DNA of 64,000 nt from Bacteroidaceae bacterium. Lineage in GTDB: Bacteria; Bacteroidota; Bacteroidia; Bacteroidales; Bacteroidaceae. The notes below the pieces were generated by a model. That model worked only from the letters and a program-made list of their open reading frames with translations. It made no database searches and was not told the origin of the DNA. The position numbers and the translations under genes are program-made. Shown piece after piece: positions 1 through 64,000 of the stretch. Positions within the stretch are counted from its first letter, which is position 1, and every line of letters begins with the position of its first letter. The stretch spans positions 1 to 64,000 of the forward strand of contig JAFYYH010000003.1 of NCBI GenBank assembly GCA_017557635.1, read 5' to 3'.

Positions 1-1
1 C

Positions 2-265
2 GAGAATGAGGCTACCGTAGCCGACGTAGTTGCAGAACTCAGCCAGGCCGACGCCCTTCAGTTCATCCCCATGTACCAGCAGATGCTCACCGAGATCGAG
101 GGTGTATGCCGCGCAGACATCAACGACTCTAAGAAGACCGCTAAGATCGAGGACATCAAGGAAGTTTACACCGACATGTTCAGCCAGATCCTGGTTACCG
201 AGCAGAACGAGGTTGCTATGAACAGCGTTTCAATGGAATATTTCAACAACCGCATCGCCAAGTAA
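2..265 (+). CDS. C-terminal end of an unrecognised protein (5' end outside window)
   Basis: An open frame enters from the left edge and stops at TAA 263-265, giving at least 87 residues. The visible part is acidic and probably helical (it contains ADVVAELSQADALQFIPMYQ and ends NNRIAK). I see no motif that names a family. The codon use resembles the core genes to its right. A hairpin terminator follows about 45 bp downstream, so this is the last gene of its transcription unit. I do not assign a function. Confidence 0.6.
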   Translation, partial: ENEATVADVVAELSQADALQFIPMYQQMLTEIEGVCRADINDSKKTAKIEDIKEVYTDMFSQILVTEQNEVAMNSVSMEYFNNRIAK

Positions 266-308
266 ACTGAGATATTTAAAAAAGGATTAAAGGTAAAAGG
301 TTAGTAAG

Positions 309-337
309 AGCCGGCGCCAACAGGTGCCGGTTTTTTT
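309..337 (+). terminator. Rho-independent terminator
   Basis: CCGGCGCC and GGTGCCGG pair across an AACA loop with one G-T pair, followed by a run of seven T. It ends the unit of the first gene. The T run directly abuts the promoter element of tcdA. Confidence 0.75.
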
Positions 338-345
338 GTACCTTC
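338..345 (+). promoter_or_regulatory. Bacteroidetes -7 element for tcdA
   Basis: TACCTTCG matches the TAnnTTTG consensus at seven of eight positions and lies five bases before the ATG at 351. The messenger would therefore have almost no leader. This supports the start at 351, since the in-frame ATG at 324 lies upstream of the promoter element. Confidence 0.45.
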
Positions 346-350
346 GCAGC

Positions 351-1106
351 ATGATTCAGCAAGACGCCATACTGGGACGCTCCAGACTCCTGTTAGGAGA
401 CGAGGCAATGCAAAGCCTTGCCGCCAAGCGCGTTATCCTGTTCGGCGTAGGCGGAGTCGGTTCCTGGTGCGCCGAGAGCCTGATCCGCTCCGGAATCATC
501 AACCTGACAATAGTAGACTCAGACCGCGTAAGCGTAACCAACATCAACCGCCAGCTCATGGCCACCACTCTGACCGTGGGTCAGGTTAAAGTCGATGCAC
601 TCAAGGAACGCCTTCTGAGCATAAACCCATCGGCCCAAATAACCACGATAGAGAAGGTATTTAATGAGGAATCGGCCGATACCTTTGACCTGGACAGTTA
701 CGATTACATTATCGACGCGATTGACTCGCTTAAGGACAAGGCGCTGCTCATTCTTCTGGCAACCAAAAGCAAGGCCAAGCTCTTCTCATCAATGGGAGCT
801 GCACTCAAGATTGACCCCACCCGCATCCGCGTAACGGAGTTCTGGAAGGTAAAGGGCGACCCGCTGGCCCGCATGCTGCGCAAACGCTTCAAGCAGAACG
901 ACCAGTACCCCAAACGCAAGTTCCAGTGTGTCTATTCCGATGAACTGCTGCAGAACAAAGGACCGCAGCCGCAGGAAAAAGAGGAGACTCTGAGCCAGAT
1001 CACCAAAGGCCAGACCAACGGCTCCCTGGCCCACATCACAGCCATATTCGGCTGCACACTTGCAGGCCTGGTACTACAGGATGCTGTAGAAAAGGCCGCC
1101 GAATAA
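351..1106 (+). CDS. tcdA: tRNA threonylcarbamoyladenosine dehydratase (TcdA/CsdL, ThiF-E1 family)
   Basis: The 251-residue product is an E1-like, ATP-dependent enzyme expected to cyclise t6A37 of tRNA to ct6A in the cytoplasm. The nucleotide-binding loop GVGGVGSWCAE sits near residue 35. It is followed by IVDSDRVSVTNINRQ, the Asp/Asn/Arg triad region typical of ThiF-fold adenylating enzymes, and by DYIIDAIDSLKDK. The length fits the YgdL/TcdA group (about 250-270). I start at ATG 351 because the first residues of the longer frame would precede the promoter. The gene converges with the chromate transporter gene downstream, and their 3' ends overlap by 33 bp. Family assignment is strong; the exact tRNA role is inferred from the family. 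Confidence 0.88.
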   Translation: MIQQDAILGRSRLLLGDEAMQSLAAKRVILFGVGGVGSWCAESLIRSGIINLTIVDSDRVSVTNINRQLMATTLTVGQVKVDALKERLLSINPSAQITTIEKVFNEESADTFDLDSYDYIIDAIDSLKDKALLILLATKSKAKLFSSMGAALKIDPTRIRVTEFWKVKGDPLARMLRKRFKQNDQYPKRKFQCVYSDELLQNKGPQPQEKEETLSQITKGQTNGSLAHITAIFGCTLAGLVLQDAVEKAAE

Positions 1107-1667
1107 GCCAGCCAAAAGAATTACTTTGATTGGGCCTACCTTCCAATAGTAGGTCGCTACGAATGCCAAGGCAAAGAGTCCGATGCTCACGTACAGTTGC
1201 AGATTATCGGCACTGAATGCGCCTAAGTTTTCTTCATTCAGCAGGAGCAGAACTGCTGCGGCAAGCATTCCTACAACGACCGGACGCAGCCATTTCAAAA
1301 CTGTCTGAACTGACTTGTGGTCCTTGTAGTGTATAAAGAAGGCGCTTATCAGGAGCATCAGGATGAATGACGGCAGCATTACTGAGAATGATGCCAGCAG
1401 GGATCCGCAGACAGCCTGCGTTCGCGACATTCCGGCATTCTCAATTGCCTTGAAGCCAACGTATGTCGCTGAGTTTATGCCTATCGGACCGGGGGTCATC
1501 TGGCTTACAGCTACGATATCAGTAAACTCGGAGTTCGATATCCACTCATGGTTCTCAACCACCTCATTCTGGATGAGCGAAAGCATTCCGTAGCCTCCGC
1601 CAAAGCCAAACAGACCTATCTTGAAGAAGGTCCAGAAGAGCTTGAGATATAACACCGCTGCGTTCAT
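1074..1667 (-). CDS. Chromate transporter, half-size CHR protein (second of a pair)
   Basis: The 197-residue membrane protein carries the CHR-family signature near its N-terminus: FKIGLFGFGGGYGMLSLIQ, then a Glu-Trp segment and the MTPGPIGINSATYVG motif. Several hydrophobic segments follow. Half-size CHR proteins normally work as heterodimers encoded by adjacent genes, and here the start codon overlaps the stop of the sister gene by four bases (ATGA), which implies translational coupling. The family exports chromate in some bacteria. In gut anaerobes the physiological substrate is uncertain, so chromate export should be read as a family label. Its 3' end overlaps that of tcdA on the other strand. 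Confidence 0.85.
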   Translation of the reverse strand: MNAAVLYLKLFWTFFKIGLFGFGGGYGMLSLIQNEVVENHEWISNSEFTDIVAVSQMTPGPIGINSATYVGFKAIENAGMSRTQAVCGSLLASFSVMLPSFILMLLISAFFIHYKDHKSVQTVLKWLRPVVVGMLAAAVLLLLNEENLGAFSADNLQLYVSIGLFALAFVATYYWKVGPIKVILLAGLFGGLFYSIL

Positions 1668-2200
1668 GCCTTCCTCAGTTTAAGGATGTAGTACAATATC
1701 GCACCAATAATGGTTGCGAATATGATCCACACAGGTGATACTCCAAGCCACCAGATTGCCAGCGCTGTAACAACCGGAACCCACCAGGTCCACTTGTTCA
1801 GCCCAGCTTTAGATGCCAGACGGATTGTCGGAGTAAGTATCAGCGCAATAACCGCCGGACGGATGCCCTTAAAGACGTTCTCCACCACCCTATTATCGCG
1901 GTAATTACCCAGGAACAGAGCAATTGCCAGAATGATGATAATGGACGGAAGCACAGCGCCCAAAGCGCAGAATATACTGCCTATGGACTTACGCATCCTA
2001 TAGCCGATGAATATGGATATGTTTACAGCAAAGACTCCCGGGGCAGACTGGGCAATAGCCAGCAAGTCCAGGAAGTCTTCACGTGAGATCCAACCCTTAC
2101 GCTCCACCACCTCACGCTCAATGAGCGGGATCATAGCGTATCCACCACCGATGGTGAACAGCCCGATCTTAAAGAAGGTGATGAAAAGGGTTAACAGCAT
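1664..2200 (-). CDS. Chromate transporter, half-size CHR protein (first of a pair)
   Basis: This 178-residue sister protein shows the same layout: FFKIGLFTIGGGYAMIPLIE, a basic/Trp segment, then AQSAPGVFAVNISIFIGYR, followed by several membrane segments. It is a diverged paralogue of the downstream protein, as expected for the two halves of a heterodimeric CHR transporter. The gene begins only five bases after the purL stop, so it is probably co-transcribed with purL and then the second half-transporter. No promoter element is visible between purL and this gene. Substrate is not deducible from sequence. Confidence 0.85.
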   Translation of the reverse strand: MLLTLFITFFKIGLFTIGGGYAMIPLIEREVVERKGWISREDFLDLLAIAQSAPGVFAVNISIFIGYRMRKSIGSIFCALGAVLPSIIIILAIALFLGNYRDNRVVENVFKGIRPAVIALILTPTIRLASKAGLNKWTWWVPVVTALAIWWLGVSPVWIIFATIIGAILYYILKLRKA

Positions 2201-2205
2201 GTTTC

Positions 2206-5200
2206 TTATTTCTGAGCCTCAACCCACTTGCGGGCATTCACGAATGCCTCAATCCACGGGGTGATCTCATCATCCAGGCGCTCAGCGGGATAGTATCCGC
2301 ACTGCCACGGGAATATGGCGCGCTCGGGATGCGGCATCATGGCGACGTGACGGCCATCGGCACTTGCTATACCAGCCACATTGTAATCAGATCCGTTAGG
2401 ATTAGCGGGATAATCAGCGTATGTATACTTAGCAATTACATTGTACTTATCCTCAGAGTAAGGCAGTGAGAACTTACCCTCACCGTGAGCCACCCAGACG
2501 CCCAGACGGCTTCCGCCCAGAGTCTTGAACATTACGCTCTCGTTCTTGGGAATGGTCAGACCCAGATAAGATGACTCAAACTTGTGCGAGTCATTGTGCA
2601 GCATGTGTGCCTGCTTCTCATAGTCAGGATTGATAAGTCCAAGCTCAATCATCAGCTGGCAGCCGTTGCAGATACCCAGTGACAGGGTGTCCTTACGTGC
2701 GTAGAAGCGGTCCAGTGTCTCCTTGGCCTTGGGGTTGAACAGGAACGCGCCGGCCCAACCCTTGGCAGAACCCAGAACGTCCGAGTTGGAGAATCCGCCG
2801 CAGAACACAATCATATTGATGTCATCCAGAGTCTCGCGGCCGCTTACCAGGTCAGTCATGGTAACGTCCTTGACATCGAATCCGGCCAGCCACAGTGTGT
2901 AAGCCATCTCACGCTCACCGTTGGTACCCTTCTCACGGATGATTGCAGCCTTGATGCCGCTGGGTGTGCGGCGGTCAGGATCCAGACCGAACTGGCTCAG
3001 CTTGCCTGTAAAGTTGTAGGCAATCTTGATATCCATGGGCACCTTAGCGTAGTTCTTGTAACGCTTATCGGCGCAACCGTTGAATGACTGCTTTCTATCC
3101 AGCAGGTATGATGTCTTGTACCAGAGGTCACGCATCTTGTCTATGTCGATGGTGATGTCCTTCTTGCCGCGACGGATATACAGCGTGCGTGCATCGGCCG
3201 GACGACCTATTACTGCGTAGCCCACGCCAGCCTCGTCAAGATAAGAGTTCACTGCATCCAGCTTCTTGCTCTCAACCTGCAGCACAACGCCCGGGTTCTC
3301 AGCGAACAGCATGCTTGTCAGGTCCTTGCCTACCAGCTTGTCAAGGCTGATCTCCAGACCGCCCTGGGGATTGGCAAAGCACATCTCAAGCAGTGTTACT
3401 ACCAGACCGCCGGCAGAGATATCGTGACCGGCCAGAATCATGCGCTTGTCAATGAGTTTCTGAACAGCGTTGAATGCATCGGCAAAATACTCGGCGTTCT
3501 TTACTGTGGGAACGTCACTGCCAATGCGGTCAAGTGACTGAGCCAGAGCAGAACCGCCCAGACGCTGCTCGTCAAAGCTGAAGTCGATATGAATCAGCAC
3601 GCTGTCCTTGCGGTCTGCAAGCACAGGTGATACAACCTTACGGATGTCCGATACCTCACCACCAGAAGAAACGATTACGGTACCCGGGCTGATAACCTTG
3701 CTGCCATCGGGATACTTCTGAGTCATTGAAAGTGAGTCCTTACCGGTAGGAACGTTAATTCCAAGCTCAAGGCAGAAGTCTGACAGAGCCTTGACACCGC
3801 TGTACAGACGAGCATCCTCACCCTTCTGAGCGCGGCAGGGCCACATCCAGTTAGCGGAGAGTGATACGGTCTTGAGTCCCTGAGTCAGAGGAGCAAATAC
3901 GATATTGGTCAGTGACTCGGCAACTGACAGGACTGAGCCTGCAGCGGGATCAGCCAAACCGGCCTGCGGAGCATGACCGATGGCAGTTGCGATACCCTTC
4001 TTGCCGCGATAGTCAAGAGCAACGACACCGCAGTCAGAGAGCGGCAACTGCAGCTTACCCTGGCACTGCTGACGAGCGATCTTACCTGTTACAGAGCGGT
4101 CAACCTTGTTGGTGAGCCAATCCTTACATGCAACAGCCTCAAGCTGCAGCACATTACCCAGGTACTCCTCAATCTTATCATCACTGTATGTAACGTTCTC
4201 ATACTTGCGCTCAACGGTTTCATCAACCATATAGGTCTTGGGGGATGAACCGAACATCTGGCTTACTGCCAGGTCAAACGGACGTACGCCATCAGCCTGC
4301 TCAAAGGCAAAGCGGGCATCGCCGGTGGTCTCACCAACCACATACATCGGGGCGCGCTCACGCTCGGCAATCTTACGTACGTGCTCAATATGCTTCTCAT
4401 CAATGAGCAGACCCATACGCTCCTGTGACTCGTTTGCGATAATCTCCTTTGATGACAGAGTCTTGTCACCAACAGGCAGCTTGCTCATATCGATCAGGCC
4501 GCCGCACTCCTCAACCAGCTCAGAGAGGCAGTTAACGTGACCGGCCGATCCGTGATCGTGAATGGAAACAATGGGGTTGGTATCCTCCTCGCAGAGGGCG
4601 CGTGTAACGTTGTAAGCACGCTTCTGCATCTCAGCATTGGCACGCTGTACGGCGTTCAGCTCAATACCCGAAGAATAACGTCCGGTCTCAACCGATGAAA
4701 CAGAACCGCCGCCAAGACCGATGCGGTAGTTGTCACCACCCAGCACCACGATCTTGTTGCCCTTCTTGGGAGTTCCCTTTATGCAGTCACGCTTGGTGCC
4801 GTAGCCTACGCCGCCGGCCAGCATGATTACCTTGTCATAACCGTACTGCTCGCCGTTCTCCTGATGCTCGAAAGTAAGCAGAGAACCGCAGATAAGCGGC
4901 TGTCCGAACTTATTACCAAAGTCCGATGCACCATTAGACGCCTTGATCAGGATCTGCTCAGGAGTCTGATAGAGCCACTGACGCTCCTTCATAGGCTTCT
5001 CCCATGAGCGGCTCTCATCATTGCGGGGATAAGAGGTCATGTATACAGCAGTACCTGCAATAGGCCATGAACCTGTACCGCCACCCATACGGTCGCGGAT
5101 CTCACCGCCGGTACCGGTTGATGCTCCGTTGAACGGCTCAACTGTGGTGGGGAAGTTATGTGTTTCGGCCTTAAGAGATATTACGGTCTCGATATTCTTG

Positions 5201-5904
5201 ATTATGAACCAATCTGAAGTAGAGTGATCGGCCGGAGCAAACTGCTCAACAACCGGACCCTGTGCAAATGCAACGTTGTCCTTATATGCTGAAAGGATGC
5301 GGTTGGGGTTCTCCTGAGTAGTCTTCTTGATCAAACTAAACAGTGATGACTCCATCTCCTTTCCATCAATGATGAACTTTCCGCCGAATATCTTGTGACG
5401 GCAGTGCTCAGAGTTGATCTGTGCAAAGCCGAACACCTCGCTGTCAGTCAGCTTGCGGCCAAGCTCACCCTCAACCTTGTGAAGATAATCAATCTCCTCC
5501 TTTGAAAGTGCCAGGCCCTCCTGCTCGTTGTATGACTCCAGGTCCTCAATAAACAGAATAGGCTGAGGCTTGATATCGACAGTAAAGATATTCTGGTCAA
5601 GACCCTTATACAGGCGCTGCAACATGGGGTCATATTCTGCATCGGCATTAGCCACAGGGAAATACTCCTCAATACGGCTGATACCCTTAAGGCCCATGTT
5701 CTGGGTAATCTCAACGGCATTAGTACTCCAAGGGGTAATCATTTCGCGGCGCGGACCTACAAAGAAACCTTCCAGTGATTCCTGGTCCAGAGCAGTGGCC
5801 TCACCATAAAGCCAGCTCAGCTTCTTAACATCCTCAGCCTGCAGTTTTGAAACAGTCTCAGTGGCAACAATCGTGCCTGACGGGTTCTTGAAAAAGATAA
5901 TCAT
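2206..5904 (-). CDS. purL: Phosphoribosylformylglycinamidine synthase, single-chain
   Basis: The 1232-residue enzyme makes FGAM from FGAR, glutamine and ATP, the fourth step of purine synthesis. Order of parts: an N-terminal PurS-like region; FGAM synthetase halves with SEHCRHKIF, KAETHNFPTTVEPFNGASTG and GIEL; a second AIRS-like half containing GKDSLSMTQKYP and AGHDISAGG; and a C-terminal class I glutamine amidotransferase with the nucleophile Cys in LGICNGCQL and the HPE triad end (MMPHPERA). This is the large one-chain form used by Bacteroidetes and Proteobacteria, not the split PurSLQ. A promoter element (TACCTTTG) lies 24 bases upstream. The chromate transporter pair follows closely. Confidence 0.97.
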   Translation of the reverse strand: MIIFFKNPSGTIVATETVSKLQAEDVKKLSWLYGEATALDQESLEGFFVGPRREMITPWSTNAVEITQNMGLKGISRIEEYFPVANADAEYDPMLQRLYKGLDQNIFTVDIKPQPILFIEDLESYNEQEGLALSKEEIDYLHKVEGELGRKLTDSEVFGFAQINSEHCRHKIFGGKFIIDGKEMESSLFSLIKKTTQENPNRILSAYKDNVAFAQGPVVEQFAPADHSTSDWFIIKNIETVISLKAETHNFPTTVEPFNGASTGTGGEIRDRMGGGTGSWPIAGTAVYMTSYPRNDESRSWEKPMKERQWLYQTPEQILIKASNGASDFGNKFGQPLICGSLLTFEHQENGEQYGYDKVIMLAGGVGYGTKRDCIKGTPKKGNKIVVLGGDNYRIGLGGGSVSSVETGRYSSGIELNAVQRANAEMQKRAYNVTRALCEEDTNPIVSIHDHGSAGHVNCLSELVEECGGLIDMSKLPVGDKTLSSKEIIANESQERMGLLIDEKHIEHVRKIAERERAPMYVVGETTGDARFAFEQADGVRPFDLAVSQMFGSSPKTYMVDETVERKYENVTYSDDKIEEYLGNVLQLEAVACKDWLTNKVDRSVTGKIARQQCQGKLQLPLSDCGVVALDYRGKKGIATAIGHAPQAGLADPAAGSVLSVAESLTNIVFAPLTQGLKTVSLSANWMWPCRAQKGEDARLYSGVKALSDFCLELGINVPTGKDSLSMTQKYPDGSKVISPGTVIVSSGGEVSDIRKVVSPVLADRKDSVLIHIDFSFDEQRLGGSALAQSLDRIGSDVPTVKNAEYFADAFNAVQKLIDKRMILAGHDISAGGLVVTLLEMCFANPQGGLEISLDKLVGKDLTSMLFAENPGVVLQVESKKLDAVNSYLDEAGVGYAVIGRPADARTLYIRRGKKDITIDIDKMRDLWYKTSYLLDRKQSFNGCADKRYKNYAKVPMDIKIAYNFTGKLSQFGLDPDRRTPSGIKAAIIREKGTNGEREMAYTLWLAGFDVKDVTMTDLVSGRETLDDINMIVFCGGFSNSDVLGSAKGWAGAFLFNPKAKETLDRFYARKDTLSLGICNGCQLMIELGLINPDYEKQAHMLHNDSHKFESSYLGLTIPKNESVMFKTLGGSRLGVWVAHGEGKFSLPYSEDKYNVIAKYTYADYPANPNGSDYNVAGIASADGRHVAMMPHPERAIFPWQCGYYPAERLDDEITPWIEAFVNARKWVEAQK

Positions 5905-5927
5905 TTCAGTTACAAAATTTTGATGTG

Positions 5928-5935
5928 CAAAGGTA
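5928..5935 (-). promoter_or_regulatory. purL -7 promoter element
   Basis: On the minus strand the sequence reads TACCTTTG, a full match to TAnnTTTG, 23 bases before the purL start. I do not see a convincing -33 TTTG. No purine riboswitch-like structure is apparent in the short leader. Confidence 0.6.
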
Positions 5936-6014
5936 CTACTTTCTACCCGTATAAACTCCTTCCACCTCTTCTATTTATCAACATATAACATTTCACACCT
6001 TCAAATGAAAACAA

Positions 6015-6022
6015 TATCTTTG
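6015..6022 (+). promoter_or_regulatory. -7 promoter element of the ORF6N gene
   Basis: TATCTTTG matches TAnnTTTG, 25 bases before the ATG at 6048. It is divergent from the purL promoter. Confidence 0.5.
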
Positions 6023-6047
6023 TACCGAATGAAAAACAGTTGTTTGC

Positions 6048-6335
6048 ATGAATAATAATACTATTATGGTAGTCCAAAATCTTATCTATGAGATTCGTGG
6101 CAAGAGAGTGATGCTGGATTTTGATCTGGCTAAATTGTATCAAATTGAAACCAAAGTTTTGAAACAAGCTGTTAGACGAAACATTGAAAGATTTCCGTCT
6201 GATTTTATGTTTACGCTCTCCGATTCTGAGTATAACTCATTGATACTCAATATAAGGTCACAATTTGTGACCTTAAAAGAAGAACAACCCGCGTCCGCCC
6301 ATCGGCTTCAAATAATAAGCGATCACAAATTGTGA
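6048..6335 (+). pseudogene. ORF6N-domain DNA-binding protein, truncated
   Basis: The 95-residue frame starts with a well-preserved ORF6N domain: VVQNLIYEIRGKRVMLDFDL, AKLYQIETKVLKQAVRRNIE and RFPSDFMF. These are the hallmarks of the phage- and plasmid-associated KilA-N/ORF6N family common in Bacteroidetes. Family members normally continue after the SQFV segment with a Trp/Gly-rich stretch and AFTEQG. Here the frame leaves the family right after RSQFVTL, runs through unrelated residues and stops. The break coincides with a 23-bp palindrome. I therefore call it a remnant, although expression of a short domain cannot be excluded because the promoter is intact. Confidence 0.7.
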
Positions 6336-6337
6336 CC
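6253..6337. repeat. Two related palindromes at the break of the ORF6N gene
   Basis: At 6253-6275 a palindrome has 11-base perfect arms (TAAGGTCACAA and its complement) around one central base. At 6321-6337 a second copy (TCACAA-A-TTGTGA core) is recognisable as the same motif and contains the stop codon. The first encodes SQFVT in the domain; the second lies in the unrelated tail. They may be the footprint of a palindrome-mediated rearrangement. Confidence 0.5.
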
Positions 6338-6374
6338 ACATCCACTGTACCTACTTATAAAACGGATTGCACTA

Positions 6375-7010
6375 TTATTCTATTACGACAGTAACATCTT
6401 CTTCAACGGGATCTGCTTCATCATAATCAATCCACTCGACAGGTTTTTTGAAGTCTTCCAGTCTGAAATTAACCGGAATTCTGTATTGTACCCGAACGGT
6501 TACACCACGTTGTCTACCTGGTGTCCATTTGGGCATTGCTTTAACGACCCTCAACGCCTCGGCATCAAGCAGCTCATGAGCGTATCTTACGACCTCAACA
6601 TTGCTTAAGCTACCATCCCTTTCAACTACAAAGGAGACAATTACACGACCTTGAATACTATCCTTGCGACACGCTTCAGGATATCTTACATTTTTACTCA
6701 GATAATCCAATAAAGAATCCGACCCACCTGGAAACATCGGCATATACTCTGACACGATAAAGATTTCATTTGTATCAATAGGTTCAATAATATAGATACC
6801 CTCTTCATCATCTACGATATCGCCGTTGGGCGCATAATAGATTCTGTTAGAGTTTTTTTCTTGGTAAGATTCATCAACTGCAGCTATGGTTGTACTTTGA
6901 TTCAAATTGTCTGAGCCTGCCACTACCCTGTTGCGGCAAGATGACATCAGCATTATAAAGAATAAACTGATTGCTATGTAGCACCAAGCTATATTGATTC
7001 TTTTTTTCAT
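6375..7010 (-). CDS. Lipoprotein with C-terminal TonB domain
   Basis: I start at ATG 7010, giving 211 residues that begin with a basic and hydrophobic signal ending in the lipobox LMSSC. A low-complexity linker leads to a TonB_C domain: PMFPGGSDSLLDYLSKNVRYP, then GRVIVSFVVERDGSLSNVEV, then AEALRVVKAMPKWTPGRQRG and a VRVQYRIPVNF end. This arrangement (PMFPGG...YP...VERDG...W.PG) is the common Bacteroidetes TonB-like domain, also found fused to BlaR1-type sensors. Real TonB proteins have an inner-membrane helix. Here a lipid anchor replaces it, so energy transduction is doubtful and an envelope binding role is as likely. It is divergent from the AbiE pair. Confidence 0.75.
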   Translation of the reverse strand: MKKRINIAWCYIAISLFFIMLMSSCRNRVVAGSDNLNQSTTIAAVDESYQEKNSNRIYYAPNGDIVDDEEGIYIIEPIDTNEIFIVSEYMPMFPGGSDSLLDYLSKNVRYPEACRKDSIQGRVIVSFVVERDGSLSNVEVVRYAHELLDAEALRVVKAMPKWTPGRQRGVTVRVQYRIPVNFRLEDFKKPVEWIDYDEADPVEEDVTVVIE

Positions 7011-7125
7011 AACGTCTTGTTTTCTTTCAGAACGGCAAGATACGTTATTTACGTCTTGATTCAAAAAAAGAAATGATAAACCTAATACTTTTGTCAAAAT
7101 ACAACATACTTTGACAATAATGATG

Positions 7126-7133
7126 TATTTTTG
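7126..7133 (+). promoter_or_regulatory. -7 promoter element of the AbiE pair
   Basis: TATTTTTG precedes the ATG at 7150 by 16 bases. Just upstream lie two related motifs, TTTTGTCAAAA (7088-7098) and CTTTGACAA. These are possible binding sites for the AbiEi-type repressor, which in known AbiE systems binds inverted repeats in its own promoter. Confidence 0.5.
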
Positions 7134-7149
7134 CACCAACAAATAGCAT

Positions 7150-7941
7150 ATGACATCAACCCAAGCCATATTGAATTACGCGACATTGCATGATGGATCT
7201 TTCAAGTTGAAAGACCTGAAGCGTGACGTTATCGGCAATCATGCGGATCTGAATGAAAGAGCTCTTGATTTGCAGATAGCACGCTTATTGTCTTCCGGCG
7301 TAATTATTCGTACAGGTCGTGGCGAGTACAGGTTGACCCAGAACTATTTGAATGATTTTGTTTATCGGCCATCGGACCAGGAAAAGGAGATATATGAGAG
7401 GTTGAAGCGACAATTCCCTTTCCTTGAATTGTGCATATGGAGTCCTAAGGTACTGGCATCATATATGTTACATGTTCCAAACATTGGCTATACTTTTGTG
7501 GATGTTGAGAAAGTTGGAATGGAATCCGTCTTTCACGCATTGCAGGCTATGGATTTGAAACGCCATATCCTCTTGGCTCCTTCACAAAAAGAATGTGAGC
7601 GTTATCTTATAGGGACCGATGCCATCGTAGTGCGCCAACTGATTGGGCAATCACCTTTGACCGTAGTTGAAGGCTGCAATGTTCCGCGCATTGAAAAAAT
7701 ACTTGTCGATACCATCTCTGATAATGAACTGATGTTTGCAAGCGGTTCAGAATTATTCAATATCTTTGAAAACGCGCTTGAGAGACACAATGTCAACATG
7801 AAAAAGATGTTGAGATATGCCTCGCGCCGCAACCGTGAAGAAAAAGTGAAAAACATTATTCAAACTGTATACTATGATAAATCCACAGAGCAGATCCATA
7901 GAATGGATAAAACAAGCAGCCCGGGAAATGGGCATTCATGA
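7150..7941 (+). CDS. AbiEi-like antitoxin of a type IV toxin-antitoxin pair (DUF6577-like)
   Basis: The 263-residue protein opens with a winged-helix-like segment (residues 1-70: FKLKDLKRDVIGNHADLNER, IARLLSSGVIIRTGRGEYRL), matching the N-terminal HTH of AbiEi regulators. A middle domain (LELCIWSPKVLASYMLHVPN, FVDVEKVGMESVFHAL) resembles the AbiEi antitoxin domain with its VE.. and Y..G..A pattern. Its 3' end overlaps the next gene by 68 bp in another frame, a tight coupling usual for AbiE pairs. In the family it represses its own promoter and neutralises the nucleotidyltransferase. Identification rests on domain layout plus the unmistakable partner. Confidence 0.75.
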   Translation: MTSTQAILNYATLHDGSFKLKDLKRDVIGNHADLNERALDLQIARLLSSGVIIRTGRGEYRLTQNYLNDFVYRPSDQEKEIYERLKRQFPFLELCIWSPKVLASYMLHVPNIGYTFVDVEKVGMESVFHALQAMDLKRHILLAPSQKECERYLIGTDAIVVRQLIGQSPLTVVEGCNVPRIEKILVDTISDNELMFASGSELFNIFENALERHNVNMKKMLRYASRRNREEKVKNIIQTVYYDKSTEQIHRMDKTSSPGNGHS

Positions 7942-8941
7942 CATCTCACTTGCTGAAAAAACAATTCGAGCATTTTCATTACTTGAAGCATTATCACGTT
8001 CCGGATGCCCGTTCATTTTTAAGGGCGGCAGCTCGCTAATGCTTCATCTTAAAACCAGCAAGCGTTTATCTATAGACATAGACATTATTTGTCCGCCTGG
8101 AACTCAAATAGAGAAATACCTTAATCTTTACGCACAACAATATGGTTTTGGAAAAGTTGAACTTGTGGAACGTGTTTCACGTATCAATGCCCCAAAACAA
8201 CACGCCAAGTTTTACTATGAGGTGAGTTATCCCGGAAATGGTGGTCAAGACAAGATACTGCTGGATGTACTCTTTGAAGAGACGCACTATTCCAAAATAG
8301 TATCACTACCAATTGATAGTCCAGTGCTTATCACAAATCAACCCTCAGTAATGGTAAAACTGCCAAGCCATGAGGACCTGTTAGGCGATAAATTGACTGC
8401 TTTTGCTCCGCATACCACTGGTATTCCTTTCTTTAAAGGTGAGAAAAAGTGCAGTATGGAAATCATAAAACAGCTCTTTGATATTGCCACCCTTTTTGAC
8501 ATCACCTATGACCTATCCATTACAAGAACCACTTTCCTGAAGTTTGCCACAGTTGAATTAGAGTATCGCCACATGCAGTCCGATGATGTCCGGCAAGTTC
8601 TTGATGACATTTATCAGACTGCGCTCTGCATATGTATGAGAGGTTGGGATAAACCCGATGAGTTCAAGTTATTGCAAGAAGGCATAACTAGAATAAGGAG
8701 TTTTATACACAGCGAGAAGTATTCACTTGACTCAGCAATAGTGAATGCGAGCAAAGCTGCATATCTGAGCAAACTAATTGAAAAAGGAAAAAATGATATC
8801 CATCATTTTAATTCCGAAAAGGTCAATGAGTTAACTGACATGAAACTTGAGATGCCTATTCCCACAAAACTCAACAAATTGAAGAAAACACATCCGGAAG
8901 CTTTCTTTTACTGGTGTGAGATACAAAGGATGTGCAATTAG
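7874..8941 (+). CDS. AbiEii/AbiGii-type nucleotidyltransferase toxin
   Basis: The 355-residue protein has the DNA-polymerase-beta-like nucleotidyltransferase core of AbiEii toxins: FIFKGGSSLM at about residues 48-56, followed by KRLSIDIDII with the metal-binding Asp68 and Asp70. A further acidic strand (QDKILLDVLFE) and the family block HEDLLGDKLTAFAP near residue 160 follow. Known members transfer nucleotides to tRNA acceptor ends and block growth; some give phage abortive infection. All catalytic features are present, so the toxin is probably active. Its TAG stop lies inside a dispersed repeat element. Confidence 0.88.
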   Translation: MINPQSRSIEWIKQAAREMGIHDISLAEKTIRAFSLLEALSRSGCPFIFKGGSSLMLHLKTSKRLSIDIDIICPPGTQIEKYLNLYAQQYGFGKVELVERVSRINAPKQHAKFYYEVSYPGNGGQDKILLDVLFEETHYSKIVSLPIDSPVLITNQPSVMVKLPSHEDLLGDKLTAFAPHTTGIPFFKGEKKCSMEIIKQLFDIATLFDITYDLSITRTTFLKFATVELEYRHMQSDDVRQVLDDIYQTALCICMRGWDKPDEFKLLQEGITRIRSFIHSEKYSLDSAIVNASKAAYLSKLIEKGKNDIHHFNSEKVNELTDMKLEMPIPTKLNKLKKTHPEAFFYWCEIQRMCN

Positions 8942-8961
8942 GGACGGTTCTTTTTTGCGCA
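8931..8961 (+). repeat. Stop-codon-overlapping hairpin repeat, copy 1
   Basis: A 31-bp element has arms TGTGCAA/TTGCGCA around the core GGGACGGTTCT. The AbiEii stop TAG (8939-8941) is formed by the element. See the repeat-family finding. Confidence 0.7.
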
Positions 8962-8991
8962 TCGAACAAAACAGAAGCGTCTCTTATTGTT

Positions 8992-8999
8992 TATCTTTG
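8992..8999 (+). promoter_or_regulatory. -7 promoter element of the exonuclease gene
   Basis: TATCTTTG lies 19 bases before ATG 9019 and excludes the longer reading frame that would begin at 8932 within the toxin gene. Confidence 0.55.
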
Positions 9000-9018
9000 T
9001 CCCTGTTTTTGTGCAGGG

Positions 9019-9510
9019 ATGAAAGATTTTGCAGCTATAGATTTTGAGACAGCAAACAACGAGCCTAGTTCCGTATGTTCAGTAGGCGTTATCATTGTGC
9101 GCGATGGTGAGATTGTAGACTCGTTCTACTCGCTCATAAAGCCGGAGCCAGATTACTACAACTACTGGTGCCAGCGGGTACATGGGTTATGCAGCCGCGA
9201 CACAGACAATGCGCCCGTGTTTCCCGATGTTTGGGCCAAGATTGAACCAATGATAGAAGGCCTGCCTCTTGTGGCGCATAACAGTCCTTTTGATGAAGGC
9301 TGTTTGAAGGCCGTATTCCGCACATATCAGATGGATTATCCAGACTATGATTTCTATGACACTCTTCGCTGCTCACGTAGGAAACTACCAGCTTTAGCAA
9401 ACCATCAGCTGCAAACCGTTGCCGCCGCTTGCGGTTATCAATTAGAGAATCATCACCACGCACTCGCCGATGCCGAAGCTTGCGCTTGGATCGCAAGAGA
9501 GATACTGTAA
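9019..9510 (+). CDS. DnaQ-like DEDDh 3'-5' exonuclease
   Basis: The 163-residue protein is a minimal exonuclease domain. Motif ExoI is AAIDFETANNEPSSVCSVGV (DFET), ExoII is LVAHNSPFDEGCL, and ExoIII is HHHALADAEACA with the His/Asp pair of the DEDDh group. This short family is frequent in Bacteroidetes as a stand-alone protein of uncertain role, perhaps in oligonucleotide turnover or proofreading. Start at ATG 9019 is set by the promoter element 20 bases upstream. It converges with the repeat-protein gene, with one base between the stops. Confidence 0.88.
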   Translation: MKDFAAIDFETANNEPSSVCSVGVIIVRDGEIVDSFYSLIKPEPDYYNYWCQRVHGLCSRDTDNAPVFPDVWAKIEPMIEGLPLVAHNSPFDEGCLKAVFRTYQMDYPDYDFYDTLRCSRRKLPALANHQLQTVAAACGYQLENHHHALADAEACAWIAREIL

Positions 9511-9511
9511 T

Positions 9512-9859
9512 CTAACTCCTTCTTGACCAGGAGCGGCCGGCGGTAACACTGTAATACAGGCCCTTTGAGGTTTGAAGGAGCAACTCCCGGCCGCCATCGG
9601 CCAAACTTTGGAATTCGCCGAATGAGGTGCTGATGTATCTTGATGACCAGGTTCGGCCCTGAGTTACGGAATAATAGACGCCTTTGCTTGTTAGGGCTAT
9701 AAGTTCTCTGCCATATTCCAACAGATCTATGAATGTTCCGCATGACGAACCCACATATCGGGTGGACCACGAACGTCCCGCGGTTACTGAATACTCAATT
9801 TTATTCCCGGCTGGGTTGATTCGGATCAACTCATTGCCACATGTAATCAGTTTTGGCAT
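9512..9859 (-). CDS. Short BNR/beta-propeller-like repeat protein
   Basis: The 115 residues are three copies of a unit of about 38-39 residues of the type YYSVTxGRxWSxRYxxxSxGxF, then a Leu-rich strand and GRELIxxTSKG. The S-x-G-R-x-W turn resembles the Asp-box of BNR and sortilin-type propellers, in which each unit forms part of a blade. Three units are too few for a closed propeller, so it is either a fragment, an oligomeric propeller, or a lectin-like protein. There is no signal peptide. The next gene upstream encodes a small membrane protein 17 bp away, suggesting co-transcription. Confidence 0.55.
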   Translation of the reverse strand: MPKLITCGNELIRINPAGNKIEYSVTAGRSWSTRYVGSSCGTFIDLLEYGRELIALTSKGVYYSVTQGRTWSSRYISTSFGEFQSLADGGRELLLQTSKGLYYSVTAGRSWSRRS

Positions 9860-9876
9860 ACTACAGATGGAATTAG

Positions 9877-10065
9877 TTACTCAACGTAGCGGCGCAATAT
9901 CCGGTTCAGTATCACGCTGATTAAGCCTACAGTAACGCAGATTTTGATTATCGGATCCGGATCTATCTCATAAGAGTAACGTAGAGCGAATAAAACACCC
10001 ACCAACGACACTATTGTCAGAAAGAAACAGATGTTTGACAGAATCTTCTTTGTTCTTGGTTCCAT
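9877..10065 (-). CDS. Small two-helix membrane protein
   Basis: Sixty-two residues with two hydrophobic stretches (roughly 10-28 and 38-54), a basic N-terminus (MEPRTKK) and a basic end (NRILRRYVE), so it should span the membrane twice with both ends inside. I recognise no family. It lies 17 bp upstream of the repeat-protein gene on the same strand. The coding claim rests on the clean hydrophobic pattern and the operon-like spacing. Confidence 0.45.
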   Translation of the reverse strand: MEPRTKKILSNICFFLTIVSLVGVLFALRYSYEIDPDPIIKICVTVGLISVILNRILRRYVE

Positions 10066-10116
10066 AACGGTTAGAGAAGGATTAGGTTCAGCAAATTAAA
10101 TCAATATCCGGGGAAT

Positions 10117-10145
10117 GAGCAAAAAAGAACCGTCCCTAATTGTTC
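10117..10145 (-). repeat. Hairpin repeat, copy 2 (intergenic)
   Basis: A 29-bp element has arms GAGCAA/TTGTTC and the core GGGACGGTTCT on the minus strand. It faces copy 1, so the pair brackets the exonuclease, repeat-protein and small membrane genes. This is the only copy with no intact gene stop, though a TGA triplet (10116-10118) sits at its edge as in the other copies. Confidence 0.65.
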
Positions 10146-10221
10146 TGTATAGTAAATAACTATTTCTAAAGTCTTAACCGAACTTAACAACTTTCCTTGT
10201 GCCCGTTCCGAAAAAACGCCA

Positions 10222-10229
10222 TACGTTTG
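10222..10229 (+). promoter_or_regulatory. -7 promoter element of the deiminase operon
   Basis: TACGTTTG matches TAnnTTTG, and a TTG lies 22 bases upstream at 10197-10199. Transcription would start near 10235, before the candidate ATG codons at 10270 and 10297. Confidence 0.55.
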
Positions 10230-10269
10230 CACCAGAGTTAACGCGTTGATTATTAATTATTTATATATA

Positions 10270-11163
10270 ATGTTCATTATTAAATCAACAAGAAATATGA
10301 TTCAAGATTATCAAACAAACATGGTGTATCTGGCAGAGGGTCTGAGGTATTATAAGCCAGTGTATACAAACTTGCTGAGAGCATTAGAAAAAGAAAGCAT
10401 TCCATACAGGTTTCTGCCCGGAACACAATCCAAGAAACACATATGGGCAAGAGATTATATGCCAATACAATTGGAAAAAGACAAGTTTATGGTACATGAA
10501 TATTCGCCAGACTACCTTGTAGGTTTTGAAGATTACATTCCAAACTATGAAGCCATTGTTAAAGATTTGAATCTTAACTGTATAGTGACGGATATTGATA
10601 TGGACGGAGGGAACGTTGTGAAATGTGGAAAGAAAGTCATTATGACTAATAAGATTATCAGGGGTAACCTGTTACCATATGTTGAGGATATAAAGGATAG
10701 GTTGAAAAGAAGATTAATCAACAGCCTTGAGGATTACATGAAGGCTGAAATTATACTCATCCCCCAAGACCGATACGATGAATATGGTCACGCCGACGGG
10801 ATGGTGCGTTATATCGGGGCTAACGATGTTTTGATGAACTGTTACGAGAATCTTGATCCTAACCTGCATGATCAATTAAAGGATATACTCTCCCGCCATT
10901 TCCATGTGGAAACACTCCATTTTAAGATTCCCAGGTGCAGCAAATATGTTTGGGCTTACATTAATTTCCTGCAAGTGGGCAGATGCATATTTGTTCCCGG
11001 ATTAGGTATAGAAGAGGATAAACTGGCAATCGAACAGATACAATCATTCTACCCTAACCATAAGGTAATATTAATTGATGGATGCATGGATCTGGTTCGT
11101 GAGGGCGGTGCGTTGAACTGCATATCATGGAATATACTGACAGACTTACCTAAAGAAGAATGA
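10270..11163 (+). CDS. Agmatine-deiminase/peptidylarginine-deiminase-family protein
   Basis: The 297-residue protein (from ATG 10270; ATG 10297 is an alternative) has the full active-site set of the PAD_porph fold: WARDYMP at 59-65, DGGN at 112-115, HADG at 174-177 and the nucleophile Cys284 in GGALNCISW. It is therefore likely an active guanidine-group hydrolase, splitting agmatine, arginine or a protein arginine side chain with release of ammonia. It is shorter than ordinary agmatine deiminases (about 340-370) and AT-rich. No carbamoyltransferase or putrescine genes accompany it. Instead it overlaps a cysteine peptidase gene by four bases, suggesting an unusual role. Confidence 0.8.
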   Translation: MFIIKSTRNMIQDYQTNMVYLAEGLRYYKPVYTNLLRALEKESIPYRFLPGTQSKKHIWARDYMPIQLEKDKFMVHEYSPDYLVGFEDYIPNYEAIVKDLNLNCIVTDIDMDGGNVVKCGKKVIMTNKIIRGNLLPYVEDIKDRLKRRLINSLEDYMKAEIILIPQDRYDEYGHADGMVRYIGANDVLMNCYENLDPNLHDQLKDILSRHFHVETLHFKIPRCSKYVWAYINFLQVGRCIFVPGLGIEEDKLAIEQIQSFYPNHKVILIDGCMDLVREGGALNCISWNILTDLPKEE

Positions 11164-11870
11164 GCCTTATGATTTCACCCAAATTAATAAAGAACCTCTA
11201 TTTAAATGGAGATAAATTACAAGCAATAGGTAGGAAAGGAACCCTAACAGAGGTTTTTGCAAGACAAGGATTTCTGGATGCCGCCTGTTGCGTTTATAGT
11301 CTAATGATGTTGCTTATTCTACACAAGAAATTGGATTGGAATGATCTGGTAGATGAAGAACTATCCCCAAACGATAGTTTTGCAGATTCAATCCGAGATT
11401 ATTTTCTGGAGTTCCTTATTGGAAAGTGCCAAGGAGGACATCAGTTTGACTGGTTGTCAGAATTACTGAACAATAATTGTTTCAATGCCAACCTTTCAAA
11501 AGTGTATTGTATGGCACGCAATAAAGACACCACTGTCAGCAGGCATGAATTACATAAGATAATCAAGTCACAACTTGACAAAAGGCTACCGTTTATGCTG
11601 GGCTATTCAAGAAAAAAAGGGAGCGGACATGCAGTTGTTGTAATTGGATACAGTAAGGAAAAAGGAAACAAATTACGCCTGTACTGTCTGGACCCGGGTG
11701 GTCCCTTAGGTTATTTGCAGGTATGGAACAATATAATTGACCTGGATTATTTCTCATTGGATGATGAATCAAGAACTGATTACAATTATCGTGAAGAGGA
11801 TAATGTACTGGTAAATAAAATCCTAATCATCAAAGATGATAACCCTAAGGAACCTGTTTATCCCTTTTGA
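11160..11870 (+). CDS. Papain/C39-like cysteine peptidase
   Basis: The 236-residue protein shows the Cys-His-Asp order of the papain fold: GFLDAACCVYSLMMLLIL (Cys43/44 followed by a helix), KKGSGHAVVVIGY (His157) and LYCLDPGG (Asp178). This layout matches C39-like and related peptidases, in which His lies in GHA/W.V and the third residue in LDP. There is no signal peptide or ABC-transporter portion, so it is a soluble cytoplasmic enzyme. The start overlaps the deiminase stop (ATGA), implying joint translation. Which Cys is catalytic, and whether it cleaves peptides, is inference. Confidence 0.6.
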   Translation: MSLMISPKLIKNLYLNGDKLQAIGRKGTLTEVFARQGFLDAACCVYSLMMLLILHKKLDWNDLVDEELSPNDSFADSIRDYFLEFLIGKCQGGHQFDWLSELLNNNCFNANLSKVYCMARNKDTTVSRHELHKIIKSQLDKRLPFMLGYSRKKGSGHAVVVIGYSKEKGNKLRLYCLDPGGPLGYLQVWNNIIDLDYFSLDDESRTDYNYREEDNVLVNKILIIKDDNPKEPVYPF

Positions 11871-11885
11871 TTCTAAACTAATTTG

Positions 11886-11893
11886 TATTTTTG
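11886..11893 (+). promoter_or_regulatory. -7 promoter element upstream of the MPG-like gene
   Basis: TATTTTTG lies 27 bases before ATG 11921, so the third gene of this set may have its own start in addition to read-through. Confidence 0.45.
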
Positions 11894-11920
11894 TTTCAGA
11901 GAGTTTGTTTTTAATAAGAT

Positions 11921-12604
11921 ATGAGTGATTTTAGTTTTCTTCTGAATCCATTTGATGGTATAACAGGAGGTAATACGAAAGAGTTTGAAGATAAGTGCAA
12001 GGAGATAGCAAAAGATCTGTTTAAAAACTATTGCATAAGCATCGGAAATAATACACGATATTACTTCGCTGAGATTGAGTTCTATTACTGGGAAAATGAA
12101 AAGTGGAATGATGATTGGAATAGAGTGACATACCCCAGAGATGACAAAAAAGCTGGACAACTGTTCTATCATAGTAGCGGCATAGATATTTGCTTTAACA
12201 GCAGTTATTGTGATAAAAAATTTGGAGGTATTCTAATCAGAGCCATTAAAGGTCAAAATGACATAGTGACCGCAGGACCCCTTGTCTGCAGTCAATTGAT
12301 ATTGAACTCATGCAGTCCAAAAGAAATGCCTAAGCTGGAATATACCGGTGATAATAGGAATGTACCAGTTGAGCAATCAATACGTTCATTAGGCAAAAAG
12401 GATATGGAAAAAGAAAGAGCCAGAAAGGATGGGTTGAAGCTTTGTTTTTACGATTCAAGTATTGGAATGAACAATACCAGCAACTATGATAAAGATAAGA
12501 TTCCGGAAAAGAATGTTTGGAATCCCAGAAGGTATTATTTTGATAAAAATACAGGCGACATCAAAATAGCTAAAGCTTCATATTCATCACCTGAAAAGAG
12601 ATGA
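11921..12604 (+). CDS. Unknown protein with a layout recalling 3-methyladenine DNA glycosylase (MPG)
   Basis: I do not recognise a named family with certainty in this 227-residue protein. The segment from about residue 48 to 110 follows the MPG/AAG pattern: an acidic strand (FAEIEFYYW, cf. ETEAY with the catalytic Glu), a later Gly-x-Leu-Phe-Tyr turn leading to a hydrophobic strand (AGQLFYHSSGIDICFNSS) and then GGILIRAI (cf. VLLRALEP). The rest is Lys-rich and unlike MPG. It may be a distant member of that fold or only share a barrel topology. It sits 50 bp after the peptidase gene, is equally AT-rich, and its TGA overlaps a repeat element. Confidence 0.45.
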   Translation: MSDFSFLLNPFDGITGGNTKEFEDKCKEIAKDLFKNYCISIGNNTRYYFAEIEFYYWENEKWNDDWNRVTYPRDDKKAGQLFYHSSGIDICFNSSYCDKKFGGILIRAIKGQNDIVTAGPLVCSQLILNSCSPKEMPKLEYTGDNRNVPVEQSIRSLGKKDMEKERARKDGLKLCFYDSSIGMNNTSNYDKDKIPEKNVWNPRRYYFDKNTGDIKIAKASYSSPEKR

Positions 12605-12630
12605 ACAATTAAGAACCGTCCCTAATTGTC
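12603..12630 (-). repeat. Stop-codon-overlapping hairpin repeat, copy 3
   Basis: A 28-bp element has arms GAACAATTA/TAATTGTC around the core (GGGACGGTTCT on the minus strand). The upstream gene's TGA (12602-12604) overlaps its first bases. Its TTG at 12626-12628 could also serve as a -33 element for the following gene. Confidence 0.7.
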
Positions 12631-12646
12631 TATGGAGGATTTATCT

Positions 12647-12654
12647 TAACTTTG
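12647..12654 (+). promoter_or_regulatory. -7 promoter element of the PPOX lipoprotein gene
   Basis: TAACTTTG, a full TAnnTTTG match, lies 19 bases before ATG 12674. Confidence 0.6.
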
Positions 12655-12673
12655 CCAACAAACGACCAATTAT

Positions 12674-13192
12674 ATGAAAAGATTTTTCCTGATTGCTGTG
12701 GCCGCATTGATGGTTATGTCATGCGGTAACAACGCACAGAAACAAAGTACTGAAAGCAACGGAACTATGATTACAAAGACTACCCCTAACCCCGCTAACG
12801 CACTGCGCGCTCAGCAGTTCCTCAAGGAAGCAGGAACATATTATCTGGCTACTGTTGACGGTGACCAGCCTCACGTACGTCCCTTTGGCACCGCCGAGAT
12901 TTTTGAGGGAAAGCTTTACATCCAGACCGGTAAGGTCAAGAACGTCTACAAGCAGCTGGAGGCCAATCCCAAGGCTGAGATCTGCGCCTTCAAGGACGGC
13001 AAGTGGATTCGTATAGTATGTGAACTTGTGGCCGATGAACGCATCGAGGCCAAGAAGGATATGCTTGACAAGAATGAGTCACTGCGCTCCATGTACAATG
13101 AGAATGATGACAACACCATCGTGCTCTATCTGCGCAATGCTACGGCTACAATTTCGTCATTCACATCGGACCCCGAGACATTTACTTTCTGA
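12674..13192 (+). CDS. Pyridoxamine-5'-phosphate-oxidase-like split-barrel lipoprotein
   Basis: The 172 residues begin with a lipoprotein signal (KRFFLIAVAALMVMSCG, lipobox VMSC). Then comes a compact PPOX-type flavin-binding split barrel from about residue 40: RAQQFLKEAGTYYLATVDGD, QPHVRPFGTAEIFEGKLYIQ, TGKVKNVYKQLEANPKAEIC. Cytoplasmic PPOX/nitroreductase-like relatives of about 130-140 residues are common in anaerobes. The lipid anchor, which would place this one in the envelope, is unusual. Possible ligands are FMN, heme or F420; none can be fixed here. The next gene starts 24 bases downstream on the same strand, so the two may form an operon. Confidence 0.75.
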   Translation: MKRFFLIAVAALMVMSCGNNAQKQSTESNGTMITKTTPNPANALRAQQFLKEAGTYYLATVDGDQPHVRPFGTAEIFEGKLYIQTGKVKNVYKQLEANPKAEICAFKDGKWIRIVCELVADERIEAKKDMLDKNESLRSMYNENDDNTIVLYLRNATATISSFTSDPETFTF

Positions 13193-13216
13193 TTTAATCA
13201 ATTAAAAACTGAGAAT

Positions 13217-14050
13217 ATGAAAAGGCTATTTATTTCAGCGTTTGCTGCACTGTTTACGTTGGGCGTATCGGCCCAGGACAATATGGAGGCGTTCAAGCAC
13301 CTTGCTGTTGGTGTCGAGGCCGGTCTCCACGGAGTGGGTCTTGAAGTCGCAATGCCGGTTCACAAGCATCTGGTGGTAAGAGCAGGTTATAACTGGGTTC
13401 CGTCGGGTGATCTTGTCAACGCGGAATTCAACATCGATACAAAGGACCTTAAGCAGGCACAGGAGCAGTATGATGCCGTTATGCATTTCCAGCACAAGTT
13501 CGGTGATGAGGCCCCCATCAATGCAGGTATGCAGGTTGGTTTGCAGAACCTTAAACTCATGCTCAACTGGTATCCTTTCGAGTCAAGCCGATTCTACCTT
13601 GCCGGCGGTATCTATTGCGCAGCAAACAAGAACTCGTTCCTGAACCTTCACGGAAATACTACCGAGAATGATTGGGCTGCACTGCAGGAACTTCGCCAGA
13701 AGACCGGTGATGACAGTTACGAGATTGCCCTTGAGATCGGCAACGAGAAGTATCCCGTCATTGAGAAGGACGGCTGCGGTTACATGCAGGCCGATTACAA
13801 GTTTGATCCGCTCAAGTATTACGTAGGTCTTGGTCTGGGCAGGAGCGTTCCCAACAAGCGTGTGGGACTCCAGTTCGAGTTGGGCACAATGATCTACACA
13901 GGCGCCAAGTTCTATCTTCAGGACAAGGAGGTTGTTATGGCCGATGCCGCCGAGCAGTTAGGCGATCAGGTTAAGGTCATTTCAGAATACGTTACAAAGT
14001 TCCCGCTCTATCCGCAGCTTACACTGCGCCTGAACTTCCTGGCGTTCTAA
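13217..14050 (+). CDS. Probable outer-membrane beta-barrel protein
   Basis: The 277-residue protein has a Sec signal (KRLFISAFAALFTLGVSAQ) and alternating polar/hydrophobic strands rich in Gly and Tyr (HLAVGVEAGLHGVGLEVAMP, LVVRAGYNW, YYVGLGLGRSV, VGLQFELGTMIYTG). It ends LTLRLNFLAF, a terminal aromatic strand as seen in outer-membrane barrels. No specific function can be given. It follows the PPOX lipoprotein by 24 bp. The stop region overlaps by four bases with the convergent ABC ATPase gene. Confidence 0.65.
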   Translation: MKRLFISAFAALFTLGVSAQDNMEAFKHLAVGVEAGLHGVGLEVAMPVHKHLVVRAGYNWVPSGDLVNAEFNIDTKDLKQAQEQYDAVMHFQHKFGDEAPINAGMQVGLQNLKLMLNWYPFESSRFYLAGGIYCAANKNSFLNLHGNTTENDWAALQELRQKTGDDSYEIALEIGNEKYPVIEKDGCGYMQADYKFDPLKYYVGLGLGRSVPNKRVGLQFELGTMIYTGAKFYLQDKEVVMADAAEQLGDQVKVISEYVTKFPLYPQLTLRLNFLAF

Positions 14051-14727
14051 CCCCGGATATACTCCAGACGGACCAGGTCCTCGCGTGAGTGAATCTGGTG
14101 AGTATAACCGTCACGGAGCAGGTATAAGTCATCGGCCACCTTTATGATTTCCTCATAAATGTGGTCGGTGATTATTATGCCCTTGGTGGCTTTCTGCTCC
14201 AGAATGAGATTGCGGATCTTTTCATCGTAACAGGGAGCGATGTTTGAGAACGGCTCGTCCAGGATGCAGAACTCGGCATCGGCGTTAAGCACCAGGAACA
14301 GCTCGGCTATTCGCTGCTCGCCTCCCGACAGATCCTTGAACTTCATATTCTTGTAGTCCTCATAGGCAGGAGAGAATGCAATCATCTTATTGTAATCGAC
14401 GCCATATAATTCAAAGGCGCGCCCTACCCTCATGCCCCGCGGAATGAAATGCTCCTGCGGCAGATACTTAACCCTTAGGCCGATATGCCCGTAGTCGGTT
14501 CGCTCCTCATCATTCAGGCGGATGAACTTGTTCTGCGGACGGATTCCTCCCATGATGCATTTGAAAAGGCAGGACTTGCCGGTTCCGTTCCGGCCCAGCA
14601 CGCCAGTGACCTTACCCTTGTAGGCGGTCATGTATGCGCACTGCAGGACGGTGGTCTTTCCAAAGTCCAGCTGCACACTGTCAATCAGCAGTTTTCCTCT
14701 CTCATCCTCCTCCATTGAGCCACGCAT
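14047..14727 (-). CDS. ABC transporter ATP-binding protein
   Basis: The 226-residue nucleotide-binding domain shows Walker A GRNGTGKSCLF, the signature DLSGGEQRIAELFL, Walker B FCILDEPFSN and the switch His in IIITDHIYEE. It resembles the small ATPases of the CcmA/LptB-like group. The only membrane protein next to it is a 116-residue protein encoded upstream and overlapping by 26 bp. That is too small for a normal permease, so the partner may be encoded elsewhere or be an atypical subunit. Start could also be ATG 14715 (MEEDERGK). Substrate unknown. Confidence 0.85.
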   Translation of the reverse strand: MRGSMEEDERGKLLIDSVQLDFGKTTVLQCAYMTAYKGKVTGVLGRNGTGKSCLFKCIMGGIRPQNKFIRLNDEERTDYGHIGLRVKYLPQEHFIPRGMRVGRAFELYGVDYNKMIAFSPAYEDYKNMKFKDLSGGEQRIAELFLVLNADAEFCILDEPFSNIAPCYDEKIRNLILEQKATKGIIITDHIYEEIIKVADDLYLLRDGYTHQIHSREDLVRLEYIRG

Positions 14728-15052
14728 CTATTAAGGGGTAAACATATATCACAAGCCGGTACAGTATCCTGAAGAATATATACTCAATCACTATCGGTAT
14801 GACGTAGTATTCGGTACGGCTTATGCCCAGATTCAGGTAGAAGTATATGGTATTCTTGTTGTCAAAGGTCTTGTAGAGATACCACACTATCGGAATGGAA
14901 ACCAGTTTCAGAACGCCGCAGATGAATTGGCCTTCACCATCGGGCCCGTTGGAAATCAAAGCCCACAGAGCGCCGAACGTGGGTATGGCGGCGACTATGA
15001 AATAGCCCACCCCGTACCTGAATGACAACTTTATTTTCTGCAGAAAGTTCAT
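14702..15052 (-). CDS. Small multi-helix membrane protein in ABC/TlpA cluster
   Basis: The 116-residue protein has about three hydrophobic segments (YFIVAAIPTFGALWAL, GVLKLVSIPIVWYLYKTF, YYVIPIVIEYIFFRILYRLV) and a ISRTEYY segment before the last one. The Leu-Gly-(I/V)-S-R-x-(E/Q)-(F/Y) pattern occurs in ABC permeases of the ABC-2-like type, so it may be a reduced permease-like subunit for the ATPase it overlaps. The gene starts three bases after the TlpA-like gene ends, consistent with a three-gene operon. Confidence 0.5.
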   Translation of the reverse strand: MNFLQKIKLSFRYGVGYFIVAAIPTFGALWALISNGPDGEGQFICGVLKLVSIPIVWYLYKTFDNKNTIYFYLNLGISRTEYYVIPIVIEYIFFRILYRLVIYVYPLIDAWLNGGG

Positions 15053-15055
15053 GTT

Positions 15056-16594
15056 TTACTCGTCAAGCAGTACACGTATCTTCTCTTCTGTGTCTTTACG
15101 TGACGGCCTCAGATGGCTGCCGTAATCCACTATCAGACCCTTCTTGTTGATGAGGATGTAGTACGGGATTCCGTTTTCACCCAGCTTTATGATGTGGTCT
15201 ATCCCGTCGGCCTGCTCAGGGGTCATAAGGTAATCCTCAATCATGGTTCCAAAGGTCGATACGCTGTCCTGATACTGGGTAGTGCCAAAAATCATGTTCA
15301 CGATCTTGAGCGGCTCACCCTCAAACTTCTTTGCCAGTTCCCGCTGATAAGGCCTCTCCTCAACGCATCCGCGACACCAGTGCGAACCTATGTTGATGTA
15401 AATGACCTTATGCTCGTTCTGCTCTACAGTGTTACGCAGCAGCAGTACGCCATCATTTACTTTGGCCGATGCGCCCGCCCTGTCACTGATCTTATCGGGA
15501 TAGAGGATGGCGTTTGTCAGCACGCTGGGATCATCCTTGAATGACTTGCGCGAGAGGTATCGGTCACGGATGGAGAGTTTCAGGATGGGGTTGGTGACGT
15601 TCTTGGTGAAATAGGAATAGAACTGCTCAAACTTCTCAGTATCATTCTGGTCAATGAACTCATTGAAGTAGTCAGCAATCAGCGCCTCACGCAGCATACC
15701 GTTACGGGTTATCTTCTTGATATGCTCCATATAACCCTCAAAACGCTCCTGCGGGGTCTCGTCCTTATGATCTTTCCAATAGGTGTATCCCAGCCAGTCA
15801 TTCACGCGGTTTACCGCATTATAGAGGTTGCCGTTCAGGCAGGGGCTCTCAAGCAGTTCCTCAAATTTCTTAAGGTCAAGCAGGGCATCCACGTCACCTC
15901 CCATTTGCTCAATCTGCAGGAGCAAACCATGGGCCGATGAGTAATAATCCGTCTCAACCTCCTTACGGCAGAACTCGGCAAGTTCATCACTGGGATTCTC
16001 ATTCTTTATGAAACTGTCCAGCCTTTCCAGATACTCACTGCGACGGTTGGAGTACTCCTGAGCCATTCTCCTGACCCCCTCTTCATCCGAGCCGTAAATA
16101 CCGGGATGCACGCCTGACCAGTTGCGCAGGTAGTATCGGTTGTGGAACAGGGTCAGTTTGTTGTTGTTATCGGCCCCCTTTCCGGTGCAGGTTACATGCA
16201 TCAGGTCCGCATAATCTATCTCAAGATGAAGCGAATCACCCGGAGCGATTATCACCTCAGGCATGTACGGGTTTATTGAGACCTGCCGCAGCGCGTAGGG
16301 CGTGAACTGGAATGAGAAAGAGTTGTCATCCCAGATAGGCGAATCTATGGTTATGGGAACGGTGCCAAGCGTGGGGATGGTCAGCCTTACGTACTTGGTG
16401 TCGGGGTAGACATTGCGGTTGCGGATATGTCCCGTGATGATTGCAGGCTTCTGATAATCTGTCTTCGGGGCCGATGTCACCGAAAGGTCGCTGATTATGT
16501 CGGTAAGTACCATCGGGGTTTCCGGCTCGTTTCGGCACGAGCAGATGAGGATGCAAGCAAGGGCTGTCAACCCGAAAGGGAAAAGGCGCTTCAT
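15056..16594 (-). CDS. TlpA-like thioredoxin-domain lipoprotein
   Basis: I begin at ATG 16594, giving 512 residues with a lipoprotein signal ending in LICSC. About 350 residues of DUF4369-like and helical sequence follow. The last 130 residues are a thioredoxin domain with the redox motif WCRGC ([19 protein letters not shown]) and the cis-Pro segment [20 protein letters not shown]. Such proteins are abundant in Bacteroidetes envelopes, as thiol-disulfide reductases for cytochrome maturation or extracytoplasmic protein repair. The start is supported by a TATATTTG element 26 bases upstream. It is the first gene of the putative operon with the membrane protein and ABC ATPase. Confidence 0.8.
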
Positions 16595-16619
16595 ACGTAA
16601 AATAGGTTTAGTAGGTTCA

Positions 16620-16627
16620 CAAATATA
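16620..16627 (-). promoter_or_regulatory. -7 promoter element of the TlpA-like gene
   Basis: TATATTTG on the minus strand, 25 bases before ATG 16594. It is back to back with the uvrA promoter, which begins only 24 bases away. Confidence 0.5.
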
Positions 16628-16650
16628 AGCCATTTTTGCTGATTATGTAG

Positions 16651-16658
16651 TAACTTTG
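16651..16658 (+). promoter_or_regulatory. -7 promoter element of uvrA
   Basis: TAACTTTG matches TAnnTTTG fully. A transcript would start near 16664, leaving a leader of about 15 bases before GTG 16679. The in-frame TTG at 16670 would leave almost none. Confidence 0.55.
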
Positions 16659-16678
16659 CAAGTCCAAAATTGCAAAGG

Positions 16679-19504
16679 GTGGAGAGCGACAACAATTCAA
16701 TAAGGGTCAAGGGCGCAAGGGTCAACAACCTGAAGAACATTTCAGTTGATATTCCGCGTGACACCTTTACCGTCATAACGGGTCTTTCGGGATCGGGCAA
16801 GTCATCACTTGCTTTCGATACTCTGTATGCCGAGGGACAGCGCCGTTATGTGGAGTCACTCTCATCTTATGCGCGCCAGTTCCTGGGCCGCATGAAGAAA
16901 CCCGAATGCGATTTCATCGAAGGGTTGCCGCCCACAATAGCCATTGAGCAGCGCTCCGGCAACCGCAATCCCCGATCAACCGTAGGCACCCAGACTGAGA
17001 TTTACGAGTATCTCAAACTGCTGTTTGCCCGCATCGGCCGAACCATATCACCCGTAAGCGGCAAGGAGGTGCGCAAGCACAGCGTGGAGGATGTTGTGGA
17101 GTTTGTGCTTAAGCAGCCCAAGGGCGTAAGGTTTACCGTGCTGGCTCCCCTGCCCATCCGCGGCGGCCGCAATCTTGAGGAGCAGCTGCGCACATCACTC
17201 AAGGAAGGCTTTACCCGCATTGAGCATAAGGCCGAGATGATCCGGATAGAAGACCTGTTGGCCGATGCAAAGCACCTTAAGGAACTCTCATCACTCACCA
17301 AGGAGATATTCCTGCTGGTTGACCGCCTTACAACCGATGACAGCAAGGAGGCGCTGAGCCGCCTGACCGACTCCGTTGAGACCGCCTTCTTTGAAGGCTC
17401 GGGCCAGTGCATGCTCCGTTTCTACGATACAAAAGATACCACACTCCATACCTTCAGCAACCGGTTTGAGGCCGACGGCATCCAGTTTGAGGAGCCCACC
17501 GAGAACCTGTTCTCATTCAACTCGCCCGTAGGCGCATGCCCCAAGTGCGAGGGATTCGGCCGCATTATCGGTATTGATGAGTCACTTGTCATTCCCAACC
17601 GTGCGCTGAGCGTTTATGACGGCGCGGTGGTTTGCTGGCGCGGCGACAAGATGGTGGAGTGGAAGGATGATTTCATCCTGCATGCTCAGGAGCATGACTT
17701 CCCCATATTCACCCCCTACTACCAGCTGACCCAGGAGCAGAAAGACTACCTGTGGCACGGAAGCGGCCGCGGCAAGGATGAACGCGGTTGGGATGAGACA
17801 TGCATTGATACATTCTTTGATATGGTGGCCAAGAACCAGTACAAGATTCAGTACCGCGTTATGCTGGCCCGTTATCGCGGCAAGACAATCTGCCCCGAGT
17901 GTCACGGAATGCGTCTTAGGAAAGAGGCCGATTACGTTCGCATAAACGGCACCTCAATCAACGATCTGGTTGAACTCCCCATATCGGAACTCAAGAAGTT
18001 CTTTGACAACCTCAAGCTGACTCAGCATGAGGAGCAGACCGCCAAGCGCCTGCTCATTGAGATAAACAGCCGCATCCAGTTCATGCTTGACGTGGGTCTG
18101 GATTATCTGACTCTGAACCGTGCCAGCGCAACTCTGTCGGGCGGTGAGAGCCAGCGCATCAATCTGGTTACTTCACTTGGCAGCAGTCTGATGGGTTCGC
18201 TCTATGTGCTTGATGAGCCCAGTATAGGTTTGCATAGCCGCGATACAGAGAAGCTGATAAAGGTTCTGAGCCAGTTGCAGCAGATTGGCAATACCGTTGT
18301 AGTTGTGGAGCATGATGAGGAGATTATCCGCGCATCGGACTACATCATTGACGTGGGTCCCGAGGCAGGCCGTCACGGCGGCGAGATAATCTATCAGGGA
18401 CCGACCGATAAACTTGAGAACAATACCGACAGCTGGACAGTCAAGTATCTGACCGGTGCCGAGAGCATACCCGTTCCCTCTTCACGCCGCCCGTGGAACA
18501 ACTACATACTTGTAAAGGGTGCGCGCCAGAACAATCTGGACGGCATTGACGTGAAGTTCCCGCTCAACGTGATGACCGTTGTTACGGGCGTGAGCGGATC
18601 AGGTAAGAGTACTCTGGTGCGCGATATCCTGTACCGCCACCTCAAGAATATCTACAGCGAATCAACCGAGCGTCCGGGCGAGTGCCTGGGTCTGGAGGGC
18701 GATATGTCAATGGTAAAGTCTGTTGAGTTCGTTGACCAGGATCCCATCGGCAAGACCACACGCTCCAACCCTGTGACCTACGTCAAGGCGTATGATGAGA
18801 TCCGCAAGCTGTTTGCTGACCAGCCGCTGTCACACCAGATGGGCTACCGTCCCACCCACTTCTCTTTCAACTCCGAGGGCGGACGCTGCGAGGAGTGCAA
18901 GGGCGAGGGCGTTGTAACCGTATCCATGCAGTTCATGTCGGACCTTCAGATGGTCTGCGAGAGCTGTCACGGCCGCCGTTTCAAGAACGACGTTCTGGAG
19001 GTGACCTACAAGGGTAAGAACATCTGGGAGATACTTGAAATGACTGTAAACCAGGCAGTAGAGTTCTTCTCGTCCGATGACCCCGCCGAGCGCCGCATTG
19101 TCAAAAAATTGGAGCCGCTGCGCCAGGTAGGACTGGGTTACGTAAAACTGGGTCAGTCTTCATCGACCCTGTCCGGCGGTGAGAGCCAGCGCGTGAAACT
19201 GGCCTATTTCCTGAGTCTTGAAAAGGCCGAGCCCACCATATTCATATTTGATGAGCCCACCACCGGTCTGCACTTCCACGATATCCGCAAACTGCTGGAG
19301 TCATTTGATGCACTGATACGCCGCGGCCACACCGTAATCATCATCGAGCACAACATGGATGTCATCAAGTGCGCCGACCACGTCATCGATTTAGGCCCCG
19401 AAGGCGGCGAGCACGGCGGCCATCTTGTAGTATGCGGCACCCCCGAGCAGGTAGCCCAGTGCCCCGAATCCCACACAGGCCGCTTCCTGAAGGACAAACT
19501 ATAA
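16679..19504 (+). CDS. uvrA: UvrABC system protein A
   Basis: The protein (941 residues from GTG 16679; there is no in-frame ATG near the start) is the damage-recognition ATPase of nucleotide excision repair. It has two ABC-type ATPase halves: Walker [13 protein letters not shown] near residue 30 and [13 protein letters not shown] near 645; signature [11 protein letters not shown] and [12 protein letters not shown]; Walker [12 protein letters not shown] and [14 protein letters not shown]. Zinc-finger Cys pairs are visible in [27 protein letters not shown] and CESCHGRR. The insertion-domain block [20 protein letters not shown] is present. GTG gives the normal family N-terminus ([14 protein letters not shown]). 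Confidence 0.96.
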
Positions 19505-19514
19505 AAAAAAACAC

Positions 19515-19522
19515 TATTTTTG
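19515..19522 (+). promoter_or_regulatory. -7 promoter element of yihY
   Basis: TATTTTTG, 23 bases before ATG 19546 and just 11 bases after the uvrA stop. Confidence 0.5.
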
Positions 19523-19545
19523 CCATAACTAATTGCTAAACTGTT

Positions 19546-21006
19546 ATGGCTGAGAAGGAAAAAGGCAAGCTTAAAAAGCTTGTAGAAGATTTCAAGGAGT
19601 TCGTCACCAAGGATATCTGGTCATTTGATTTTTATCAGAAAGGACCTCTTCGCCGCGCAATCGGCAATACTGTAAAAGTAGCCGTAATAGCCATTCGCAC
19701 ATTCCTGGATGACAAGGTGATGACAAAAGCGGCCGCGCTCACCTACTCCACCCTTTTTGCTATCGTACCTATCCTGGCGCTGATATTCGCAATAGCAAGG
19801 GGATTCGGATTTGAGAACACTCTGAATAAACTGATTGATGAAGGTATAGTTCGTAGTGATACAACCTTAGTTGTCAGTGACCCGATACTGAGTACCGACT
19901 CTTTGAGCATTGCATACAGCGATGTCATTAGCAGCGACACCCTGAGTACCGCAGCAACAATAACCGAATCCGGCAACAATGAAACCCTGAAAACAGTCAT
20001 GCAGTTCATTGACGGCTACATGCAGTACGTATCAGGCGGTGCATTCGTGGGTATCGGCCTCTTGTTCCTGTTATGGTCCGTCTATTCATTGGCCGATAAT
20101 ATTGAGGGGCACCTTAACCAGATCTGGCATGTTAAACAATCCCGAGGCATGGGACGCAAGATTACCGATTATTTCTCGCTGATACTACTGATTCCTATTG
20201 GAATAATCTGCCTGAGCGGTCTGTCCGTCCTGACAACAAGTATACTTTTACGAATGGAAGGTTACGAACTGCTGGGCGGATTTGTTCAATTCCTTATCAA
20301 TGCTCTTCCATACCTGGTAGCCGGCTTCATTTTCACAGGATTCTACATCTTCATGCCAAACACCAAAGTCAAGTTCAAATACGCCATAATACCCGGATTC
20401 ATAGCAGGCTGCCTGTTCCAGGTTCTGCAGAACCTCTACTTTGACGGACAGTTGGCCCTGTCAAGTTACAACCAGATATATGGTGGTTTCGCTGCACTGC
20501 CGCTGTTCCTGTTCTGGCTGAACTTATCCTGGGCAATCATTCTGTTCGGCTGCGAACTGGCATATGTAGCACAGAACAATGACAGCTTCAACTACTTCAA
20601 GGAGCCAGAGAAGATTAGCCGCCGCCACGAGGATTTCTACTGCCTTATGGTTATGGCATGCATCTGCAAGAGGTTTGACCAGCATCTTCCCGCCCTTAAC
20701 CGCAAGGAACTGGCCGGCGAGCTGCACATACCTATCCGCTACGTCATCTCATCACTTGACATGCTCGTAGAGGCCGGACTCCTGGAGACCGTTCTCAAGT
20801 CCGATGAACGCGAACCTGCGTACGTACCCGCTACTGATCCTACCAAGATAACCGTTGTATTTGTTCTCTCCAAGATCAACAACACCGGTTACTGCGATCT
20901 GGAGCATGCTCTGGAGAGCGAAATTCACGGATCATTGCTCAAGATTGACAATGAGCGCAAGGGTCTTAGCGGTGACATTTGGTCCACTCCTGTGGCCGAC
21001 CTTTGA
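19546..21006 (+). CDS. YihY/BrkB-family inner-membrane protein
   Basis: The 486-residue protein belongs to the YihY family once called RNase BN, a name now considered wrong. Visible parts are the block MTKAAALTYSTLFAIVPILA near residue 60 and several membrane helices. Family segments include LLFLLWSVYSLADNIEGHLN, QIWHVKQSRGMGRKITDYFS and NTKVKFKYAIIPGFIAGCLF, with a YGGFAALPLFLFWLNLSW helix. A cytoplasmic winged-helix-like tail follows (NRKELAGELHIPIRYVISSL), which is typical of the longer Bacteroidetes members. A Ser/Thr-rich loop around residues 105-150 is extra. Biological role is unknown in general. A strong hairpin terminator follows the stop. Confidence 0.88.
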   Translation: MAEKEKGKLKKLVEDFKEFVTKDIWSFDFYQKGPLRRAIGNTVKVAVIAIRTFLDDKVMTKAAALTYSTLFAIVPILALIFAIARGFGFENTLNKLIDEGIVRSDTTLVVSDPILSTDSLSIAYSDVISSDTLSTAATITESGNNETLKTVMQFIDGYMQYVSGGAFVGIGLLFLLWSVYSLADNIEGHLNQIWHVKQSRGMGRKITDYFSLILLIPIGIICLSGLSVLTTSILLRMEGYELLGGFVQFLINALPYLVAGFIFTGFYIFMPNTKVKFKYAIIPGFIAGCLFQVLQNLYFDGQLALSSYNQIYGGFAALPLFLFWLNLSWAIILFGCELAYVAQNNDSFNYFKEPEKISRRHEDFYCLMVMACICKRFDQHLPALNRKELAGELHIPIRYVISSLDMLVEAGLLETVLKSDEREPAYVPATDPTKITVVFVLSKINNTGYCDLEHALESEIHGSLLKIDNERKGLSGDIWSTPVADL

Positions 21007-21028
21007 CAGGTTGTCACATAGAATTCTT

Positions 21029-21055
21029 AAGAGTATGACATTTTGTCATACTCTT
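21029..21055 (+). terminator. Rho-independent terminator after yihY
   Basis: Perfect 12-base arms (AAGAGTATGACA and complement) around a TTT loop, followed by more T. This is one of the strongest hairpins in the window. Confidence 0.85.
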
Positions 21056-21140
21056 TTTGTTGGCATTTGATTTGTCTTCTATACTGCGAAGCCGGCCCGC
21101 AAGGGAGGCACAAAAAAGAAATGTTTAATTTTTAAAGTAT

Positions 21141-21146
21141 AGGAGG
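21141..21146 (+). promoter_or_regulatory. Strong Shine-Dalgarno site of hsp20
   Basis: AGGAGG lies eight bases before ATG 21155. Such a canonical site is unusual here, since most genes in this window have weak or no Shine-Dalgarno sequence. It suggests high translation on demand. Confidence 0.7.
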
Positions 21147-21154
21147 TTACAACT

Positions 21155-21598
21155 ATGTTACTCGCAAGAAGAAATCAGAATTACAATCAGAATTGGTTAC
21201 CCAGTCTGTTCAACGATTTTATGAATGACGATTGGTTCACTACCCGCACCGCAGCCAGTGTACCGGCTCTGAACGTAATCGAGAATGAGAAGAACTACGA
21301 ACTTGAGTTCGCTGTTCCGGGACTTAAGAAAGAGGAACTGAACCTGCAGGTTGATGCCGATGGCGTAATGTCAATCTCAATGGTTCACAAGAACGAGGAA
21401 AACAAGGAGGACAAGAAACGCAACTACATCCGTCGTGAGTTCTCTTATCAGGAGTTCAACCAGAGCTACATCCTGCCCGATGATGCAGACCGCGAGAAAA
21501 TATCGGCCAAAGTTGAGAATGGCGTACTGACAATCGACGTACCCAAGCTGCCTGCCGAAAAGCAAGCCCAGGCCGTACAGAGCATCGCAATCTCATAA
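21155..21598 (+). CDS. Small heat-shock protein, Hsp20/alpha-crystallin family
   Basis: The 147-residue protein is an ATP-independent holdase chaperone. It has a short N-terminal arm (LLARRNQNYNQNWLPSLFND) and an alpha-crystallin domain from PALNVIENEKNYELEFAVPG through LNLQVDADGVMSISMVH, with the hallmark segment KVENGVLTIDVPKL (A-x-x-x-N-G-V-L). A short tail follows. The I-x-I/V tail motif is approximated by QSIAIS. It is a single-gene unit, framed by the yihY terminator upstream and its own terminator downstream. The strong ribosome site fits a stress protein. No CIRCE-like inverted repeat is visible upstream. Confidence 0.93.
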   Translation: MLLARRNQNYNQNWLPSLFNDFMNDDWFTTRTAASVPALNVIENEKNYELEFAVPGLKKEELNLQVDADGVMSISMVHKNEENKEDKKRNYIRREFSYQEFNQSYILPDDADREKISAKVENGVLTIDVPKLPAEKQAQAVQSIAIS

Positions 21599-21621
21599 GG
21601 CCATAAGCTGGAATTAAAAAA

Positions 21622-21649
21622 GGAAGACCAATCGGCCTTCCTTTTTTTT
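21622..21649. terminator. Bidirectional terminator between hsp20 and the xylanase gene
   Basis: GGAAGACC and GGCCTTCC pair (one mismatch) around AATC, with A-rich and T-rich flanks on both sides. The T run overlaps the xylanase stop codon (21648-21650), so the hairpin serves both convergent genes. Confidence 0.8.
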
Positions 21650-23504
21650 ATTTGATGATCACCTTGCGGTTGTCAATTATGTAGATGCCCGCAGGCAGTC
21701 CTTCAAGTGATGTCTCAGGCAGACGCTGACCGAACAGATTGTAGATTGCCTTAGGTGCATCGGCATCTGCGGGAACGCCATCCACAGCTGCGGGAACACC
21801 GCCCAGACCGCGTACGAATCCGGCATATGCATGCTTGCGGTAGTAGTTCAGATCCCAAAGACCCACTGGCTCACCGGCACGCCATCCGTTACCCGAGGGG
21901 GCATCCATGGTACACCACTGGCATATGCCCCACTGCTGATCTACCGGAATGATGCGCAGATACTCCTTGACTATCCACTCGTAGAAGTTTGCCATTCTCT
22001 TATGCTCGGCTTCAGTAAGCTGATCTGTACTGATTGCGGCACCCCATCTGTCTGTGCCGCGGACATAACCCATATCCATTTCCGATATGCGGCAGAGTTT
22101 TCCGCTCGATGCCATAACGGTAAACATGGTGGTGATGTGACTCTTGATACTGTTCTGAATGTTTTCATTCTCAAAACAGCTGATATGCATCTGTGTGCCT
22201 ATGCCGTCAATTCTGGTTACACCGTCGGCCTCCCACTTCTTGATCCAGTTTACCAGGCTCTTTACCTTCTGGTTGTTATCCCAGTCTGACTCAAGGTTGT
22301 AGTCGTTGATAAAGAGAACCATGTCACTGGGACCGTACTTGCGGGCCAGACGGCAAGCCTGACGTACGTATTCCAGGTCACCCATGTAATCCTGCCAGTA
22401 AAAGGCGTCACCGCCCACATCCCATGTGGCATCGGGATTACCGCTGGGATTATAACTCTTGGAGTGCTGCAGCAGATAATTGCCGCTGCCGTCATTACCG
22501 CCGCCCGATATTGGCTCGTTGACCAGATCCCATGCCTTGACCTTACCGTCGCAGGCATTCATCATACCCTTTATCCACTTGTCCATTGCATAGACAAGGG
22601 TGTCATGCATCTCCTTAGCGGTCTGGGAAATCATCTTGGCAGGCTTGTTACCCTCGAACCTTATGCTTTTGATATATACGTCACCTATGTAGTTGGGTAC
22701 ATGCAGAAGCAGGAAACTGCCCTCCATTGTAGGTTTGACGCTGACCTCAACTTCGCTCCACTCATCGGTAAAGTTAAAGGAGACATTCACTCCGCCGTTC
22801 CAATCACCCACACGACCATCCAGCTTTCCGGACTTGGAGCCCTTGACTGTCATGATCATCTTATAGGTCTTGGTGGTCTCAAGGATGATATTCTCCCAAG
22901 CCACAAACTGTACCTCCCAGGGCTTTGATACAGTTGTAGTCACCTTGAGTCCGTTGGTGGCATCAAATTTCATCGAATATCCGTTTTCGGATTCATTCGC
23001 TTTCCAGCCCACGCTCTGGGCAGTACGGAAATCCTTGCTCGTAACTACCGCAAAAACTTCACCGGCGGTAGGATCGGGCTTATCGGCCAGGAGTTTGAGC
23101 AACCAGCCCTTTGCCTGCTGCGAATGCCAGGCAAGAGTATGGCCATAGACGCTGAGTCCGGCTGCGGTTGCGGTATTCACGTAGTTCTTGACCGTATTGA
23201 AGTTCATTTCACCATTGCCGTTAACGCAACTGGACATCTTCATGGCGTTGCCCGCAACGGTCTCCTGAAAGTTTGAATTGATCAGTTTATAGAACGTGGA
23301 TTTCCTTAGATATTCTTCGACCTGTGTACCGGCGCCAAGTTTGAAATTGGGGTACTTTGTATAGTCGACATAATCCTTGAGAGGCTGATACGCATCCAGG
23401 TATCGGTAGTTGTCGTTACCAGGTTTTCCCAACTCGAATTTCTCCTGAGCCATAGCCGGAATAGACAGGCAGGCTGCGAGTACAAAATAGAATAAGTCCT
23501 TCAT
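21648..23504 (-). CDS. Secreted endo-1,4-beta-xylanase, GH10 with inserted carbohydrate-binding domain
   Basis: The 618-residue enzyme (start at ATG 23504, since the upstream ATG 23510 would precede the transcription start) has a signal peptide ending SIPAMAQ. The GH10 barrel begins with FKLGAG and contains SVYGHTLAWHSQ. It is interrupted at about residues 150-300 by a CBM4/22-like beta-sandwich (WKANESENGYSMKFDATNGL, VQFVAWENIILETTKTYKMI), a layout known from Bacteroidetes xylanases. The acid/base Glu is in WDLVNEPISGG near residue 330 and the nucleophile in ISEMDMGYVRG near 473. The end (GLPAGIYIIDNRKVIIK) looks like a secretion sorting tail. Substrate is xylan. No PUL partners (SusC/SusD) are adjacent. 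Confidence 0.93.
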   Translation of the reverse strand: MKDLFYFVLAACLSIPAMAQEKFELGKPGNDNYRYLDAYQPLKDYVDYTKYPNFKLGAGTQVEEYLRKSTFYKLINSNFQETVAGNAMKMSSCVNGNGEMNFNTVKNYVNTATAAGLSVYGHTLAWHSQQAKGWLLKLLADKPDPTAGEVFAVVTSKDFRTAQSVGWKANESENGYSMKFDATNGLKVTTTVSKPWEVQFVAWENIILETTKTYKMIMTVKGSKSGKLDGRVGDWNGGVNVSFNFTDEWSEVEVSVKPTMEGSFLLLHVPNYIGDVYIKSIRFEGNKPAKMISQTAKEMHDTLVYAMDKWIKGMMNACDGKVKAWDLVNEPISGGGNDGSGNYLLQHSKSYNPSGNPDATWDVGGDAFYWQDYMGDLEYVRQACRLARKYGPSDMVLFINDYNLESDWDNNQKVKSLVNWIKKWEADGVTRIDGIGTQMHISCFENENIQNSIKSHITTMFTVMASSGKLCRISEMDMGYVRGTDRWGAAISTDQLTEAEHKRMANFYEWIVKEYLRIIPVDQQWGICQWCTMDAPSGNGWRAGEPVGLWDLNYYRKHAYAGFVRGLGGVPAAVDGVPADADAPKAIYNLFGQRLPETSLEGLPAGIYIIDNRKVIIK

Positions 23505-23511
23505 AATCATG

Positions 23512-23519
23512 CAAAACTA
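23512..23519 (-). promoter_or_regulatory. -7 promoter element of the xylanase gene
   Basis: TAGTTTTG matches TAnnTTTG and ends only one base before ATG 23510 and seven before ATG 23504. The transcript would be leaderless or nearly so, which favours ATG 23504 as the start. Confidence 0.5.
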
Positions 23520-23528
23520 CACAAAAAA

Positions 23529-23552
23529 GAGCATCCGGCAACCCGAATGCTC
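23529..23552 (-). terminator. nifJ terminator
   Basis: On the minus strand GAGCAT and ATGCTC arms with an inner CGG/CCG pair form a hairpin followed by six T. It lies just after the repeat element that carries the nifJ stop, and just before the xylanase promoter. Confidence 0.8.
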
Positions 23553-23567
23553 CTTTTTAACTAAAAC

Positions 23568-23598
23568 GGTACCAAACGGAACCGTCCCCAGTGGTATC
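23568..23598 (-). repeat. Stop-codon-overlapping hairpin repeat, copy 4
   Basis: A 31-bp element has arms GATACCA/TGGTACC and the core GGGGACGGTTCC on the minus strand. The nifJ TGA stop (23597-23599) is formed at its edge. It closely matches copies 5 and 6 near 42.8 kb. Confidence 0.75.
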
Positions 23599-26500
23599 AT
23601 TCCCAGTTTTCCTGAGTCTTGCGGATGTAGCTCTTGTAGCGGAGCTGAGCCATCTTCTGTGCCTCAGCAAAGAGCTCCTCAGCCTCATTAGGATAAGCCT
23701 TCTTGACTGAGAGGTAACGAACCTCACCCATCAGGAAGTCGTGGAAGTTCTCCCAGTTAGGCTCCTTAGAGTCAAGTGAGAACGGATTCTTGCCTTCCTC
23801 AATGAGGGCGGGGTTGTAACGCCACAAGTGCCAGTAACCACACTCGACAGCCTTCTTCTCCTCGGCCTGGCTCTTACCCATGCCGCCCTTGGCCTTAAGA
23901 CCGTGGTTGATACAGGGAGCGTAAGCGATTACGATTGAAGGACCGTGCCAAGCCTCGGCCTCGCGGATAGCCTTGAGGCACTGTGCGTGATCGGCACCCA
24001 TTGCAATCTGAGCTACGTAAACATAACCGTAAGTGGTAGCGATCATACCAAGATCCTTCTTGCGGATGCGCTTACCCTGAGCGGCAAACTGAGCGATGGC
24101 ACCCAGAGGAGTAGCCTTAGAGGCCTGACCACCGGTGTTAGAATAAACCTCAGTATCAAGAACCAGGATGTTAACGTCCTCACCGCTGGCAATTACGTGG
24201 TCAAGACCGCCGTAACCTATATCGTATGAAGCACCGTCACCACCGATGATCCACTGTGAACGCTTAACCAGGTAGTGGTCAAGAGTCTGGAGTTCCTTGC
24301 AGGTGGGGCAACCCTTGGCAGCGCTCTCTGCGATGCAGGCGCGCAGCTTGGGAGCAATCTCCTTGGTCTTATCGGCATCCTCCTTGTTGGCAATCCACTC
24401 CTGAGCAAGTTCCTTGTACTCAGCGCTGGTCTTGTCTGACTCAATCATCTCAGTGAGCAGCTTGGTAACGCGCTCTTTCATCTTCTTGTTACCAAGAGCC
24501 ATACCCAGACCGAACTCGCAGAAGTCCTCAAACAGTGAGTTGTTGAATACAGGACCCTGACCCTTCTCGTTCTTGGTGTAAGGAGTTGAAGGAATAGAAG
24601 CTGAATAGATTGATGAGCAACCGGTAGCGTTGGCGATCATCTGACGGTCACCGAAGAGCTGTGAGAGCAGCTTAACGTACGGAGTCTCACCGCAACCTGA
24701 GCAAGCACCTGAGAACTCGAACAGAGGCTGTGCGAACTGTGAGTTCTTGACGTTGCTCTTGATGTCAACCAGATCCTGCTTTGAGGGAACCTTAACAAGC
24801 TTGTCCCAATCGGCAGCCATCTTCTTCATATCGGCTGCATCGGGGTTGAACGGAACCATTGTGAGGGCCTTGCCGGTCTTGGGGTTGCCCGGGCAGATGT
24901 CGGCGCAGTTGCCGCAACCAAGGCAGTCAAGAACTGAAGGCTCGATGATGAAGTGCATACCCTTCATTGCTGCAGGAGCCTTCATCTCAATGGTATCAAG
25001 GTTATCAAATCCCTTGAGCTCGTCATCAGTCAGAACGAACGGACGGATGGCAGCGTGAGGACAGATATATGCGCACTGGTTACACTGGATACAATTGTCT
25101 TTGTTCCAAGCGGGAACGAAGGCCTCAACACCACGCTTCTCATAAGCGGCGGTGCCTACCATCCATGAACCGTCGGCAGTACCGTTCTTTGTAAAGTCAG
25201 AAACCTTCAGCAGGTCACCGGCCTGAGCGTTGATAGGACGAACCAGCTCCTTAACGAATGCAGGAGCGTTATCGGCCTTAGGCTCATCATCGGGCAGGTT
25301 AGCCCACTCGGGCTTAACTGTGAACTGCTTGTACTCACCACCACGGTCAATAGCGGCGTAGTTCAGATCAACTACATCCTGACCCTTTGCACCGTAAGAC
25401 TTCAGGGCGGCAGCCTTCATCTTCTCAACTGCAAGCTCTACAGGGATAACCTCTGTAATGCGGAAGAAAGCAGACTGAAGGATAGTGTTGGTGCGGTTAC
25501 CCAGACCAATCTCCTGAGCAATCTTGGTAGCGTTGATGGTATAAACAGTGATATTGTTCTTAGCGAAGTAACGCTTTACCTTGTTAGGCATGAACTTCTC
25601 CAGCTCCTCACCCTCAAAGATGGTGTTGAGCAGGAACTGACCGTTCTTCTGCAGACCGCGTGTAACATCGTACATGTGCAGGTAAGCCTGAACGTGGCAT
25701 GCTACGAAGTTAGGTGTGGTTACCAGATAGGTTGAACGGATGGGGGTATCACCAAAGCGCAGATGTGAGCAGGTGAAACCGCCAGACTTCTTTGAGTCAT
25801 ATGAGAAGTAAGCCTGGCAATACTTATCGGTGTTGTCGCCGATGATCTTAACTGAGTTCTTGTTGGCACCTACAGTACCGTCGGCACCAAGGCCGTAGAA
25901 CTTAGCCTGGAACATACCGTCGCCGCCAAGTGCAATCTCCTCAACCTCGGGAAGTGATGTGAATGTAACATCATCAACAATACCGATGGTGAAGTGGTTC
26001 TTGGGCTCGGGCATAGCCAGGTTGTTGAATACGCTGATGATCTGAGCGGGAGTGGTATCGTGTGAACCCAGACCGTAGCGGCCGCCAACGATGAGAGGAC
26101 GATCCTGAACATCGTAGTAAGCGTCCTTAACATCCAGATACAGAGGCTCGCCGTTTGCACCGGGCTCCTTTGTACGATCCAGAACAGCAATGCGCTTAAC
26201 AGTCTTGGGAACTGAAGCAAGCAGGTGCTTGACTGAGAACGGACGATACAGGTGAACTGAGATCATACCTACCTTCTGGCCGTTAGCGTTCAGGTAGTCG
26301 ATAGCCTCGCGGGCAGCATCGGTAGCTGAACCCATCAGGATGATCATGCGGTCAGCATCCTTGGCACCGTAGTATGAGAACAGATGATACTCACGGCCGG
26401 TGATCTTTGAGATCTCACCCAGATACTTCTCTACTACTTCAGGAACTGAATCATAGTAGGGGTTGCAAGCCTCACGGTGTGTGAAGAATGTCTCGGGGTT

Positions 26501-27160
26501 CTCGGCAGTACCACGTGTGATAGGACGCTCAGGTGACATTGCGCGGTCACGGAAGCGCTTGATGTACTCCTCCTTAACCAACGGACGGATATCCTCCTGG
26601 TCCATCAACTCGATCTTGTGATACTCGTGTGATGTACGGAAACCGTCAAAGAAGTTCACAAAAGGAACGCAGGTCTCCAGAGTAGCAAGGTGAGCAACAG
26701 CGGTCAGGTCCATAACCTCCTGAACGGAACCTTCGCAAAGCATTGCGAAACCGGTCTGGCGGCAAGCCATAACATCCTGGTGGTCACCGAATATGCAAAG
26801 AGCGTGAGATGCCAGTGTACGTGCAGATACATCGAACACGCAAGGGATCAACTCACCTGCAATCTTGTACATGTTAGGGATCATAAGAAGCAGACCCTGA
26901 GAAGCTGTGAAGGTGGTGGTAAGGGCACCAGCCTGCAGCGAACCGTGAACGGCACCTGCGGCACCAGCCTCAGACTGCATTTCCTGAACTGAGACGGTCT
27001 GACCCCAGAGGTTCTTACGACCACGGGCAGCCCACTCGTCAACGTGCTCCGCCATAGGTGATGACGGGGTGATGGGGTAGATTGCGGCTACCTCTGAGAA
27101 CATATAGCTCACGTGAGCTGCAGCCTCATTACCATCACAAGTGATAAATTTCTTTGCCAT
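23597..27160 (-). CDS. nifJ: Pyruvate:ferredoxin (flavodoxin) oxidoreductase
   Basis: The 1187-residue homodimer subunit oxidises pyruvate with CoA to acetyl-CoA, CO2 and reduced ferredoxin, the central pyruvate route of anaerobes. Order: N-terminal pyrimidine-binding domain ([20 protein letters not shown]), gamma-type domain, and a 2x[4Fe-4S] insert with [18 protein letters not shown] and [15 protein letters not shown]. The C-terminal TPP domain has [35 protein letters not shown] and [14 protein letters not shown]. A Cys for a further cluster is in APCINHGL. Length is normal. It lies 29 bp after the AAA ATPase gene without a visible promoter of its own. Its stop falls in a dispersed repeat followed by a terminator. 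Confidence 0.97.
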   Translation of the reverse strand: [1187 protein letters not shown]

Positions 27161-27189
27161 AATTTATAAGTGTGTTTGAAATCGTTGTC

Positions 27190-28368
27190 TTAGTAAAGCA
27201 TTCCGAACATCCAGAGCGGAATGACGTTGTCGTGTCCTATCTCCATACCGTCAACTGCGTAGAACGAATCGGGCTGGACGCGTGTCTTGCCCTCCTGGGT
27301 AGCCACCTTGAAGTTAACCTGTCCGTCAACCAGGAATGACCAGCCCTTGGCACCCTTATGCACCACATGATCCTTCCACATGGAGTTCACAAAAAATGTG
27401 TCAATCACATCCTGGCGGTCCTGACGCGGCGGATAGATGGTGTAGATAAGGTTTGAGTTGTGCATCATCACACGGCAGGGCTTCTTGGGGAAACTCTCAC
27501 CCTTGGCGTAAACCATGTTGATGAGTCGGGCATCGGCCAGATACTTGATGTAGTTCATGACTGTGGCGCGTGAGGTCTCGGTCTCTGCAGCCAGCTGGCT
27601 TACATTGGGGGCCGATGTCCCCGAAACGGCCATCAGGTAGAACAGTTTCTTGATCTTGGCCAGATACTTGAGGTCTATCTGTTTGATGAGAAGGATATCG
27701 ACCTCCATCATCATGTTCATTGTCTTGAGCAGGTTCTCAGAGAAGTTGCGCTGCTGCAGGAAGAAGGGATAGAATCCGTGATGAACGTAATCCTGGAAGT
27801 ACTGCAGCGGATTGACCTGACTCAGAACCTCACGTGCAATCTCTGTGTGGTTCTTGAGGATGTCATCCATGCGGTGAGCCTTGAAATTTGTGCCGGCCTT
27901 GAGGTTCAGGAACTCGCGGAATGAGAAACCGCGCAGGTTGTATGAACTTACTATGCCGTTCAGCTCAGGATTCTCCTCCTTAAGACGCATGACCGATGAT
28001 CCCGTAAAGATGATCTTGAGGTCGGGATACATGTCATAGCACTTGCGCAGCTCCTTGCTCCAGTCGGGGTGTTTGAACACCTGGTCTATGAGCAGGACCT
28101 TACCGCCCAGCTTATGGAACTCACCCGCGAACTCTGCGATTCCGTGCCCCTGGAAATAGAAATTGTTCATATTGATGTAGAGGCAGGAACGGTCACGGCC
28201 GAACTTTTCCTTGGCATACTGAAGCAGGAAGGTGGTCTTGCCCACTCCGCGTGTGCCCTTGATACCGATCATCCGGCTTGACCAGTCGATCTCATCCATA
28301 AGATCACGTCTTACGGATGCCTCAAGGTGCTCCACCAGATAGTCATGTGTCCTGAAAAACTGTTCCAT
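27190..28368 (-). CDS. AAA ATPase with DUF4143-like C-terminus
   Basis: The 392-residue protein (start ATG 28368, set by the promoter 37 bases upstream) has Walker A IKGTRGVGKTTFLLQYAKEK at about residue 35. It has a sensor-like IIFTGSSVMRLKEENPEL and the family block NLRGFSFREFLNLKAG. A winged-helix segment follows (VSQLAAETETSRATVMNYIK, YLADARLINMVYAKGESFPK), then a restriction-nuclease-like C-terminal domain. This is the large MoxR-unrelated archaeal-type ATPase family of Bacteroidetes with no settled function. The Walker B segment reads LLIDQVFKHPDW, where relatives usually have Asp-Glu, so ATP hydrolysis may be impaired. It lies directly upstream of nifJ. Confidence 0.8.
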   Translation of the reverse strand: MEQFFRTHDYLVEHLEASVRRDLMDEIDWSSRMIGIKGTRGVGKTTFLLQYAKEKFGRDRSCLYINMNNFYFQGHGIAEFAGEFHKLGGKVLLIDQVFKHPDWSKELRKCYDMYPDLKIIFTGSSVMRLKEENPELNGIVSSYNLRGFSFREFLNLKAGTNFKAHRMDDILKNHTEIAREVLSQVNPLQYFQDYVHHGFYPFFLQQRNFSENLLKTMNMMMEVDILLIKQIDLKYLAKIKKLFYLMAVSGTSAPNVSQLAAETETSRATVMNYIKYLADARLINMVYAKGESFPKKPCRVMMHNSNLIYTIYPPRQDRQDVIDTFFVNSMWKDHVVHKGAKGWSFLVDGQVNFKVATQEGKTRVQPDSFYAVDGMEIGHDNVIPLWMFGMLY

Positions 28369-28379
28369 AGAAATAGCGC

Positions 28380-28446
28380 GTCCGCGCACACACGTACGCG
28401 GACTGCAAAGGTAATACAAAAACTCCACATTTTGCAAAGTGGAGTT
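28380..28446 (-). promoter_or_regulatory. Promoter of the AAA ATPase gene with two inverted repeats
   Basis: The -7 element TACCTTTG (28406-28413) has a TTTG -33 box at 28434-28437 with 21 bases between. One inverted repeat, AACTCCAC/GTGGAGTT (28421-28446), straddles the spacer and -33 box and could be an operator. A second, GTCCGCG/CGCGGAC (28380-28403), lies in the short leader. Confidence 0.6.
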
Positions 28447-28507
28447 TGCAATTTAAAGCTTTTTTACATCGTTTTCGACCACCATCCGTGATGGCTTTTC
28501 TTCAAAT

Positions 28508-30502
28508 TTATTTTCGTTTGAATACTGACCTCTTGAGACCTCGCTGATAATCTGTAAGCGGAGCCTGATACTGTTCCGGATCATATATTATCGGAATGTA
28601 CATCTGATAATATTCTATTCTCCCGTCTCTCAGCAATTCCTTTTGCAAGGGGAATATTATTACTCCGTTGAATCGAAGGGAAGCATAAGTAGCTCCAGGC
28701 GGCACCCCCTGGCTTGCCCTTTCACGGATTTTCATCTCAATTTGCGTAGCAGCCGATGTCATACCACAATCTTCCCATTGAGACATATATATGTTATCAT
28801 ACATTACAGGATAACCGGGATCGGGAAATAAAAGTTCATAATGATCCGGTTTGTTTTCCATAGTAAAGAATCCTATGTCATCATAATGTGCAGTGCCCCA
28901 TTGCTTTCTGTTTTCAAGTACTGACAGGTCATGCTTGAGATTCTTTACGGTTATAAGATAAGGTCCCTGATTAATACCGTCTGTTCTGGGTATTGAGAAG
29001 GTATTACTTCTTTCTCCTGTGAATGTGTAGCCTCCGAAATCAATGGTAACACCGTTTTTATATGATGTAATGAGATTATTCAGGAAGTCTATAGCATTAT
29101 CTATTGAGCCAAGTTCTATTGATACCACTTTACCGGTTTTATCTTTCAGGCCCATAACCCAGAATGAGTAAACACCCTTGGAAAGCTGAATGCATGAAAT
29201 ATTCCCTTTATAAGGCTTGTCATTTGTTATGATTCCATCATCATAAATGCTCTCAAGAGAATTCAATTCCGGATACTGCTTTAAAAGGTTGTCCAGCTTA
29301 ACATCAGGAAGGCTTTGTGGTACCACACTCTGATCCTGATATGAAGGAACCACTAAACTGGACTCAAGTAATGAACCGTCAAAGCGGGTCGATATGGATT
29401 GTGAGAATTCAGGTTCATCAGTCCCGACAGACTCCTCCTCAACTGTTTCTTCAGGTTCACTGAAAGGAACAGCCTCTGTCTCAGGCAAATCTGATACTGT
29501 AATGACCGGTGCGTCTTCCGGTGCCGGTTCCTCAAAAGCCGGATTATTATTCTCCGTATTGGTTGATGTATTGACCGATACGTCATAAACGGTGTTAGAC
29601 ATAAGGACCAAAGCCACCCCAAGTACAATAGGCAGATAGATGAGTTTAAGCATATTGAACCGTCCGGAGTGTTTGCGGTTCATCATGCGGATCCTGCTGC
29701 GGAGACTGCTTTCCCCCAGACCGTTTACAAGCGGGATGTATACACCTGCGGTAGCTATGCTTAGCAATGACATTTCATACTCAACCTTATCATGGCCGGA
29801 CTCAAGTACTGCGGCATCGGCCTGGAACTCCTGAACGCAGCACAAATCATGCCTTAGCAGCCAGACTGCAGGGTTGAACCACTGGAACGCAGACAGTATG
29901 TCTGTAAAGAGGAGTTCTACGGAGTGGTGATGTGATATGTGTGAATACTCATGACATATAACCGCCTGTGCTCCAGTGAGGTCTGCATACTCCTCCGGCA
30001 GTACTATATAATGCATCCAACTGAATGGGCGGACATTATCCTTTGATATGACAATCTTATAACCGGCGGATTGTTTTGCCACACGGCCCCTACGTATCAC
30101 AGACCGGACTTGGCGTATAGAGACGAGTCTGAGTATTATAAGGTTTATCGTTCCGATGGAATATGTAATTATGGCAATCAGCATCCAATCCATATGCTTA
30201 TGATCGGGAACTGTAGGCGTAGTCAACTGCACACCGGTATGTGTCTGAATCTGAGCAGGATAACTGTCAGGAACCGCATCCATCGTTACCAGAACCAAGG
30301 GCTGGACCGATTCAACTACCGGTGCAGGCTTATGGATTGTTATGACGCAGAAAGGCAGTATGTACGAAACCAGCAGTGATGATACAAGGACCATTCGGGC
30401 AGTGCGGTGGAATGTATCACGCCTGAGCAAAAGGTGGTACAACAGCACAAAGACCGCTGTAATTAAAGCCACTTTTAATATGTAAACAAGGAAAGCGTTC
30501 AT
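28508..30502 (-). CDS. M56-family (BlaR1-like) membrane metallopeptidase sensor
   Basis: The 664-residue protein starts with four hydrophobic segments and the M56 peptidase domain. Its zinc site HEYSHISHHHSVELLFTDIL lies near residue 180, followed by FQWFNPAVWLLRHDLCCVQE, FQADAAVL. A transmembrane segment near residue 290 (LKLIYLPIVLGVALVLMS) leads to a periplasmic part of about 360 residues with a Glu/Pro-rich linker and no penicillin-binding motif that I can see. In the family, a signal triggers cleavage of the partner BlaI repressor. That partner gene ends two bases upstream, so the pair is complete. The signal is unknown. Confidence 0.88.
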   Translation of the reverse strand: MNAFLVYILKVALITAVFVLLYHLLLRRDTFHRTARMVLVSSLLVSYILPFCVITIHKPAPVVESVQPLVLVTMDAVPDSYPAQIQTHTGVQLTTPTVPDHKHMDWMLIAIITYSIGTINLIILRLVSIRQVRSVIRRGRVAKQSAGYKIVISKDNVRPFSWMHYIVLPEEYADLTGAQAVICHEYSHISHHHSVELLFTDILSAFQWFNPAVWLLRHDLCCVQEFQADAAVLESGHDKVEYEMSLLSIATAGVYIPLVNGLGESSLRSRIRMMNRKHSGRFNMLKLIYLPIVLGVALVLMSNTVYDVSVNTSTNTENNNPAFEEPAPEDAPVITVSDLPETEAVPFSEPEETVEEESVGTDEPEFSQSISTRFDGSLLESSLVVPSYQDQSVVPQSLPDVKLDNLLKQYPELNSLESIYDDGIITNDKPYKGNISCIQLSKGVYSFWVMGLKDKTGKVVSIELGSIDNAIDFLNNLITSYKNGVTIDFGGYTFTGERSNTFSIPRTDGINQGPYLITVKNLKHDLSVLENRKQWGTAHYDDIGFFTMENKPDHYELLFPDPGYPVMYDNIYMSQWEDCGMTSAATQIEMKIRERASQGVPPGATYASLRFNGVIIFPLQKELLRDGRIEYYQMYIPIIYDPEQYQAPLTDYQRGLKRSVFKRK

Positions 30503-30504
30503 GA

Positions 30505-30864
30505 CTATCTGTTTTTTTTAATTTCACTTATTATCTGCTCCAGTTCCTCAACGGACAGTTTGTCATCCTTAACGAATGACATTACCACGCTTGAGTATGA
30601 ACTGCTGAAGAATTCATCAACAATGCCGTTTATACCTGATTTGCTGTATTCCGCCCTGCCAACGATGGGATAATACTGATAGTTGGTGCCAAAGGCATTA
30701 TGGCTTATGAAGCCGTCGGCCTGTAATGTACGTACCTGATTGGACAACGTACCGAATGAGGGCTTAGGGTCAGGATAGTGCTCCTGCAACTCACGGATGA
30801 ACATGGGCCCGTAGGTCCAATAATAGTCCATTATGACTCTCTCCTTCTTGGTTAAACGTCTCAT
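30505..30864 (-). CDS. BlaI/MecI/CopY-family repressor
   Basis: The 119-residue protein has the winged helix of the family (RLTKKERVIMDYYWTYGPMF, IRELQEHYPDPKPSFGTLSN, QVRTLQADGFISHNAFGTNY) and the C-terminal dimer helix (SVVMSFVKDDKLSVEELEQI). The consensus cleavage stretch for the M56 partner would be in the region around residues 80-95. It starts a two-gene operon with the M56 sensor and is expected to repress that operon until cleaved. Target genes beyond its own operon are unknown. Confidence 0.92.
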   Translation of the reverse strand: MRRLTKKERVIMDYYWTYGPMFIRELQEHYPDPKPSFGTLSNQVRTLQADGFISHNAFGTNYQYYPIVGRAEYSKSGINGIVDEFFSSSYSSVVMSFVKDDKLSVEELEQIISEIKKNR

Positions 30865-30883
30865 AAGCAGCGCATTTAATGTC

Positions 30884-30946
30884 TCAGCGAAATATTTTCG
30901 TTACAAATAAAGCGATAAAAAGTTTGTCAACAAAATTTTTTCGCTG
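30884..30946 (-). promoter_or_regulatory. Candidate BlaI-type operator region
   Basis: The 9-base sequence TCAGCGAAA (30884-30892) recurs in inverted form, TTTCGCTGA, at 30938-30946. The first copy also forms the small palindrome CGAAA-TAT-TTTCG (30888-30900). Both lie in the leader and promoter region of the blaI/M56 operon. This differs from the usual BlaI site TACA-N-TGTA. Binding is an inference from position and symmetry. Confidence 0.4.
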
Positions 30947-30953
30947 AAAAAAA

Positions 30954-30987
30954 AACAGGCGGGCCGAGAAACCTCAGCCCGCTTGTT
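30954..30987 (-). terminator. Terminator of the cytidylate-kinase-like operon
   Basis: AACAGGCGGGC and GCCCGCTTGTT pair with an inner GAG/CTC stem, followed on the minus strand by a run of eight T. It ends the gene set whose last stop is at 31023. Confidence 0.85.
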
Positions 30988-30996
30988 TATAAAAAA

Positions 30997-31025
30997 GCAC
31001 AGAAGGGACTGTCTCTATTGTGTCA
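30997..31025 (+). repeat. Stop-codon-overlapping hairpin repeat, copy 5 in map order
   Basis: A 29-bp element has the core GGGACTGTCTC (plus strand) and arms in which TGACACA pairs with TGTG(C). The TGA stop of the cytidylate-kinase-like gene (31023-31025) is the first triplet of the element. A terminator follows at once. Confidence 0.65.
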
Positions 31026-31664
31026 TTTGCCCAGATATGAGAGGATAAGTTCAACGGCCTTGTCCTCGGTCAGGTAGTCCATGTTGAGGACGATGTGGTA
31101 GTTACGGGCGTCGTAACGGCTCTGGCCGGTGTAGCGGAGCACGTAGTTGTCACGGGCCTTGTCTACGCTTTCTATAACCTGCTCTGCCTTCTCACGGGTC
31201 AGGTTCTGCTTCTCCATGATGCGGGCTATGCGGTTATCGAGTGAGGCGGTGATAAGGATATCGACCTTGTTGGGACGGCCTTTGAGTACAAAGAATCCGG
31301 AGCGGCCGGCAATGACGCATGAGCCCTGATCGGCAATGCCGTTAAGGATCTCCTTTTCGGCCTCAAAGACATCGTTTACGCTGAGTGACTTTTTGTACTC
31401 GCTGATGTAATCGCTGTCGCCGTCAACCAGCAGACCGCTTTTGGGAACCGGAGCCACCATCTGGATGAAATCGTCCAGCCAGCGTTTCTTCTTGCCCTTC
31501 AGTTCCTCGATACCGCTTGCGGTAAGATTGAGCTTTGCCTGAAGCGCATCAATGAGTTCCTTGTCACTGAAACGGACACCAAGTTTCTCAGCCAGTTTAC
31601 GGCCGATGGTTCTGCCGCCTGAGCCAACCTCGCGGCTGATGGTTATAACAAACGGTTCTTTCAT
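31023..31664 (-). CDS. Cytidylate-kinase-like family protein
   Basis: The 213-residue protein has a nucleotide-binding loop ISREVGSGGRTIGRKLAEKL at residues 9-28, where Ser-Gly-Gly-Arg replaces the usual GKGT of cytidylate kinase, then DKELIDALQ. An FVLKGRPNKVDILITASLDN segment and a C-terminal R..Y..Y region (NYVLRYTGQSRYDARNYHIV) follow. This is the widespread Cytidylate_kin2 group of unknown substrate, often beside transporters. Its start overlaps the cstA stop by four bases, so both are coupled. I do not claim CMP kinase activity. Confidence 0.8.
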   Translation of the reverse strand: MKEPFVITISREVGSGGRTIGRKLAEKLGVRFSDKELIDALQAKLNLTASGIEELKGKKKRWLDDFIQMVAPVPKSGLLVDGDSDYISEYKKSLSVNDVFEAEKEILNGIADQGSCVIAGRSGFFVLKGRPNKVDILITASLDNRIARIMEKQNLTREKAEQVIESVDKARDNYVLRYTGQSRYDARNYHIVLNMDYLTEDKAVELILSYLGK

Positions 31665-33085
31665 TGTTCTGCTGTATTTTGTTTGTCAAAACGACGTTTC
31701 CAGATCAGATAGATTGCCAGGAAAGTCAGTGTAACCGCTCCGGCAATTATATAGGCAATCCAGGGAGCCAGACGGAATCCCTCGGGAGCCATGAAGATGT
31801 AGGTTACGGTGACTACGGTCATGAACATGGCCGGAATCAGGGTAACCAGTACCAGTTTCCTCTGCTTGGTAAGATAAACCGTCACAGCCCACAGGGTGAA
31901 CACTGCAAGGGTCTGGTTGGACCATGCAAAGTAACGCCATATTATGTTGAATCCCTCCTTGTCGCGCAGGCTGTAGAAGAGTGCGGCAAAGGTGATAACA
32001 AACAGCGGAATGCTTATGGCCAGACGGCTGGCTATTGACTTCTGCTTGATATGGAAGAAATCGGCAATTATGAGTCGGGCCGAACGCAGGGCGGTATCGC
32101 CCGATGAGATAGGCGCAACCACAACACCGAGTATTGCAAGCAAACCGCCCACCTTACCCAGCCAGGTCTTGGAGATATCAAGCACGATTGCCGCAGCACC
32201 CTGATCGGTTCCGTGCTCACCGAAATATGCGGTAGCGGCGGCAGCCCAGATAAGAGCCACGATACCCTCGGAGATCATGGCGCCGTAGAATACGATGCGG
32301 CCCTTGGTCTCATTGGTCATGCAACGTGCCATCAGGGGTGACTGGGTTGCATGGAATCCGCTTATGGCACCGCAGGCAATTGATATGAACATCATCGGGA
32401 AGATGGGGTTCTTGTCATATTTGGTACCGAATCCGTTCCAGATCTCAGGGAGTTCCGGACGGTTGATGAACAGAGCCACCATAATGCCGAATGCCATAAA
32501 CAGCAGGGCTGCGCCGAATATGGGATAGAACTTGCCTATGATCTTGTCAATGGGGAACAACGTTGCAATCAGATAATAGATGAAGATGATGCCGATCCAC
32601 CAGTTTACGCCCAGGGTTCCGGGAGTAAGACGTGCCAGGATATCGGCGGGCTGAGATACGAACACAGCACCTACCAGAACCAGCAGAACCATTGAGAAGA
32701 TGATGAACACCTTCTGGATGCTGCCGCCCAGATATCGGCCGATAAGCTGCGGCAGGCTCTCGCCTCCGTGACGCATGGAAATCATTCCCGACAGATAGTC
32801 ATGAACGCTGCCGGCAAAGATGGTTCCCAGCACAATCCACAGGTACGATGCGGTTCCGAACTTGGCACCCATGATGGCGCCGAATATCGGACCCAGACCT
32901 GCGATGTTGAGGAACTGGATCATGTAGGCCTTCCAGGTGGGCATGGCGATGTAGTCAACGCCGTCGGCCATTGCTGTGGCCGGTACCTCACGGTTGGGAT
33001 CGGCCCCGAAAAGACGCTCAATGAATTTTCCGTAGAACACATAGCCCAGGACCAGGACTATCAAAGCTATTACGAAAGTTACCAT
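31661..33085 (-). CDS. cstA: CstA-family pyruvate/peptide transporter
   Basis: The 474-residue protein has about 12-13 membrane helices and family blocks FGADPNREVPATAMADGVDY, LNIAGLGPIFGAIMGAKFGT, DYLSGMISMRHGGESLPQLI and GFHATQSPLMARCMTNE. Members such as E. coli CstA and BtsT import pyruvate under carbon limitation; older work links the family to peptides. It is the short Bacteroidetes form (E. coli CstA is about 700). It follows the PPDK_N protein by 19 bp and is coupled to the cytidylate-kinase-like gene, a context that supports pyruvate as substrate. Confidence 0.92.
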   Translation of the reverse strand: MVTFVIALIVLVLGYVFYGKFIERLFGADPNREVPATAMADGVDYIAMPTWKAYMIQFLNIAGLGPIFGAIMGAKFGTASYLWIVLGTIFAGSVHDYLSGMISMRHGGESLPQLIGRYLGGSIQKVFIIFSMVLLVLVGAVFVSQPADILARLTPGTLGVNWWIGIIFIYYLIATLFPIDKIIGKFYPIFGAALLFMAFGIMVALFINRPELPEIWNGFGTKYDKNPIFPMMFISIACGAISGFHATQSPLMARCMTNETKGRIVFYGAMISEGIVALIWAAAATAYFGEHGTDQGAAAIVLDISKTWLGKVGGLLAILGVVVAPISSGDTALRSARLIIADFFHIKQKSIASRLAISIPLFVITFAALFYSLRDKEGFNIIWRYFAWSNQTLAVFTLWAVTVYLTKQRKLVLVTLIPAMFMTVVTVTYIFMAPEGFRLAPWIAYIIAGAVTLTFLAIYLIWKRRFDKQNTAEQ

Positions 33086-33104
33086 TATTGTGTTTGTTTC
33101 AAAT

Positions 33105-36056
33105 TCACTTTATCATGGCCTTGTTGTTGCGGCCGTCTATGCAGATTTCCAGTTCGCGGTCAAACCTGACGTGACGCAGGAACTCCGTCTCCTCTACGGC
33201 AGGCAGTTTATCAAGCACGTCATAGTCAAATTCATCTCCCCTGCCCGAGAACGGATCAACGTTTATGTAACCGGCGTTGAATGATGTCAGGTTCTGGAAG
33301 AAATGGGTTCCCTGGCTGGGATCCACACGGAAATCCTCCAGGCTGCACTCGACTATTACCTTTGCTTCCGATATGTCTCCCCACTGAACGGGTACGCCAA
33401 GCGACGGTATGCTTGAGCCCCATCGGCCGTAACCGATAAGGACGTAGTTGAGGTGCTGATCACGCATACGGTTGTTCATGGCGGTCAGCTCACGGGCCAT
33501 CTGAACGGTCTTCTGGGTGTCAAAAGCATCCATCTTGAGATAGATGACATCGGTCAGACCCTTGATCCAGCCTGTACCCAGTGCGCTCTCCGACTTGAGC
33601 AGGGCACCGTCGGTATTTATCTCATCCCAGTCAACATCCACGTTGCGGCTGTCAACTGATATGGGGCGAATCTGCAGTACGTTGAACTTGGGCAGTTTGT
33701 TGGTATTTCCGCCGCGGTCTATATCGGCCGCAAACTCAATCTCAACGCCGCATTTCATTTCGGTGCGGGCTATGTCAAGCAGTTCGTCAACAATCTCGGC
33801 CAGCGGGAATGTCTTGTACTTGAGCATCTGGGCGAAGGTGACGAATCGCGGTCCGGCAGGATAAGCCGAGTCGACCATTCGCTGGTTCTCCAGATCAAAG
33901 GTCGAAACCACGTGCTTTAGGTTGCGGAACTTCTCGCAGTCGGCAATTGATATGCGCTCCAGGTTCACTGCATCGTCAATTGAAGTCGTGAACTTTTCCG
34001 GTTTCAGGTTCAGGGCGAACATTGACTTCTGGGTCTCGGTCATGGTCTGCTCCACGGTCGATGTCTGCAGCACGTGCTTGGGATACTTGGGTGAGAAACG
34101 GAGCACCTGGTCACCGTCCACCACAGCCTTACCTAAGCCGAATGCCACCTTCACGATACCATCCTCGGCCTTCTCATGACCTATGGGATAGAAGTTGACT
34201 GAACGGGCTACACCTGACAGCGTCGGGAAGTAGTAACCCTGGTCACTGCTGCCGCAAATCTCCTGCAGTATGATAGCCATCTTCTCCTCCGATATCACAT
34301 TGGCCGTAGCGGTAATGTAACTACGGGACGATGCATAGAAGATTGACGCATATACGCTCTTGATGGCCTTTGAGAGCAGACGCAGCTGCTGGTCCTCATT
34401 GTCGGTACGCGGAATCATGTATGTAGAGTAGACTCCGGCAAATGGCTGGTAGTAAGAATCCTCAAGTTTGGACGATGAGCGCACGGCAAGCGGCTTGCGG
34501 ATATTGTGTATGAATACCTTCAGGTTGTCAATCAGGTCACGAGGCAGGGTCGATGCCACGAACTCGGCCAGTATCTCGTCATCGGAGATATCGGAATTGA
34601 TTACATACTGAAGTCCGTTGTCAATGATGAATCGGTCAAAATACTCGGTGGTGATGACAAGGGTGCGGGGCACGGTAATGCGCACGTCCTCATACTTGTC
34701 ATACATATCGTACTTTACCAGGATATGGTTCAGGAATGCCAGGCCACGCGCCTTACCGCCAAGCGAGCCGTTACCCAGACGGGCAAAACGGATGGTGTCG
34801 TTATAAGTTGCGGGATCGAACTTGGCCACCACACCTACTCCCTGGTTGATACGGAAATCGTGTATCACCTCAAGGTTGATGCGGCGTATCTCGGGCAGTT
34901 CCGAATCATTGTGGATGGTGAGCGGACGCAGCTGCTTACCCAGGGCAAACAGACCGCGCGCGAACAGCCAGCGGGATATGTAGTTCTTATCGGACAAACG
35001 GCGGAAATCACGGTCCGATATGTTCTTGATGATCTTTTCGAATCCGTACAGGTCACTGGCACGGAGCAGTTCCTCACCGGTGTTCGGATCAGTAACCACA
35101 AAGTCACCGAATCCGAATTCACGGCCGATGTACTCTGAAAGGTCATGTGTCAGGGTCTTGGATGTCTTTACCACAAAGCCCACGCCCAGATTCTCGGCCA
35201 CCTCACGCATGCTCTCCTGTGACGACTGCATCAGTATGGGCATTGTGGGGTTATCGGCATGGATATGGTTGCACAGGTCTATACCTGCATCCAGTTTCTC
35301 GGTCTCGGGTGCATCGTCCTTATGGATTACGAATCCTATGTCCGATATCACTCCAAGTATGTTCTGCTTGTAACGCTCGTAGAGTTCAACGGCCTCGTCA
35401 TAGCAGGTTGCCATGAGGATTTTGGGGCGTGAGCGCTTACGCAACGTCTGCTGTTTTTCATTCAGGGTATCACGGATGGCCTCGCTGTTCTGCTGGAGAA
35501 CCAGTTTGTAGAGAACAGGCAGATAGGTTGAGTAGTAACGTACCGAGTCCTCGATCAGAAGGATGGCGCGCACGCCCTCCTCCAGAATGTCATGCTCGGC
35601 GTTCATGCGGTCCTCAAGCAGCTTGATGATGGCAATCATCAGGTCAGTCGAGTTATTCCAGCAGAAGAACCAGTCGATTGCGCTGCCCGAGCGGTCCTGC
35701 ATGCGGTTGTAGATCTCGCGGGAGAATGTGGCCAGCAACACGATAGGTGTATCGGGCGCAATCTCCTTCATCTGCTTGGAGAAATCGAACACATTGATCT
35801 CACCCACGTTGTACATGGTGATCACCAGGTCGAATGACATATCGGACTTGGCAAGTTCCAGCGCCTCGACTGTGGTCGATACACGTACTATGTCAGGCGG
35901 GTTACTCAAGTTGAGTTCCGCATAGTCCTGTGCAATCTGCGCCTCAATATGACCGTCCTCCTCAAGTGAGTAGCTGTCATAATTGTTGCAAACCAGAAGT
36001 ATCCTGCGGATCCTCCTGGCCATGAGTTCGGCATGATGTCTCTCCTTCTCTTCCAT
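33105..36056 (-). CDS. PEP/pyruvate-binding-domain protein with two receiver-like domains
   Basis: The 983-residue protein is not a normal PEP synthase. Residues about 15-150 are a degenerate receiver-like domain (DLVITMYNVGEINVFDF, where Met replaces the phospho-Asp). Residues about 160-310 are a second one with acidic pair LLIEDS, VISDIGF and Lys in FVVKTSK, so it may be phosphorylated. From about 415 comes the ATP-grasp PPDK_N domain (GNGSLGGKARGLAFLNHILV, KPLAVRSSSKLEDSYYQPFA, GVYSTYM, FGLGKAVVDGDQVLRFSPKY, NVLQIRP). The phosphohistidine swivel domain and the PEP-binding barrel are absent. The role may be ATP- or pyruvate-linked regulation. It heads an operon with cstA. Confidence 0.85.
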   Translation of the reverse strand: MEEKERHHAELMARRIRRILLVCNNYDSYSLEEDGHIEAQIAQDYAELNLSNPPDIVRVSTTVEALELAKSDMSFDLVITMYNVGEINVFDFSKQMKEIAPDTPIVLLATFSREIYNRMQDRSGSAIDWFFCWNNSTDLMIAIIKLLEDRMNAEHDILEEGVRAILLIEDSVRYYSTYLPVLYKLVLQQNSEAIRDTLNEKQQTLRKRSRPKILMATCYDEAVELYERYKQNILGVISDIGFVIHKDDAPETEKLDAGIDLCNHIHADNPTMPILMQSSQESMREVAENLGVGFVVKTSKTLTHDLSEYIGREFGFGDFVVTDPNTGEELLRASDLYGFEKIIKNISDRDFRRLSDKNYISRWLFARGLFALGKQLRPLTIHNDSELPEIRRINLEVIHDFRINQGVGVVAKFDPATYNDTIRFARLGNGSLGGKARGLAFLNHILVKYDMYDKYEDVRITVPRTLVITTEYFDRFIIDNGLQYVINSDISDDEILAEFVASTLPRDLIDNLKVFIHNIRKPLAVRSSSKLEDSYYQPFAGVYSTYMIPRTDNEDQQLRLLSKAIKSVYASIFYASSRSYITATANVISEEKMAIILQEICGSSDQGYYFPTLSGVARSVNFYPIGHEKAEDGIVKVAFGLGKAVVDGDQVLRFSPKYPKHVLQTSTVEQTMTETQKSMFALNLKPEKFTTSIDDAVNLERISIADCEKFRNLKHVVSTFDLENQRMVDSAYPAGPRFVTFAQMLKYKTFPLAEIVDELLDIARTEMKCGVEIEFAADIDRGGNTNKLPKFNVLQIRPISVDSRNVDVDWDEINTDGALLKSESALGTGWIKGLTDVIYLKMDAFDTQKTVQMARELTAMNNRMRDQHLNYVLIGYGRWGSSIPSLGVPVQWGDISEAKVIVECSLEDFRVDPSQGTHFFQNLTSFNAGYINVDPFSGRGDEFDYDVLDKLPAVEETEFLRHVRFDRELEICIDGRNNKAMIK

Positions 36057-36066
36057 CTTAAATAAC

Positions 36067-36100
36067 TTGGGCTGGCCCAGAAATCTCTAAGCCAGCCCAA
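36067..36100 (-). terminator. Hairpin between gdhA and the PPDK_N gene
   Basis: Perfect 10-base arms (TTGGGCTGGC and complement) around a 14-base loop, 20 bases after the gdhA stop. The following bases are only moderately T-rich (GTTATTT), so it may be a leaky terminator or attenuator for the downstream operon, for which I see no separate promoter. Confidence 0.55.
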
Positions 36101-36120
36101 AATTAGTTATTAATAAGGGA

Positions 36121-37476
36121 TTATACAAGTCCCTGCTCGCACATAGCGTTGGCAACCTTGATGAATCCGGCGATGTTAGCACCCTTCACGTAGTTGATGT
36201 AACCATCCTCCTCGGTACCGTACTTAACGCAGGCAGCGTGGATATCTGACATGATACGATGCAGCTTCTCGTCAACCTCCTCAGCGGTCCACTTAAGACG
36301 CATTGAGTTCTGTGACATCTCAAGACCTGATGTTGATACACCACCGGCGTTTGAAGCCTTACCGGGTGAGTACAGCATCTTGTTCTTCTGGAACAGAGCG
36401 ATTGCATCAGGAGTGGTAGGCATGTTGGCACCCTCAGTTACGCAGTAGCAACCGTTGGCAACCAGCTTCTCAGCATCCTTAAGCTCAATCTCGTTCTGAG
36501 TAGCGCAAGGCATAGCGATGTCGCACTTAACGCCCCAAGGACGCTCGCCCTCAAAGTACTTGGCGTTAGGATACTGCTTTACATACTCCTTGATACGGCC
36601 ACGGATAACGTTCTTCAGGTTCTTTACATAAGCGATCTTCTCCTCGGTCATGCCCTCGGGATCGTAGATGTAACCGTTTGAATCTGAGAAAGTAACAACC
36701 TTGGCACCCAGACGCATAGCCTTCTCGGCAGCATACTGAGCAACGTTACCTGAACCTGAGATAACAACTGTCTGATCCTTGAAGCTCTTGCCGCGTGTAG
36801 CAAGCATATCCTGTGCGAAGTAGCAAGCACCGTAACCGGTTGCCTCAGGACGCAGGAGGCTACCGCCCCAGCACTGACCCTTACCGGTATAAGTACCAGT
36901 CCACTCGTTCTTGAGCTTCTTGTACTGACCGAACATGAAACCAACCTCACGGCCACCTACACCTATATCACCAGCGGGAACGTCGGTGTCAGGACCGATG
37001 TGACGATAAAGCTCGTTGATGAAGCTCTGGCAGAAACGCATTACCTCAGCGTCTGACTTGCCGCGCGGGCTGAAGTCTGAACCACCCTTTGCACCACCCA
37101 TGGGAAGTGTGGTAAGGCTGTTCTTGAAGGTCTGCTCGAAAGCAAGGAACTTCATGATGCTCAGGTTAACGCTTGAGTGGAAACGTACACCACCTTTGTA
37201 CGGGCCAATGGCGCTGTTCATCTGAACGCGGAAACCGCGGTTTACATGAATCTCACCTTTGTCGTCCATCCAAGGTACACGGAACATGATAACTCTCTCA
37301 GGCTCAACTATACGCTCCATGATCTTCTGATCCAGGAGGTAGGGATTCTGAAGGATGTAAGGTGCAACACTCTCAACGACCTCGCTAACTGCCTGATGGA
37401 ATTCCTTCTCACCGGGATTCTTGGCGATAAGCTCAGCCATGAATTTCTCAACGTAATTCTTTACCTGTTTGTCCAT
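36121..37476 (-). CDS. gdhA: NADP-type glutamate dehydrogenase, hexameric
   Basis: The 451-residue enzyme interconverts 2-oxoglutarate plus ammonia and glutamate, the main ammonium-assimilation route in Bacteroidales. Signatures: RVQMNSAIGPYKGGVRFHSS, the catalytic-Lys block LTTLPMGGAKGGSDFSPRGK, the Asp block DVPAGDIGVGGREVGFMFGQ, and the dinucleotide fold VVISGSGNVAQYAAEKAMRL. The length fits the 440-450-residue hexameric class. The promoter upstream is textbook for the phylum (TAnnTTTG with TTTG at 20 bp). It is separated from the following operon by a hairpin that may only partly stop transcription. Confidence 0.96.
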   Translation of the reverse strand: MDKQVKNYVEKFMAELIAKNPGEKEFHQAVSEVVESVAPYILQNPYLLDQKIMERIVEPERVIMFRVPWMDDKGEIHVNRGFRVQMNSAIGPYKGGVRFHSSVNLSIMKFLAFEQTFKNSLTTLPMGGAKGGSDFSPRGKSDAEVMRFCQSFINELYRHIGPDTDVPAGDIGVGGREVGFMFGQYKKLKNEWTGTYTGKGQCWGGSLLRPEATGYGACYFAQDMLATRGKSFKDQTVVISGSGNVAQYAAEKAMRLGAKVVTFSDSNGYIYDPEGMTEEKIAYVKNLKNVIRGRIKEYVKQYPNAKYFEGERPWGVKCDIAMPCATQNEIELKDAEKLVANGCYCVTEGANMPTTPDAIALFQKNKMLYSPGKASNAGGVSTSGLEMSQNSMRLKWTAEEVDEKLHRIMSDIHAACVKYGTEEDGYINYVKGANIAGFIKVANAMCEQGLV

Positions 37477-37528
37477 AGTTTTTGGAATTATTTTGTATAA
37501 TTTGTTATTTTGCTACCAAAAGCGTTTG

Positions 37529-37560
37529 CAAAGTTACCATTTGTCATCAAAACAAGCAAA
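37529..37560 (-). promoter_or_regulatory. gdhA promoter
   Basis: On the minus strand TTTG (37557-37560) and TAACTTTG (37529-37536) are separated by 20 bases, matching the Bacteroidetes -33/-7 consensus. The leader is about 50 bases. The rest of the 37477-37691 gap holds only AT-rich sequence in which I see nothing further. Confidence 0.75.
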
Positions 37561-37691
37561 GAAAGCGTAAATAAATTCACGTTATTTATGAAAATAATCC
37601 TTTTTGATATGCATAAATGCTTAAAACTGACACAAAATCTGCCAATTTGAGCATAAATATGCACGAATCCGAACGAGTTACATACATTTTG

Positions 37692-40600
37692 TCACCAGGT
37701 CTGGTTGAGGATGTAAGGGACACCCGTTGCAGTGATGCCGGCAGCGTTGATGGTGAATTTGCGGGTAAAACTGTTGTTGTAGAATTCCACGCGTGCATGA
37801 CCCTCTTCATCAGTTATCACATTAGGATTCCAGTAGAGAGTGCGGCGCGAGTCGACGTTGCCCTCGATAGGACCGTCGGGATACTCAGGCGAGTAGAACT
37901 GTACAGGCCTGGTGAAACCTTTGACAGTTGTAGTCCTGCGACCGAGATTACGGATTTCATCATAAAAGAGCAGTTCATTGTCGTTCTTTATCTGTATGTC
38001 AACAAGGGTGTACCTGCGGCCGATGTCCCGATAAGCAGCTGCTATCCAGCCCTGATTAGCATGTTTACGGTGGAAATCCAACAGAAGCGGCGTACAGGTT
38101 ATCAAATCCTGAAGATACATGGGCTTGTCAAATATGATAATGCTTTTCACATCAATCATATCAATAAAGAACGGACAGTCAAACGGCTTATGGACCAATA
38201 ACTTTTCCTGATTATGGATATAAAAGAATATACTTAATTCTTTGCTTTTCAGTTCCGCCAGATAATCATGCTTTGATTCCACATCCTCCGGTATTACTTC
38301 AGTCCCGCCTCCAAATATGATATCATGGCCGTCATCGACACCATTTTGACCTAAACCATCGGGATCTTCGTATCCTACTCCTTCATCTTTACGCCAGATA
38401 AATCTCAAACCTTTTTCAAGGAAGTAACCATGGAGATTGGTTGTGTATTCACCCTGATCCAGTTCAAACTCGGCATCTTCCTCGGCCTCAAAAGACGTGA
38501 AGGTATCATAATCGATGAACCGACGTTTTCCGCTCTTCTCTTCAATGTCAACTTCATCAATCATCTTACCCAGTTTTTTGCGTTGTTCCTCTGTCAGGCC
38601 GAAATCAGTATAATCAGGCTTATAGTCATATGCCCGGTGATCGTTGTGACTCAAATCAGTCTCCTGTAAAAGGAATGGTCTGGGTTCAGGTCTGTCTGCG
38701 CGTTCAAAGCGTACACGCTTGCTCCTTTCATATTTTGAATCGCCGTTATTCTTTGTGGACATCAGATTGACGGTAAACTTTCCACGGCCGTAAAATTCCG
38801 AAAGATCAAAACCGAAGTAGCCTGTTGAGTCAGTCTGATAATCAAAACTTTCAAACAGTTTCCTGTCATCGTCAGGTATTATTGATGCATATACACCTAT
38901 GTCCGATACGGGTTCACGCTTACCGTATGAAAGTATCCATCCGTTCATGGTCAAGCCCTCTTCTATCCTGTGTTTCTCCTCGAATTCTTTCAGTCCGGCC
39001 ATGTACTGCCATTCATAGCGTTCCCATCCCTGAACCATAGTCAGGAGATTCAACGCCTCACGATGCTGCTCGTCATCACTCTCCAGATACCAGGCGGGAT
39101 CATGTATGTAACCTCTCAGGTCCGATGAGAGCAACAGGTTAGTCTGCAGGTTATCGGTCCTTCCGACACCATAATCTGCGGCATCACGAACTGACAGGCA
39201 GAAACGGTCACGAAAAGGATTTCCATCCTGATCCGTGAGCTGGAACTCAATAATCTCTTTGTTGCATGACTGCCTGTCCAAGCTGTCCGTATTGACAGTA
39301 ATGTTGGGAGTATGCTGTTCAGAACTGCTGTGGAACACGCTACGGGATGAGAGAATATTGCCATCCGTGTTGTAAAGGGTAACGCGACAAACTCCAACCG
39401 GCCAATCGGAACAGTCAATTTCCAGCCTGGAATTTTCAATATCTTTTATCTCCTCAAAGTGGACCACATCACCGCGGCAGGTTACGGCGAGCGCAGTCTT
39501 CTCACCTATACGGTCCGATGTGCGCCAGATATTTACCTGCATCCGTGAGTCGCCGTCCATATCGGCCATCATGGAGTAACCGCTGAAGTCAATCCTTGGC
39601 AAATCATAATAATCTTTCTTGCCGTCAGGGGTAATGAACTGCACTGTCGTTGACCGGTAATAATCCGGTTTAATTATGAATGACCCCATACCATCATGTA
39701 CAGTAAATATAGAGTCACTTACACCGGTAACAACAAGCGCCCCATCCACTCCGTAGGCATCACGTCCTGTAGCCTTGAATGCCACTCTGCAAGGAAGGCC
39801 GTTTACCAGATTACCTCCCTCAGGATAGAAAGTGACATTGACCCGGTGTTTTTGTTCTTGGGTTTTACCGCGAATCTTCTCAACAAGAGGATTATCCTGA
39901 TTGTCTACTACATGCGACCTGTCATATTCACCCACAAACTTTGGTTGAGTATAGATAGGAATTACTCGTGAGAATATCGCTTCAGGACTGAAATCAAGCA
40001 TATTCTGCGTATATGCCCTGATCTCATAGAATCCGCTCGGATATGCCCGTATGCCCTGTTTCTCACGTGTCTGGGCTGTTCCGGCATCAAGTAGCGCAAT
40101 GGCACCATCGGCCTGTCCCGCCTCGATCTTGAGCTTTTGTTGCAATATAAGTTGTCCGGTGGGTGCCAGGAAGTCCACATACAGCACTCCGCTGGGAGCA
40201 CGTTCCAATGTGGAAGCGTGTGTCACAAAGGCTTTAAACCAGATGTTCTCCCCTTGAAAATACGCTGTATTATCAAATTCCAGATATACTTTCTCCTGCG
40301 GGAACAGACTGTTGAACCGGTGTATGTTATCGGCGAACTTAATGAGTTCACTGGCATAATCGGCCTGTCTGCTTACTCTGATCTTGCCGGTATCTCCAGG
40401 CGGACAGTAATCGGCGGGCAGGCAGGAAGCCACCTTTTTCTTTGACAATTCACCCGTAAACGCTATGTTGTTATCCATGACGGTACCGTCTTTTAAGAAC
40501 ATGCATGTGTCTTTCAAAAGAGTCATTCCGGACTCATTGTAAAAGCGGATACCTTTCACCTTGTCTCCCGTATAATATGGGGATCCGTCTTCCCTGGAAT

Positions 40601-41573
40601 AATACTTGATTTTCAGGTTTTCATCCTTAAGGCCGTGAATAATGACATTATCACCCGCATCAGTGGAATACTTTTCTAGATCAAGAGGCAAATCGACCCA
40701 TATCACTTTCTTTCCTTTCCTGACCTCTTCGGGTTTTGTAAGTATGTATCCGTTCTCGGCCAACCGGTTTTCGGCAAAAGAATTGAGAAAATGCTGGCTT
40801 GAACCGTAATATGCTTTTTTGCGGTTTACCTCAAACGTCTGCGCCTTATGTTTGTTGACATTATCATATGGCTTGTAGTAATAGTAACCCAGTATGTCAC
40901 AATGAGTCTTCGTTCTGTTTTCCAGAACAGTGAATTTCACCAGATCGACATACACTTCATATCCCAATAACGGCAAGTCTATTATCAGCGGTTCATTTGC
41001 CCAGGCGCGGAATACGGTCTCGGTTACTTTTACCGTATCATCATATACCTCCATCTTTTCCACCATATCCGCATCGACGGTACGTATGCTGTACGACCTT
41101 TTGAATGATCGCCGGATTTCATAGGAATCATCTTCGGACCTGTCAAAAAACAGGACATATTCATTCTTTATCTTTGCACGCTTACCCCATCGGTCGTTGC
41201 CCAGGAACATGGTTTTGAAATATTCCATATTCTTTTTGTCTTCTTTGGTTATTTTGCCCGATACCACCACTTCCGGCAATACATCATTAGTAATAAGATT
41301 AATTGTCAGTGTTCCCGGATTTCGGTCAAATTCCAAAGCTTGTGTCTGATATCCCACAAAGCTGAATACAACGGTTGAAGGAAATGAAACGTCTTTCAGT
41401 TCAAATCGGCCGTCATTATCGGTGGCGGTTCCTTGGGTGGTACCGTTCACATAGACAGTAGCCGACGGCAACGGCTCATTCGTCTGACTGTCAAGTACAA
41501 TACCTCTAATGGCGTTCTGTCCGGATAAAACAAACGGAATTAAGGACAAAAAAGCAAACAGAAATCTTTTCAT
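37692..41573 (-). CDS. Large CarboxypepD_reg + MG2-domain cell-envelope protein
   Basis: The 1293-residue protein has a signal peptide (FLFAFLSLIPFVLSGQ). A CarboxypepD_reg-like domain at about 20-100 follows (AIRGIVLDSQTNEPLPSATV, TATDNDGRFELKDVSFP). Then come about 300 residues unique to this copy, with a conserved Tyr-rich stretch (LGYYYYKPYDNVNKHKAQTF). From about residue 420 comes an MG2-like macroglobulin domain (FNSLFPQEKVYLEFDNTAYF, GENIWFKAFVTHAS) and further strands. A plug-like segment (DVKSIIIFDKPMYLQ) and the C-terminal block NPNVITDEEGHARVEFYNNS close it, ending NQTW. From the MG2 part onward it is a paralogue of the three tandem genes at 57-64 kb. No thioester CxEQ motif is seen. 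Function unknown. Confidence 0.75.
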   Translation of the reverse strand: MKRFLFAFLSLIPFVLSGQNAIRGIVLDSQTNEPLPSATVYVNGTTQGTATDNDGRFELKDVSFPSTVVFSFVGYQTQALEFDRNPGTLTINLITNDVLPEVVVSGKITKEDKKNMEYFKTMFLGNDRWGKRAKIKNEYVLFFDRSEDDSYEIRRSFKRSYSIRTVDADMVEKMEVYDDTVKVTETVFRAWANEPLIIDLPLLGYEVYVDLVKFTVLENRTKTHCDILGYYYYKPYDNVNKHKAQTFEVNRKKAYYGSSQHFLNSFAENRLAENGYILTKPEEVRKGKKVIWVDLPLDLEKYSTDAGDNVIIHGLKDENLKIKYYSREDGSPYYTGDKVKGIRFYNESGMTLLKDTCMFLKDGTVMDNNIAFTGELSKKKVASCLPADYCPPGDTGKIRVSRQADYASELIKFADNIHRFNSLFPQEKVYLEFDNTAYFQGENIWFKAFVTHASTLERAPSGVLYVDFLAPTGQLILQQKLKIEAGQADGAIALLDAGTAQTREKQGIRAYPSGFYEIRAYTQNMLDFSPEAIFSRVIPIYTQPKFVGEYDRSHVVDNQDNPLVEKIRGKTQEQKHRVNVTFYPEGGNLVNGLPCRVAFKATGRDAYGVDGALVVTGVSDSIFTVHDGMGSFIIKPDYYRSTTVQFITPDGKKDYYDLPRIDFSGYSMMADMDGDSRMQVNIWRTSDRIGEKTALAVTCRGDVVHFEEIKDIENSRLEIDCSDWPVGVCRVTLYNTDGNILSSRSVFHSSSEQHTPNITVNTDSLDRQSCNKEIIEFQLTDQDGNPFRDRFCLSVRDAADYGVGRTDNLQTNLLLSSDLRGYIHDPAWYLESDDEQHREALNLLTMVQGWERYEWQYMAGLKEFEEKHRIEEGLTMNGWILSYGKREPVSDIGVYASIIPDDDRKLFESFDYQTDSTGYFGFDLSEFYGRGKFTVNLMSTKNNGDSKYERSKRVRFERADRPEPRPFLLQETDLSHNDHRAYDYKPDYTDFGLTEEQRKKLGKMIDEVDIEEKSGKRRFIDYDTFTSFEAEEDAEFELDQGEYTTNLHGYFLEKGLRFIWRKDEGVGYEDPDGLGQNGVDDGHDIIFGGGTEVIPEDVESKHDYLAELKSKELSIFFYIHNQEKLLVHKPFDCPFFIDMIDVKSIIIFDKPMYLQDLITCTPLLLDFHRKHANQGWIAAAYRDIGRRYTLVDIQIKNDNELLFYDEIRNLGRRTTTVKGFTRPVQFYSPEYPDGPIEGNVDSRRTLYWNPNVITDEEGHARVEFYNNSFTRKFTINAAGITATGVPYILNQTW

Positions 41574-41673
41574 AACGTTATAGGGTTAGCTTGCAACAAA
41601 TAAGGATAATTCAATAATTGGTTCTTTGGCAAAGAAAAACAAACTTGTTAACAAAACAAAATATTATAATGCG

Positions 41674-41681
41674 TACTTTTG
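41674..41681 (+). promoter_or_regulatory. -7 promoter element of the epimerase gene
   Basis: TACTTTTG, 18 bases before ATG 41700, with AT-rich sequence upstream. The -33 box is not clear. Confidence 0.55.
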
Positions 41682-41699
41682 CATTAAAATACGAAAGGG

Positions 41700-42737
41700 A
41701 TGAAGATACTGGTTACCGGAGCAGCCGGATTCATAGGCTCAAAACTGGCATACCGCCTTGCAGAGCGTGGCGACGAAGTCGTAGGACTTGACAATATAAA
41801 TGATTATTATGATGTACGCCTGAAACTGGGCCGATTGGCACAGTGCGGAATCATATCACACAGCGGTAGGTTTATTGACGGCTCTGTCAGGGAAAGTACC
41901 AAATTCCCGAACTACCGTTTCATAAAGATGGACCTTGCAGACCGCGGTCAGATGGCCGGGTTCTTTGAACAGGAGAAGTTTGACGTCGTAGTCAACCTGG
42001 CAGCACAGGCAGGAGTACGCTACTCCATCACCAACCCCTACGCATATCTGGACAGCAACCTGGTAGGTTTCATGAACGTACTGGAATGCTGCCGTCACAA
42101 TGACGTAAAGTATCTGGTATATGCTTCGTCATCATCGGTCTACGGCATGAATGACAAGGTCCCCTTCAGTGAGGATGACCGCGTTGACAACCCCGTAAGC
42201 CTGTACGCCGCCACCAAGAAGGCCAACGAACTCATGGCCCACTCATACAGCAAGTTGTACGGCCTGCCCACTACCGGCCTGCGCTTCTTTACGGTTTACG
42301 GCCCCTGGGGACGTCCCGACATGGCACCCATGCTCTTTGCCACAGCCATCAGCAAGGGTGAGCCCATCAAGGTATTCAACAACGGCAACCTGAGCCGCGA
42401 CTTCACCTATATAGATGATATCGTAGAGGGCACCATCCAGGTAATCGACCATCAGCCCAAGGCCGATGAGTGCCCCAACAACGTACCCTGGAAGGTTTAC
42501 AACATAGGCTGCTCCAATCCCGTCCAGCTGATGGATTTCATAAACGAGATCGAGAGCGCCCTGGGCGTCGAGGCCAACAAGGTATTCCTGCCCATGCAGC
42601 AGGGCGATGTACTCAAGACTTATGCCGATACCTCCAAGCTGGAACGTGAGTGCGGCTACAAGCCCTCCACCACCCTGCATGACGGCATCAGCAAATTCAT
42701 CGATTGGTTCAAATCGGACCTCAACCCGCTGAAATAG
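41700..42737 (+). CDS. UDP-glucuronate-4-epimerase-like SDR sugar epimerase
   Basis: The 345-residue enzyme is an extended short-chain dehydrogenase. It has the NAD-binding loop TGAAGFIGSKLAYRLAERGD at residues 6-25, the DNINDYYD segment after beta-2, and VNLAAQAGVRYSITNPYAYL. The catalytic Ser-Tyr-Lys lies in YASSSSVYG and SLYAATKKANE. The substrate-side block RFFTVYGPWGRPDMAPMLFA and the DFTYIDDIVEGTIQVID segment fit UDP-glucuronate 4-epimerases (CapI type), which make UDP-galacturonate for capsule or lipopolysaccharide. No other glycan genes are adjacent. The exact sugar is inferred. Its TAG stop is part of a dispersed repeat. Confidence 0.88.
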   Translation: MKILVTGAAGFIGSKLAYRLAERGDEVVGLDNINDYYDVRLKLGRLAQCGIISHSGRFIDGSVRESTKFPNYRFIKMDLADRGQMAGFFEQEKFDVVVNLAAQAGVRYSITNPYAYLDSNLVGFMNVLECCRHNDVKYLVYASSSSVYGMNDKVPFSEDDRVDNPVSLYAATKKANELMAHSYSKLYGLPTTGLRFFTVYGPWGRPDMAPMLFATAISKGEPIKVFNNGNLSRDFTYIDDIVEGTIQVIDHQPKADECPNNVPWKVYNIGCSNPVQLMDFINEIESALGVEANKVFLPMQQGDVLKTYADTSKLERECGYKPSTTLHDGISKFIDWFKSDLNPLK

Positions 42738-42766
42738 TACCATTGGGGACGGTTCCGTTTGGTACT
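42736..42766 (+). repeat. Stop-codon-overlapping hairpin repeat, facing pair, left copy
   Basis: A 31-bp element has arms AGTACCA/TGGTACT and the core GGGGACGGTTCC. The epimerase TAG stop (42735-42737) leads into it. Together with its flanks, 37 bases (42735-42771) recur exactly, inverted, at 42840-42876. Confidence 0.85.
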
Positions 42767-42776
42767 GTTTTTGAAA

Positions 42777-42808
42777 AAAAGCGTCCGGATATACATCTGG
42801 ACGCTTTT
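42777..42808. terminator. Terminator between the facing repeats
   Basis: AAAAGCGTCC and GGACGCTTTT pair with an inner GAT/ATC stem. A and T runs on both sides allow termination from both strands, serving the convergent epimerase and ABC ATPase genes. Confidence 0.8.
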
Positions 42809-42844
42809 CTGATATAGCTAATATAAAACAAAGAGAGAGAAAAC

Positions 42845-42875
42845 AGTACCAAACGGAACCGTCCCCAATGGTACT
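42845..42875 (-). repeat. Stop-codon-overlapping hairpin repeat, facing pair, right copy
   Basis: Exact inverted copy of the left element. On the minus strand the ABC ATPase gene stop TAG (42874-42876) opens it. The two copies and the terminator between them form a symmetric 142-bp unit. Confidence 0.85.
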
Positions 42876-43551
42876 ATTCAGGCAGTTCCTTAACGATGCT
42901 GCCGTCAAAGAGGTTGATTATGCGGTTTGCATATGATGCATCATGACGACTGTGAGTAACCATTACGATGGTGGTTCCCTGCTGGTTGAGTTCCTTGAGC
43001 AGGTTCATCACCTCCTGACCGTTCACTGAATCCAGGTTACCGGTGGGCTCATCGGCCAGAATCAGTTTGGGTCCTGCTATAACGGCACGGGCAATAGCCA
43101 CACGCTGCTGCTGACCGCCGCTCAACTGGTTGGGGAAATGTTTCTCGCGATGAGAGATGTTCATGCGCTCCATAACCTCCTCTGCGCGACGGCGACGCTC
43201 CTTGGCAGGAACACCCATGTAAAGCAGAGGGAGTTCGATGTTCTCACGCACGTTGAGTTCATCAATCAGGTTGAAACTCTGGAATACGAATCCTATCACG
43301 CCCTTGCGCAGGTCGGTACGGTGGTTTTCGTCAAGAGTGGCAACCTCGGTTCCCTGAAGTTTGTAACTGCCCTTGGTGGGGTTGTCAAGCAGGCCCAGAA
43401 TGTTGAGCAGGGTTGACTTACCGCAGCCTGAAGGTCCCATAATGGCTACAAACTCACCGTCGGCCACATTGAAAGACACGTCATTGAGTGCCCAGGTCTC
43501 AATCTCCTCGGTACGGAAGATCTTTTGCAGGTTGTTTACTTCAATCATCAT
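42874..43551 (-). CDS. MacB/LolD-type ABC transporter ATPase
   Basis: The 225-residue ATPase has Walker [21 protein letters not shown], the family Q-loop [20 protein letters not shown], the signature [14 protein letters not shown], Walker [14 protein letters not shown] and the switch His in VMVTHSRHD. It is the type that drives FtsX/MacB permeases without a fused ATPase, and three such permeases are encoded upstream on the same strand. It has its own promoter carrying the AGTGTC operator shared with the permeases and the TolC/adaptor operon. It is therefore the likely common motor of this cluster. Its TAG stop opens a dispersed repeat. Confidence 0.92.
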
Positions 43552-43599
43552 AACTGTTATTGTACTATTGAGTTTATACTATTTCGTCTTATCGCTGTC

Positions 43600-43631
43600 C
43601 AAAGTTATTCCGATATTGCGGCTGTTTCCAA
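43600..43631 (-). promoter_or_regulatory. Promoter A (ABC ATPase) of the AGTGTC regulon
   Basis: On the minus strand TTG (43629-43631), 21 bases, then TAACTTTG (43600-43607). The operator palindrome ends 34 bases upstream of the TTG. Confidence 0.7.
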
Positions 43632-43665
43632 GCAAAATCTTTAAAAACGTACTTTTTCGCATCAA

Positions 43666-43686
43666 AGTGTCCAATTATTTGACACT
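43666..43686. promoter_or_regulatory. Operator A, AGTGTC-N9-GACACT
   Basis: Perfect 6-base arms with the AT-rich spacer CAATTATTT. It overlaps the stop codon of the adaptor gene (43685-43687) and lies 58 bp from the -7 element of the ATPase promoter. Confidence 0.75.
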
Positions 43687-44935
43687 ACTCAAGAATCACC
43701 TCATCGGCATCGGCTATACGGTCATATCCGGTGGTTATTATCACGTCACCAGGCTCAAGTCCCTCAAGCACCTCATACTGACGCGGATTCTGTCGGCCGA
43801 TGCTTACCGGAACGCGGATTGCCCTGGTTCCCTGCGCATTCAGACGGAACACCCACTGACCATGTGTGTAGTTGTAGAAATTGCCTTTGGGAACCGTCAT
43901 TGACTGCGCCTGTCCGCCCAGTTCTATGCGGGCCTGATAGCTCTTGCCTATGCGGGCGTTGTCAGGGATTGAATCGGTGAACACCAGATAGAGTTCAAAG
44001 GAACCGTTCTTGATCTCGGGAACCGTGCCGCTTACCTCCATGGGATAGGTATTCTTCTCATAGGTGACGGTTGCGGGACAGCCCACCGATATTTTATCTA
44101 TGTAGTATTCATTGATGCTGAGTTTCATACGGAAGGCATCCATGCGTTTTACATCGCCAATGGCAGTGCCCGCTCCCACCCTCAGACCGGGTTCCAATGA
44201 TATTCCGCTCAACTGTCCGTCGGCCGGTGCGGTTATCACCAGATCCTTCAGACGGGCTTCGCTGCGGGCCAGCTGGCGTCGGGCGTCATCCAGTTCATCA
44301 TGCATGGCCTCACGTCTGATGGCATTCAATATGGAGTCCTGACGGCGGCTCTCTATCTCCAGCTGGGTGCTCTTGAGCTTGTAACGGTATTCGTCTTCGG
44401 CCACCTCAAGCTGGGCTTTGCTCTTGAATCCCATCTTATACTCCTCAACATCCAGGGCGTGCTGTTTCTCAAGACGTCCCAGTTCATACTGTGTCTGCAT
44501 GATGGAGCGCTGCAGGGAGATGTCGCGCTGCTGCATCTCTATAATCTGCGTGCGGAAACTGCGGTCCTGCTTGCGCCACTGGTTACGGGCGTCCTGAATG
44601 GTCCGCTCCAGGTCAGGGTCACTCAATATGACTATTGTATCACCCTTATGCACCATCGCACCGTCCTGAGCCACGATCCGCTCCACGAAACCGCCCTCTC
44701 GCGTGTATATCTTGAGAGTCTGGATAGGCTGCAGGGTACCCTCGGCGTTGACATACTCCGAGAACTCGCCCATCACCACGCTGGCCGTCTGAACGCTCTC
44801 ACTGCTGATCCTGATTATACGGGGTCCGGTGGAGACTTTTATGAGCATAGCTATAAGCGCCGTTCCTAACAGACCGGCAACTATGTGTATGCGATATTTT
44901 ACATACCATTTCTTGGGAGGTAACTTAATATCCAT
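43685..44935 (-). CDS. HlyD/MacA-type periplasmic adaptor of an ABC efflux system
   Basis: The 416-residue membrane-fusion protein has one N-terminal membrane anchor (YRIHIVAGLLGTALIAMLIK). A lipoyl-like half follows (LQPIQTLKIYTREGGFVERI, VHKGDTIVIL), then a long coiled coil at about 110-235. The second lipoyl half is DLVITAPADGQLSGISLEPG, and beta-barrel segments (LKIYTREGG, RIGKSYQARIELGGQ) lead to a VLEGLEPGDVIITTGYDRI end. In the family it bridges an inner-membrane ABC permease and TolC. Its start overlaps the TolC gene's 3' end by 11 bases, so both are made from one messenger under operator B. Confidence 0.9.
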   Translation of the reverse strand: MDIKLPPKKWYVKYRIHIVAGLLGTALIAMLIKVSTGPRIIRISSESVQTASVVMGEFSEYVNAEGTLQPIQTLKIYTREGGFVERIVAQDGAMVHKGDTIVILSDPDLERTIQDARNQWRKQDRSFRTQIIEMQQRDISLQRSIMQTQYELGRLEKQHALDVEEYKMGFKSKAQLEVAEDEYRYKLKSTQLEIESRRQDSILNAIRREAMHDELDDARRQLARSEARLKDLVITAPADGQLSGISLEPGLRVGAGTAIGDVKRMDAFRMKLSINEYYIDKISVGCPATVTYEKNTYPMEVSGTVPEIKNGSFELYLVFTDSIPDNARIGKSYQARIELGGQAQSMTVPKGNFYNYTHGQWVFRLNAQGTRAIRVPVSIGRQNPRQYEVLEGLEPGDVIITTGYDRIADADEVILE

Positions 44936-46400
44936 ATTCTATCTGATATTCTAAAAGCGAATCATTCTGAAAATCATATCCTGTCATACTGCGTATGGTG
45001 TAGTAAAGCTGCCACCATGTGCTTAAGGCCGATACGTAACCGCGATAGGCCGAGTCCTTCGAGGTGATGGCCGAATTAAGGTCAAGCACGGTTGAACGTC
45101 CGGTCATATAGAGCTGGCGGGCCACCTCATAACGGTGCTGTGCGGTGAGCATAGTGCGGTGTGCAATCTCCACCCTGCGTTCCTGCAGGTTGAACTGACT
45201 TACCGCACGGGTTACCTGACGGTCAAAGGAGAGTTGCTGCTGCTCCAGACGCATGTTGGTAAGGTCCAGGTTGTTTCTGGCCACGCGGACACGTCCTTTA
45301 CCCTGTCCCCAGTCAAGGATGGGTATGCTGACGGTAAGGCTTATGGACTGCTCATCGTTGAGATTATGCATGCTCTCATTGATATCGTCTCCAGTCTGCG
45401 CCAATCCCAGTCTTACATAGACCGATGCCCTGAGTCCGGCCTGTGACTTGGCACGCGCCAGCGCACTCTCGCTGTTGAGACGGCTCAACTGCATGCTCTC
45501 CATATCGGGATTGTTCTCATATGCCAGTTCCAGCGCTTTCTGCAGCTCCACCTGGAATCCGGGAATGCTGTCGGAGGTAACCACCTCGATACGTGCATCC
45601 GAAGGCAGGTTCAGATAGTTACGCAACTGGTCGGCCGCTTCGTCAAAAGACATCTGTGTGGTGATGATGCTGGTCTCCTCATTCAACTTGTTCAGTTCCA
45701 GTTGCAGCAGCTCATTCTCGGTTATGGTACCTATGTTGTATCGGCCCAGTCCGAAAGCGTACATCGTATCGGCCGCCTCAAGGTTGATGGTCGCAATCTC
45801 CAGTTCCGTCTGGGCCGATGCCAGATTGAAGAAATAGTTGACAGCATTGGCTGCCACCAGTTCCATGGTTTCGGCATACTGCTTGCGAGCCATCTTATAG
45901 TAGAGCGGCTCTGTCTTGCGCTCCCACTTCATGGAGTTGTAACCGGACAGGTCCTGACTGAAGCTGAGTTGCAGCGGCTGGGAATAATACGTAGTGGTAT
46001 GATTCTGGCCAAGCATATCCAGGCGGTTCACTGAACTTGACAGCGATATTGTTCCGCCGGTAAACCACAGGTTCTGGCTCAGGTCCAGGGTGAGATTGTT
46101 GCTCATGCTGTTGGTACGGGCGTACTGCACGCTTCCGTCACCCAGGGTGACGCTGCTGGTGCTGCGGTTGAGCGACGGACGTGTGGAGAGTGAAAGCGAA
46201 GGTCTCATACTGGCCTTGTAACTGCGGTAGCTCCAATAGGCCGACTCGTATGTATTACGGGCCTGAACCGCATTGGGTGATGACTCCTGCGCCATGCGTA
46301 TCACCTCCTCAAGGGTGAGAGTCATGACCTCATCCCCGGCAGCCTGACCAATCAGGCACCAGGCACAACAGATAACCGATATTGCTAATGGTTTACGCAT
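44925..46400 (-). CDS. TolC-family outer-membrane efflux protein
   Basis: The 491-residue protein has a signal peptide (AISVICCAWCLIGQAAG). It then has two OEP repeats of long amphipathic helices: the first from LEEVIRMAQESSPNAVQARN, the second from ALELAYENNPDMESMQLSRL, each with the N-P/A-L-x-x-A pattern of TolC. A strand region in between fits the outer-membrane barrel (YYSQPLQLSFSQDLSGYNSM). It should form the exit duct for the adjacent adaptor and ABC permeases. It heads the tolC-adaptor operon under promoter B, whose -7 element lies 20 bases upstream of the start. Confidence 0.92.
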   Translation of the reverse strand: MRKPLAISVICCAWCLIGQAAGDEVMTLTLEEVIRMAQESSPNAVQARNTYESAYWSYRSYKASMRPSLSLSTRPSLNRSTSSVTLGDGSVQYARTNSMSNNLTLDLSQNLWFTGGTISLSSSVNRLDMLGQNHTTTYYSQPLQLSFSQDLSGYNSMKWERKTEPLYYKMARKQYAETMELVAANAVNYFFNLASAQTELEIATINLEAADTMYAFGLGRYNIGTITENELLQLELNKLNEETSIITTQMSFDEAADQLRNYLNLPSDARIEVVTSDSIPGFQVELQKALELAYENNPDMESMQLSRLNSESALARAKSQAGLRASVYVRLGLAQTGDDINESMHNLNDEQSISLTVSIPILDWGQGKGRVRVARNNLDLTNMRLEQQQLSFDRQVTRAVSQFNLQERRVEIAHRTMLTAQHRYEVARQLYMTGRSTVLDLNSAITSKDSAYRGYVSALSTWWQLYYTIRSMTGYDFQNDSLLEYQIEYGY

Positions 46401-46419
46401 GTTTTCTTGATTTCCAATC

Positions 46420-46451
46420 CAAAATTACCCCCTCACGCTACCACTATACAA
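46420..46451 (-). promoter_or_regulatory. Promoter B (TolC/adaptor operon) of the AGTGTC regulon
   Basis: TTG (46449-46451), 21 bases, then TAATTTTG (46420-46427) on the minus strand. It has the same geometry as promoters A, C and D. Confidence 0.7.
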
Positions 46452-46459
46452 ACAAAAAA

Positions 46460-46481
46460 GGCGAAAACGTACATTTTCGCC
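46460..46481 (-). terminator. Hairpin GGCGAAAA-N6-TTTTCGCC between operator B and promoter B
   Basis: Perfect 8-base arms followed on the minus strand by six T, so it can end transcription from the upstream permease. It also occupies the position of the A/T block conserved in all four regulon promoters, so it may have a double role. Confidence 0.55.
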
Positions 46482-46485
46482 TGAA

Positions 46486-46506
46486 AGTGTCAAATATTTG
46501 GACAAT
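46486..46506. promoter_or_regulatory. Operator B, AGTGTC-N9-GACAAT
   Basis: The left arm is perfect. The right arm keeps GACA but diverges in the last two bases, where it touches a dispersed repeat. Spacer AAATATTTG. It lies 58 bp from the -7 element. Confidence 0.65.
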
Positions 46507-46536
46507 GACACCATAAGGGCAGTCCCTACTGTGTCA
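46506..46536 (-). repeat. Stop-codon-overlapping hairpin repeat upstream of operator B
   Basis: A 31-bp element has arms TGACAC/GTGTCA and the core GGGACTGCCC on the minus strand. The permease TGA stop (46534-46536) is its first triplet. It abuts operator B and seems to have eroded that operator's outer arm. Confidence 0.7.
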
Positions 46537-48855
46537 TTCGCTCTTTATCACATCGGCGGGATTGGTGCGCATGATTACGCGGATCTTGCGGAGGATAGAG
46601 AGTGCTATTACGAGCGCTACGACTATCAGTGTCAACGGCGCAATCCAGACATATGTGCTCCTGAAACCTTCTATATCGGTTGTCTTTCCTATCAGGACCA
46701 TCGATGCCAGAATACCTATGGGAAATGCCAACGCAAGTATTATGCAGTATGGTCTGATAAACATCCCTACTATGTTCATCTGCTTGGCTCCGTTTATCTT
46801 GCGCAATGCAACCTCCTTGCGGCGAATATTGGTTTCGGCCGATATGGACGAAGTAACGCTCAGGATGACCAGCAGCATGCATACAATTCCGCCAATCTGG
46901 AATCCCAAGGCGGTGAAACGTATGTCTTCATCGGAATATTTGGGTATGGAACGGAGTTTGGGTTCCTCAATTGCCGACGGATTCACCTCTTTCCATGTCT
47001 TAAGGACCAGAGCCTCGGCCTCAGACTTGGAAACACCATTGCGGAACCTGACGAAGAAATTGGTTGCAAGACGGTCATCACCCTGATAATCAACGTAACT
47101 GAAGCCTACAGCCACTTCACCGTTAATGACGACGGGGTTACCGCACATAAGCTCATCAAACACTCCCACAAACTGGACAGGAATGATATCGGAACCGTTC
47201 ATCTTTCCTATGCTGTTCATATCCACATTGTTCTTAAGGTAGTTTTCATAAGTCTTACGGTCAACCAGGTATCCTTTTGAAGGCGGTGTGGGTGTCAGCC
47301 ACTCTACCGGAATGTTGAAGAACTCGAAATACCTTAAGTCATAGCCTGAAAAGAGCATCTGCTGCTGGAAATACCTGTCGCCGTTACCCACAATGTATTC
47401 ATTGAATTCTATTCCGTACCAGCCGCCTCCTGACGCAACCACCTCTTCAACCTGAGGCAGACGGCTTATCTCATGGTAGAATTCCTTCTGGGTATCGGAA
47501 CCGGAATGGCCCTCTTCGGTCTCCACGAAATAGGTCCTGTCACTCACTGATTTCGGAAGGGGATTGTATGGTCTTGGCGCAGTCATTGCAATGACAAGAA
47601 CCGATGCCAATGCAAATACGGCCACTGTTGACTCAATGCATATTACGATGTATTTCAGGAGTTTGCTTTCACGCTGATAAGCAACTATCCTGTTGCGCAT
47701 CACCCGGTTCTGACCATAGACTGCAAAACGGCAGACTGCAGCACAAACCAATCCGACTCCTATTATGGCCCACGTGTTCAATTTAAGCAGGTCAGCCAGA
47801 TGGAAATACCGGTCACCCATATAGACGGCCTGATTGAGCCAGGTGCAGATATGGAATGACAGATAGCATGCAATTGCATATGAGCCGATGAGTATGACGA
47901 TAACCTCGGCCAACAGCATAAGCGTGAGGCTTTCCTGTCTGGCTCCTAAGCTGTAACGGATGATGTTGGCCCTTCCACGCTGTTTCAGGACCATGATCAT
48001 GTGCTTGAGGAAGTTGGTCACTGCCACCAGAAGCACTATTATGCTGAGCAGGCTCAACAGCATGTTTTTTATCTTTCTGTCAGAATTCACTCCGAACCTG
48101 GTCAGTTGCATTACTCCGCTCTTGGAGAAGTCCTTAAGTTCATATCGGCTGATGATGGCATTGATTTCATCCACGCTGACACCCTCCTTGAGAACTACAT
48201 CTATATCGTAAAGAGGCAGGATGGTGGGCATCTTTGAGGTGTGGAAATAGACATCGGTACCAATGCTGCGGCTCCATCGGTCATCACGTACCACATTTAC
48301 GATCTGGAGCGTATCGAACATCCGGACTTCACTGGTTACAATGCACTGGCTGATGTCCTTGTCAAAGCCCATACGCTTGAGCAGCGCCTCGGACACTACT
48401 ATCTCATTCTTGTTCTGAGGCATACGGTCTCCGTACATAAGTGTGAGGTTCCAATATCTGAAGAAATCACCTTCCACGTACATGCCGTCCATCTTGCCCA
48501 TACAGTAGACTTTGTGGTCATCCTCAAAAGTCAGGGTTTCAGAGATACTGCCGGATATTGACACCATTTCCACCTGAGGCATTCCCCTAAGGGTATCATA
48601 GTATTGACTGTAAGGCATTTGGCTACGGTATTGAGCCGGGGCATCGGTAATGATGTTTGCGGGGCGCTGCATGTAAACAAAATAGCTGCGATTGTGACCG
48701 GGAAGCCTGTTTTCAAAGAAATCATCATAATTGATGCCGTACAGCAGCACCGAGAACATGGCGGTTCCGATGGCAAGGCAGCAGACGCTCAGTATGGTAT
48801 AAACCCAGTTGTTACGTATGTTACGCAGCGCGGTTTTAAGATAATGGAGTATCAT
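46534..48855 (-). CDS. FtsX/MacB-type ABC transporter permease
   Basis: The start is ATG 48855 (MILHYLKTALRNIRNNW), because the longer frame begins inside the promoter; the protein is 773 residues. It has the MacB_PCD plan twice: an N-terminal helix, a large periplasmic domain and FtsX segments of three helices. The first FtsX segment follows KIKNMLLSLLSIIVLLVAVT and the second QIGGIVCMLLVILSVTSSIS. The conserved cytoplasmic loop INIRRKEVALRKINGAKQMN and the end NPADVIKSE are shared with the other two permeases. The ATPase encoded at 42.9 kb is its probable motor. Substrate unknown. It has its own promoter C. Confidence 0.9.
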   Translation of the reverse strand: MILHYLKTALRNIRNNWVYTILSVCCLAIGTAMFSVLLYGINYDDFFENRLPGHNRSYFVYMQRPANIITDAPAQYRSQMPYSQYYDTLRGMPQVEMVSISGSISETLTFEDDHKVYCMGKMDGMYVEGDFFRYWNLTLMYGDRMPQNKNEIVVSEALLKRMGFDKDISQCIVTSEVRMFDTLQIVNVVRDDRWSRSIGTDVYFHTSKMPTILPLYDIDVVLKEGVSVDEINAIISRYELKDFSKSGVMQLTRFGVNSDRKIKNMLLSLLSIIVLLVAVTNFLKHMIMVLKQRGRANIIRYSLGARQESLTLMLLAEVIVILIGSYAIACYLSFHICTWLNQAVYMGDRYFHLADLLKLNTWAIIGVGLVCAAVCRFAVYGQNRVMRNRIVAYQRESKLLKYIVICIESTVAVFALASVLVIAMTAPRPYNPLPKSVSDRTYFVETEEGHSGSDTQKEFYHEISRLPQVEEVVASGGGWYGIEFNEYIVGNGDRYFQQQMLFSGYDLRYFEFFNIPVEWLTPTPPSKGYLVDRKTYENYLKNNVDMNSIGKMNGSDIIPVQFVGVFDELMCGNPVVINGEVAVGFSYVDYQGDDRLATNFFVRFRNGVSKSEAEALVLKTWKEVNPSAIEEPKLRSIPKYSDEDIRFTALGFQIGGIVCMLLVILSVTSSISAETNIRRKEVALRKINGAKQMNIVGMFIRPYCIILALAFPIGILASMVLIGKTTDIEGFRSTYVWIAPLTLIVVALVIALSILRKIRVIMRTNPADVIKSE

Positions 48856-48894
48856 ATTGCAAGGATCTATGGAGTCTGTTTTTGATTTACACTC

Positions 48895-48926
48895 CAAAAT
48901 TATTCCCGGACATGGTCACTATCCAA
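48895..48926 (-). promoter_or_regulatory. Promoter C (permease) of the AGTGTC regulon
   Basis: TTG (48924-48926), 21 bases, then TAATTTTG (48895-48902). The -7 element covers the apparent ATG at 48897, which is why the permease must start at 48855. Confidence 0.7.
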
Positions 48927-48960
48927 AGAAAAAAAGTGAAAAACCACTTTTTCGCTCAAA

Positions 48961-48981
48961 AGTGTCTAATTATTTGACACC
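48961..48981. promoter_or_regulatory. Operator C, AGTGTC-N9-GACACC
   Basis: Spacer TAATTATTT, located 58 bp from the -7 element. The operator encodes the last codons and the TAG stop (48966-48968) of the zeta-like gene. Confidence 0.75.
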
Positions 48982-49559
48982 GCCTTAACCCACTCAGGCA
49001 ATTCATCAGTGTAACGTTTGGCTATTTTGCCATCGGCCGTTCTCAGAATCAGTCGCGGAGCGGCGTTTTCAGTTGAGTTGTCATAGAGGTAAACCCTGTC
49101 CGCAATCTTTATGGCCTCCGATAGGTTCTTAAGTGAACTGTAATATCTTGAAATGGTCTTGGAAATGGGCACCTCATGTCCACCGTTCAAGTACCGTTGC
49201 GCAATGCGGTTGATGTTTATAAGCGGCGACTCAGTGCATACATAGAATATCCTGATGAAAAAACCGGCATCCTTGGCCTTACGGAGGAATTCCATTTTCT
49301 CGGCCGATGAAAACACCGTTTCAAACACAAAATCAGTCCCGTTTGAAAGACATTCGTAACGCTGTTCAGTTGCAGTCTTGGCGGCCTTGAGAACAGCATC
49401 GGCCGAATTCCAGTCACCATATCTCTCTAGAGCGATATTGTCGGGGTTGATGTAAAGACTGTCGGCTCCCCATTCATTCTTGAGCAGTTGCTCAGTCGTA
49501 GTGGTCTTTCCGGAACCGTTCGGCCCTGCCACAATACACATTACAGGTTTCTTTTTCAT
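48966..49559 (-). CDS. Zeta-toxin-family P-loop kinase
   Basis: The 197-residue protein has Walker A CIVAGPNGSGKTTTTEQLL at residues 8-26, the segment LYINPDNIALERYGDWNSAD (Asp of the zeta substrate site) and the FVFETVFSSAEKMEFLRKAK block typical of zeta/UMP-kinase-like toxins. The Arg-rich lid is VPISKTISRYYSSLKNLSEA. Zeta toxins phosphorylate UDP-N-acetylglucosamine and stop wall synthesis; many chromosomal relatives of this short type are less well understood. It follows the XRE gene by six bases, forming a toxin-antitoxin pair. The pair sits between two permease units, and its stop codon lies in operator C. Confidence 0.82.
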   Translation of the reverse strand: MKKKPVMCIVAGPNGSGKTTTTEQLLKNEWGADSLYINPDNIALERYGDWNSADAVLKAAKTATEQRYECLSNGTDFVFETVFSSAEKMEFLRKAKDAGFFIRIFYVCTESPLININRIAQRYLNGGHEVPISKTISRYYSSLKNLSEAIKIADRVYLYDNSTENAAPRLILRTADGKIAKRYTDELPEWVKAVSNN

Positions 49560-49565
49560 AGTATC

Positions 49566-49928
49566 TTATTTTGAATCCCTTACCTCATCAAGTTTTTTTC
49601 GCAGCACCTCATGGGCGTTGTATGAAGATGTTATGGCCGATTCGCAAACCTGATGCATGATCTCCTCAAGCATATACTCCTGAGGTTCTTCCAATGATGA
49701 CAGTCTGTATTTCCGGATGTCCTGCCTTATCACGGCCTCATCATCCACTCCGCATTTAGTACCAAAGTAGGCCAGAACCTGATTGACCTTGTCCATCCTG
49801 AGGCTTTGCTTACCCTGCTCCAGTTCACGCAAGAACCTCAAACCCACACCGGCCTTTGCGGCCAGTTCCGGCTGCGTGAGATGCTGTTCCTTGCGGCATC
49901 TCTTTATAAAAGTACTTATTTGTTCCAT
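49566..49928 (-). CDS. XRE-family antitoxin/repressor of the zeta pair
   Basis: I start at ATG 49928 (120 residues), because the longer frame upstream runs antisense-like through the permease end. Residues 8-60 are a classic helix-turn-helix (FIKRCRKEQHLTQPELAAKA, GVGLRFLRELEQGKQSLRMD), as in HipB/Y4mF-type regulators. The remaining 60 residues are a charged helical tail that probably binds the toxin (EEIMHQVCESAITSSYNAHE). The promoter upstream contains a near-perfect palindrome at the transcription start, as expected for autorepression. Confidence 0.85.
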   Translation of the reverse strand: MEQISTFIKRCRKEQHLTQPELAAKAGVGLRFLRELEQGKQSLRMDKVNQVLAYFGTKCGVDDEAVIRQDIRKYRLSSLEEPQEYMLEEIMHQVCESAITSSYNAHEVLRKKLDEVRDSK

Positions 49929-49929
49929 A

Positions 49930-49955
49930 TTTACACCCTTTCGGGTGCAAATATA
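49930..49955 (-). promoter_or_regulatory. Promoter and operator of the XRE/zeta pair
   Basis: TATATTTG (49948-49955) is followed by the palindrome TTTGCACCC-GAAA-GGGTGTAAA (49930-49951, one mismatch), which overlaps the end of the -7 element and runs to two bases before ATG 49928. An XRE dimer bound here would block transcription. Confidence 0.65.
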
Positions 49956-49990
49956 TAAAATATAATCCGCAATAATAAACCTTACGGGTA

Positions 49991-52537
49991 TTATTCGCTC
50001 TTTATCACATCGGCGGGATTCTCGCGGGCGGTTTTGAGTACGCGGTGCCCTATGGTGAGGCAGATTACCAGTGACATTGTCGTGAAGATTACCGCATATA
50101 TCCACCAACTGATGGTGGCCTGTTGCTGGAACTGTTGCTGCCATACTTTGATTACGGGATAGCCAACAATGAATCCCAAAGCCGATGATACCAGGAACAG
50201 GATTCCGTAGTTGCGGACAAAAATGGAGAGAATATCGGTCACCCTTGCCCCATGAACCTTGCGTACTGCAATCTCGCGTCTCTTTTCCTGACAGGATAGT
50301 GCTATTATGGAGTATATTCCGGCCAGTGATATTATCAGGCACAGGATGCCCAGGACCTCAATCAATGCAGTGAGATGGCGGTCATTTTCAAGTGTCTGAT
50401 AAAAATAATCTTCGGTAAACTTGACTTCATAATCAAGTTCAGTGGGTTTAAGTATCTCGTCAATTTTCCGTTTCAGTTCTTTCCTGGTTCCGTGCCGGTA
50501 TGTCACGGTGATAAGTGCATGGGACCATCCCAATGACTCTCCGATAAGCATGCGGTTATTGGGACCGCAAAGTATATAACTCTCCGGATCCATACTGAAC
50601 TCACACAGATACAGGTCACTTATTATGGCAATTATCCGGAAGGTATTTGTCACTTCACTTTTTTCTCCGCCTTTAAGAGTAGGCTTTCCGTTTTCAAAGG
50701 TGAAGATATACGGAGCCGTTACTGTCCTTCGGATGGTCAAAGTGGGTTCATCGGCTATATCTCCAAGTCCCAATTCACGCTGCAGGTTACGTGTAATTAC
50801 AATCTCATCATCCATTAGAGGCCTGTCAGGGATGGTTCCGTCAAGCACATTCAGGGAGAGCAGTTTCAAATATGCAGGGTCTAAGACAGCCAGAATGTTT
50901 GTCCTTATATCGTCATTGCCGTTAATCCAGATATTACGATTCCTGAATATCTCATACACTATTCGATAAATCTCCTCAACGCCACCTATTCCATGATATA
51001 CGTCTGTTACAAACGGAATGCTCTCAAGTTTACCCGTAATGCCGAACTGGCCGTCAATACGGTTCATAAAATCCTCACCGTTAGCCTCTTTATGAAAGTT
51101 AGGATGATTTTCAGGACTATATTCCCCGTAGCCTTGGAAACCTTCCCATATGTAATTATCCGGATCCGGAATGGTAATTACCGCAATGTCATTCACCCGG
51201 ATGCCCCAATCGTTGTTTCTCAGGAACCTGAACTGATGCAGCATTGAAAATACCACGAACAGGAACAGCACGCTCACAAAGATCTGGATGCCGATGCTTA
51301 TCTGCCGGAAGGTCTTGCCGGTCTTTTTTACCAGTGTGCTCTGCATGGTACGGCGTCTTACCAGTCCTACGGATAATATGCTGACAGCCATGGAAAAAGC
51401 AAATGCAATGGCTATAACCAGGATGCTGCCCCACATAACATACCCTGCGGTCATCTCAATATCAGCCAGCTCACGGAATTTGCCTTTCAGGAATACAATG
51501 GCAATGAATCCCAATACCGCTGATGCGCCCAGAATAACCAATGACTCTATGGCCATCATATTGAGAACTGAGCGTCCCGTTGCTCCGTTGACTATCCTGA
51601 GTGCCATCTCATGCTCCCTGTTCCTGACACGGTTCAGGTTAAAGAGCAGGTAATTGACAAGAGCGCAAAGCGTAAGGAGCAGGCTGGCCCATGCAAACAT
51701 ACGGGCATGTTCATAGCCTATATACATTTGGCCGGCCGTGACCGACTTATGCATTTGGGTTATGGGAAGGAATCTGATTTTTATGTCATCAAGGAATGAC
51801 GGTTGTTTATTGATCACTTCAGTGAAAGAACCGGATAACTGTTCAATATCTGTTCCACCGTGAAGTTTCATAAGGCCGTTGGGATATCTGTCCTCATCGG
51901 AATAAAAGACAACATTCTGCTGAATGACCGGCGGATTCCCGTCTTCATCAAGAACCGGCAGTGCTATGACACCAACCGGAATTACCGGGTAATAATGCAT
52001 GCACAGGATATCGAACCTGAAATACGACGGCCCACTGAACGGAGCCACTACGGCACTGACGGTTTTTCCGTAGCACTCCTGGCCTATGGGATTATGAAAC
52101 GGGTATTTCCTCTTTGCATAGGCGCTGGACAATGCCACATAATTGGTATCTTTAAGGAAACTCCAGTCTCCTTCAATAAGAGTGAAATCAAAGTAGTTGA
52201 AAAACGTAGTATCCGCTATCAGTTCCTTTGCATCCCCATGTTCTCTCCAATTGAACTTGGCAATTGATTCAACCTCTTTGAACTCCTGCAACGGATCTGT
52301 CATTTCAGGGCTGAACCTTGCTATATATGGCTCAACTGAATACGGAGTAGTCTCTGACAGCGTAAAAATCCGGTCTGCGTCTTTGTGGAATGAATCAAAA
52401 GACTCTTCAAAATGAATCCACAGAGCGGAAAAACTAAGGCAAACAAGGCCTGCCGCAAGACCGATGCAACTTACAGTGTTCTGCAGTGCATATTTGCGTA
52501 TGTTCCTTACGGCAATCTTAAGGTAGTGTACAAACAT
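49991..52537 (-). CDS. FtsX/MacB-type ABC transporter permease
   Basis: The start is ATG 52537 (MFVHYLKIAVRNIRKYALQN), giving 848 residues. It has the double MacB_PCD/FtsX layout with loops NRVRNREHEMALRIVNGATG and CQEKRREIAVRKVHGARVTD before the last three helices, and the shared end NPADVIKSE. The periplasmic domains are diverged from those of the other two permeases. It starts 32 bases after its sister permease and is expected to be co-transcribed from promoter D. Whether the two pair with each other or act separately is not visible. Confidence 0.9.
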   Translation of the reverse strand: MFVHYLKIAVRNIRKYALQNTVSCIGLAAGLVCLSFSALWIHFEESFDSFHKDADRIFTLSETTPYSVEPYIARFSPEMTDPLQEFKEVESIAKFNWREHGDAKELIADTTFFNYFDFTLIEGDWSFLKDTNYVALSSAYAKRKYPFHNPIGQECYGKTVSAVVAPFSGPSYFRFDILCMHYYPVIPVGVIALPVLDEDGNPPVIQQNVVFYSDEDRYPNGLMKLHGGTDIEQLSGSFTEVINKQPSFLDDIKIRFLPITQMHKSVTAGQMYIGYEHARMFAWASLLLTLCALVNYLLFNLNRVRNREHEMALRIVNGATGRSVLNMMAIESLVILGASAVLGFIAIVFLKGKFRELADIEMTAGYVMWGSILVIAIAFAFSMAVSILSVGLVRRRTMQSTLVKKTGKTFRQISIGIQIFVSVLFLFVVFSMLHQFRFLRNNDWGIRVNDIAVITIPDPDNYIWEGFQGYGEYSPENHPNFHKEANGEDFMNRIDGQFGITGKLESIPFVTDVYHGIGGVEEIYRIVYEIFRNRNIWINGNDDIRTNILAVLDPAYLKLLSLNVLDGTIPDRPLMDDEIVITRNLQRELGLGDIADEPTLTIRRTVTAPYIFTFENGKPTLKGGEKSEVTNTFRIIAIISDLYLCEFSMDPESYILCGPNNRMLIGESLGWSHALITVTYRHGTRKELKRKIDEILKPTELDYEVKFTEDYFYQTLENDRHLTALIEVLGILCLIISLAGIYSIIALSCQEKRREIAVRKVHGARVTDILSIFVRNYGILFLVSSALGFIVGYPVIKVWQQQFQQQATISWWIYAVIFTTMSLVICLTIGHRVLKTARENPADVIKSE

Positions 52538-52569
52538 ATTTCGGACATTTTTAATTATGCATTTCCATA

Positions 52570-55071
52570 TTATTCTGTTTTGACGACATCGGCCGGATTG
52601 ATGCGCATGATACGGCGTACTTTCCAGAATGTGGAGAGGGTCATTACAAAGGCTATGAAAAACAATACTATTGCACTGTGCCAAGGTCGTATCCAGATCC
52701 ACATGAAAGAGCCTACTGAATGTCGAATCAGTGTGGCAATGTACCAGCCGGCCGCAAAGGCAACAATCAGAATGATTATGTACGGACGGACAAAAAGCCT
52801 TGCAATATCAATGGCTTTTGCTCCGTGAACTTTACGTAGGGCAACCTCCTTGCGTCGGCGTCCGGTATCGGTCGATATGGCCGATGTAATGCTAAGTACA
52901 ACCATAAACAGGCCTGCCGCGGCTGCCATAAACACAAGAATCATATATATTCGGGTGTTTCCTGAGGAGTCAAGCCACTTGTTGCCTATCTGACTGATCA
53001 TTTCAGGAGAGTATATGTCAACGTATTCGGCACAGATGGCTTCTATTTCATGTATGGCCTCTGCAATGACTGTACCGGGTTTGAATCTCAAGTACAGATG
53101 GGTATAGGGGTGATCTTCATCAGACAGAAGTATGTATCTGTTTTTATCAATGGGGTCACTCAGATCACCGAATCTGGTTTTGAATACTCCGGCAACTGTA
53201 AACCGGTCAAAAACGGGATAGTAATCCTCTATATTTTCTGATTTAGGCAGAAGACCTTGCATGGCCTTCTCCTCCAGTTTATTTTCAAACAGTTGATAAA
53301 AAGGTTCAGGCTGATTTCCGGTTGACAAAATGTAGTCATACATTGTTTCAGAGAGATAGACCTTGTTCTCACCGGGAACGGCATCATGATATTCCACCGG
53401 TATCTTGAAGAATCTGAAATAGCTTGAATCAGAGATGATTGCATATTGTATATTATTTCCTTCAGCACCAATTGTATTGAGACTGACTACCATCATGCTC
53501 CACTCTTCATATTTTATAATCTGCGGATAACCGGTCATTACAGCATCTTCAATCATCGGGAGGTTACGTATCCTATTGGCCAGCACCTCCCTGTTCTGGT
53601 CAAATTTGGGACTTGACAAATCAACCATGTATGTCCTTTTGAGTTCACCGCGTGATAAAGGATTATACAGTCTTTGTCGCCCGGATAAATAACCCAGAGT
53701 ACAAAAGCAGGCACAGACCGCTACTGATACCTCCAATCCTATAAGGATATTTCTGAGTACGTGTCTTTCCCTGCGTGTAAGTCCGGGATTAAGTGATGTG
53801 GCCGGCTTATAGAACAGTACGATGGCAGCCAGTATCAATGCGCTCAGTAATGTTACAAACAGTAAGACCTGAACCTCCAGTATGATGACATCCGGCAGAT
53901 GAAAGTACACCCTGTCAACCTGTGCACTATAAAGATAGTGTGGATACAATCCTGTATGATTGACAAAACCTGCAACATATATGGTTAATATGGCCGATAT
54001 TGCCATAACCGGAGCTATCATGACAATGACCTGCATCATCTGTCCCCAGAACAGGCCACTTTTTCCGGCACCAAGGCTAAGACGTATCCTGTTGTTCTGT
54101 TTCTGGTTGAAAAATGAATTGGTTAAACTTGAAAGGAAACATACGGCTCCTGTAAGCAGCAATATGACTGAAAGCAGATGTTGCCAGTTTTTCGGCATCC
54201 GTGACAGGGAATCATTCCTCAGATAAAGTGAACGGATATGCTTGGAGTACGGGACACCGTTATAGAACTGATAGGTCTCTAAATCCACCTTCTCTATCTT
54301 ATTCAATGACAGTCTTGCGTTAACCTTGTCAACATCGGCTCCCTCTCTGAGAACAACGGTTACATTATCATATTTTATGCAGTTGAAATAGATTTCAGCC
54401 TCAACATTCCGGCTCCATTTGTCATCCTTAATGACGTTGACTATATACAGAGGCTCGGTTCCTATCAGGCTGCTGGAATATAACAGTGACATATCCTGGT
54501 TTTCAGCAGGAACCATCGTCAGGGAAATGCCTGACAAATCATTACCAAGAGAATGCTTCCGCATGAATGATTCTGTAACCACAACCTCATTAGGGTATTC
54601 CGGCAACCTGTCTCCGTACAGCAGACTCATCCCTTTGAATCTGAAGAATGCCGGAGATACGTTCAGAGCTCTCTCTGAAATCTCCGAAACACGGTTATGC
54701 GCATCTGTGAGATAGAGTCTGGCTGTTCTGGATCCGATCATCTGGTAGTTTTCACCGAATGTTCCGACCACGAACTCAAAATCAGGGTCCTCAAACAATT
54801 CCGGATTCTCTAGCCAGAATGATTCATATACTACGGTTGTGTCGGTTCTGGCAATTTCTCCATTATCAAAAACTCCTGTATGGGCAATCAATGCTCTATA
54901 GCTGCGACTCTCAAAAGATTCTGAAGTCTTGAAGAAACGATCATGGTCAGTGACATAAAAAATCATTGCAAACAGGATGGTACCCATAATCAGGGCCAGC
55001 ATTGAGGTCAGATTGAATCCCCATTTGTTTTTGAGATTCCTTAGGGCAATCTTGAGATAATGAAGGAACAT
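52570..55071 (-). CDS. FtsX/MacB-type ABC transporter permease
   Basis: The 833-residue protein starts MFLHYLKIALRNLKNKWGFN, the same amphipathic entry helix as the other permeases. It continues with a large periplasmic domain, FtsX helices after MPKNWQHLLSVILLLTGAVC, a second periplasmic domain, and TGRRRKEVALRKVHGAKAID with the end NPADVVKTE. It is the first gene of promoter unit D, divergent from the response regulator gene with 187 bp between the starts. The palindromic operator and the -33/-7 promoter lie in that gap. Confidence 0.9.
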   Translation of the reverse strand: MFLHYLKIALRNLKNKWGFNLTSMLALIMGTILFAMIFYVTDHDRFFKTSESFESRSYRALIAHTGVFDNGEIARTDTTVVYESFWLENPELFEDPDFEFVVGTFGENYQMIGSRTARLYLTDAHNRVSEISERALNVSPAFFRFKGMSLLYGDRLPEYPNEVVVTESFMRKHSLGNDLSGISLTMVPAENQDMSLLYSSSLIGTEPLYIVNVIKDDKWSRNVEAEIYFNCIKYDNVTVVLREGADVDKVNARLSLNKIEKVDLETYQFYNGVPYSKHIRSLYLRNDSLSRMPKNWQHLLSVILLLTGAVCFLSSLTNSFFNQKQNNRIRLSLGAGKSGLFWGQMMQVIVMIAPVMAISAILTIYVAGFVNHTGLYPHYLYSAQVDRVYFHLPDVIILEVQVLLFVTLLSALILAAIVLFYKPATSLNPGLTRRERHVLRNILIGLEVSVAVCACFCTLGYLSGRQRLYNPLSRGELKRTYMVDLSSPKFDQNREVLANRIRNLPMIEDAVMTGYPQIIKYEEWSMMVVSLNTIGAEGNNIQYAIISDSSYFRFFKIPVEYHDAVPGENKVYLSETMYDYILSTGNQPEPFYQLFENKLEEKAMQGLLPKSENIEDYYPVFDRFTVAGVFKTRFGDLSDPIDKNRYILLSDEDHPYTHLYLRFKPGTVIAEAIHEIEAICAEYVDIYSPEMISQIGNKWLDSSGNTRIYMILVFMAAAAGLFMVVLSITSAISTDTGRRRKEVALRKVHGAKAIDIARLFVRPYIIILIVAFAAGWYIATLIRHSVGSFMWIWIRPWHSAIVLFFIAFVMTLSTFWKVRRIMRINPADVVKTE

Positions 55072-55098
55072 AATAAGGACTTTGTTTTAATGCAAATC

Positions 55099-55130
55099 CA
55101 AAAATAACCTCTCTCAACTTCAATTTCCAA
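55099..55130 (-). promoter_or_regulatory. Promoter D (two permeases) of the AGTGTC regulon
   Basis: TTG (55128-55130), 21 bases, then TATTTTTG (55099-55106) on the minus strand. Confidence 0.7.
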
Positions 55131-55163
55131 TAAAAAACTTCAAAAACGCTTTTTTCATCTGAA

Positions 55164-55184
55164 AGTGTCCAAAATTTTGACACT
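55164..55184. promoter_or_regulatory. Operator D, AGTGTC-N9-GACACT
   Basis: Perfect arms, spacer CAAAATTTT, 57 bp from the permease -7 element. It is also 58 bp upstream of the -7 element of the divergent response regulator gene, so it could control both directions. Confidence 0.75.
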
Positions 55185-55242
55185 CTCCGGTTAGGGAATA
55201 AAATTTCTCCAGTCAGGCCGCAAAAAACACGGACTAATTGGC

Positions 55243-55250
55243 TACTTTTG
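55243..55250 (+). promoter_or_regulatory. -7 promoter element of the response regulator gene
   Basis: TACTTTTG ends eight bases before ATG 55259 and overlaps the earlier in-frame start at 55238, so the shorter product is preferred. No clear -33 TTG is visible, which fits an activated promoter. Confidence 0.5.
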
Positions 55251-55258
55251 AAACCGTT

Positions 55259-55846
55259 ATGAAACAGTCCAAAATTCTTGTAATTGATGATAATACCGCA
55301 GTGCTTACCACATTGCGGATGGTTCTGAAAAGCAGCTTCAGCACTGTGGTTGCCGTAGCCGATCCAAAACTCATTCCCGCCCTTATAAGCAAGGGTGATG
55401 TCGATGCCGTTCTGCTGGATATGAATTTCGGCAGTGACCGGCTGGACGGACAGGACGGACTGTTCTGGCTGGACCGCATCATGAACCGCAGTAATCTGGA
55501 GAATCCTCCTGCCGTGGTGATGATAACCGCTTTCGGCGATATCAACCTGGCAGTTCAGTCACTCAAGAAGGGGGCATCGGACTTTATCCAGAAACCTTGG
55601 GACAACAACGACCTTATTGCTAAACTGACAGAGGCGATAGACAAAAGGGACGCACGTGCGCAGGAGGCATCGGCCCAGGCCGTGAAGGATGAACCCGAGC
55701 CCGCGTCAACACTTGAGGAGATGGAGATCCAGACTATCAGACGTGTGCTTGAGCAGTCAGACAGAAACCTTTCGGTTGCAGCCGATAAACTTGGCGTGAG
55801 CCGCCAGACCCTATACAACAAGATGAAACGATATGGCATTGAGTAG
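55259..55846 (+). CDS. Response regulator: receiver plus Fis-type HTH, no AAA+ domain
   Basis: The 195-residue protein has a complete receiver: Asp10/Asp11 in VIDDN, phospho-Asp54 in VLLDMNFGSD, Thr in MITAFGD and Lys in FIQKPW. A linker of about 25 Ala/Glu/Pro-rich residues leads to a Fis-type helix-turn-helix at the end ([38 protein letters not shown]). NtrC-type regulators would have a sigma-54-activating AAA+ ATPase in between; it is absent here, as in the RegA/ActR group. It is co-transcribed with the kinase gene, overlapping by 14 bases. It is the obvious candidate for binding the AGTGTC palindromes next door. Confidence 0.9.
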   Translation: MKQSKILVIDDNTAVLTTLRMVLKSSFSTVVAVADPKLIPALISKGDVDAVLLDMNFGSDRLDGQDGLFWLDRIMNRSNLENPPAVVMITAFGDINLAVQSLKKGASDFIQKPWDNNDLIAKLTEAIDKRDARAQEASAQAVKDEPEPASTLEEMEIQTIRRVLEQSDRNLSVAADKLGVSRQTLYNKMKRYGIE

Positions 55847-56852
55847 CCGACATTACACCTGGAACGTAGTCATTACGGTATTGCTGGTAACCGCCATGCC
55901 TGCCGTAACTGTGCTGCTTGCCCTGATCGCAAGCCGTACGGAGACTATGGGTGCAAAGACGCTCATTACCTCAGTAGGTGCAATAGTCACCGCAACAATT
56001 GCCATAATCTCAATAGTCAGGCTGATACGTCTTATCCGATATCCGGTAAACCAGACCGAACTCATGGCCAGGGCGGTGGTCAACAAGGACTTCATGCTCC
56101 ATATACCCAAGACCGATGACCTTTTGCTCGGCCGTGCATCACAGGATATGAACCGTATCCTGGACACATACCGCAAGGACCAGAACGAGCTTGAAACCCG
56201 TAAGAACTACTATGACCGGATACTCAGGGTGATGACGCATGAACTGCGCAATACCGTAACGCCCATCGTGTCGCTGACCGACTGGATGGTCAGTAACCCC
56301 GACGCCCAGTCTGAAGAGGAGCGGCAGGAGGCCATCGGGATAATAAACACCCAGGCGCACAACGTGTGCAATTTCCTGGAATCATACCGCCAGCTTACCG
56401 TGCTTGAAAAGCCCGATATGGCCGACATTCCTGCAACGACACTGTTCCGCAATATCCAGACGTTGATAAAGGCGGAGAAGGGTGCCGGGCGCGTACGCTT
56501 TGAGACAGCAGGCGATGTTGTACTCCATGTGGATTCCGGTCTGCTGTCACTTGCACTCATCAACATTATCAGGAACGCCATCCAGGCAACCGAGGGCGTT
56601 GAGGACGGCCAGGTCACAGTTCTGGCGTCAATGCCCGGAGGCAAGCCTCTGATAACCGTTACCAATAACGGACCTGAGATCCCGCAGGCCATAATAGAGC
56701 AGATATTCATGCCGTTCTACTCCACCAAAAAGAAACAGAGCGGAAGCGGCATCGGCCTTGCTCTTTCGCGTCAGATCATGCAACTGCATGAGGGTACGCT
56801 TACCTGCTCATCACACTATCCGTTCACTACGTTCACTTTCCAGTTTAAATGA
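55833..56852 (+). CDS. Sensor histidine kinase
   Basis: The 339-residue protein has two close N-terminal membrane helices (about 10-33 and 42-65) with almost no periplasmic loop, so it may sense a membrane-borne signal or a partner permease. A HAMP-like linker is followed by the H box with His136 ([20 protein letters not shown]), N box ([15 protein letters not shown]), a G1-like VTNNGPEIP and G2 [18 protein letters not shown]. In the FtsX-permease context it probably responds to envelope stress or antimicrobial compounds, which is inference. Its TGA stop opens a dispersed repeat. Confidence 0.92.
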
Positions 56853-56880
56853 CACGGAAGGAAGCGTCCCTACTGAGTCA
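56850..56880 (-). repeat. Stop-codon-overlapping hairpin repeat abutting the rubredoxin remnant
   Basis: A 31-bp element has arms TGACAC/GAGTCA and the core GGGACGCTTCC on the minus strand. The kinase TGA stop (56850-56852) is its first triplet. Rubredoxin-like coding sequence begins directly at its other end. Confidence 0.7.
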
Positions 56881-57006
56881 TCAGCTGATGCCGCCGTAGG
56901 CGATCCCGTCAACGGCATAGCTGCCGGTACCCCGTTCGAAGAACTCCCCGAGGATTGGGTATGCCCCATCTGCGGAGTTGGCAAAGACCAGTTCTCAAAA
57001 GAATAA
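56881..57006 (+). pseudogene. Rubredoxin remnant lacking the first Cys pair
   Basis: The last 41 codons read as the C-terminal three quarters of a rubredoxin: [20 protein letters not shown] followed by [17 protein letters not shown] whole rubredoxin (about 53 residues) starts with a first CxxC pair (CTVCGY) about a dozen residues earlier. That part is missing. No start codon lies in frame between the kinase stop and this segment, and the frame upstream runs through the kinase gene in another phase. The lost part is replaced exactly by the dispersed repeat. Without two of four Cys ligands no iron site can form. Confidence 0.75.
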
Positions 57007-57033
57007 AACAAAGGGGCAAATCCCCTTTGTTTT
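57005..57033. terminator. Bidirectional terminator
   Basis: AAAACAAAGGGG and CCCCTTTGTTTT arms around CAAAT, with A and T runs outside. It separates the rubredoxin remnant from the convergent MG2 gene, whose stop is at 57038. Confidence 0.85.
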
Positions 57034-57037
57034 GTTT

Positions 57038-59740
57038 TTACCAGTTCTCATTCAGAACAAAAGGTATGCCGGATGCAGTGATGCCGGAACCACTGATGTT
57101 GAACATTGTGCTGTAGGAGTTGTTGTAAAACTCCACCTGGGCCGTGCCTGTTGAGTCAGTTTCAACATTCGGGTTCCAATAGAGGGTGCGACGGTAATCG
57201 ACGTCACCCAAGACGGGACCGTCAGGATATTCGGGAGAGTAGAAAGCGTAAGGAACCGAGTAACCGTCAACAGTGGTGATACGCTTGTTTATGTTGTATT
57301 CATCATAAAGCATTTTACCAATCTCCTTGCGGTCCTTTACCTGTATGTCAATCAGCAAATAGCGCTCGCCAAGATCACGTTGAACCTCCCGGGCGTAGTT
57401 CTTTATCTCAATAAACGGACTCGTGGAAGGATCCTTCATATACTGAGGCATCAGAGTACACTCTTTGAATATATCGGCCAAAGACACGAGATGATCATAA
57501 ACCAGGATACTTTTCAGATATCTGGTGTCAGGGTTCGCGCTTGAACCGGCATAGTAGAATTTATTGGAATCATGAATGTAGAAAAACGGTTTGTGTCCGT
57601 TGACCAGCACCCCTTCATATATTACCCCATCGCTTCGTGCAGCGTCAAACTCCGCCATTATGGATGCAGCATCTATTAATCCGTCATCCGGTGTGATGAC
57701 ATAAGAATACCCCCTGTCAGAAAGATAGCCCATCATATCCGTAGAGTATTCGCCCTTGTCCATTTCAATCTCAGTATCAACTTTCACGTTATAGGCGGTA
57801 AATGTAAAGTAGTCTATATACTTGCGTTTCTCAAGGATATCAACATCAGGAAGCAGGATGCCATCATCGGCTTTTATGACTTCGGGGAACTGTTCATCTG
57901 TATCCGGTTGTTCTAATTCATAGGATTTGACAGACCTGCCTAGCCTGTTTCTGAAAACAAGTTCCTGCTGCAAATACGGACGGACTACCGGTTTTGCGGA
58001 ACGCTCAAACTTAATACGTGCATCGGTACCTATTATTCGTCTGCGTGCCTGGGCATTAATGGCGAAAGTTGCCATACCATAAAATTCCGGCTCCAGGTCT
58101 ATGCTGAAATAGCCAGACGAATCAGTGACGCATGAATACTTCCTGGAGATACGCTCATCCCCCATCTGCATGGCCAGCAAGGCTTTTATCCTGATACCTT
58201 GAAGTCTTTTCTTTCCGGATGAATTCAGCACCCAGCCGTTCATCATGAGAGATTCCTCAACATGATGCACTGCGCTGAAGTCCTGTTGCCCGGTCATTGT
58301 ATTCCAGTCATACCTTTCCCAACCTTGCACAAGCATAAGGACATCGAGTGCCTCATCGCGTTCAGGAGCATCGGACTCAAAATACCAGGAGGGGTTCTCA
58401 ATAAGTCCTTTCAGGTCCGATGAGAGCAACAGCGATGTGCGCAGATCATCGGTGCATGAATTGACCCGTCCCAGGGCATCACGTACAGAGACACAGAAAC
58501 TGTTCTGGAAAGGATTCCCCTGACCATCTTCCAGGCTGAAACGCAAAGTCACTTTCTCAAACGGATGGTAGGACGGTTTGTCAGCAGCGGCCACAAGTAC
58601 CGGAGCCTTGAAATCCCGGCTGTGATGGTAGATGGAACGGCTGGCGTATATATTTCCGGAACTGCCGAATATATGTATCCTGCACACTCCTTCAGGTACG
58701 CCTCCCATAGGGATGGTTTTCTCAACGGGATTGTTGACATCAAAAGTGCAAAAATCCAGCAGTTCGCCCCTGCAGGTCAAAGTCATGCCGACACAGCTGT
58801 CGGCCAACCCCACACAATCAACCTTCAGTTTGATGCTATCCGGACCACATGGATTTACAGAGAGTAAACATCCAGCCTTTTCGGTGCGGGGAAGTTCAAA
58901 AGTACGAGTGTTATTTCCTACGGTTATTTCAATGGTATTGCGATTGTCTTGAGGTATGAACGTAAAACAGCCCATGCCGTCATGTATGGTTGAGAAAGTC
59001 TGTCCATTGCCGTTCAGAACTCCGGTAGCTTCAACCCCGAATCCGGTATCATCAGTTACCTTAAAGGCTACGCGACAGAGCTTGCCCATTACGATATGAC
59101 CGCCTTCCGGATAAAATGTGCAGTTGATCTTGTTTGATTTTTCAGTTTGGGGACGTATTTCCCAACTCTCCCGCTTGTGTTTTTTTATGGTGGGATCCTC
59201 TTTGTAGTAGTTGCCTTCCTGCCTGGGTTTTTCATATACGGCAAATACCCGGGAAAACACCAATTCATCACTGAAGTTGAGCATGTAATTGGTATATGCG
59301 CGTATCTCATAGAAGCCACTCGGGTAATTGAGTATGCCACGCATTCCGCGTGCCTGTCCAGTCGAAGCATCCTTGAGCACAAACGAGCCGTCGGCCTGTC
59401 CTGCCTCAACCTTGAGTTTCTGCTGCTTGAGCAATTCGCCCGTGGGCGAGACAAGATCCACATACAGAACCTTACTCTGTGCTTCATTCAGAGTCGATGC
59501 ATTGACCACGAATGCCTTGAACCAGATAGTCTCACCGGTATAGTATGACGTATTGTCGAACTGCAGATACACCTTCTCCTGTGGAAAGAGACTGTTGAAC
59601 TGACGGATATTACCCGCAAAGCGCACAAGTTCGAGAGTCGGGTCTGCAGACTCATTCGTTTCCTGTACTTTACTATCCTTTGCATATACAGAGCAAAGAG
59701 ACAGGACTGCGGTTAAGGTCAAAATAACAAGGTGTCTCAT
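57038..59740 (-). CDS. MG2-domain cell-envelope protein, tandem paralogue
   Basis: The 900-residue protein has a signal peptide (ILTLTAVLSLCSVYA). An MG2-like macroglobulin domain at about 40-190 follows (FNSLFPQEKVYLQFDNTSYY, TGETIWFKAFVVNAS, YPSGFYEIRAYTNYM), then several beta domains (TFYPEGGHIVMGKLCRVAFK). A Q-G-N-P-F-x-(N/D)-(S/R)-F-C-x-S-V-R-D-A block precedes LLLSSDLKGLIENPSWYFES. A plug-like segment (LKSILVYDHL) and the C-terminal NPNVETDSTGTAQVEFYNNS end in NENW. It lacks the CarboxypepD_reg and middle part of the 37.7-kb paralogue. It starts two bases after the preceding paralogue ends, so the three are one operon. No thioester motif. Role unknown. Confidence 0.75.
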   Translation of the reverse strand: MRHLVILTLTAVLSLCSVYAKDSKVQETNESADPTLELVRFAGNIRQFNSLFPQEKVYLQFDNTSYYTGETIWFKAFVVNASTLNEAQSKVLYVDLVSPTGELLKQQKLKVEAGQADGSFVLKDASTGQARGMRGILNYPSGFYEIRAYTNYMLNFSDELVFSRVFAVYEKPRQEGNYYKEDPTIKKHKRESWEIRPQTEKSNKINCTFYPEGGHIVMGKLCRVAFKVTDDTGFGVEATGVLNGNGQTFSTIHDGMGCFTFIPQDNRNTIEITVGNNTRTFELPRTEKAGCLLSVNPCGPDSIKLKVDCVGLADSCVGMTLTCRGELLDFCTFDVNNPVEKTIPMGGVPEGVCRIHIFGSSGNIYASRSIYHHSRDFKAPVLVAAADKPSYHPFEKVTLRFSLEDGQGNPFQNSFCVSVRDALGRVNSCTDDLRTSLLLSSDLKGLIENPSWYFESDAPERDEALDVLMLVQGWERYDWNTMTGQQDFSAVHHVEESLMMNGWVLNSSGKKRLQGIRIKALLAMQMGDERISRKYSCVTDSSGYFSIDLEPEFYGMATFAINAQARRRIIGTDARIKFERSAKPVVRPYLQQELVFRNRLGRSVKSYELEQPDTDEQFPEVIKADDGILLPDVDILEKRKYIDYFTFTAYNVKVDTEIEMDKGEYSTDMMGYLSDRGYSYVITPDDGLIDAASIMAEFDAARSDGVIYEGVLVNGHKPFFYIHDSNKFYYAGSSANPDTRYLKSILVYDHLVSLADIFKECTLMPQYMKDPSTSPFIEIKNYAREVQRDLGERYLLIDIQVKDRKEIGKMLYDEYNINKRITTVDGYSVPYAFYSPEYPDGPVLGDVDYRRTLYWNPNVETDSTGTAQVEFYNNSYSTMFNISGSGITASGIPFVLNENW

Positions 59741-59742
59741 TA

Positions 59743-62376
59743 TTACCAGTTCTCATTAAGGACATAAGGCATACCGGACGCAGTGATACCGGCAGCGTTG
59801 ATTGTGAACTTGCTTGTGAAGCTGTTGTTGTAGAATTCCACCCGTGCATGGCCGTCTTCATCGGTTATCACGTTAGGGTTCCAGTAGATGGTGCGACGAT
59901 AATCCACTTCACCGGCAATGGGACCGTCCGGGTATGAGGGCGAGTAAAATTCATACGGACGGGAGTAGCAGTCTATGGTAGTTACACGCTTGTTTATATT
60001 GAACAACTCTTCCCTAGTGCTGATTTCTTGGGGCTCCTTCATTTGGATATCCACCAGAAAATAACGCCAAGGATCTTCATATAAACCGATCAGTGGCTGC
60101 ATACTCTTTTTAAAATAATCCAAATAGAGAGGGCATAGATCCATGATATGCATCATCCTTAAGGGACGGTTATAAACCATTATGCTCTTGATATTCCTGG
60201 AGTCAATTTCTATAGGATGTTCATATATCCCGTAATTCAAGAGCTTACTCGTATTGTGCACATAGATGAAAGATTTATACCCGTTGATATATTCAATTTC
60301 CGTACCATCATGAGTTAATTCCACAAAATAGCCTTTTTCAAGAAGATAGCCTAAAAGGTCTGTGGTATATTCCCCCTTATCCATTTCTATCTCAACATCC
60401 TTAACCACATCAAAAGCCTTGAAAGTGTAATAATCCATAATCAAACGGCTCTCTTCAATATCAACTTCGGGCAGGACGAAACCATTATCCTTACTGAATA
60501 TGACTTCAAGATCTTCCTTCCGTGAAGATTTGCCTTTTTTATTTTTCTTGTCCGGAGGGGGCAGAAGACCGGTGAATATCATTTCCTGCGGCTGATATGC
60601 ACGGATATCCGGAAACAGGGAACGGTCAAACACTATGCGGGCATCGGGGCCGATCAGGCTTTTTCTTTTGGGCTGGGCCTTGATGGCAAACTTGGCTTTG
60701 TCATATAAATCCGGCCCTATATCAAATCCGAAATAGCCCGATGAATCCGTCGTGTATGAATAGGTCTCGCACAGAGTCTTGTCATCCGGTATGAGTGATG
60801 CCAGAACCTCTATGTTATTCAACGGTTTTTTACCCGATGAGCTCATGATCCAGCCGTTAACCGTAAGGTTCTCCTCTATACGATGCCTCTCGCGGAATTC
60901 CTTCTGTCCGGTCATGATCTGCCAGTCATAACGCTCCCAACCCTGTACCAGACAGAGCAGGTCCAATGCCTCATCGCGAATGGGATCATCCGAATCAAAA
61001 TACCATGAAGGATTCTCAATGAAACCTTTCAGGTCCGATGACAGAAGCATGGATGTACGCAGGTCATCGGCCAAGGCATTGCTCTGTCCGCGCACATCAC
61101 GGACCGACAGGCAGAACCGGTCACGGAAGGGATTGCCCCGTCCGTCCTTGAGTTCAAACTGGAACGTCACCATGTCAAAAGGCTCATACTTGTCCTTATC
61201 GGCAGAAACCTGGATTGTAGGTGTGAGGTCTGTTCCGCAGCGATGATAGAGTGAGCGGCTGGCATATATCATGCCGTCGGCACCGAAAAGATACAGTCTG
61301 CACACACCCTCCGGAACGCTTGTCATGGAGAGAGACAAATCAACAGGCCGGGTTCCGGTATGTATGGTACGGAAATCAAAGAGTTCTCCCCTACAGGTCA
61401 GCGCCAATCCCACAGTCTGGTCTGCCAGATCCGGAGTACAGTCTATGCATAACTGAAGGGCATCAGCGTCGGATACATCGGCCCGGACAGTCAAGCCGCT
61501 CTCCGAGGCTCTTGGCAACTTGAATGATTTTGACTCGCCGTCAACCGTCAATGTTACAGTATTCCTTCTGTTGTCAGGTGTGAACGTAAACCAGCCCATA
61601 CCGTCGTGAACGGTACTGAAAGTTATATCAGTATCATCCAGAACGCCATCCGCATCAATGCCGAATCCGGTTTCATCGGTCACCTTAAAGGCAACACGGC
61701 AGGGTTTCCCCATAACCAGATGGCCGCCCTCAGGAAAGAATTCGCTGTTTATCGGGTTTAGTTCCTCTGTTTTGGGACGTAACTCCTCTTCGGTCTCATT
61801 CCATCTGAGTTTCCTGTTTCTTATGACAGGAGGCTCCTCATAATAATCGCCATCGTTTTTAGGTTTCTCATAAACGGCAAACACGCGCGAAAAGATTGAC
61901 TCCTCACCAAAGTTGAGCATATAATTGGTGTAGGCGCGAACCTCATAGAAGCCGCTGGGGTAATCAACCACGCCACGCATTTCACGAGCCTGCTCTGTCG
62001 ATCCTTCCATCAGCACGAACAGTCCGTCGGCCTGTCCTGCCACAATCTTAAGTTTCTGCTGCTTGAGCAACACGCCTGTGGGCGATATCAGGTCCACATA
62101 CAGCACCTTACTCTGCGCACGTTTAAGTGTCGATGCATTGACCACGAACGCCTTGAACCAGATTGTTTCACCGGTATAGTATGACGTATTGTCAAACTGC
62201 AGATACACCTTCTCCTGCTGGAATATGCTGTTGAACTGGTGGATATTGCCCGCAAAGCGCATCAGGTCAGCTGTATAGCCGCCTGTATCGTTCGTCTCAT
62301 GACCCTCTGTGTCCCTTGCGTTTGCAAGCGGGATCAGTAACAACAATGCCAAGGTTAAAGTAACAAGGCGTCTCAT
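59743..62376 (-). CDS. MG2-domain cell-envelope protein, tandem paralogue
   Basis: The 877-residue protein has signal LVTLTLALLLLIPLANA and an MG2-like domain nearly identical over long runs to its downstream neighbour (YLQFDNTSYYTGETIWFKAF). It then has EFFPEGGHLVMGKPCRVAFK, the RGNPFRDRFCLSVRDVRG block, a Lys-rich insert (DKKNKKGKSSRKE) and the terminal NPNVITDEDGHARVEFYNNS with the end NENW. DNA at the 3' end is also very close to that of the gene upstream, suggesting recent duplication or gene conversion. It is coupled to both neighbours with two-base gaps. Confidence 0.75.
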   Translation of the reverse strand: MRRLVTLTLALLLLIPLANARDTEGHETNDTGGYTADLMRFAGNIHQFNSIFQQEKVYLQFDNTSYYTGETIWFKAFVVNASTLKRAQSKVLYVDLISPTGVLLKQQKLKIVAGQADGLFVLMEGSTEQAREMRGVVDYPSGFYEVRAYTNYMLNFGEESIFSRVFAVYEKPKNDGDYYEEPPVIRNRKLRWNETEEELRPKTEELNPINSEFFPEGGHLVMGKPCRVAFKVTDETGFGIDADGVLDDTDITFSTVHDGMGWFTFTPDNRRNTVTLTVDGESKSFKLPRASESGLTVRADVSDADALQLCIDCTPDLADQTVGLALTCRGELFDFRTIHTGTRPVDLSLSMTSVPEGVCRLYLFGADGMIYASRSLYHRCGTDLTPTIQVSADKDKYEPFDMVTFQFELKDGRGNPFRDRFCLSVRDVRGQSNALADDLRTSMLLSSDLKGFIENPSWYFDSDDPIRDEALDLLCLVQGWERYDWQIMTGQKEFRERHRIEENLTVNGWIMSSSGKKPLNNIEVLASLIPDDKTLCETYSYTTDSSGYFGFDIGPDLYDKAKFAIKAQPKRKSLIGPDARIVFDRSLFPDIRAYQPQEMIFTGLLPPPDKKNKKGKSSRKEDLEVIFSKDNGFVLPEVDIEESRLIMDYYTFKAFDVVKDVEIEMDKGEYTTDLLGYLLEKGYFVELTHDGTEIEYINGYKSFIYVHNTSKLLNYGIYEHPIEIDSRNIKSIMVYNRPLRMMHIMDLCPLYLDYFKKSMQPLIGLYEDPWRYFLVDIQMKEPQEISTREELFNINKRVTTIDCYSRPYEFYSPSYPDGPIAGEVDYRRTIYWNPNVITDEDGHARVEFYNNSFTSKFTINAAGITASGMPYVLNENW

Positions 62377-62378
62377 TT

Positions 62379-64000
62379 TTACCAGTTCTCATTAAGGACA
62401 TAAGGTATACCGGATGCAGTGATACCTGCAGCGTTGATTGTAAACTTGCGGGTAAAACTGTTGTTGTAGAATTCCACACGTGCATGGCCGTCTTCATCGG
62501 TTATCACGTTAGGATTCCAGTAGAGAGTGCGACGGTAATCCGGACTGCCTTCTATCGGACCGTCGGGATATACAGGGGCGTAGAACTGTACGGGCCGGGT
62601 AAAGCCTTTGACCGTTGTGGTGCGGCGGCCCAGGTTACGGATTTCATCATAGGACAGCAGTTCCCTATCCTCCTTGATCTTTATATCTACAAGATTATAC
62701 CTGCTGGTGATATCATAATAAGCATTAGACAACCATGACAAATTGTTATGTTTACGGTGGTATTCCACCAAAAGGGGGGAGCAATCCACTATTTCCTGCA
62801 AATACATCGGGCGGTCAGAAATGATTATGCTCTTTACATCAATCATATCAATCTGGAAAGGCTTGTCAAAAGGTTTTCCGTCCAACACCTTTTCATTATT
62901 ATGAATGTAAAAGAATGCACTGATTTCCTGAACATCACTGTCACTGTTACCATTACCGTCTTCTTCCGAGGACTCCTCATTTGTGATATCAAAGGCGTCA
63001 GCATCACTTTCCTCGACTTCCCGGCCAAAACTGTCTTGCCCTGTATATCCTGCTCCTTCTTTGCCAAACCAATGCATCCTCAAACCTTTCTCGAGGAAAT
63101 AGCCTAAGAGATCGGTGGTATATTCTCCCTGATCCAGTTCAAACTCCGCATCCTCCTCGGCCTCAAACGACGTAAAAGTGTCATAATCAATGAAGCGGCG
63201 CTTTTCGCCTTTTTCCTCAATATCAACGTCATCTATCATTTTGCCCAGTCTGCGACGCTGAGCCGGAGTGAGGTCGAAATCAGTATAATCAACTTTATAG
63301 TCGTATGGGCGGCTGTTATTGTGAGTCAAGTCTGTCTCCTGTTTCAAGTATGGTCTTGGAACTGGTCGTTCTCCCCTCTCAAAACGGATACGCTTGCTCC
63401 TCTCCTGTTTGGAATCACCGTTATCCTTGGTCGACATCAGATTGATGCTGAACTTGCCCCTTCCGTAAAAATCGGACATGTCAAACCCGAAATAACCCGT
63501 AGAATCAGTCTGATAACTAAAACTTTCAAACAGTGTCTTGTCATCATCGGGAATGACATTTGCATAGACACCTATGCCGGATACAGGTTCACGCTTACTG
63601 TATGACAGAATCCAACCGTTCATGGTAAGGCCTTCCTCGATACGGTGTTTCTCCTCGAAATGAGCAAGTCCGGTCATAGTCTGCCATTCATAACGTTCCC
63701 AGCCCTGAACAAGGGTCAGCAGGTTCAAAGCCTCACGATGTTCCTCATCATCGGCCTCCAAATACCAGGCAGGGTCATGAATGTACCCCCTAAGGTCCGA
63801 TGACAGCAGCAGATTGGTCTGCAGGTTATCGGTACGACCGCCACCGTAGTCCGTAGCATCACGAACCGACAGGCAGAACCTGTCGCGGAACGGATTACCC
63901 TCCTGGTCCGTAAGCGTAAGTTCTATCACTTCCTTGTCGCAAGACTGTCTGGACATACTGTCGGTATTGAGTGTTATCGTTGGAGCGGTCAGGCTTCCGC
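62379..64000 (-). CDS. MG2-family cell-envelope protein, tandem paralogue (5' end outside window)
   Basis: The frame is open to the right edge; the first in-window ATG at 63956 is internal, since codons upstream still match the paralogue (TITLNTDSMSRQSCDKEVIE against the 37.7-kb copy). The visible 540 residues correspond to the C-terminal part: EGNPFRDRFCLSVRDATDYG, LLLSSDLRGYIHDPAWYLEA, an acidic insert near residues 310-350 (NEESSEEDGNGNSDSD), DVKSIIISDRPMYLQE and the shared end. Over this stretch it is closer to the 1293-residue protein at 37.7 kb than to its tandem neighbours, so it may be that long form and the founder of the cluster. Confidence 0.75.
   Translation of the reverse strand, partial: GSLTAPTITLNTDSMSRQSCDKEVIELTLTDQEGNPFRDRFCLSVRDATDYGGGRTDNLQTNLLLSSDLRGYIHDPAWYLEADDEEHREALNLLTLVQGWERYEWQTMTGLAHFEEKHRIEEGLTMNGWILSYSKREPVSGIGVYANVIPDDDKTLFESFSYQTDSTGYFGFDMSDFYGRGKFSINLMSTKDNGDSKQERSKRIRFERGERPVPRPYLKQETDLTHNNSRPYDYKVDYTDFDLTPAQRRRLGKMIDDVDIEEKGEKRRFIDYDTFTSFEAEEDAEFELDQGEYTTDLLGYFLEKGLRMHWFGKEGAGYTGQDSFGREVEESDADAFDITNEESSEEDGNGNSDSDVQEISAFFYIHNNEKVLDGKPFDKPFQIDMIDVKSIIISDRPMYLQEIVDCSPLLVEYHRKHNNLSWLSNAYYDITSRYNLVDIKIKEDRELLSYDEIRNLGRRTTTVKGFTRPVQFYAPVYPDGPIEGSPDYRRTLYWNPNVITDEDGHARVEFYNNSFTRKFTINAAGITASGIPYVLNENW

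Follow-up and report, generated by a model that had tools for sequence, protein, structure and literature searches.

How could the parts of one efflux machine be switched together when they are transcribed separately? The question is raised by a cluster of ABC-exporter genes in the window, by which we mean the whole stretch of 64,000 nucleotides analysed here, where four promoters carry similar palindromes at nearly the same distance, next to a two-component system. Our analysis makes it likely that the response regulator of this system is an NtrC-family protein whose ATPase has been lost and whose operator has been retained, and that it acts as a class-I-like activator at primary-sigma efflux promoters.

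Operators and promoters of the efflux cluster

The cluster consists of the following genes:
42874..43551, minus strand: ABC ATPase (PF00005; top NCBIfam match DarD, below its cut-off)
43685..44935, minus strand: HlyD-type adaptor
44925..46400, minus strand: TolC-type outer membrane channel (PF02321)
46534..48897, minus strand: FtsX-type permease; the listed reading frame starts with TTG and overlaps the −7 element of promoter C, and translation more probably begins at the ATG of codon 15
49991..52702, minus strand: FtsX-type permease, second of a pair (start codon of the listed reading frame uncertain)
52570..55071, minus strand: FtsX-type permease, first of the pair
55259..55846, plus strand: response regulator, with receiver and Fis-type HTH (PF00072, PF02954) and without an AAA+ domain
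55833..56852, plus strand: sensor histidine kinase

A preliminary description of this DNA had reported four AGTGTC-N9-GACACT palindromes, each 57 or 58 bp from a TAnnTTTG element and with a TTG 21 bp ahead of that element. Distances and TTG were reproduced at all four promoters; two of the palindromes proved exact, and the other two carry one mismatch each:
43666..43686, minus strand: operator A, upstream of the ATPase gene, exact palindrome
43629..43631, minus strand: −33 TTG of promoter A
43600..43607, minus strand: −7 element TAACTTTG of promoter A, 58 bp to operator A
46486..46506, minus strand: operator B, upstream of tolC-hlyD, one mismatch
46420..46427, minus strand: −7 element TAATTTTG of promoter B, 58 bp to operator B, TTG at 46449-46451
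48961..48981, minus strand: operator C, upstream of the permease, one mismatch
48895..48902, minus strand: −7 element TAATTTTG of promoter C, 58 bp to operator C, TTG at 48924-48926
55164..55184, unstranded: operator D, exact palindrome, common to the divergent permease-pair and regulator promoters
55099..55106, minus strand: −7 element TATTTTTG of promoter D, 57 bp to operator D, TTG at 55128-55130
55243..55250, plus strand: −7 element TACTTTTG of the regulator promoter, 58 bp to operator D

Two operators run into the 3′ end of a neighbouring gene, operator A sharing 2 bases with the adaptor gene and operator C overlapping a zeta-toxin-like gene. The promoters have the features of the sigma-ABfr consensus, which the relevant part of PMC7366714 gives as a −7 TAnnTTTG with a TTTG-like −33 element, the TTG being present at the four window promoters but missing from the −33 place where operator D faces the regulator gene; the 58-bp distance on that side had been described correctly. 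The 9-base AT-rich spacer partly belongs to the dyad itself, and the fuller consensus TGTCHAAnnnTTDGACA describes the site better than the two hexamers. Additionally, a conserved A-tract/T-tract block, missing from the preliminary description, lies between operator and −33.

The bare hexamer pattern is not enriched, either in the window at up to three mismatches (19 matches vs 23.8 expected) or in the host genome at up to two (59 vs 95 for the reversed pattern); with counts at or under control, AGTGTC-N9-GACACT with two to three mismatches was dropped as a genome-wide test. The fuller dyad TGTCnAAnnnTTnGACA is enriched in the host genome, with six sites vs none in the reversed control. All six have a −7 element at 57/58 bp and all sit at efflux or regulator promoters, including two extra sites on other contigs, each of them preceding an orphan FtsX permease in the same arrangement. 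A composite pattern that includes TAnnTTTG is found eight times in the host genome, seven of these being the six sites (D on both strands) and one unrelated. With all six dyad sites at such promoters, the composite is not scattered at random; random scattering would have refuted the preliminary description. Three of the further near-matches in the host genome lack a −7 element at operator-typical spacing.

Operator spacing and the probable regulator

In the reading that we favour, the response regulator at 55259-55846 would be the cognate regulator of operators A–D, as the preliminary description had proposed and our results support, and its phosphorylated dimer would bind some 80 bp ahead of the start, as placed from the −7 position, on one helix face relative to primary-sigma (sigma-ABfr) RNA polymerase. 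It would then activate directly, with no remote remodelling of a sigma54 polymerase; the probable point of contact is the C-terminal domain of the alpha subunit, lying on the A/T-tract block that separates the operator from −33. The regulon switched on in this way would comprise one ATPase, putatively shared, the TolC/adaptor genes, five FtsX permease genes (three in the window, two elsewhere) and the regulator itself. Of this reading, the sequence itself shows the operators, their spacing, the genes that make up the regulon, the loss of the ATPase and the difference in promoter class.

Outside the genus, 61 regulator loci contain 100 operators vs none in the reversed control. Prevotella-type spacings fall into classes of 47, 58/59, 68-70, 81/82 and 92 bp, with a period of about 11.3 bp, and this quantisation lends support to the fixed helical phase that had been inferred from the window. 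In a phase test on 83 promoters of the Prevotella/Mediterranea group with less than 80% identity, of which 72 lie at gaps 40-75, a period of 11.3 bp gave R 0.93, a value reached in none of 5000 simulations; here the site lies upstream of −35/−33 at whole-turn spacing, as expected of class I activation. In the Parabacteroides-side group outside the genus, 11 promoters gave a best period of 10.0 bp, at the limit of the periods tried, with R 0.78, a value matched in 10 of 5000 simulations.

These spacings bear on whether the same regulator binds the operators but represses the efflux promoters until released by a signal, which we regard as unlikely. Helical phase is kept at 47, 58, 69/70 and 82 bp, which a simple repressor would not need, and the operator at efflux promoters lies upstream of −33 without overlapping the core promoter. 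One Prevotella subgroup does carry gap-30 operators, about 1.5 turns out of phase with 47, at the promoter of the regulator gene itself, and these suggest that the protein may repress its own gene there.

Still less probable is that the palindrome is bound by a regulator from another part of the genome, with the response regulator a bystander in the cluster. Operators occur in all 21 genus genomes that have the regulator vs 4 of the 16 in which it was not detected (Fisher 1e-6), in agreement with the prediction that the two should go together; counting three GC-spacer matches, the latter figure becomes 7 of 16 (Fisher 9e-5). The four exceptions would fit another regulator, but in one the contig breaks off within the neighbouring kinase gene and the other three are assemblies 80-83% complete. 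Likewise, five genomes of an order-wide sample hold 3-4 operators and no ATPase-less regulator, some of them having full-length forms. Against this, at least two sites are found in 5 of 7 genomes of the sample with an ATPase-less regulator vs 22 of 288 others, operators adjoining the regulator recur in several families, and long-form relatives share the operator at several loci. The agreement has gaps: one genome of the sample has the ATPase-less regulator and no exact operator, another has three operators vs four in its own reversed control, and no operator was found in L119. In the sample, composite matches stay close to noise: 43 of 295 genomes have one and the reversed control is about equally frequent, although the matches of two genomes share a contig with an ATPase-less regulator.

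The window's genus has essentially one spacing. Of 72 operators in 40 genus loci, 71 have TAnnTTTG at 57-59 bp on a side; by gap, the occurrences number 13 at 57, 58 at 58 and 7 at 59, with ten strays, and for 74 of the 78 at 57-59 the next gene encodes a permease, TolC, ATPase or regulator. This spacing is partly selected, because most genus loci were chosen by the composite pattern. GACG-type sites, which were not selected in this way, show the 57/58 spacing in 16 of 16 cases. Also, in a second set of loci, chosen by operator or regulator and with only one of 29 promoter-facing sites also a composite match, 19 sites have an exact −7 element at 56-59 bp; in the remaining 10 this element carries one mismatch and lies at 57-58. 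A near-exact −7 element lies at 56-59 bp on 95 of 120 CTTT-facing operator sides, vs at most 21 (mean 4.3) in other 4-bp windows. The least probable reading, that constant spacing is a mere relic of recent duplication of a promoter-permease cassette, can appeal to permeases being paralogues and to some promoters resembling each other, but median spacer identity between promoters is 53% (56 promoters), spacing in 74 promoters with −7 at 50-66 has an sd of 0.48 bp vs 36-37 bp for the −7-to-start distance, the TolC and ATPase promoters have the same spacing, and relatives' spacings differ by whole turns. Fixed spacing does in part reflect shared descent of promoter-permease units.

Loss of the ATPase and difference in promoter class

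Only PF00072 and PF02954 score above cut-off in the window regulator, and the AAA+ sigma54-interaction domain PF00158 does not. Its nearest relatives found outside the genus are full-length NtrC-type proteins of 440-494 aa, and PF00158 is present in the three long relatives scanned. An AAA+ lid remains in seven forms of 266-272 aa (hhalign probability 98.35, against no more than 0.46 in 20 shuffles), and the Parabacteroides goldsteinii form has the lid family PF25601 above cut-off without PF00158. Because some relatives, including Parabacteroides, keep this orphan lid, the ATPase core appears to have been deleted from an NtrC-type sigma54-dependent activator, of which receiver, HTH and TGTC-type dyad operator would have been retained. 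This descent had gone unseen in the preliminary description. Long paralogues of the regulator within the genus have a GTGTAAA..TTTACAC dyad instead.

ATPase-less regulators form at least two groups in both trees, which favours two independent losses; an AU test does not reject a single group (p 0.395 and 0.344), and two losses are therefore unproven. We judge it about evenly balanced whether the ATPase of an NtrC-type efflux regulator was deleted independently in two lineages of Bacteroidales, both of which kept the operator and converged on same-face primary-sigma promoters, so that remote sigma54 activation was swapped twice for rigid class-I activation.

At a site score of at least 9 of 11, promoter class differs between long and short regulators. 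Loci of long regulators have sigma54-like sites in 13 of 92 cases (reversed 1) and TAnnTTYG in 10 (reversed 9), most upstream regions having neither class at this threshold. Short-regulator loci of the genus show no excess of GG-N10-GC sigma54 sites (3 of 102, reversed 6) and have TAnnTTYG in 57 (reversed 3), and other short-regulator loci have 9 of 154 (reversed 6) and 52 (reversed 5), respectively. The same operator, present in only some long-form loci, accompanies a sigma54-like promoter, exactly or with one mismatch, at four loci (L049, L051, L225 and L209). L209 belongs to a sister genus of the same family. We had expected sigma54 to be lost from the genus; RpoN is kept in 36 of 37 genomes, which rules this out, and sigma54 loss was therefore not the driver of the change.

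Relation to known systems

In the open-access literature searched, we recognised no description of the regulator, the operator or ATPase loss in Bacteroidota. The surviving intermediates indicate how regulators can pass from sigma54/ATPase activation to ordinary polymerase with their DNA target unchanged, at the apparent price of fixed helical spacing; that remote activation frees spacing and contact activation fixes it becomes testable on natural pairs. A multi-permease efflux system gains a named regulator and operator, with distant orphan permeases as predicted members, and a large, little-studied group of gut and rumen Bacteroidales gains a readable regulon rule.

The redox response regulators ActR/PrrA/RegA likewise consist of a receiver and a Fis-type HTH without AAA+. 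Membership of that family (NF033791, cut-off 250) was rejected for the window regulator, at 54.9 bits; the Prevotella-type form scores 71.9. Unlike ActR/PrrA/RegA, its closest kin are Bacteroidales NtrC-type proteins and its putative targets serve efflux rather than redox functions. Activation from positions one helical turn apart is also a property of class I activators such as CRP, and the whole-turn positions seen here are similar, with a different protein family and polymerase.

The cluster has the component families of MacAB-TolC, darobactin-type DarBCD exporters and ADOP permeases, although its components miss the curated cut-offs for DarB, DarC, DarD and ADOP, and, unlike in MacAB-TolC and DarBCD, several permease genes with transcripts of their own appear to depend on a single ATPase gene.

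Of the same lineage are the NtrC proteins of Rhodobacter capsulatus and Caulobacter and VspR of Vibrio cholerae, NtrC-family regulators that act at sigma70 promoters and that, in the relevant passages of PMC10274813, keep the AAA+ domain except for its GAFTGA loop. NtrC ancestry and sigma54-independent control at primary-sigma promoters would be common to both; by comparison with what those passages describe, the present regulator has no ATPase core at all, lid-only intermediates persist among its relatives, and operators are spaced by helical turns. Sigma54 control of FtsX permeases in Bacteroidia has been predicted, in the relevant part of PMC12316311, for the same permease family; that arrangement is probably the ancestral one, and sigma-ABfr promoters stand here in place of the sigma54-like ones predicted there.

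The predicted efflux regulon in the window and its genome

Re-reading of the window bore out the preliminary description of four palindromic operators (A–D), with their -7 and -33 elements and gene assignments, in a cluster encoding an ABC ATPase, TolC with an HlyD-type adaptor and three FtsX-type permeases, together with a divergent pair of genes, one for a response regulator of receiver–Fis HTH type and one for a histidine kinase. Operators A, B, C and D lie 58, 58, 58 and 57 bp from their -7 elements (TAnnTTTG), each of which has a TTG 21 bp ahead; B and C carry one mismatch each. The hexamer pattern with mismatches was not enriched in the window or in its own genome, and the fuller dyad TGTCnAAnnnTTnGACA occurs six times in that genome, with no reversed match. 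Its two additional sites, at contig positions C19:163002 (locus L003) and C20:235359 (L004), are both 57 bp from TACTTTTG with a correctly placed TTG.

L003:3529–5913, FtsX permease far from the cluster, under the same operator
L004:2898–5321, FtsX permease far from the cluster, under the same operator
48966–49559, minus strand, zeta-toxin-like gene within the efflux cluster
about 49566–49955, minus strand, HipB-like HTH gene within the efflux cluster
37692–41573, large secreted-looking protein flanking the cluster
57038–59740, large secreted-looking protein, related to the preceding
59743–62376, large secreted-looking protein, related to the preceding two

No relative of the window's ATPase was found near the two distant permeases in the 11–12 kb covered, and since both share the operator, a single ATPase gene may work with five permeases or more. 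As all six sites have the same geometry, the predicted operators would define a single regulon of one ATPase, one TolC/adaptor and five permeases plus the regulator. A window scan allowing one mismatch found no such operator ahead of the three large secreted-looking proteins. The zeta gene is 94–95% identical in genomes G005, G029 and G033 and 86% in G012, and the permeases flanking it are far more diverged across these genomes, which suggests its recent transfer into the cluster.

The operators had been provisionally assigned to the neighbouring regulator, and within the genus they mostly track it, with four to seven exceptions. At least one operator is present in 21/21 genus genomes with the regulator and 7/16 without (Fisher 9e-5), or 4/16 when three GC-spacer matches are set aside (1e-6), where the regulator count takes in partial copies in G013 (cut by a contig end) and G020. 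In G020, which keeps several operators, the regulator is split over two frames (C21:44421–44992), through either decay or assembly error. Of the four exceptions, the G017 contig ends within the kinase, G014 and G016 are fragmentary assemblies, and in G033 the regulator is missing along with its kinase and the near-identical ATPase, the contigs apparently beginning about where these would be. Among 295 genomes of the order, with operators tallied by eye, the seven with an ATPase-less regulator hold 6, 3, 0, 5, 13, 2 and 1, and 22 of the 288 others hold at least two, the largest number being four (Fisher 8e-5). Six of these others were re-searched for regulator relatives: G325, G077 and G171 have full-length ones (447–470 aa), in G171 with two operators directly ahead of the gene, and G081, G072 and G093 gave weaker matches only.

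Operator spacing within and beyond the genus

The composite of operator, spacing and -7 element was matched in 24 of the 37 genomes covered from the window's GTDB genus (control, four matches in three genomes), and sites with an AT-rich core, judged by eye, in 19. Across 40 genus loci, 71 of 72 operators have TAnnTTTG at 57–59 bp on a side, with occurrences at gaps of 57 (13), 58 (58) and 59 (7) plus ten strays, a spacing that is partly selected because most of these loci were picked by the composite. In 74 of the 78 occurrences at 57–59, the gene that follows encodes a permease, TolC, the ATPase or the regulator. GACG-type operators, picked independently of the composite, are at 57/58 in 16 of 16 cases. 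At 29 sites in loci picked otherwise, one of which had also been a composite match, the -7 element is exact in 19 and has one mismatch in 10. Lipoprotein-like genes follow at least two of the latter (L187:7213–8790 and L188:6726–7928), an indication that the regulon could extend past the pump. In a position control, the -7 element fell at 56–59 in 95 of 120 cases and in other windows at most 21 times. For 74 promoters with a -7 element at 50–66, the spacing has an sd of 0.48 bp and the distance from -7 to the start one of 36–37 bp. Spacers share a median 53% identity between promoters, with a conserved block from operator to -33 (cTTTt.GG...aAAA...cGaTTTtg...TTTTT.cTTGGA), a region where an alpha-subunit UP element is expected.

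A scan of named genomes found 503 relatives, of which the best 80 loci came, besides the genus, from Prevotella, other Prevotellaceae, Muribaculaceae, Mediterranea and Parabacteroides. In 61 loci outside the genus (L118–L178), the same dyad adjoins the regulator in most, and 100 operators (at most one mismatch) were found, with none in reversed sequence. Gaps to TAnnTT[TC]G are quantised, at 47 (46), 58/59 (13), 68–70 (50), 81/82 (8) and 92 (3), some classes being linked because tandem operators lie 23 bp apart; 11 more are at 30, at the regulator's own promoter and out of phase, with a few others. Gap-47 sites are often ahead of TolC (4 annotated; 23 of 34 otherwise unannotated, by eye). In the Prevotella/Mediterranea group, 83 promoters remained once each was represented by its nearest operator and those more than 80% identical were removed; the 72 at gaps 40–75 gave R 0.93 at a period of 11.3 bp, a value reached in 0/5000 uniform simulations. 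On the Parabacteroides side, 11 promoters from outside the genus gave R 0.78 (reached in 10/5000 simulations) at a period of 10.0 bp, the edge of the range tried, a result that taken alone carries little weight.

Promoter class and loss of the ATPase core

Efflux upstream regions were scored for sigma54-like sites (at least 9 of 11) and TAnnTTYG. In 43 loci with long, NtrC-type regulators, sigma54-like sites occur in 13 of 92 regions (reversed, 1), and TAnnTTYG, in 10 (reversed, 9), does not rise above background. Short-regulator loci have few sigma54-like sites, 3 (reversed, 6) in 102 genus regions and 9 (reversed, 6) in 154 others, and many TAnnTTYG elements, 57 (reversed, 3) and 52 (reversed, 5). 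Promoter class thus flips between long- and short-regulator loci, the sigma54 side resting on a minority because most long-form regions have neither class. The operator is also present, in exact form or with a single mismatch, at some long-form promoters (L049, in tandem, TGGCACGATTTTGGCA; L225; L051; and L209, whose genus is a sister genus in that family). Within the genus, L058, L059 and L061 hold a second, full-length NtrC-type regulator with an efflux cluster, a different tandem dyad (GTGTAAAG..CTTTACAC) and full-consensus sigma54 sites (TGGCAC-N5-TTGCA); RpoN is kept in 36/37 genus genomes. Sigma54 control of Bacteroidia FtsX permeases had already been predicted (PMC12316311).

The best extra-genus matches in the first relatives search were open frames of 440–494 aa, in which the receiver and HTH matches lie at opposite ends. 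Nine regulators are of 260–278 aa; in the seven compared (L121, L123, L124, L128, L130, L133 and L135), a stretch of about 73 residues that separates receiver from HTH aligns to the long-form AAA+ lid with a probability of 98.35, against at most 0.46 in 20 column shuffles. The P. goldsteinii regulator matches Pfam AAA_lid_14 without Sigma54_activat, and L121 has a lid match below cut-off. Four aligned long forms read GAFTDA (three) or GSFTDA (one) where GAFTGA is usual. The lid remnant and the long-form relatives indicate that the ATPase core was lost by deletion. Trees of the regulator, and of regulator plus kinase, both divide the ATPase-less proteins into two or more groups separated by long forms; a single group was not rejected by the tree test, and two separate losses may have occurred.

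Comparison with known activators

The -7 consensus is as described in PMC7366714. If the element is centred at -7, operator centres would be near -69, -80, -91 and -103. Class I activators such as CRP require whole-turn placement like that of the operators here, and on this ground the regulator probably activates its promoters through direct contact.

Receiver–Fis regulators are already known. Sigma54-independent NtrC proteins are likewise described (PMC10274813). The open-access literature searched contained no report of a deletion that removes the whole ATPase core, with lid intermediates and the operator retained and the promoter switch quantised by turns.
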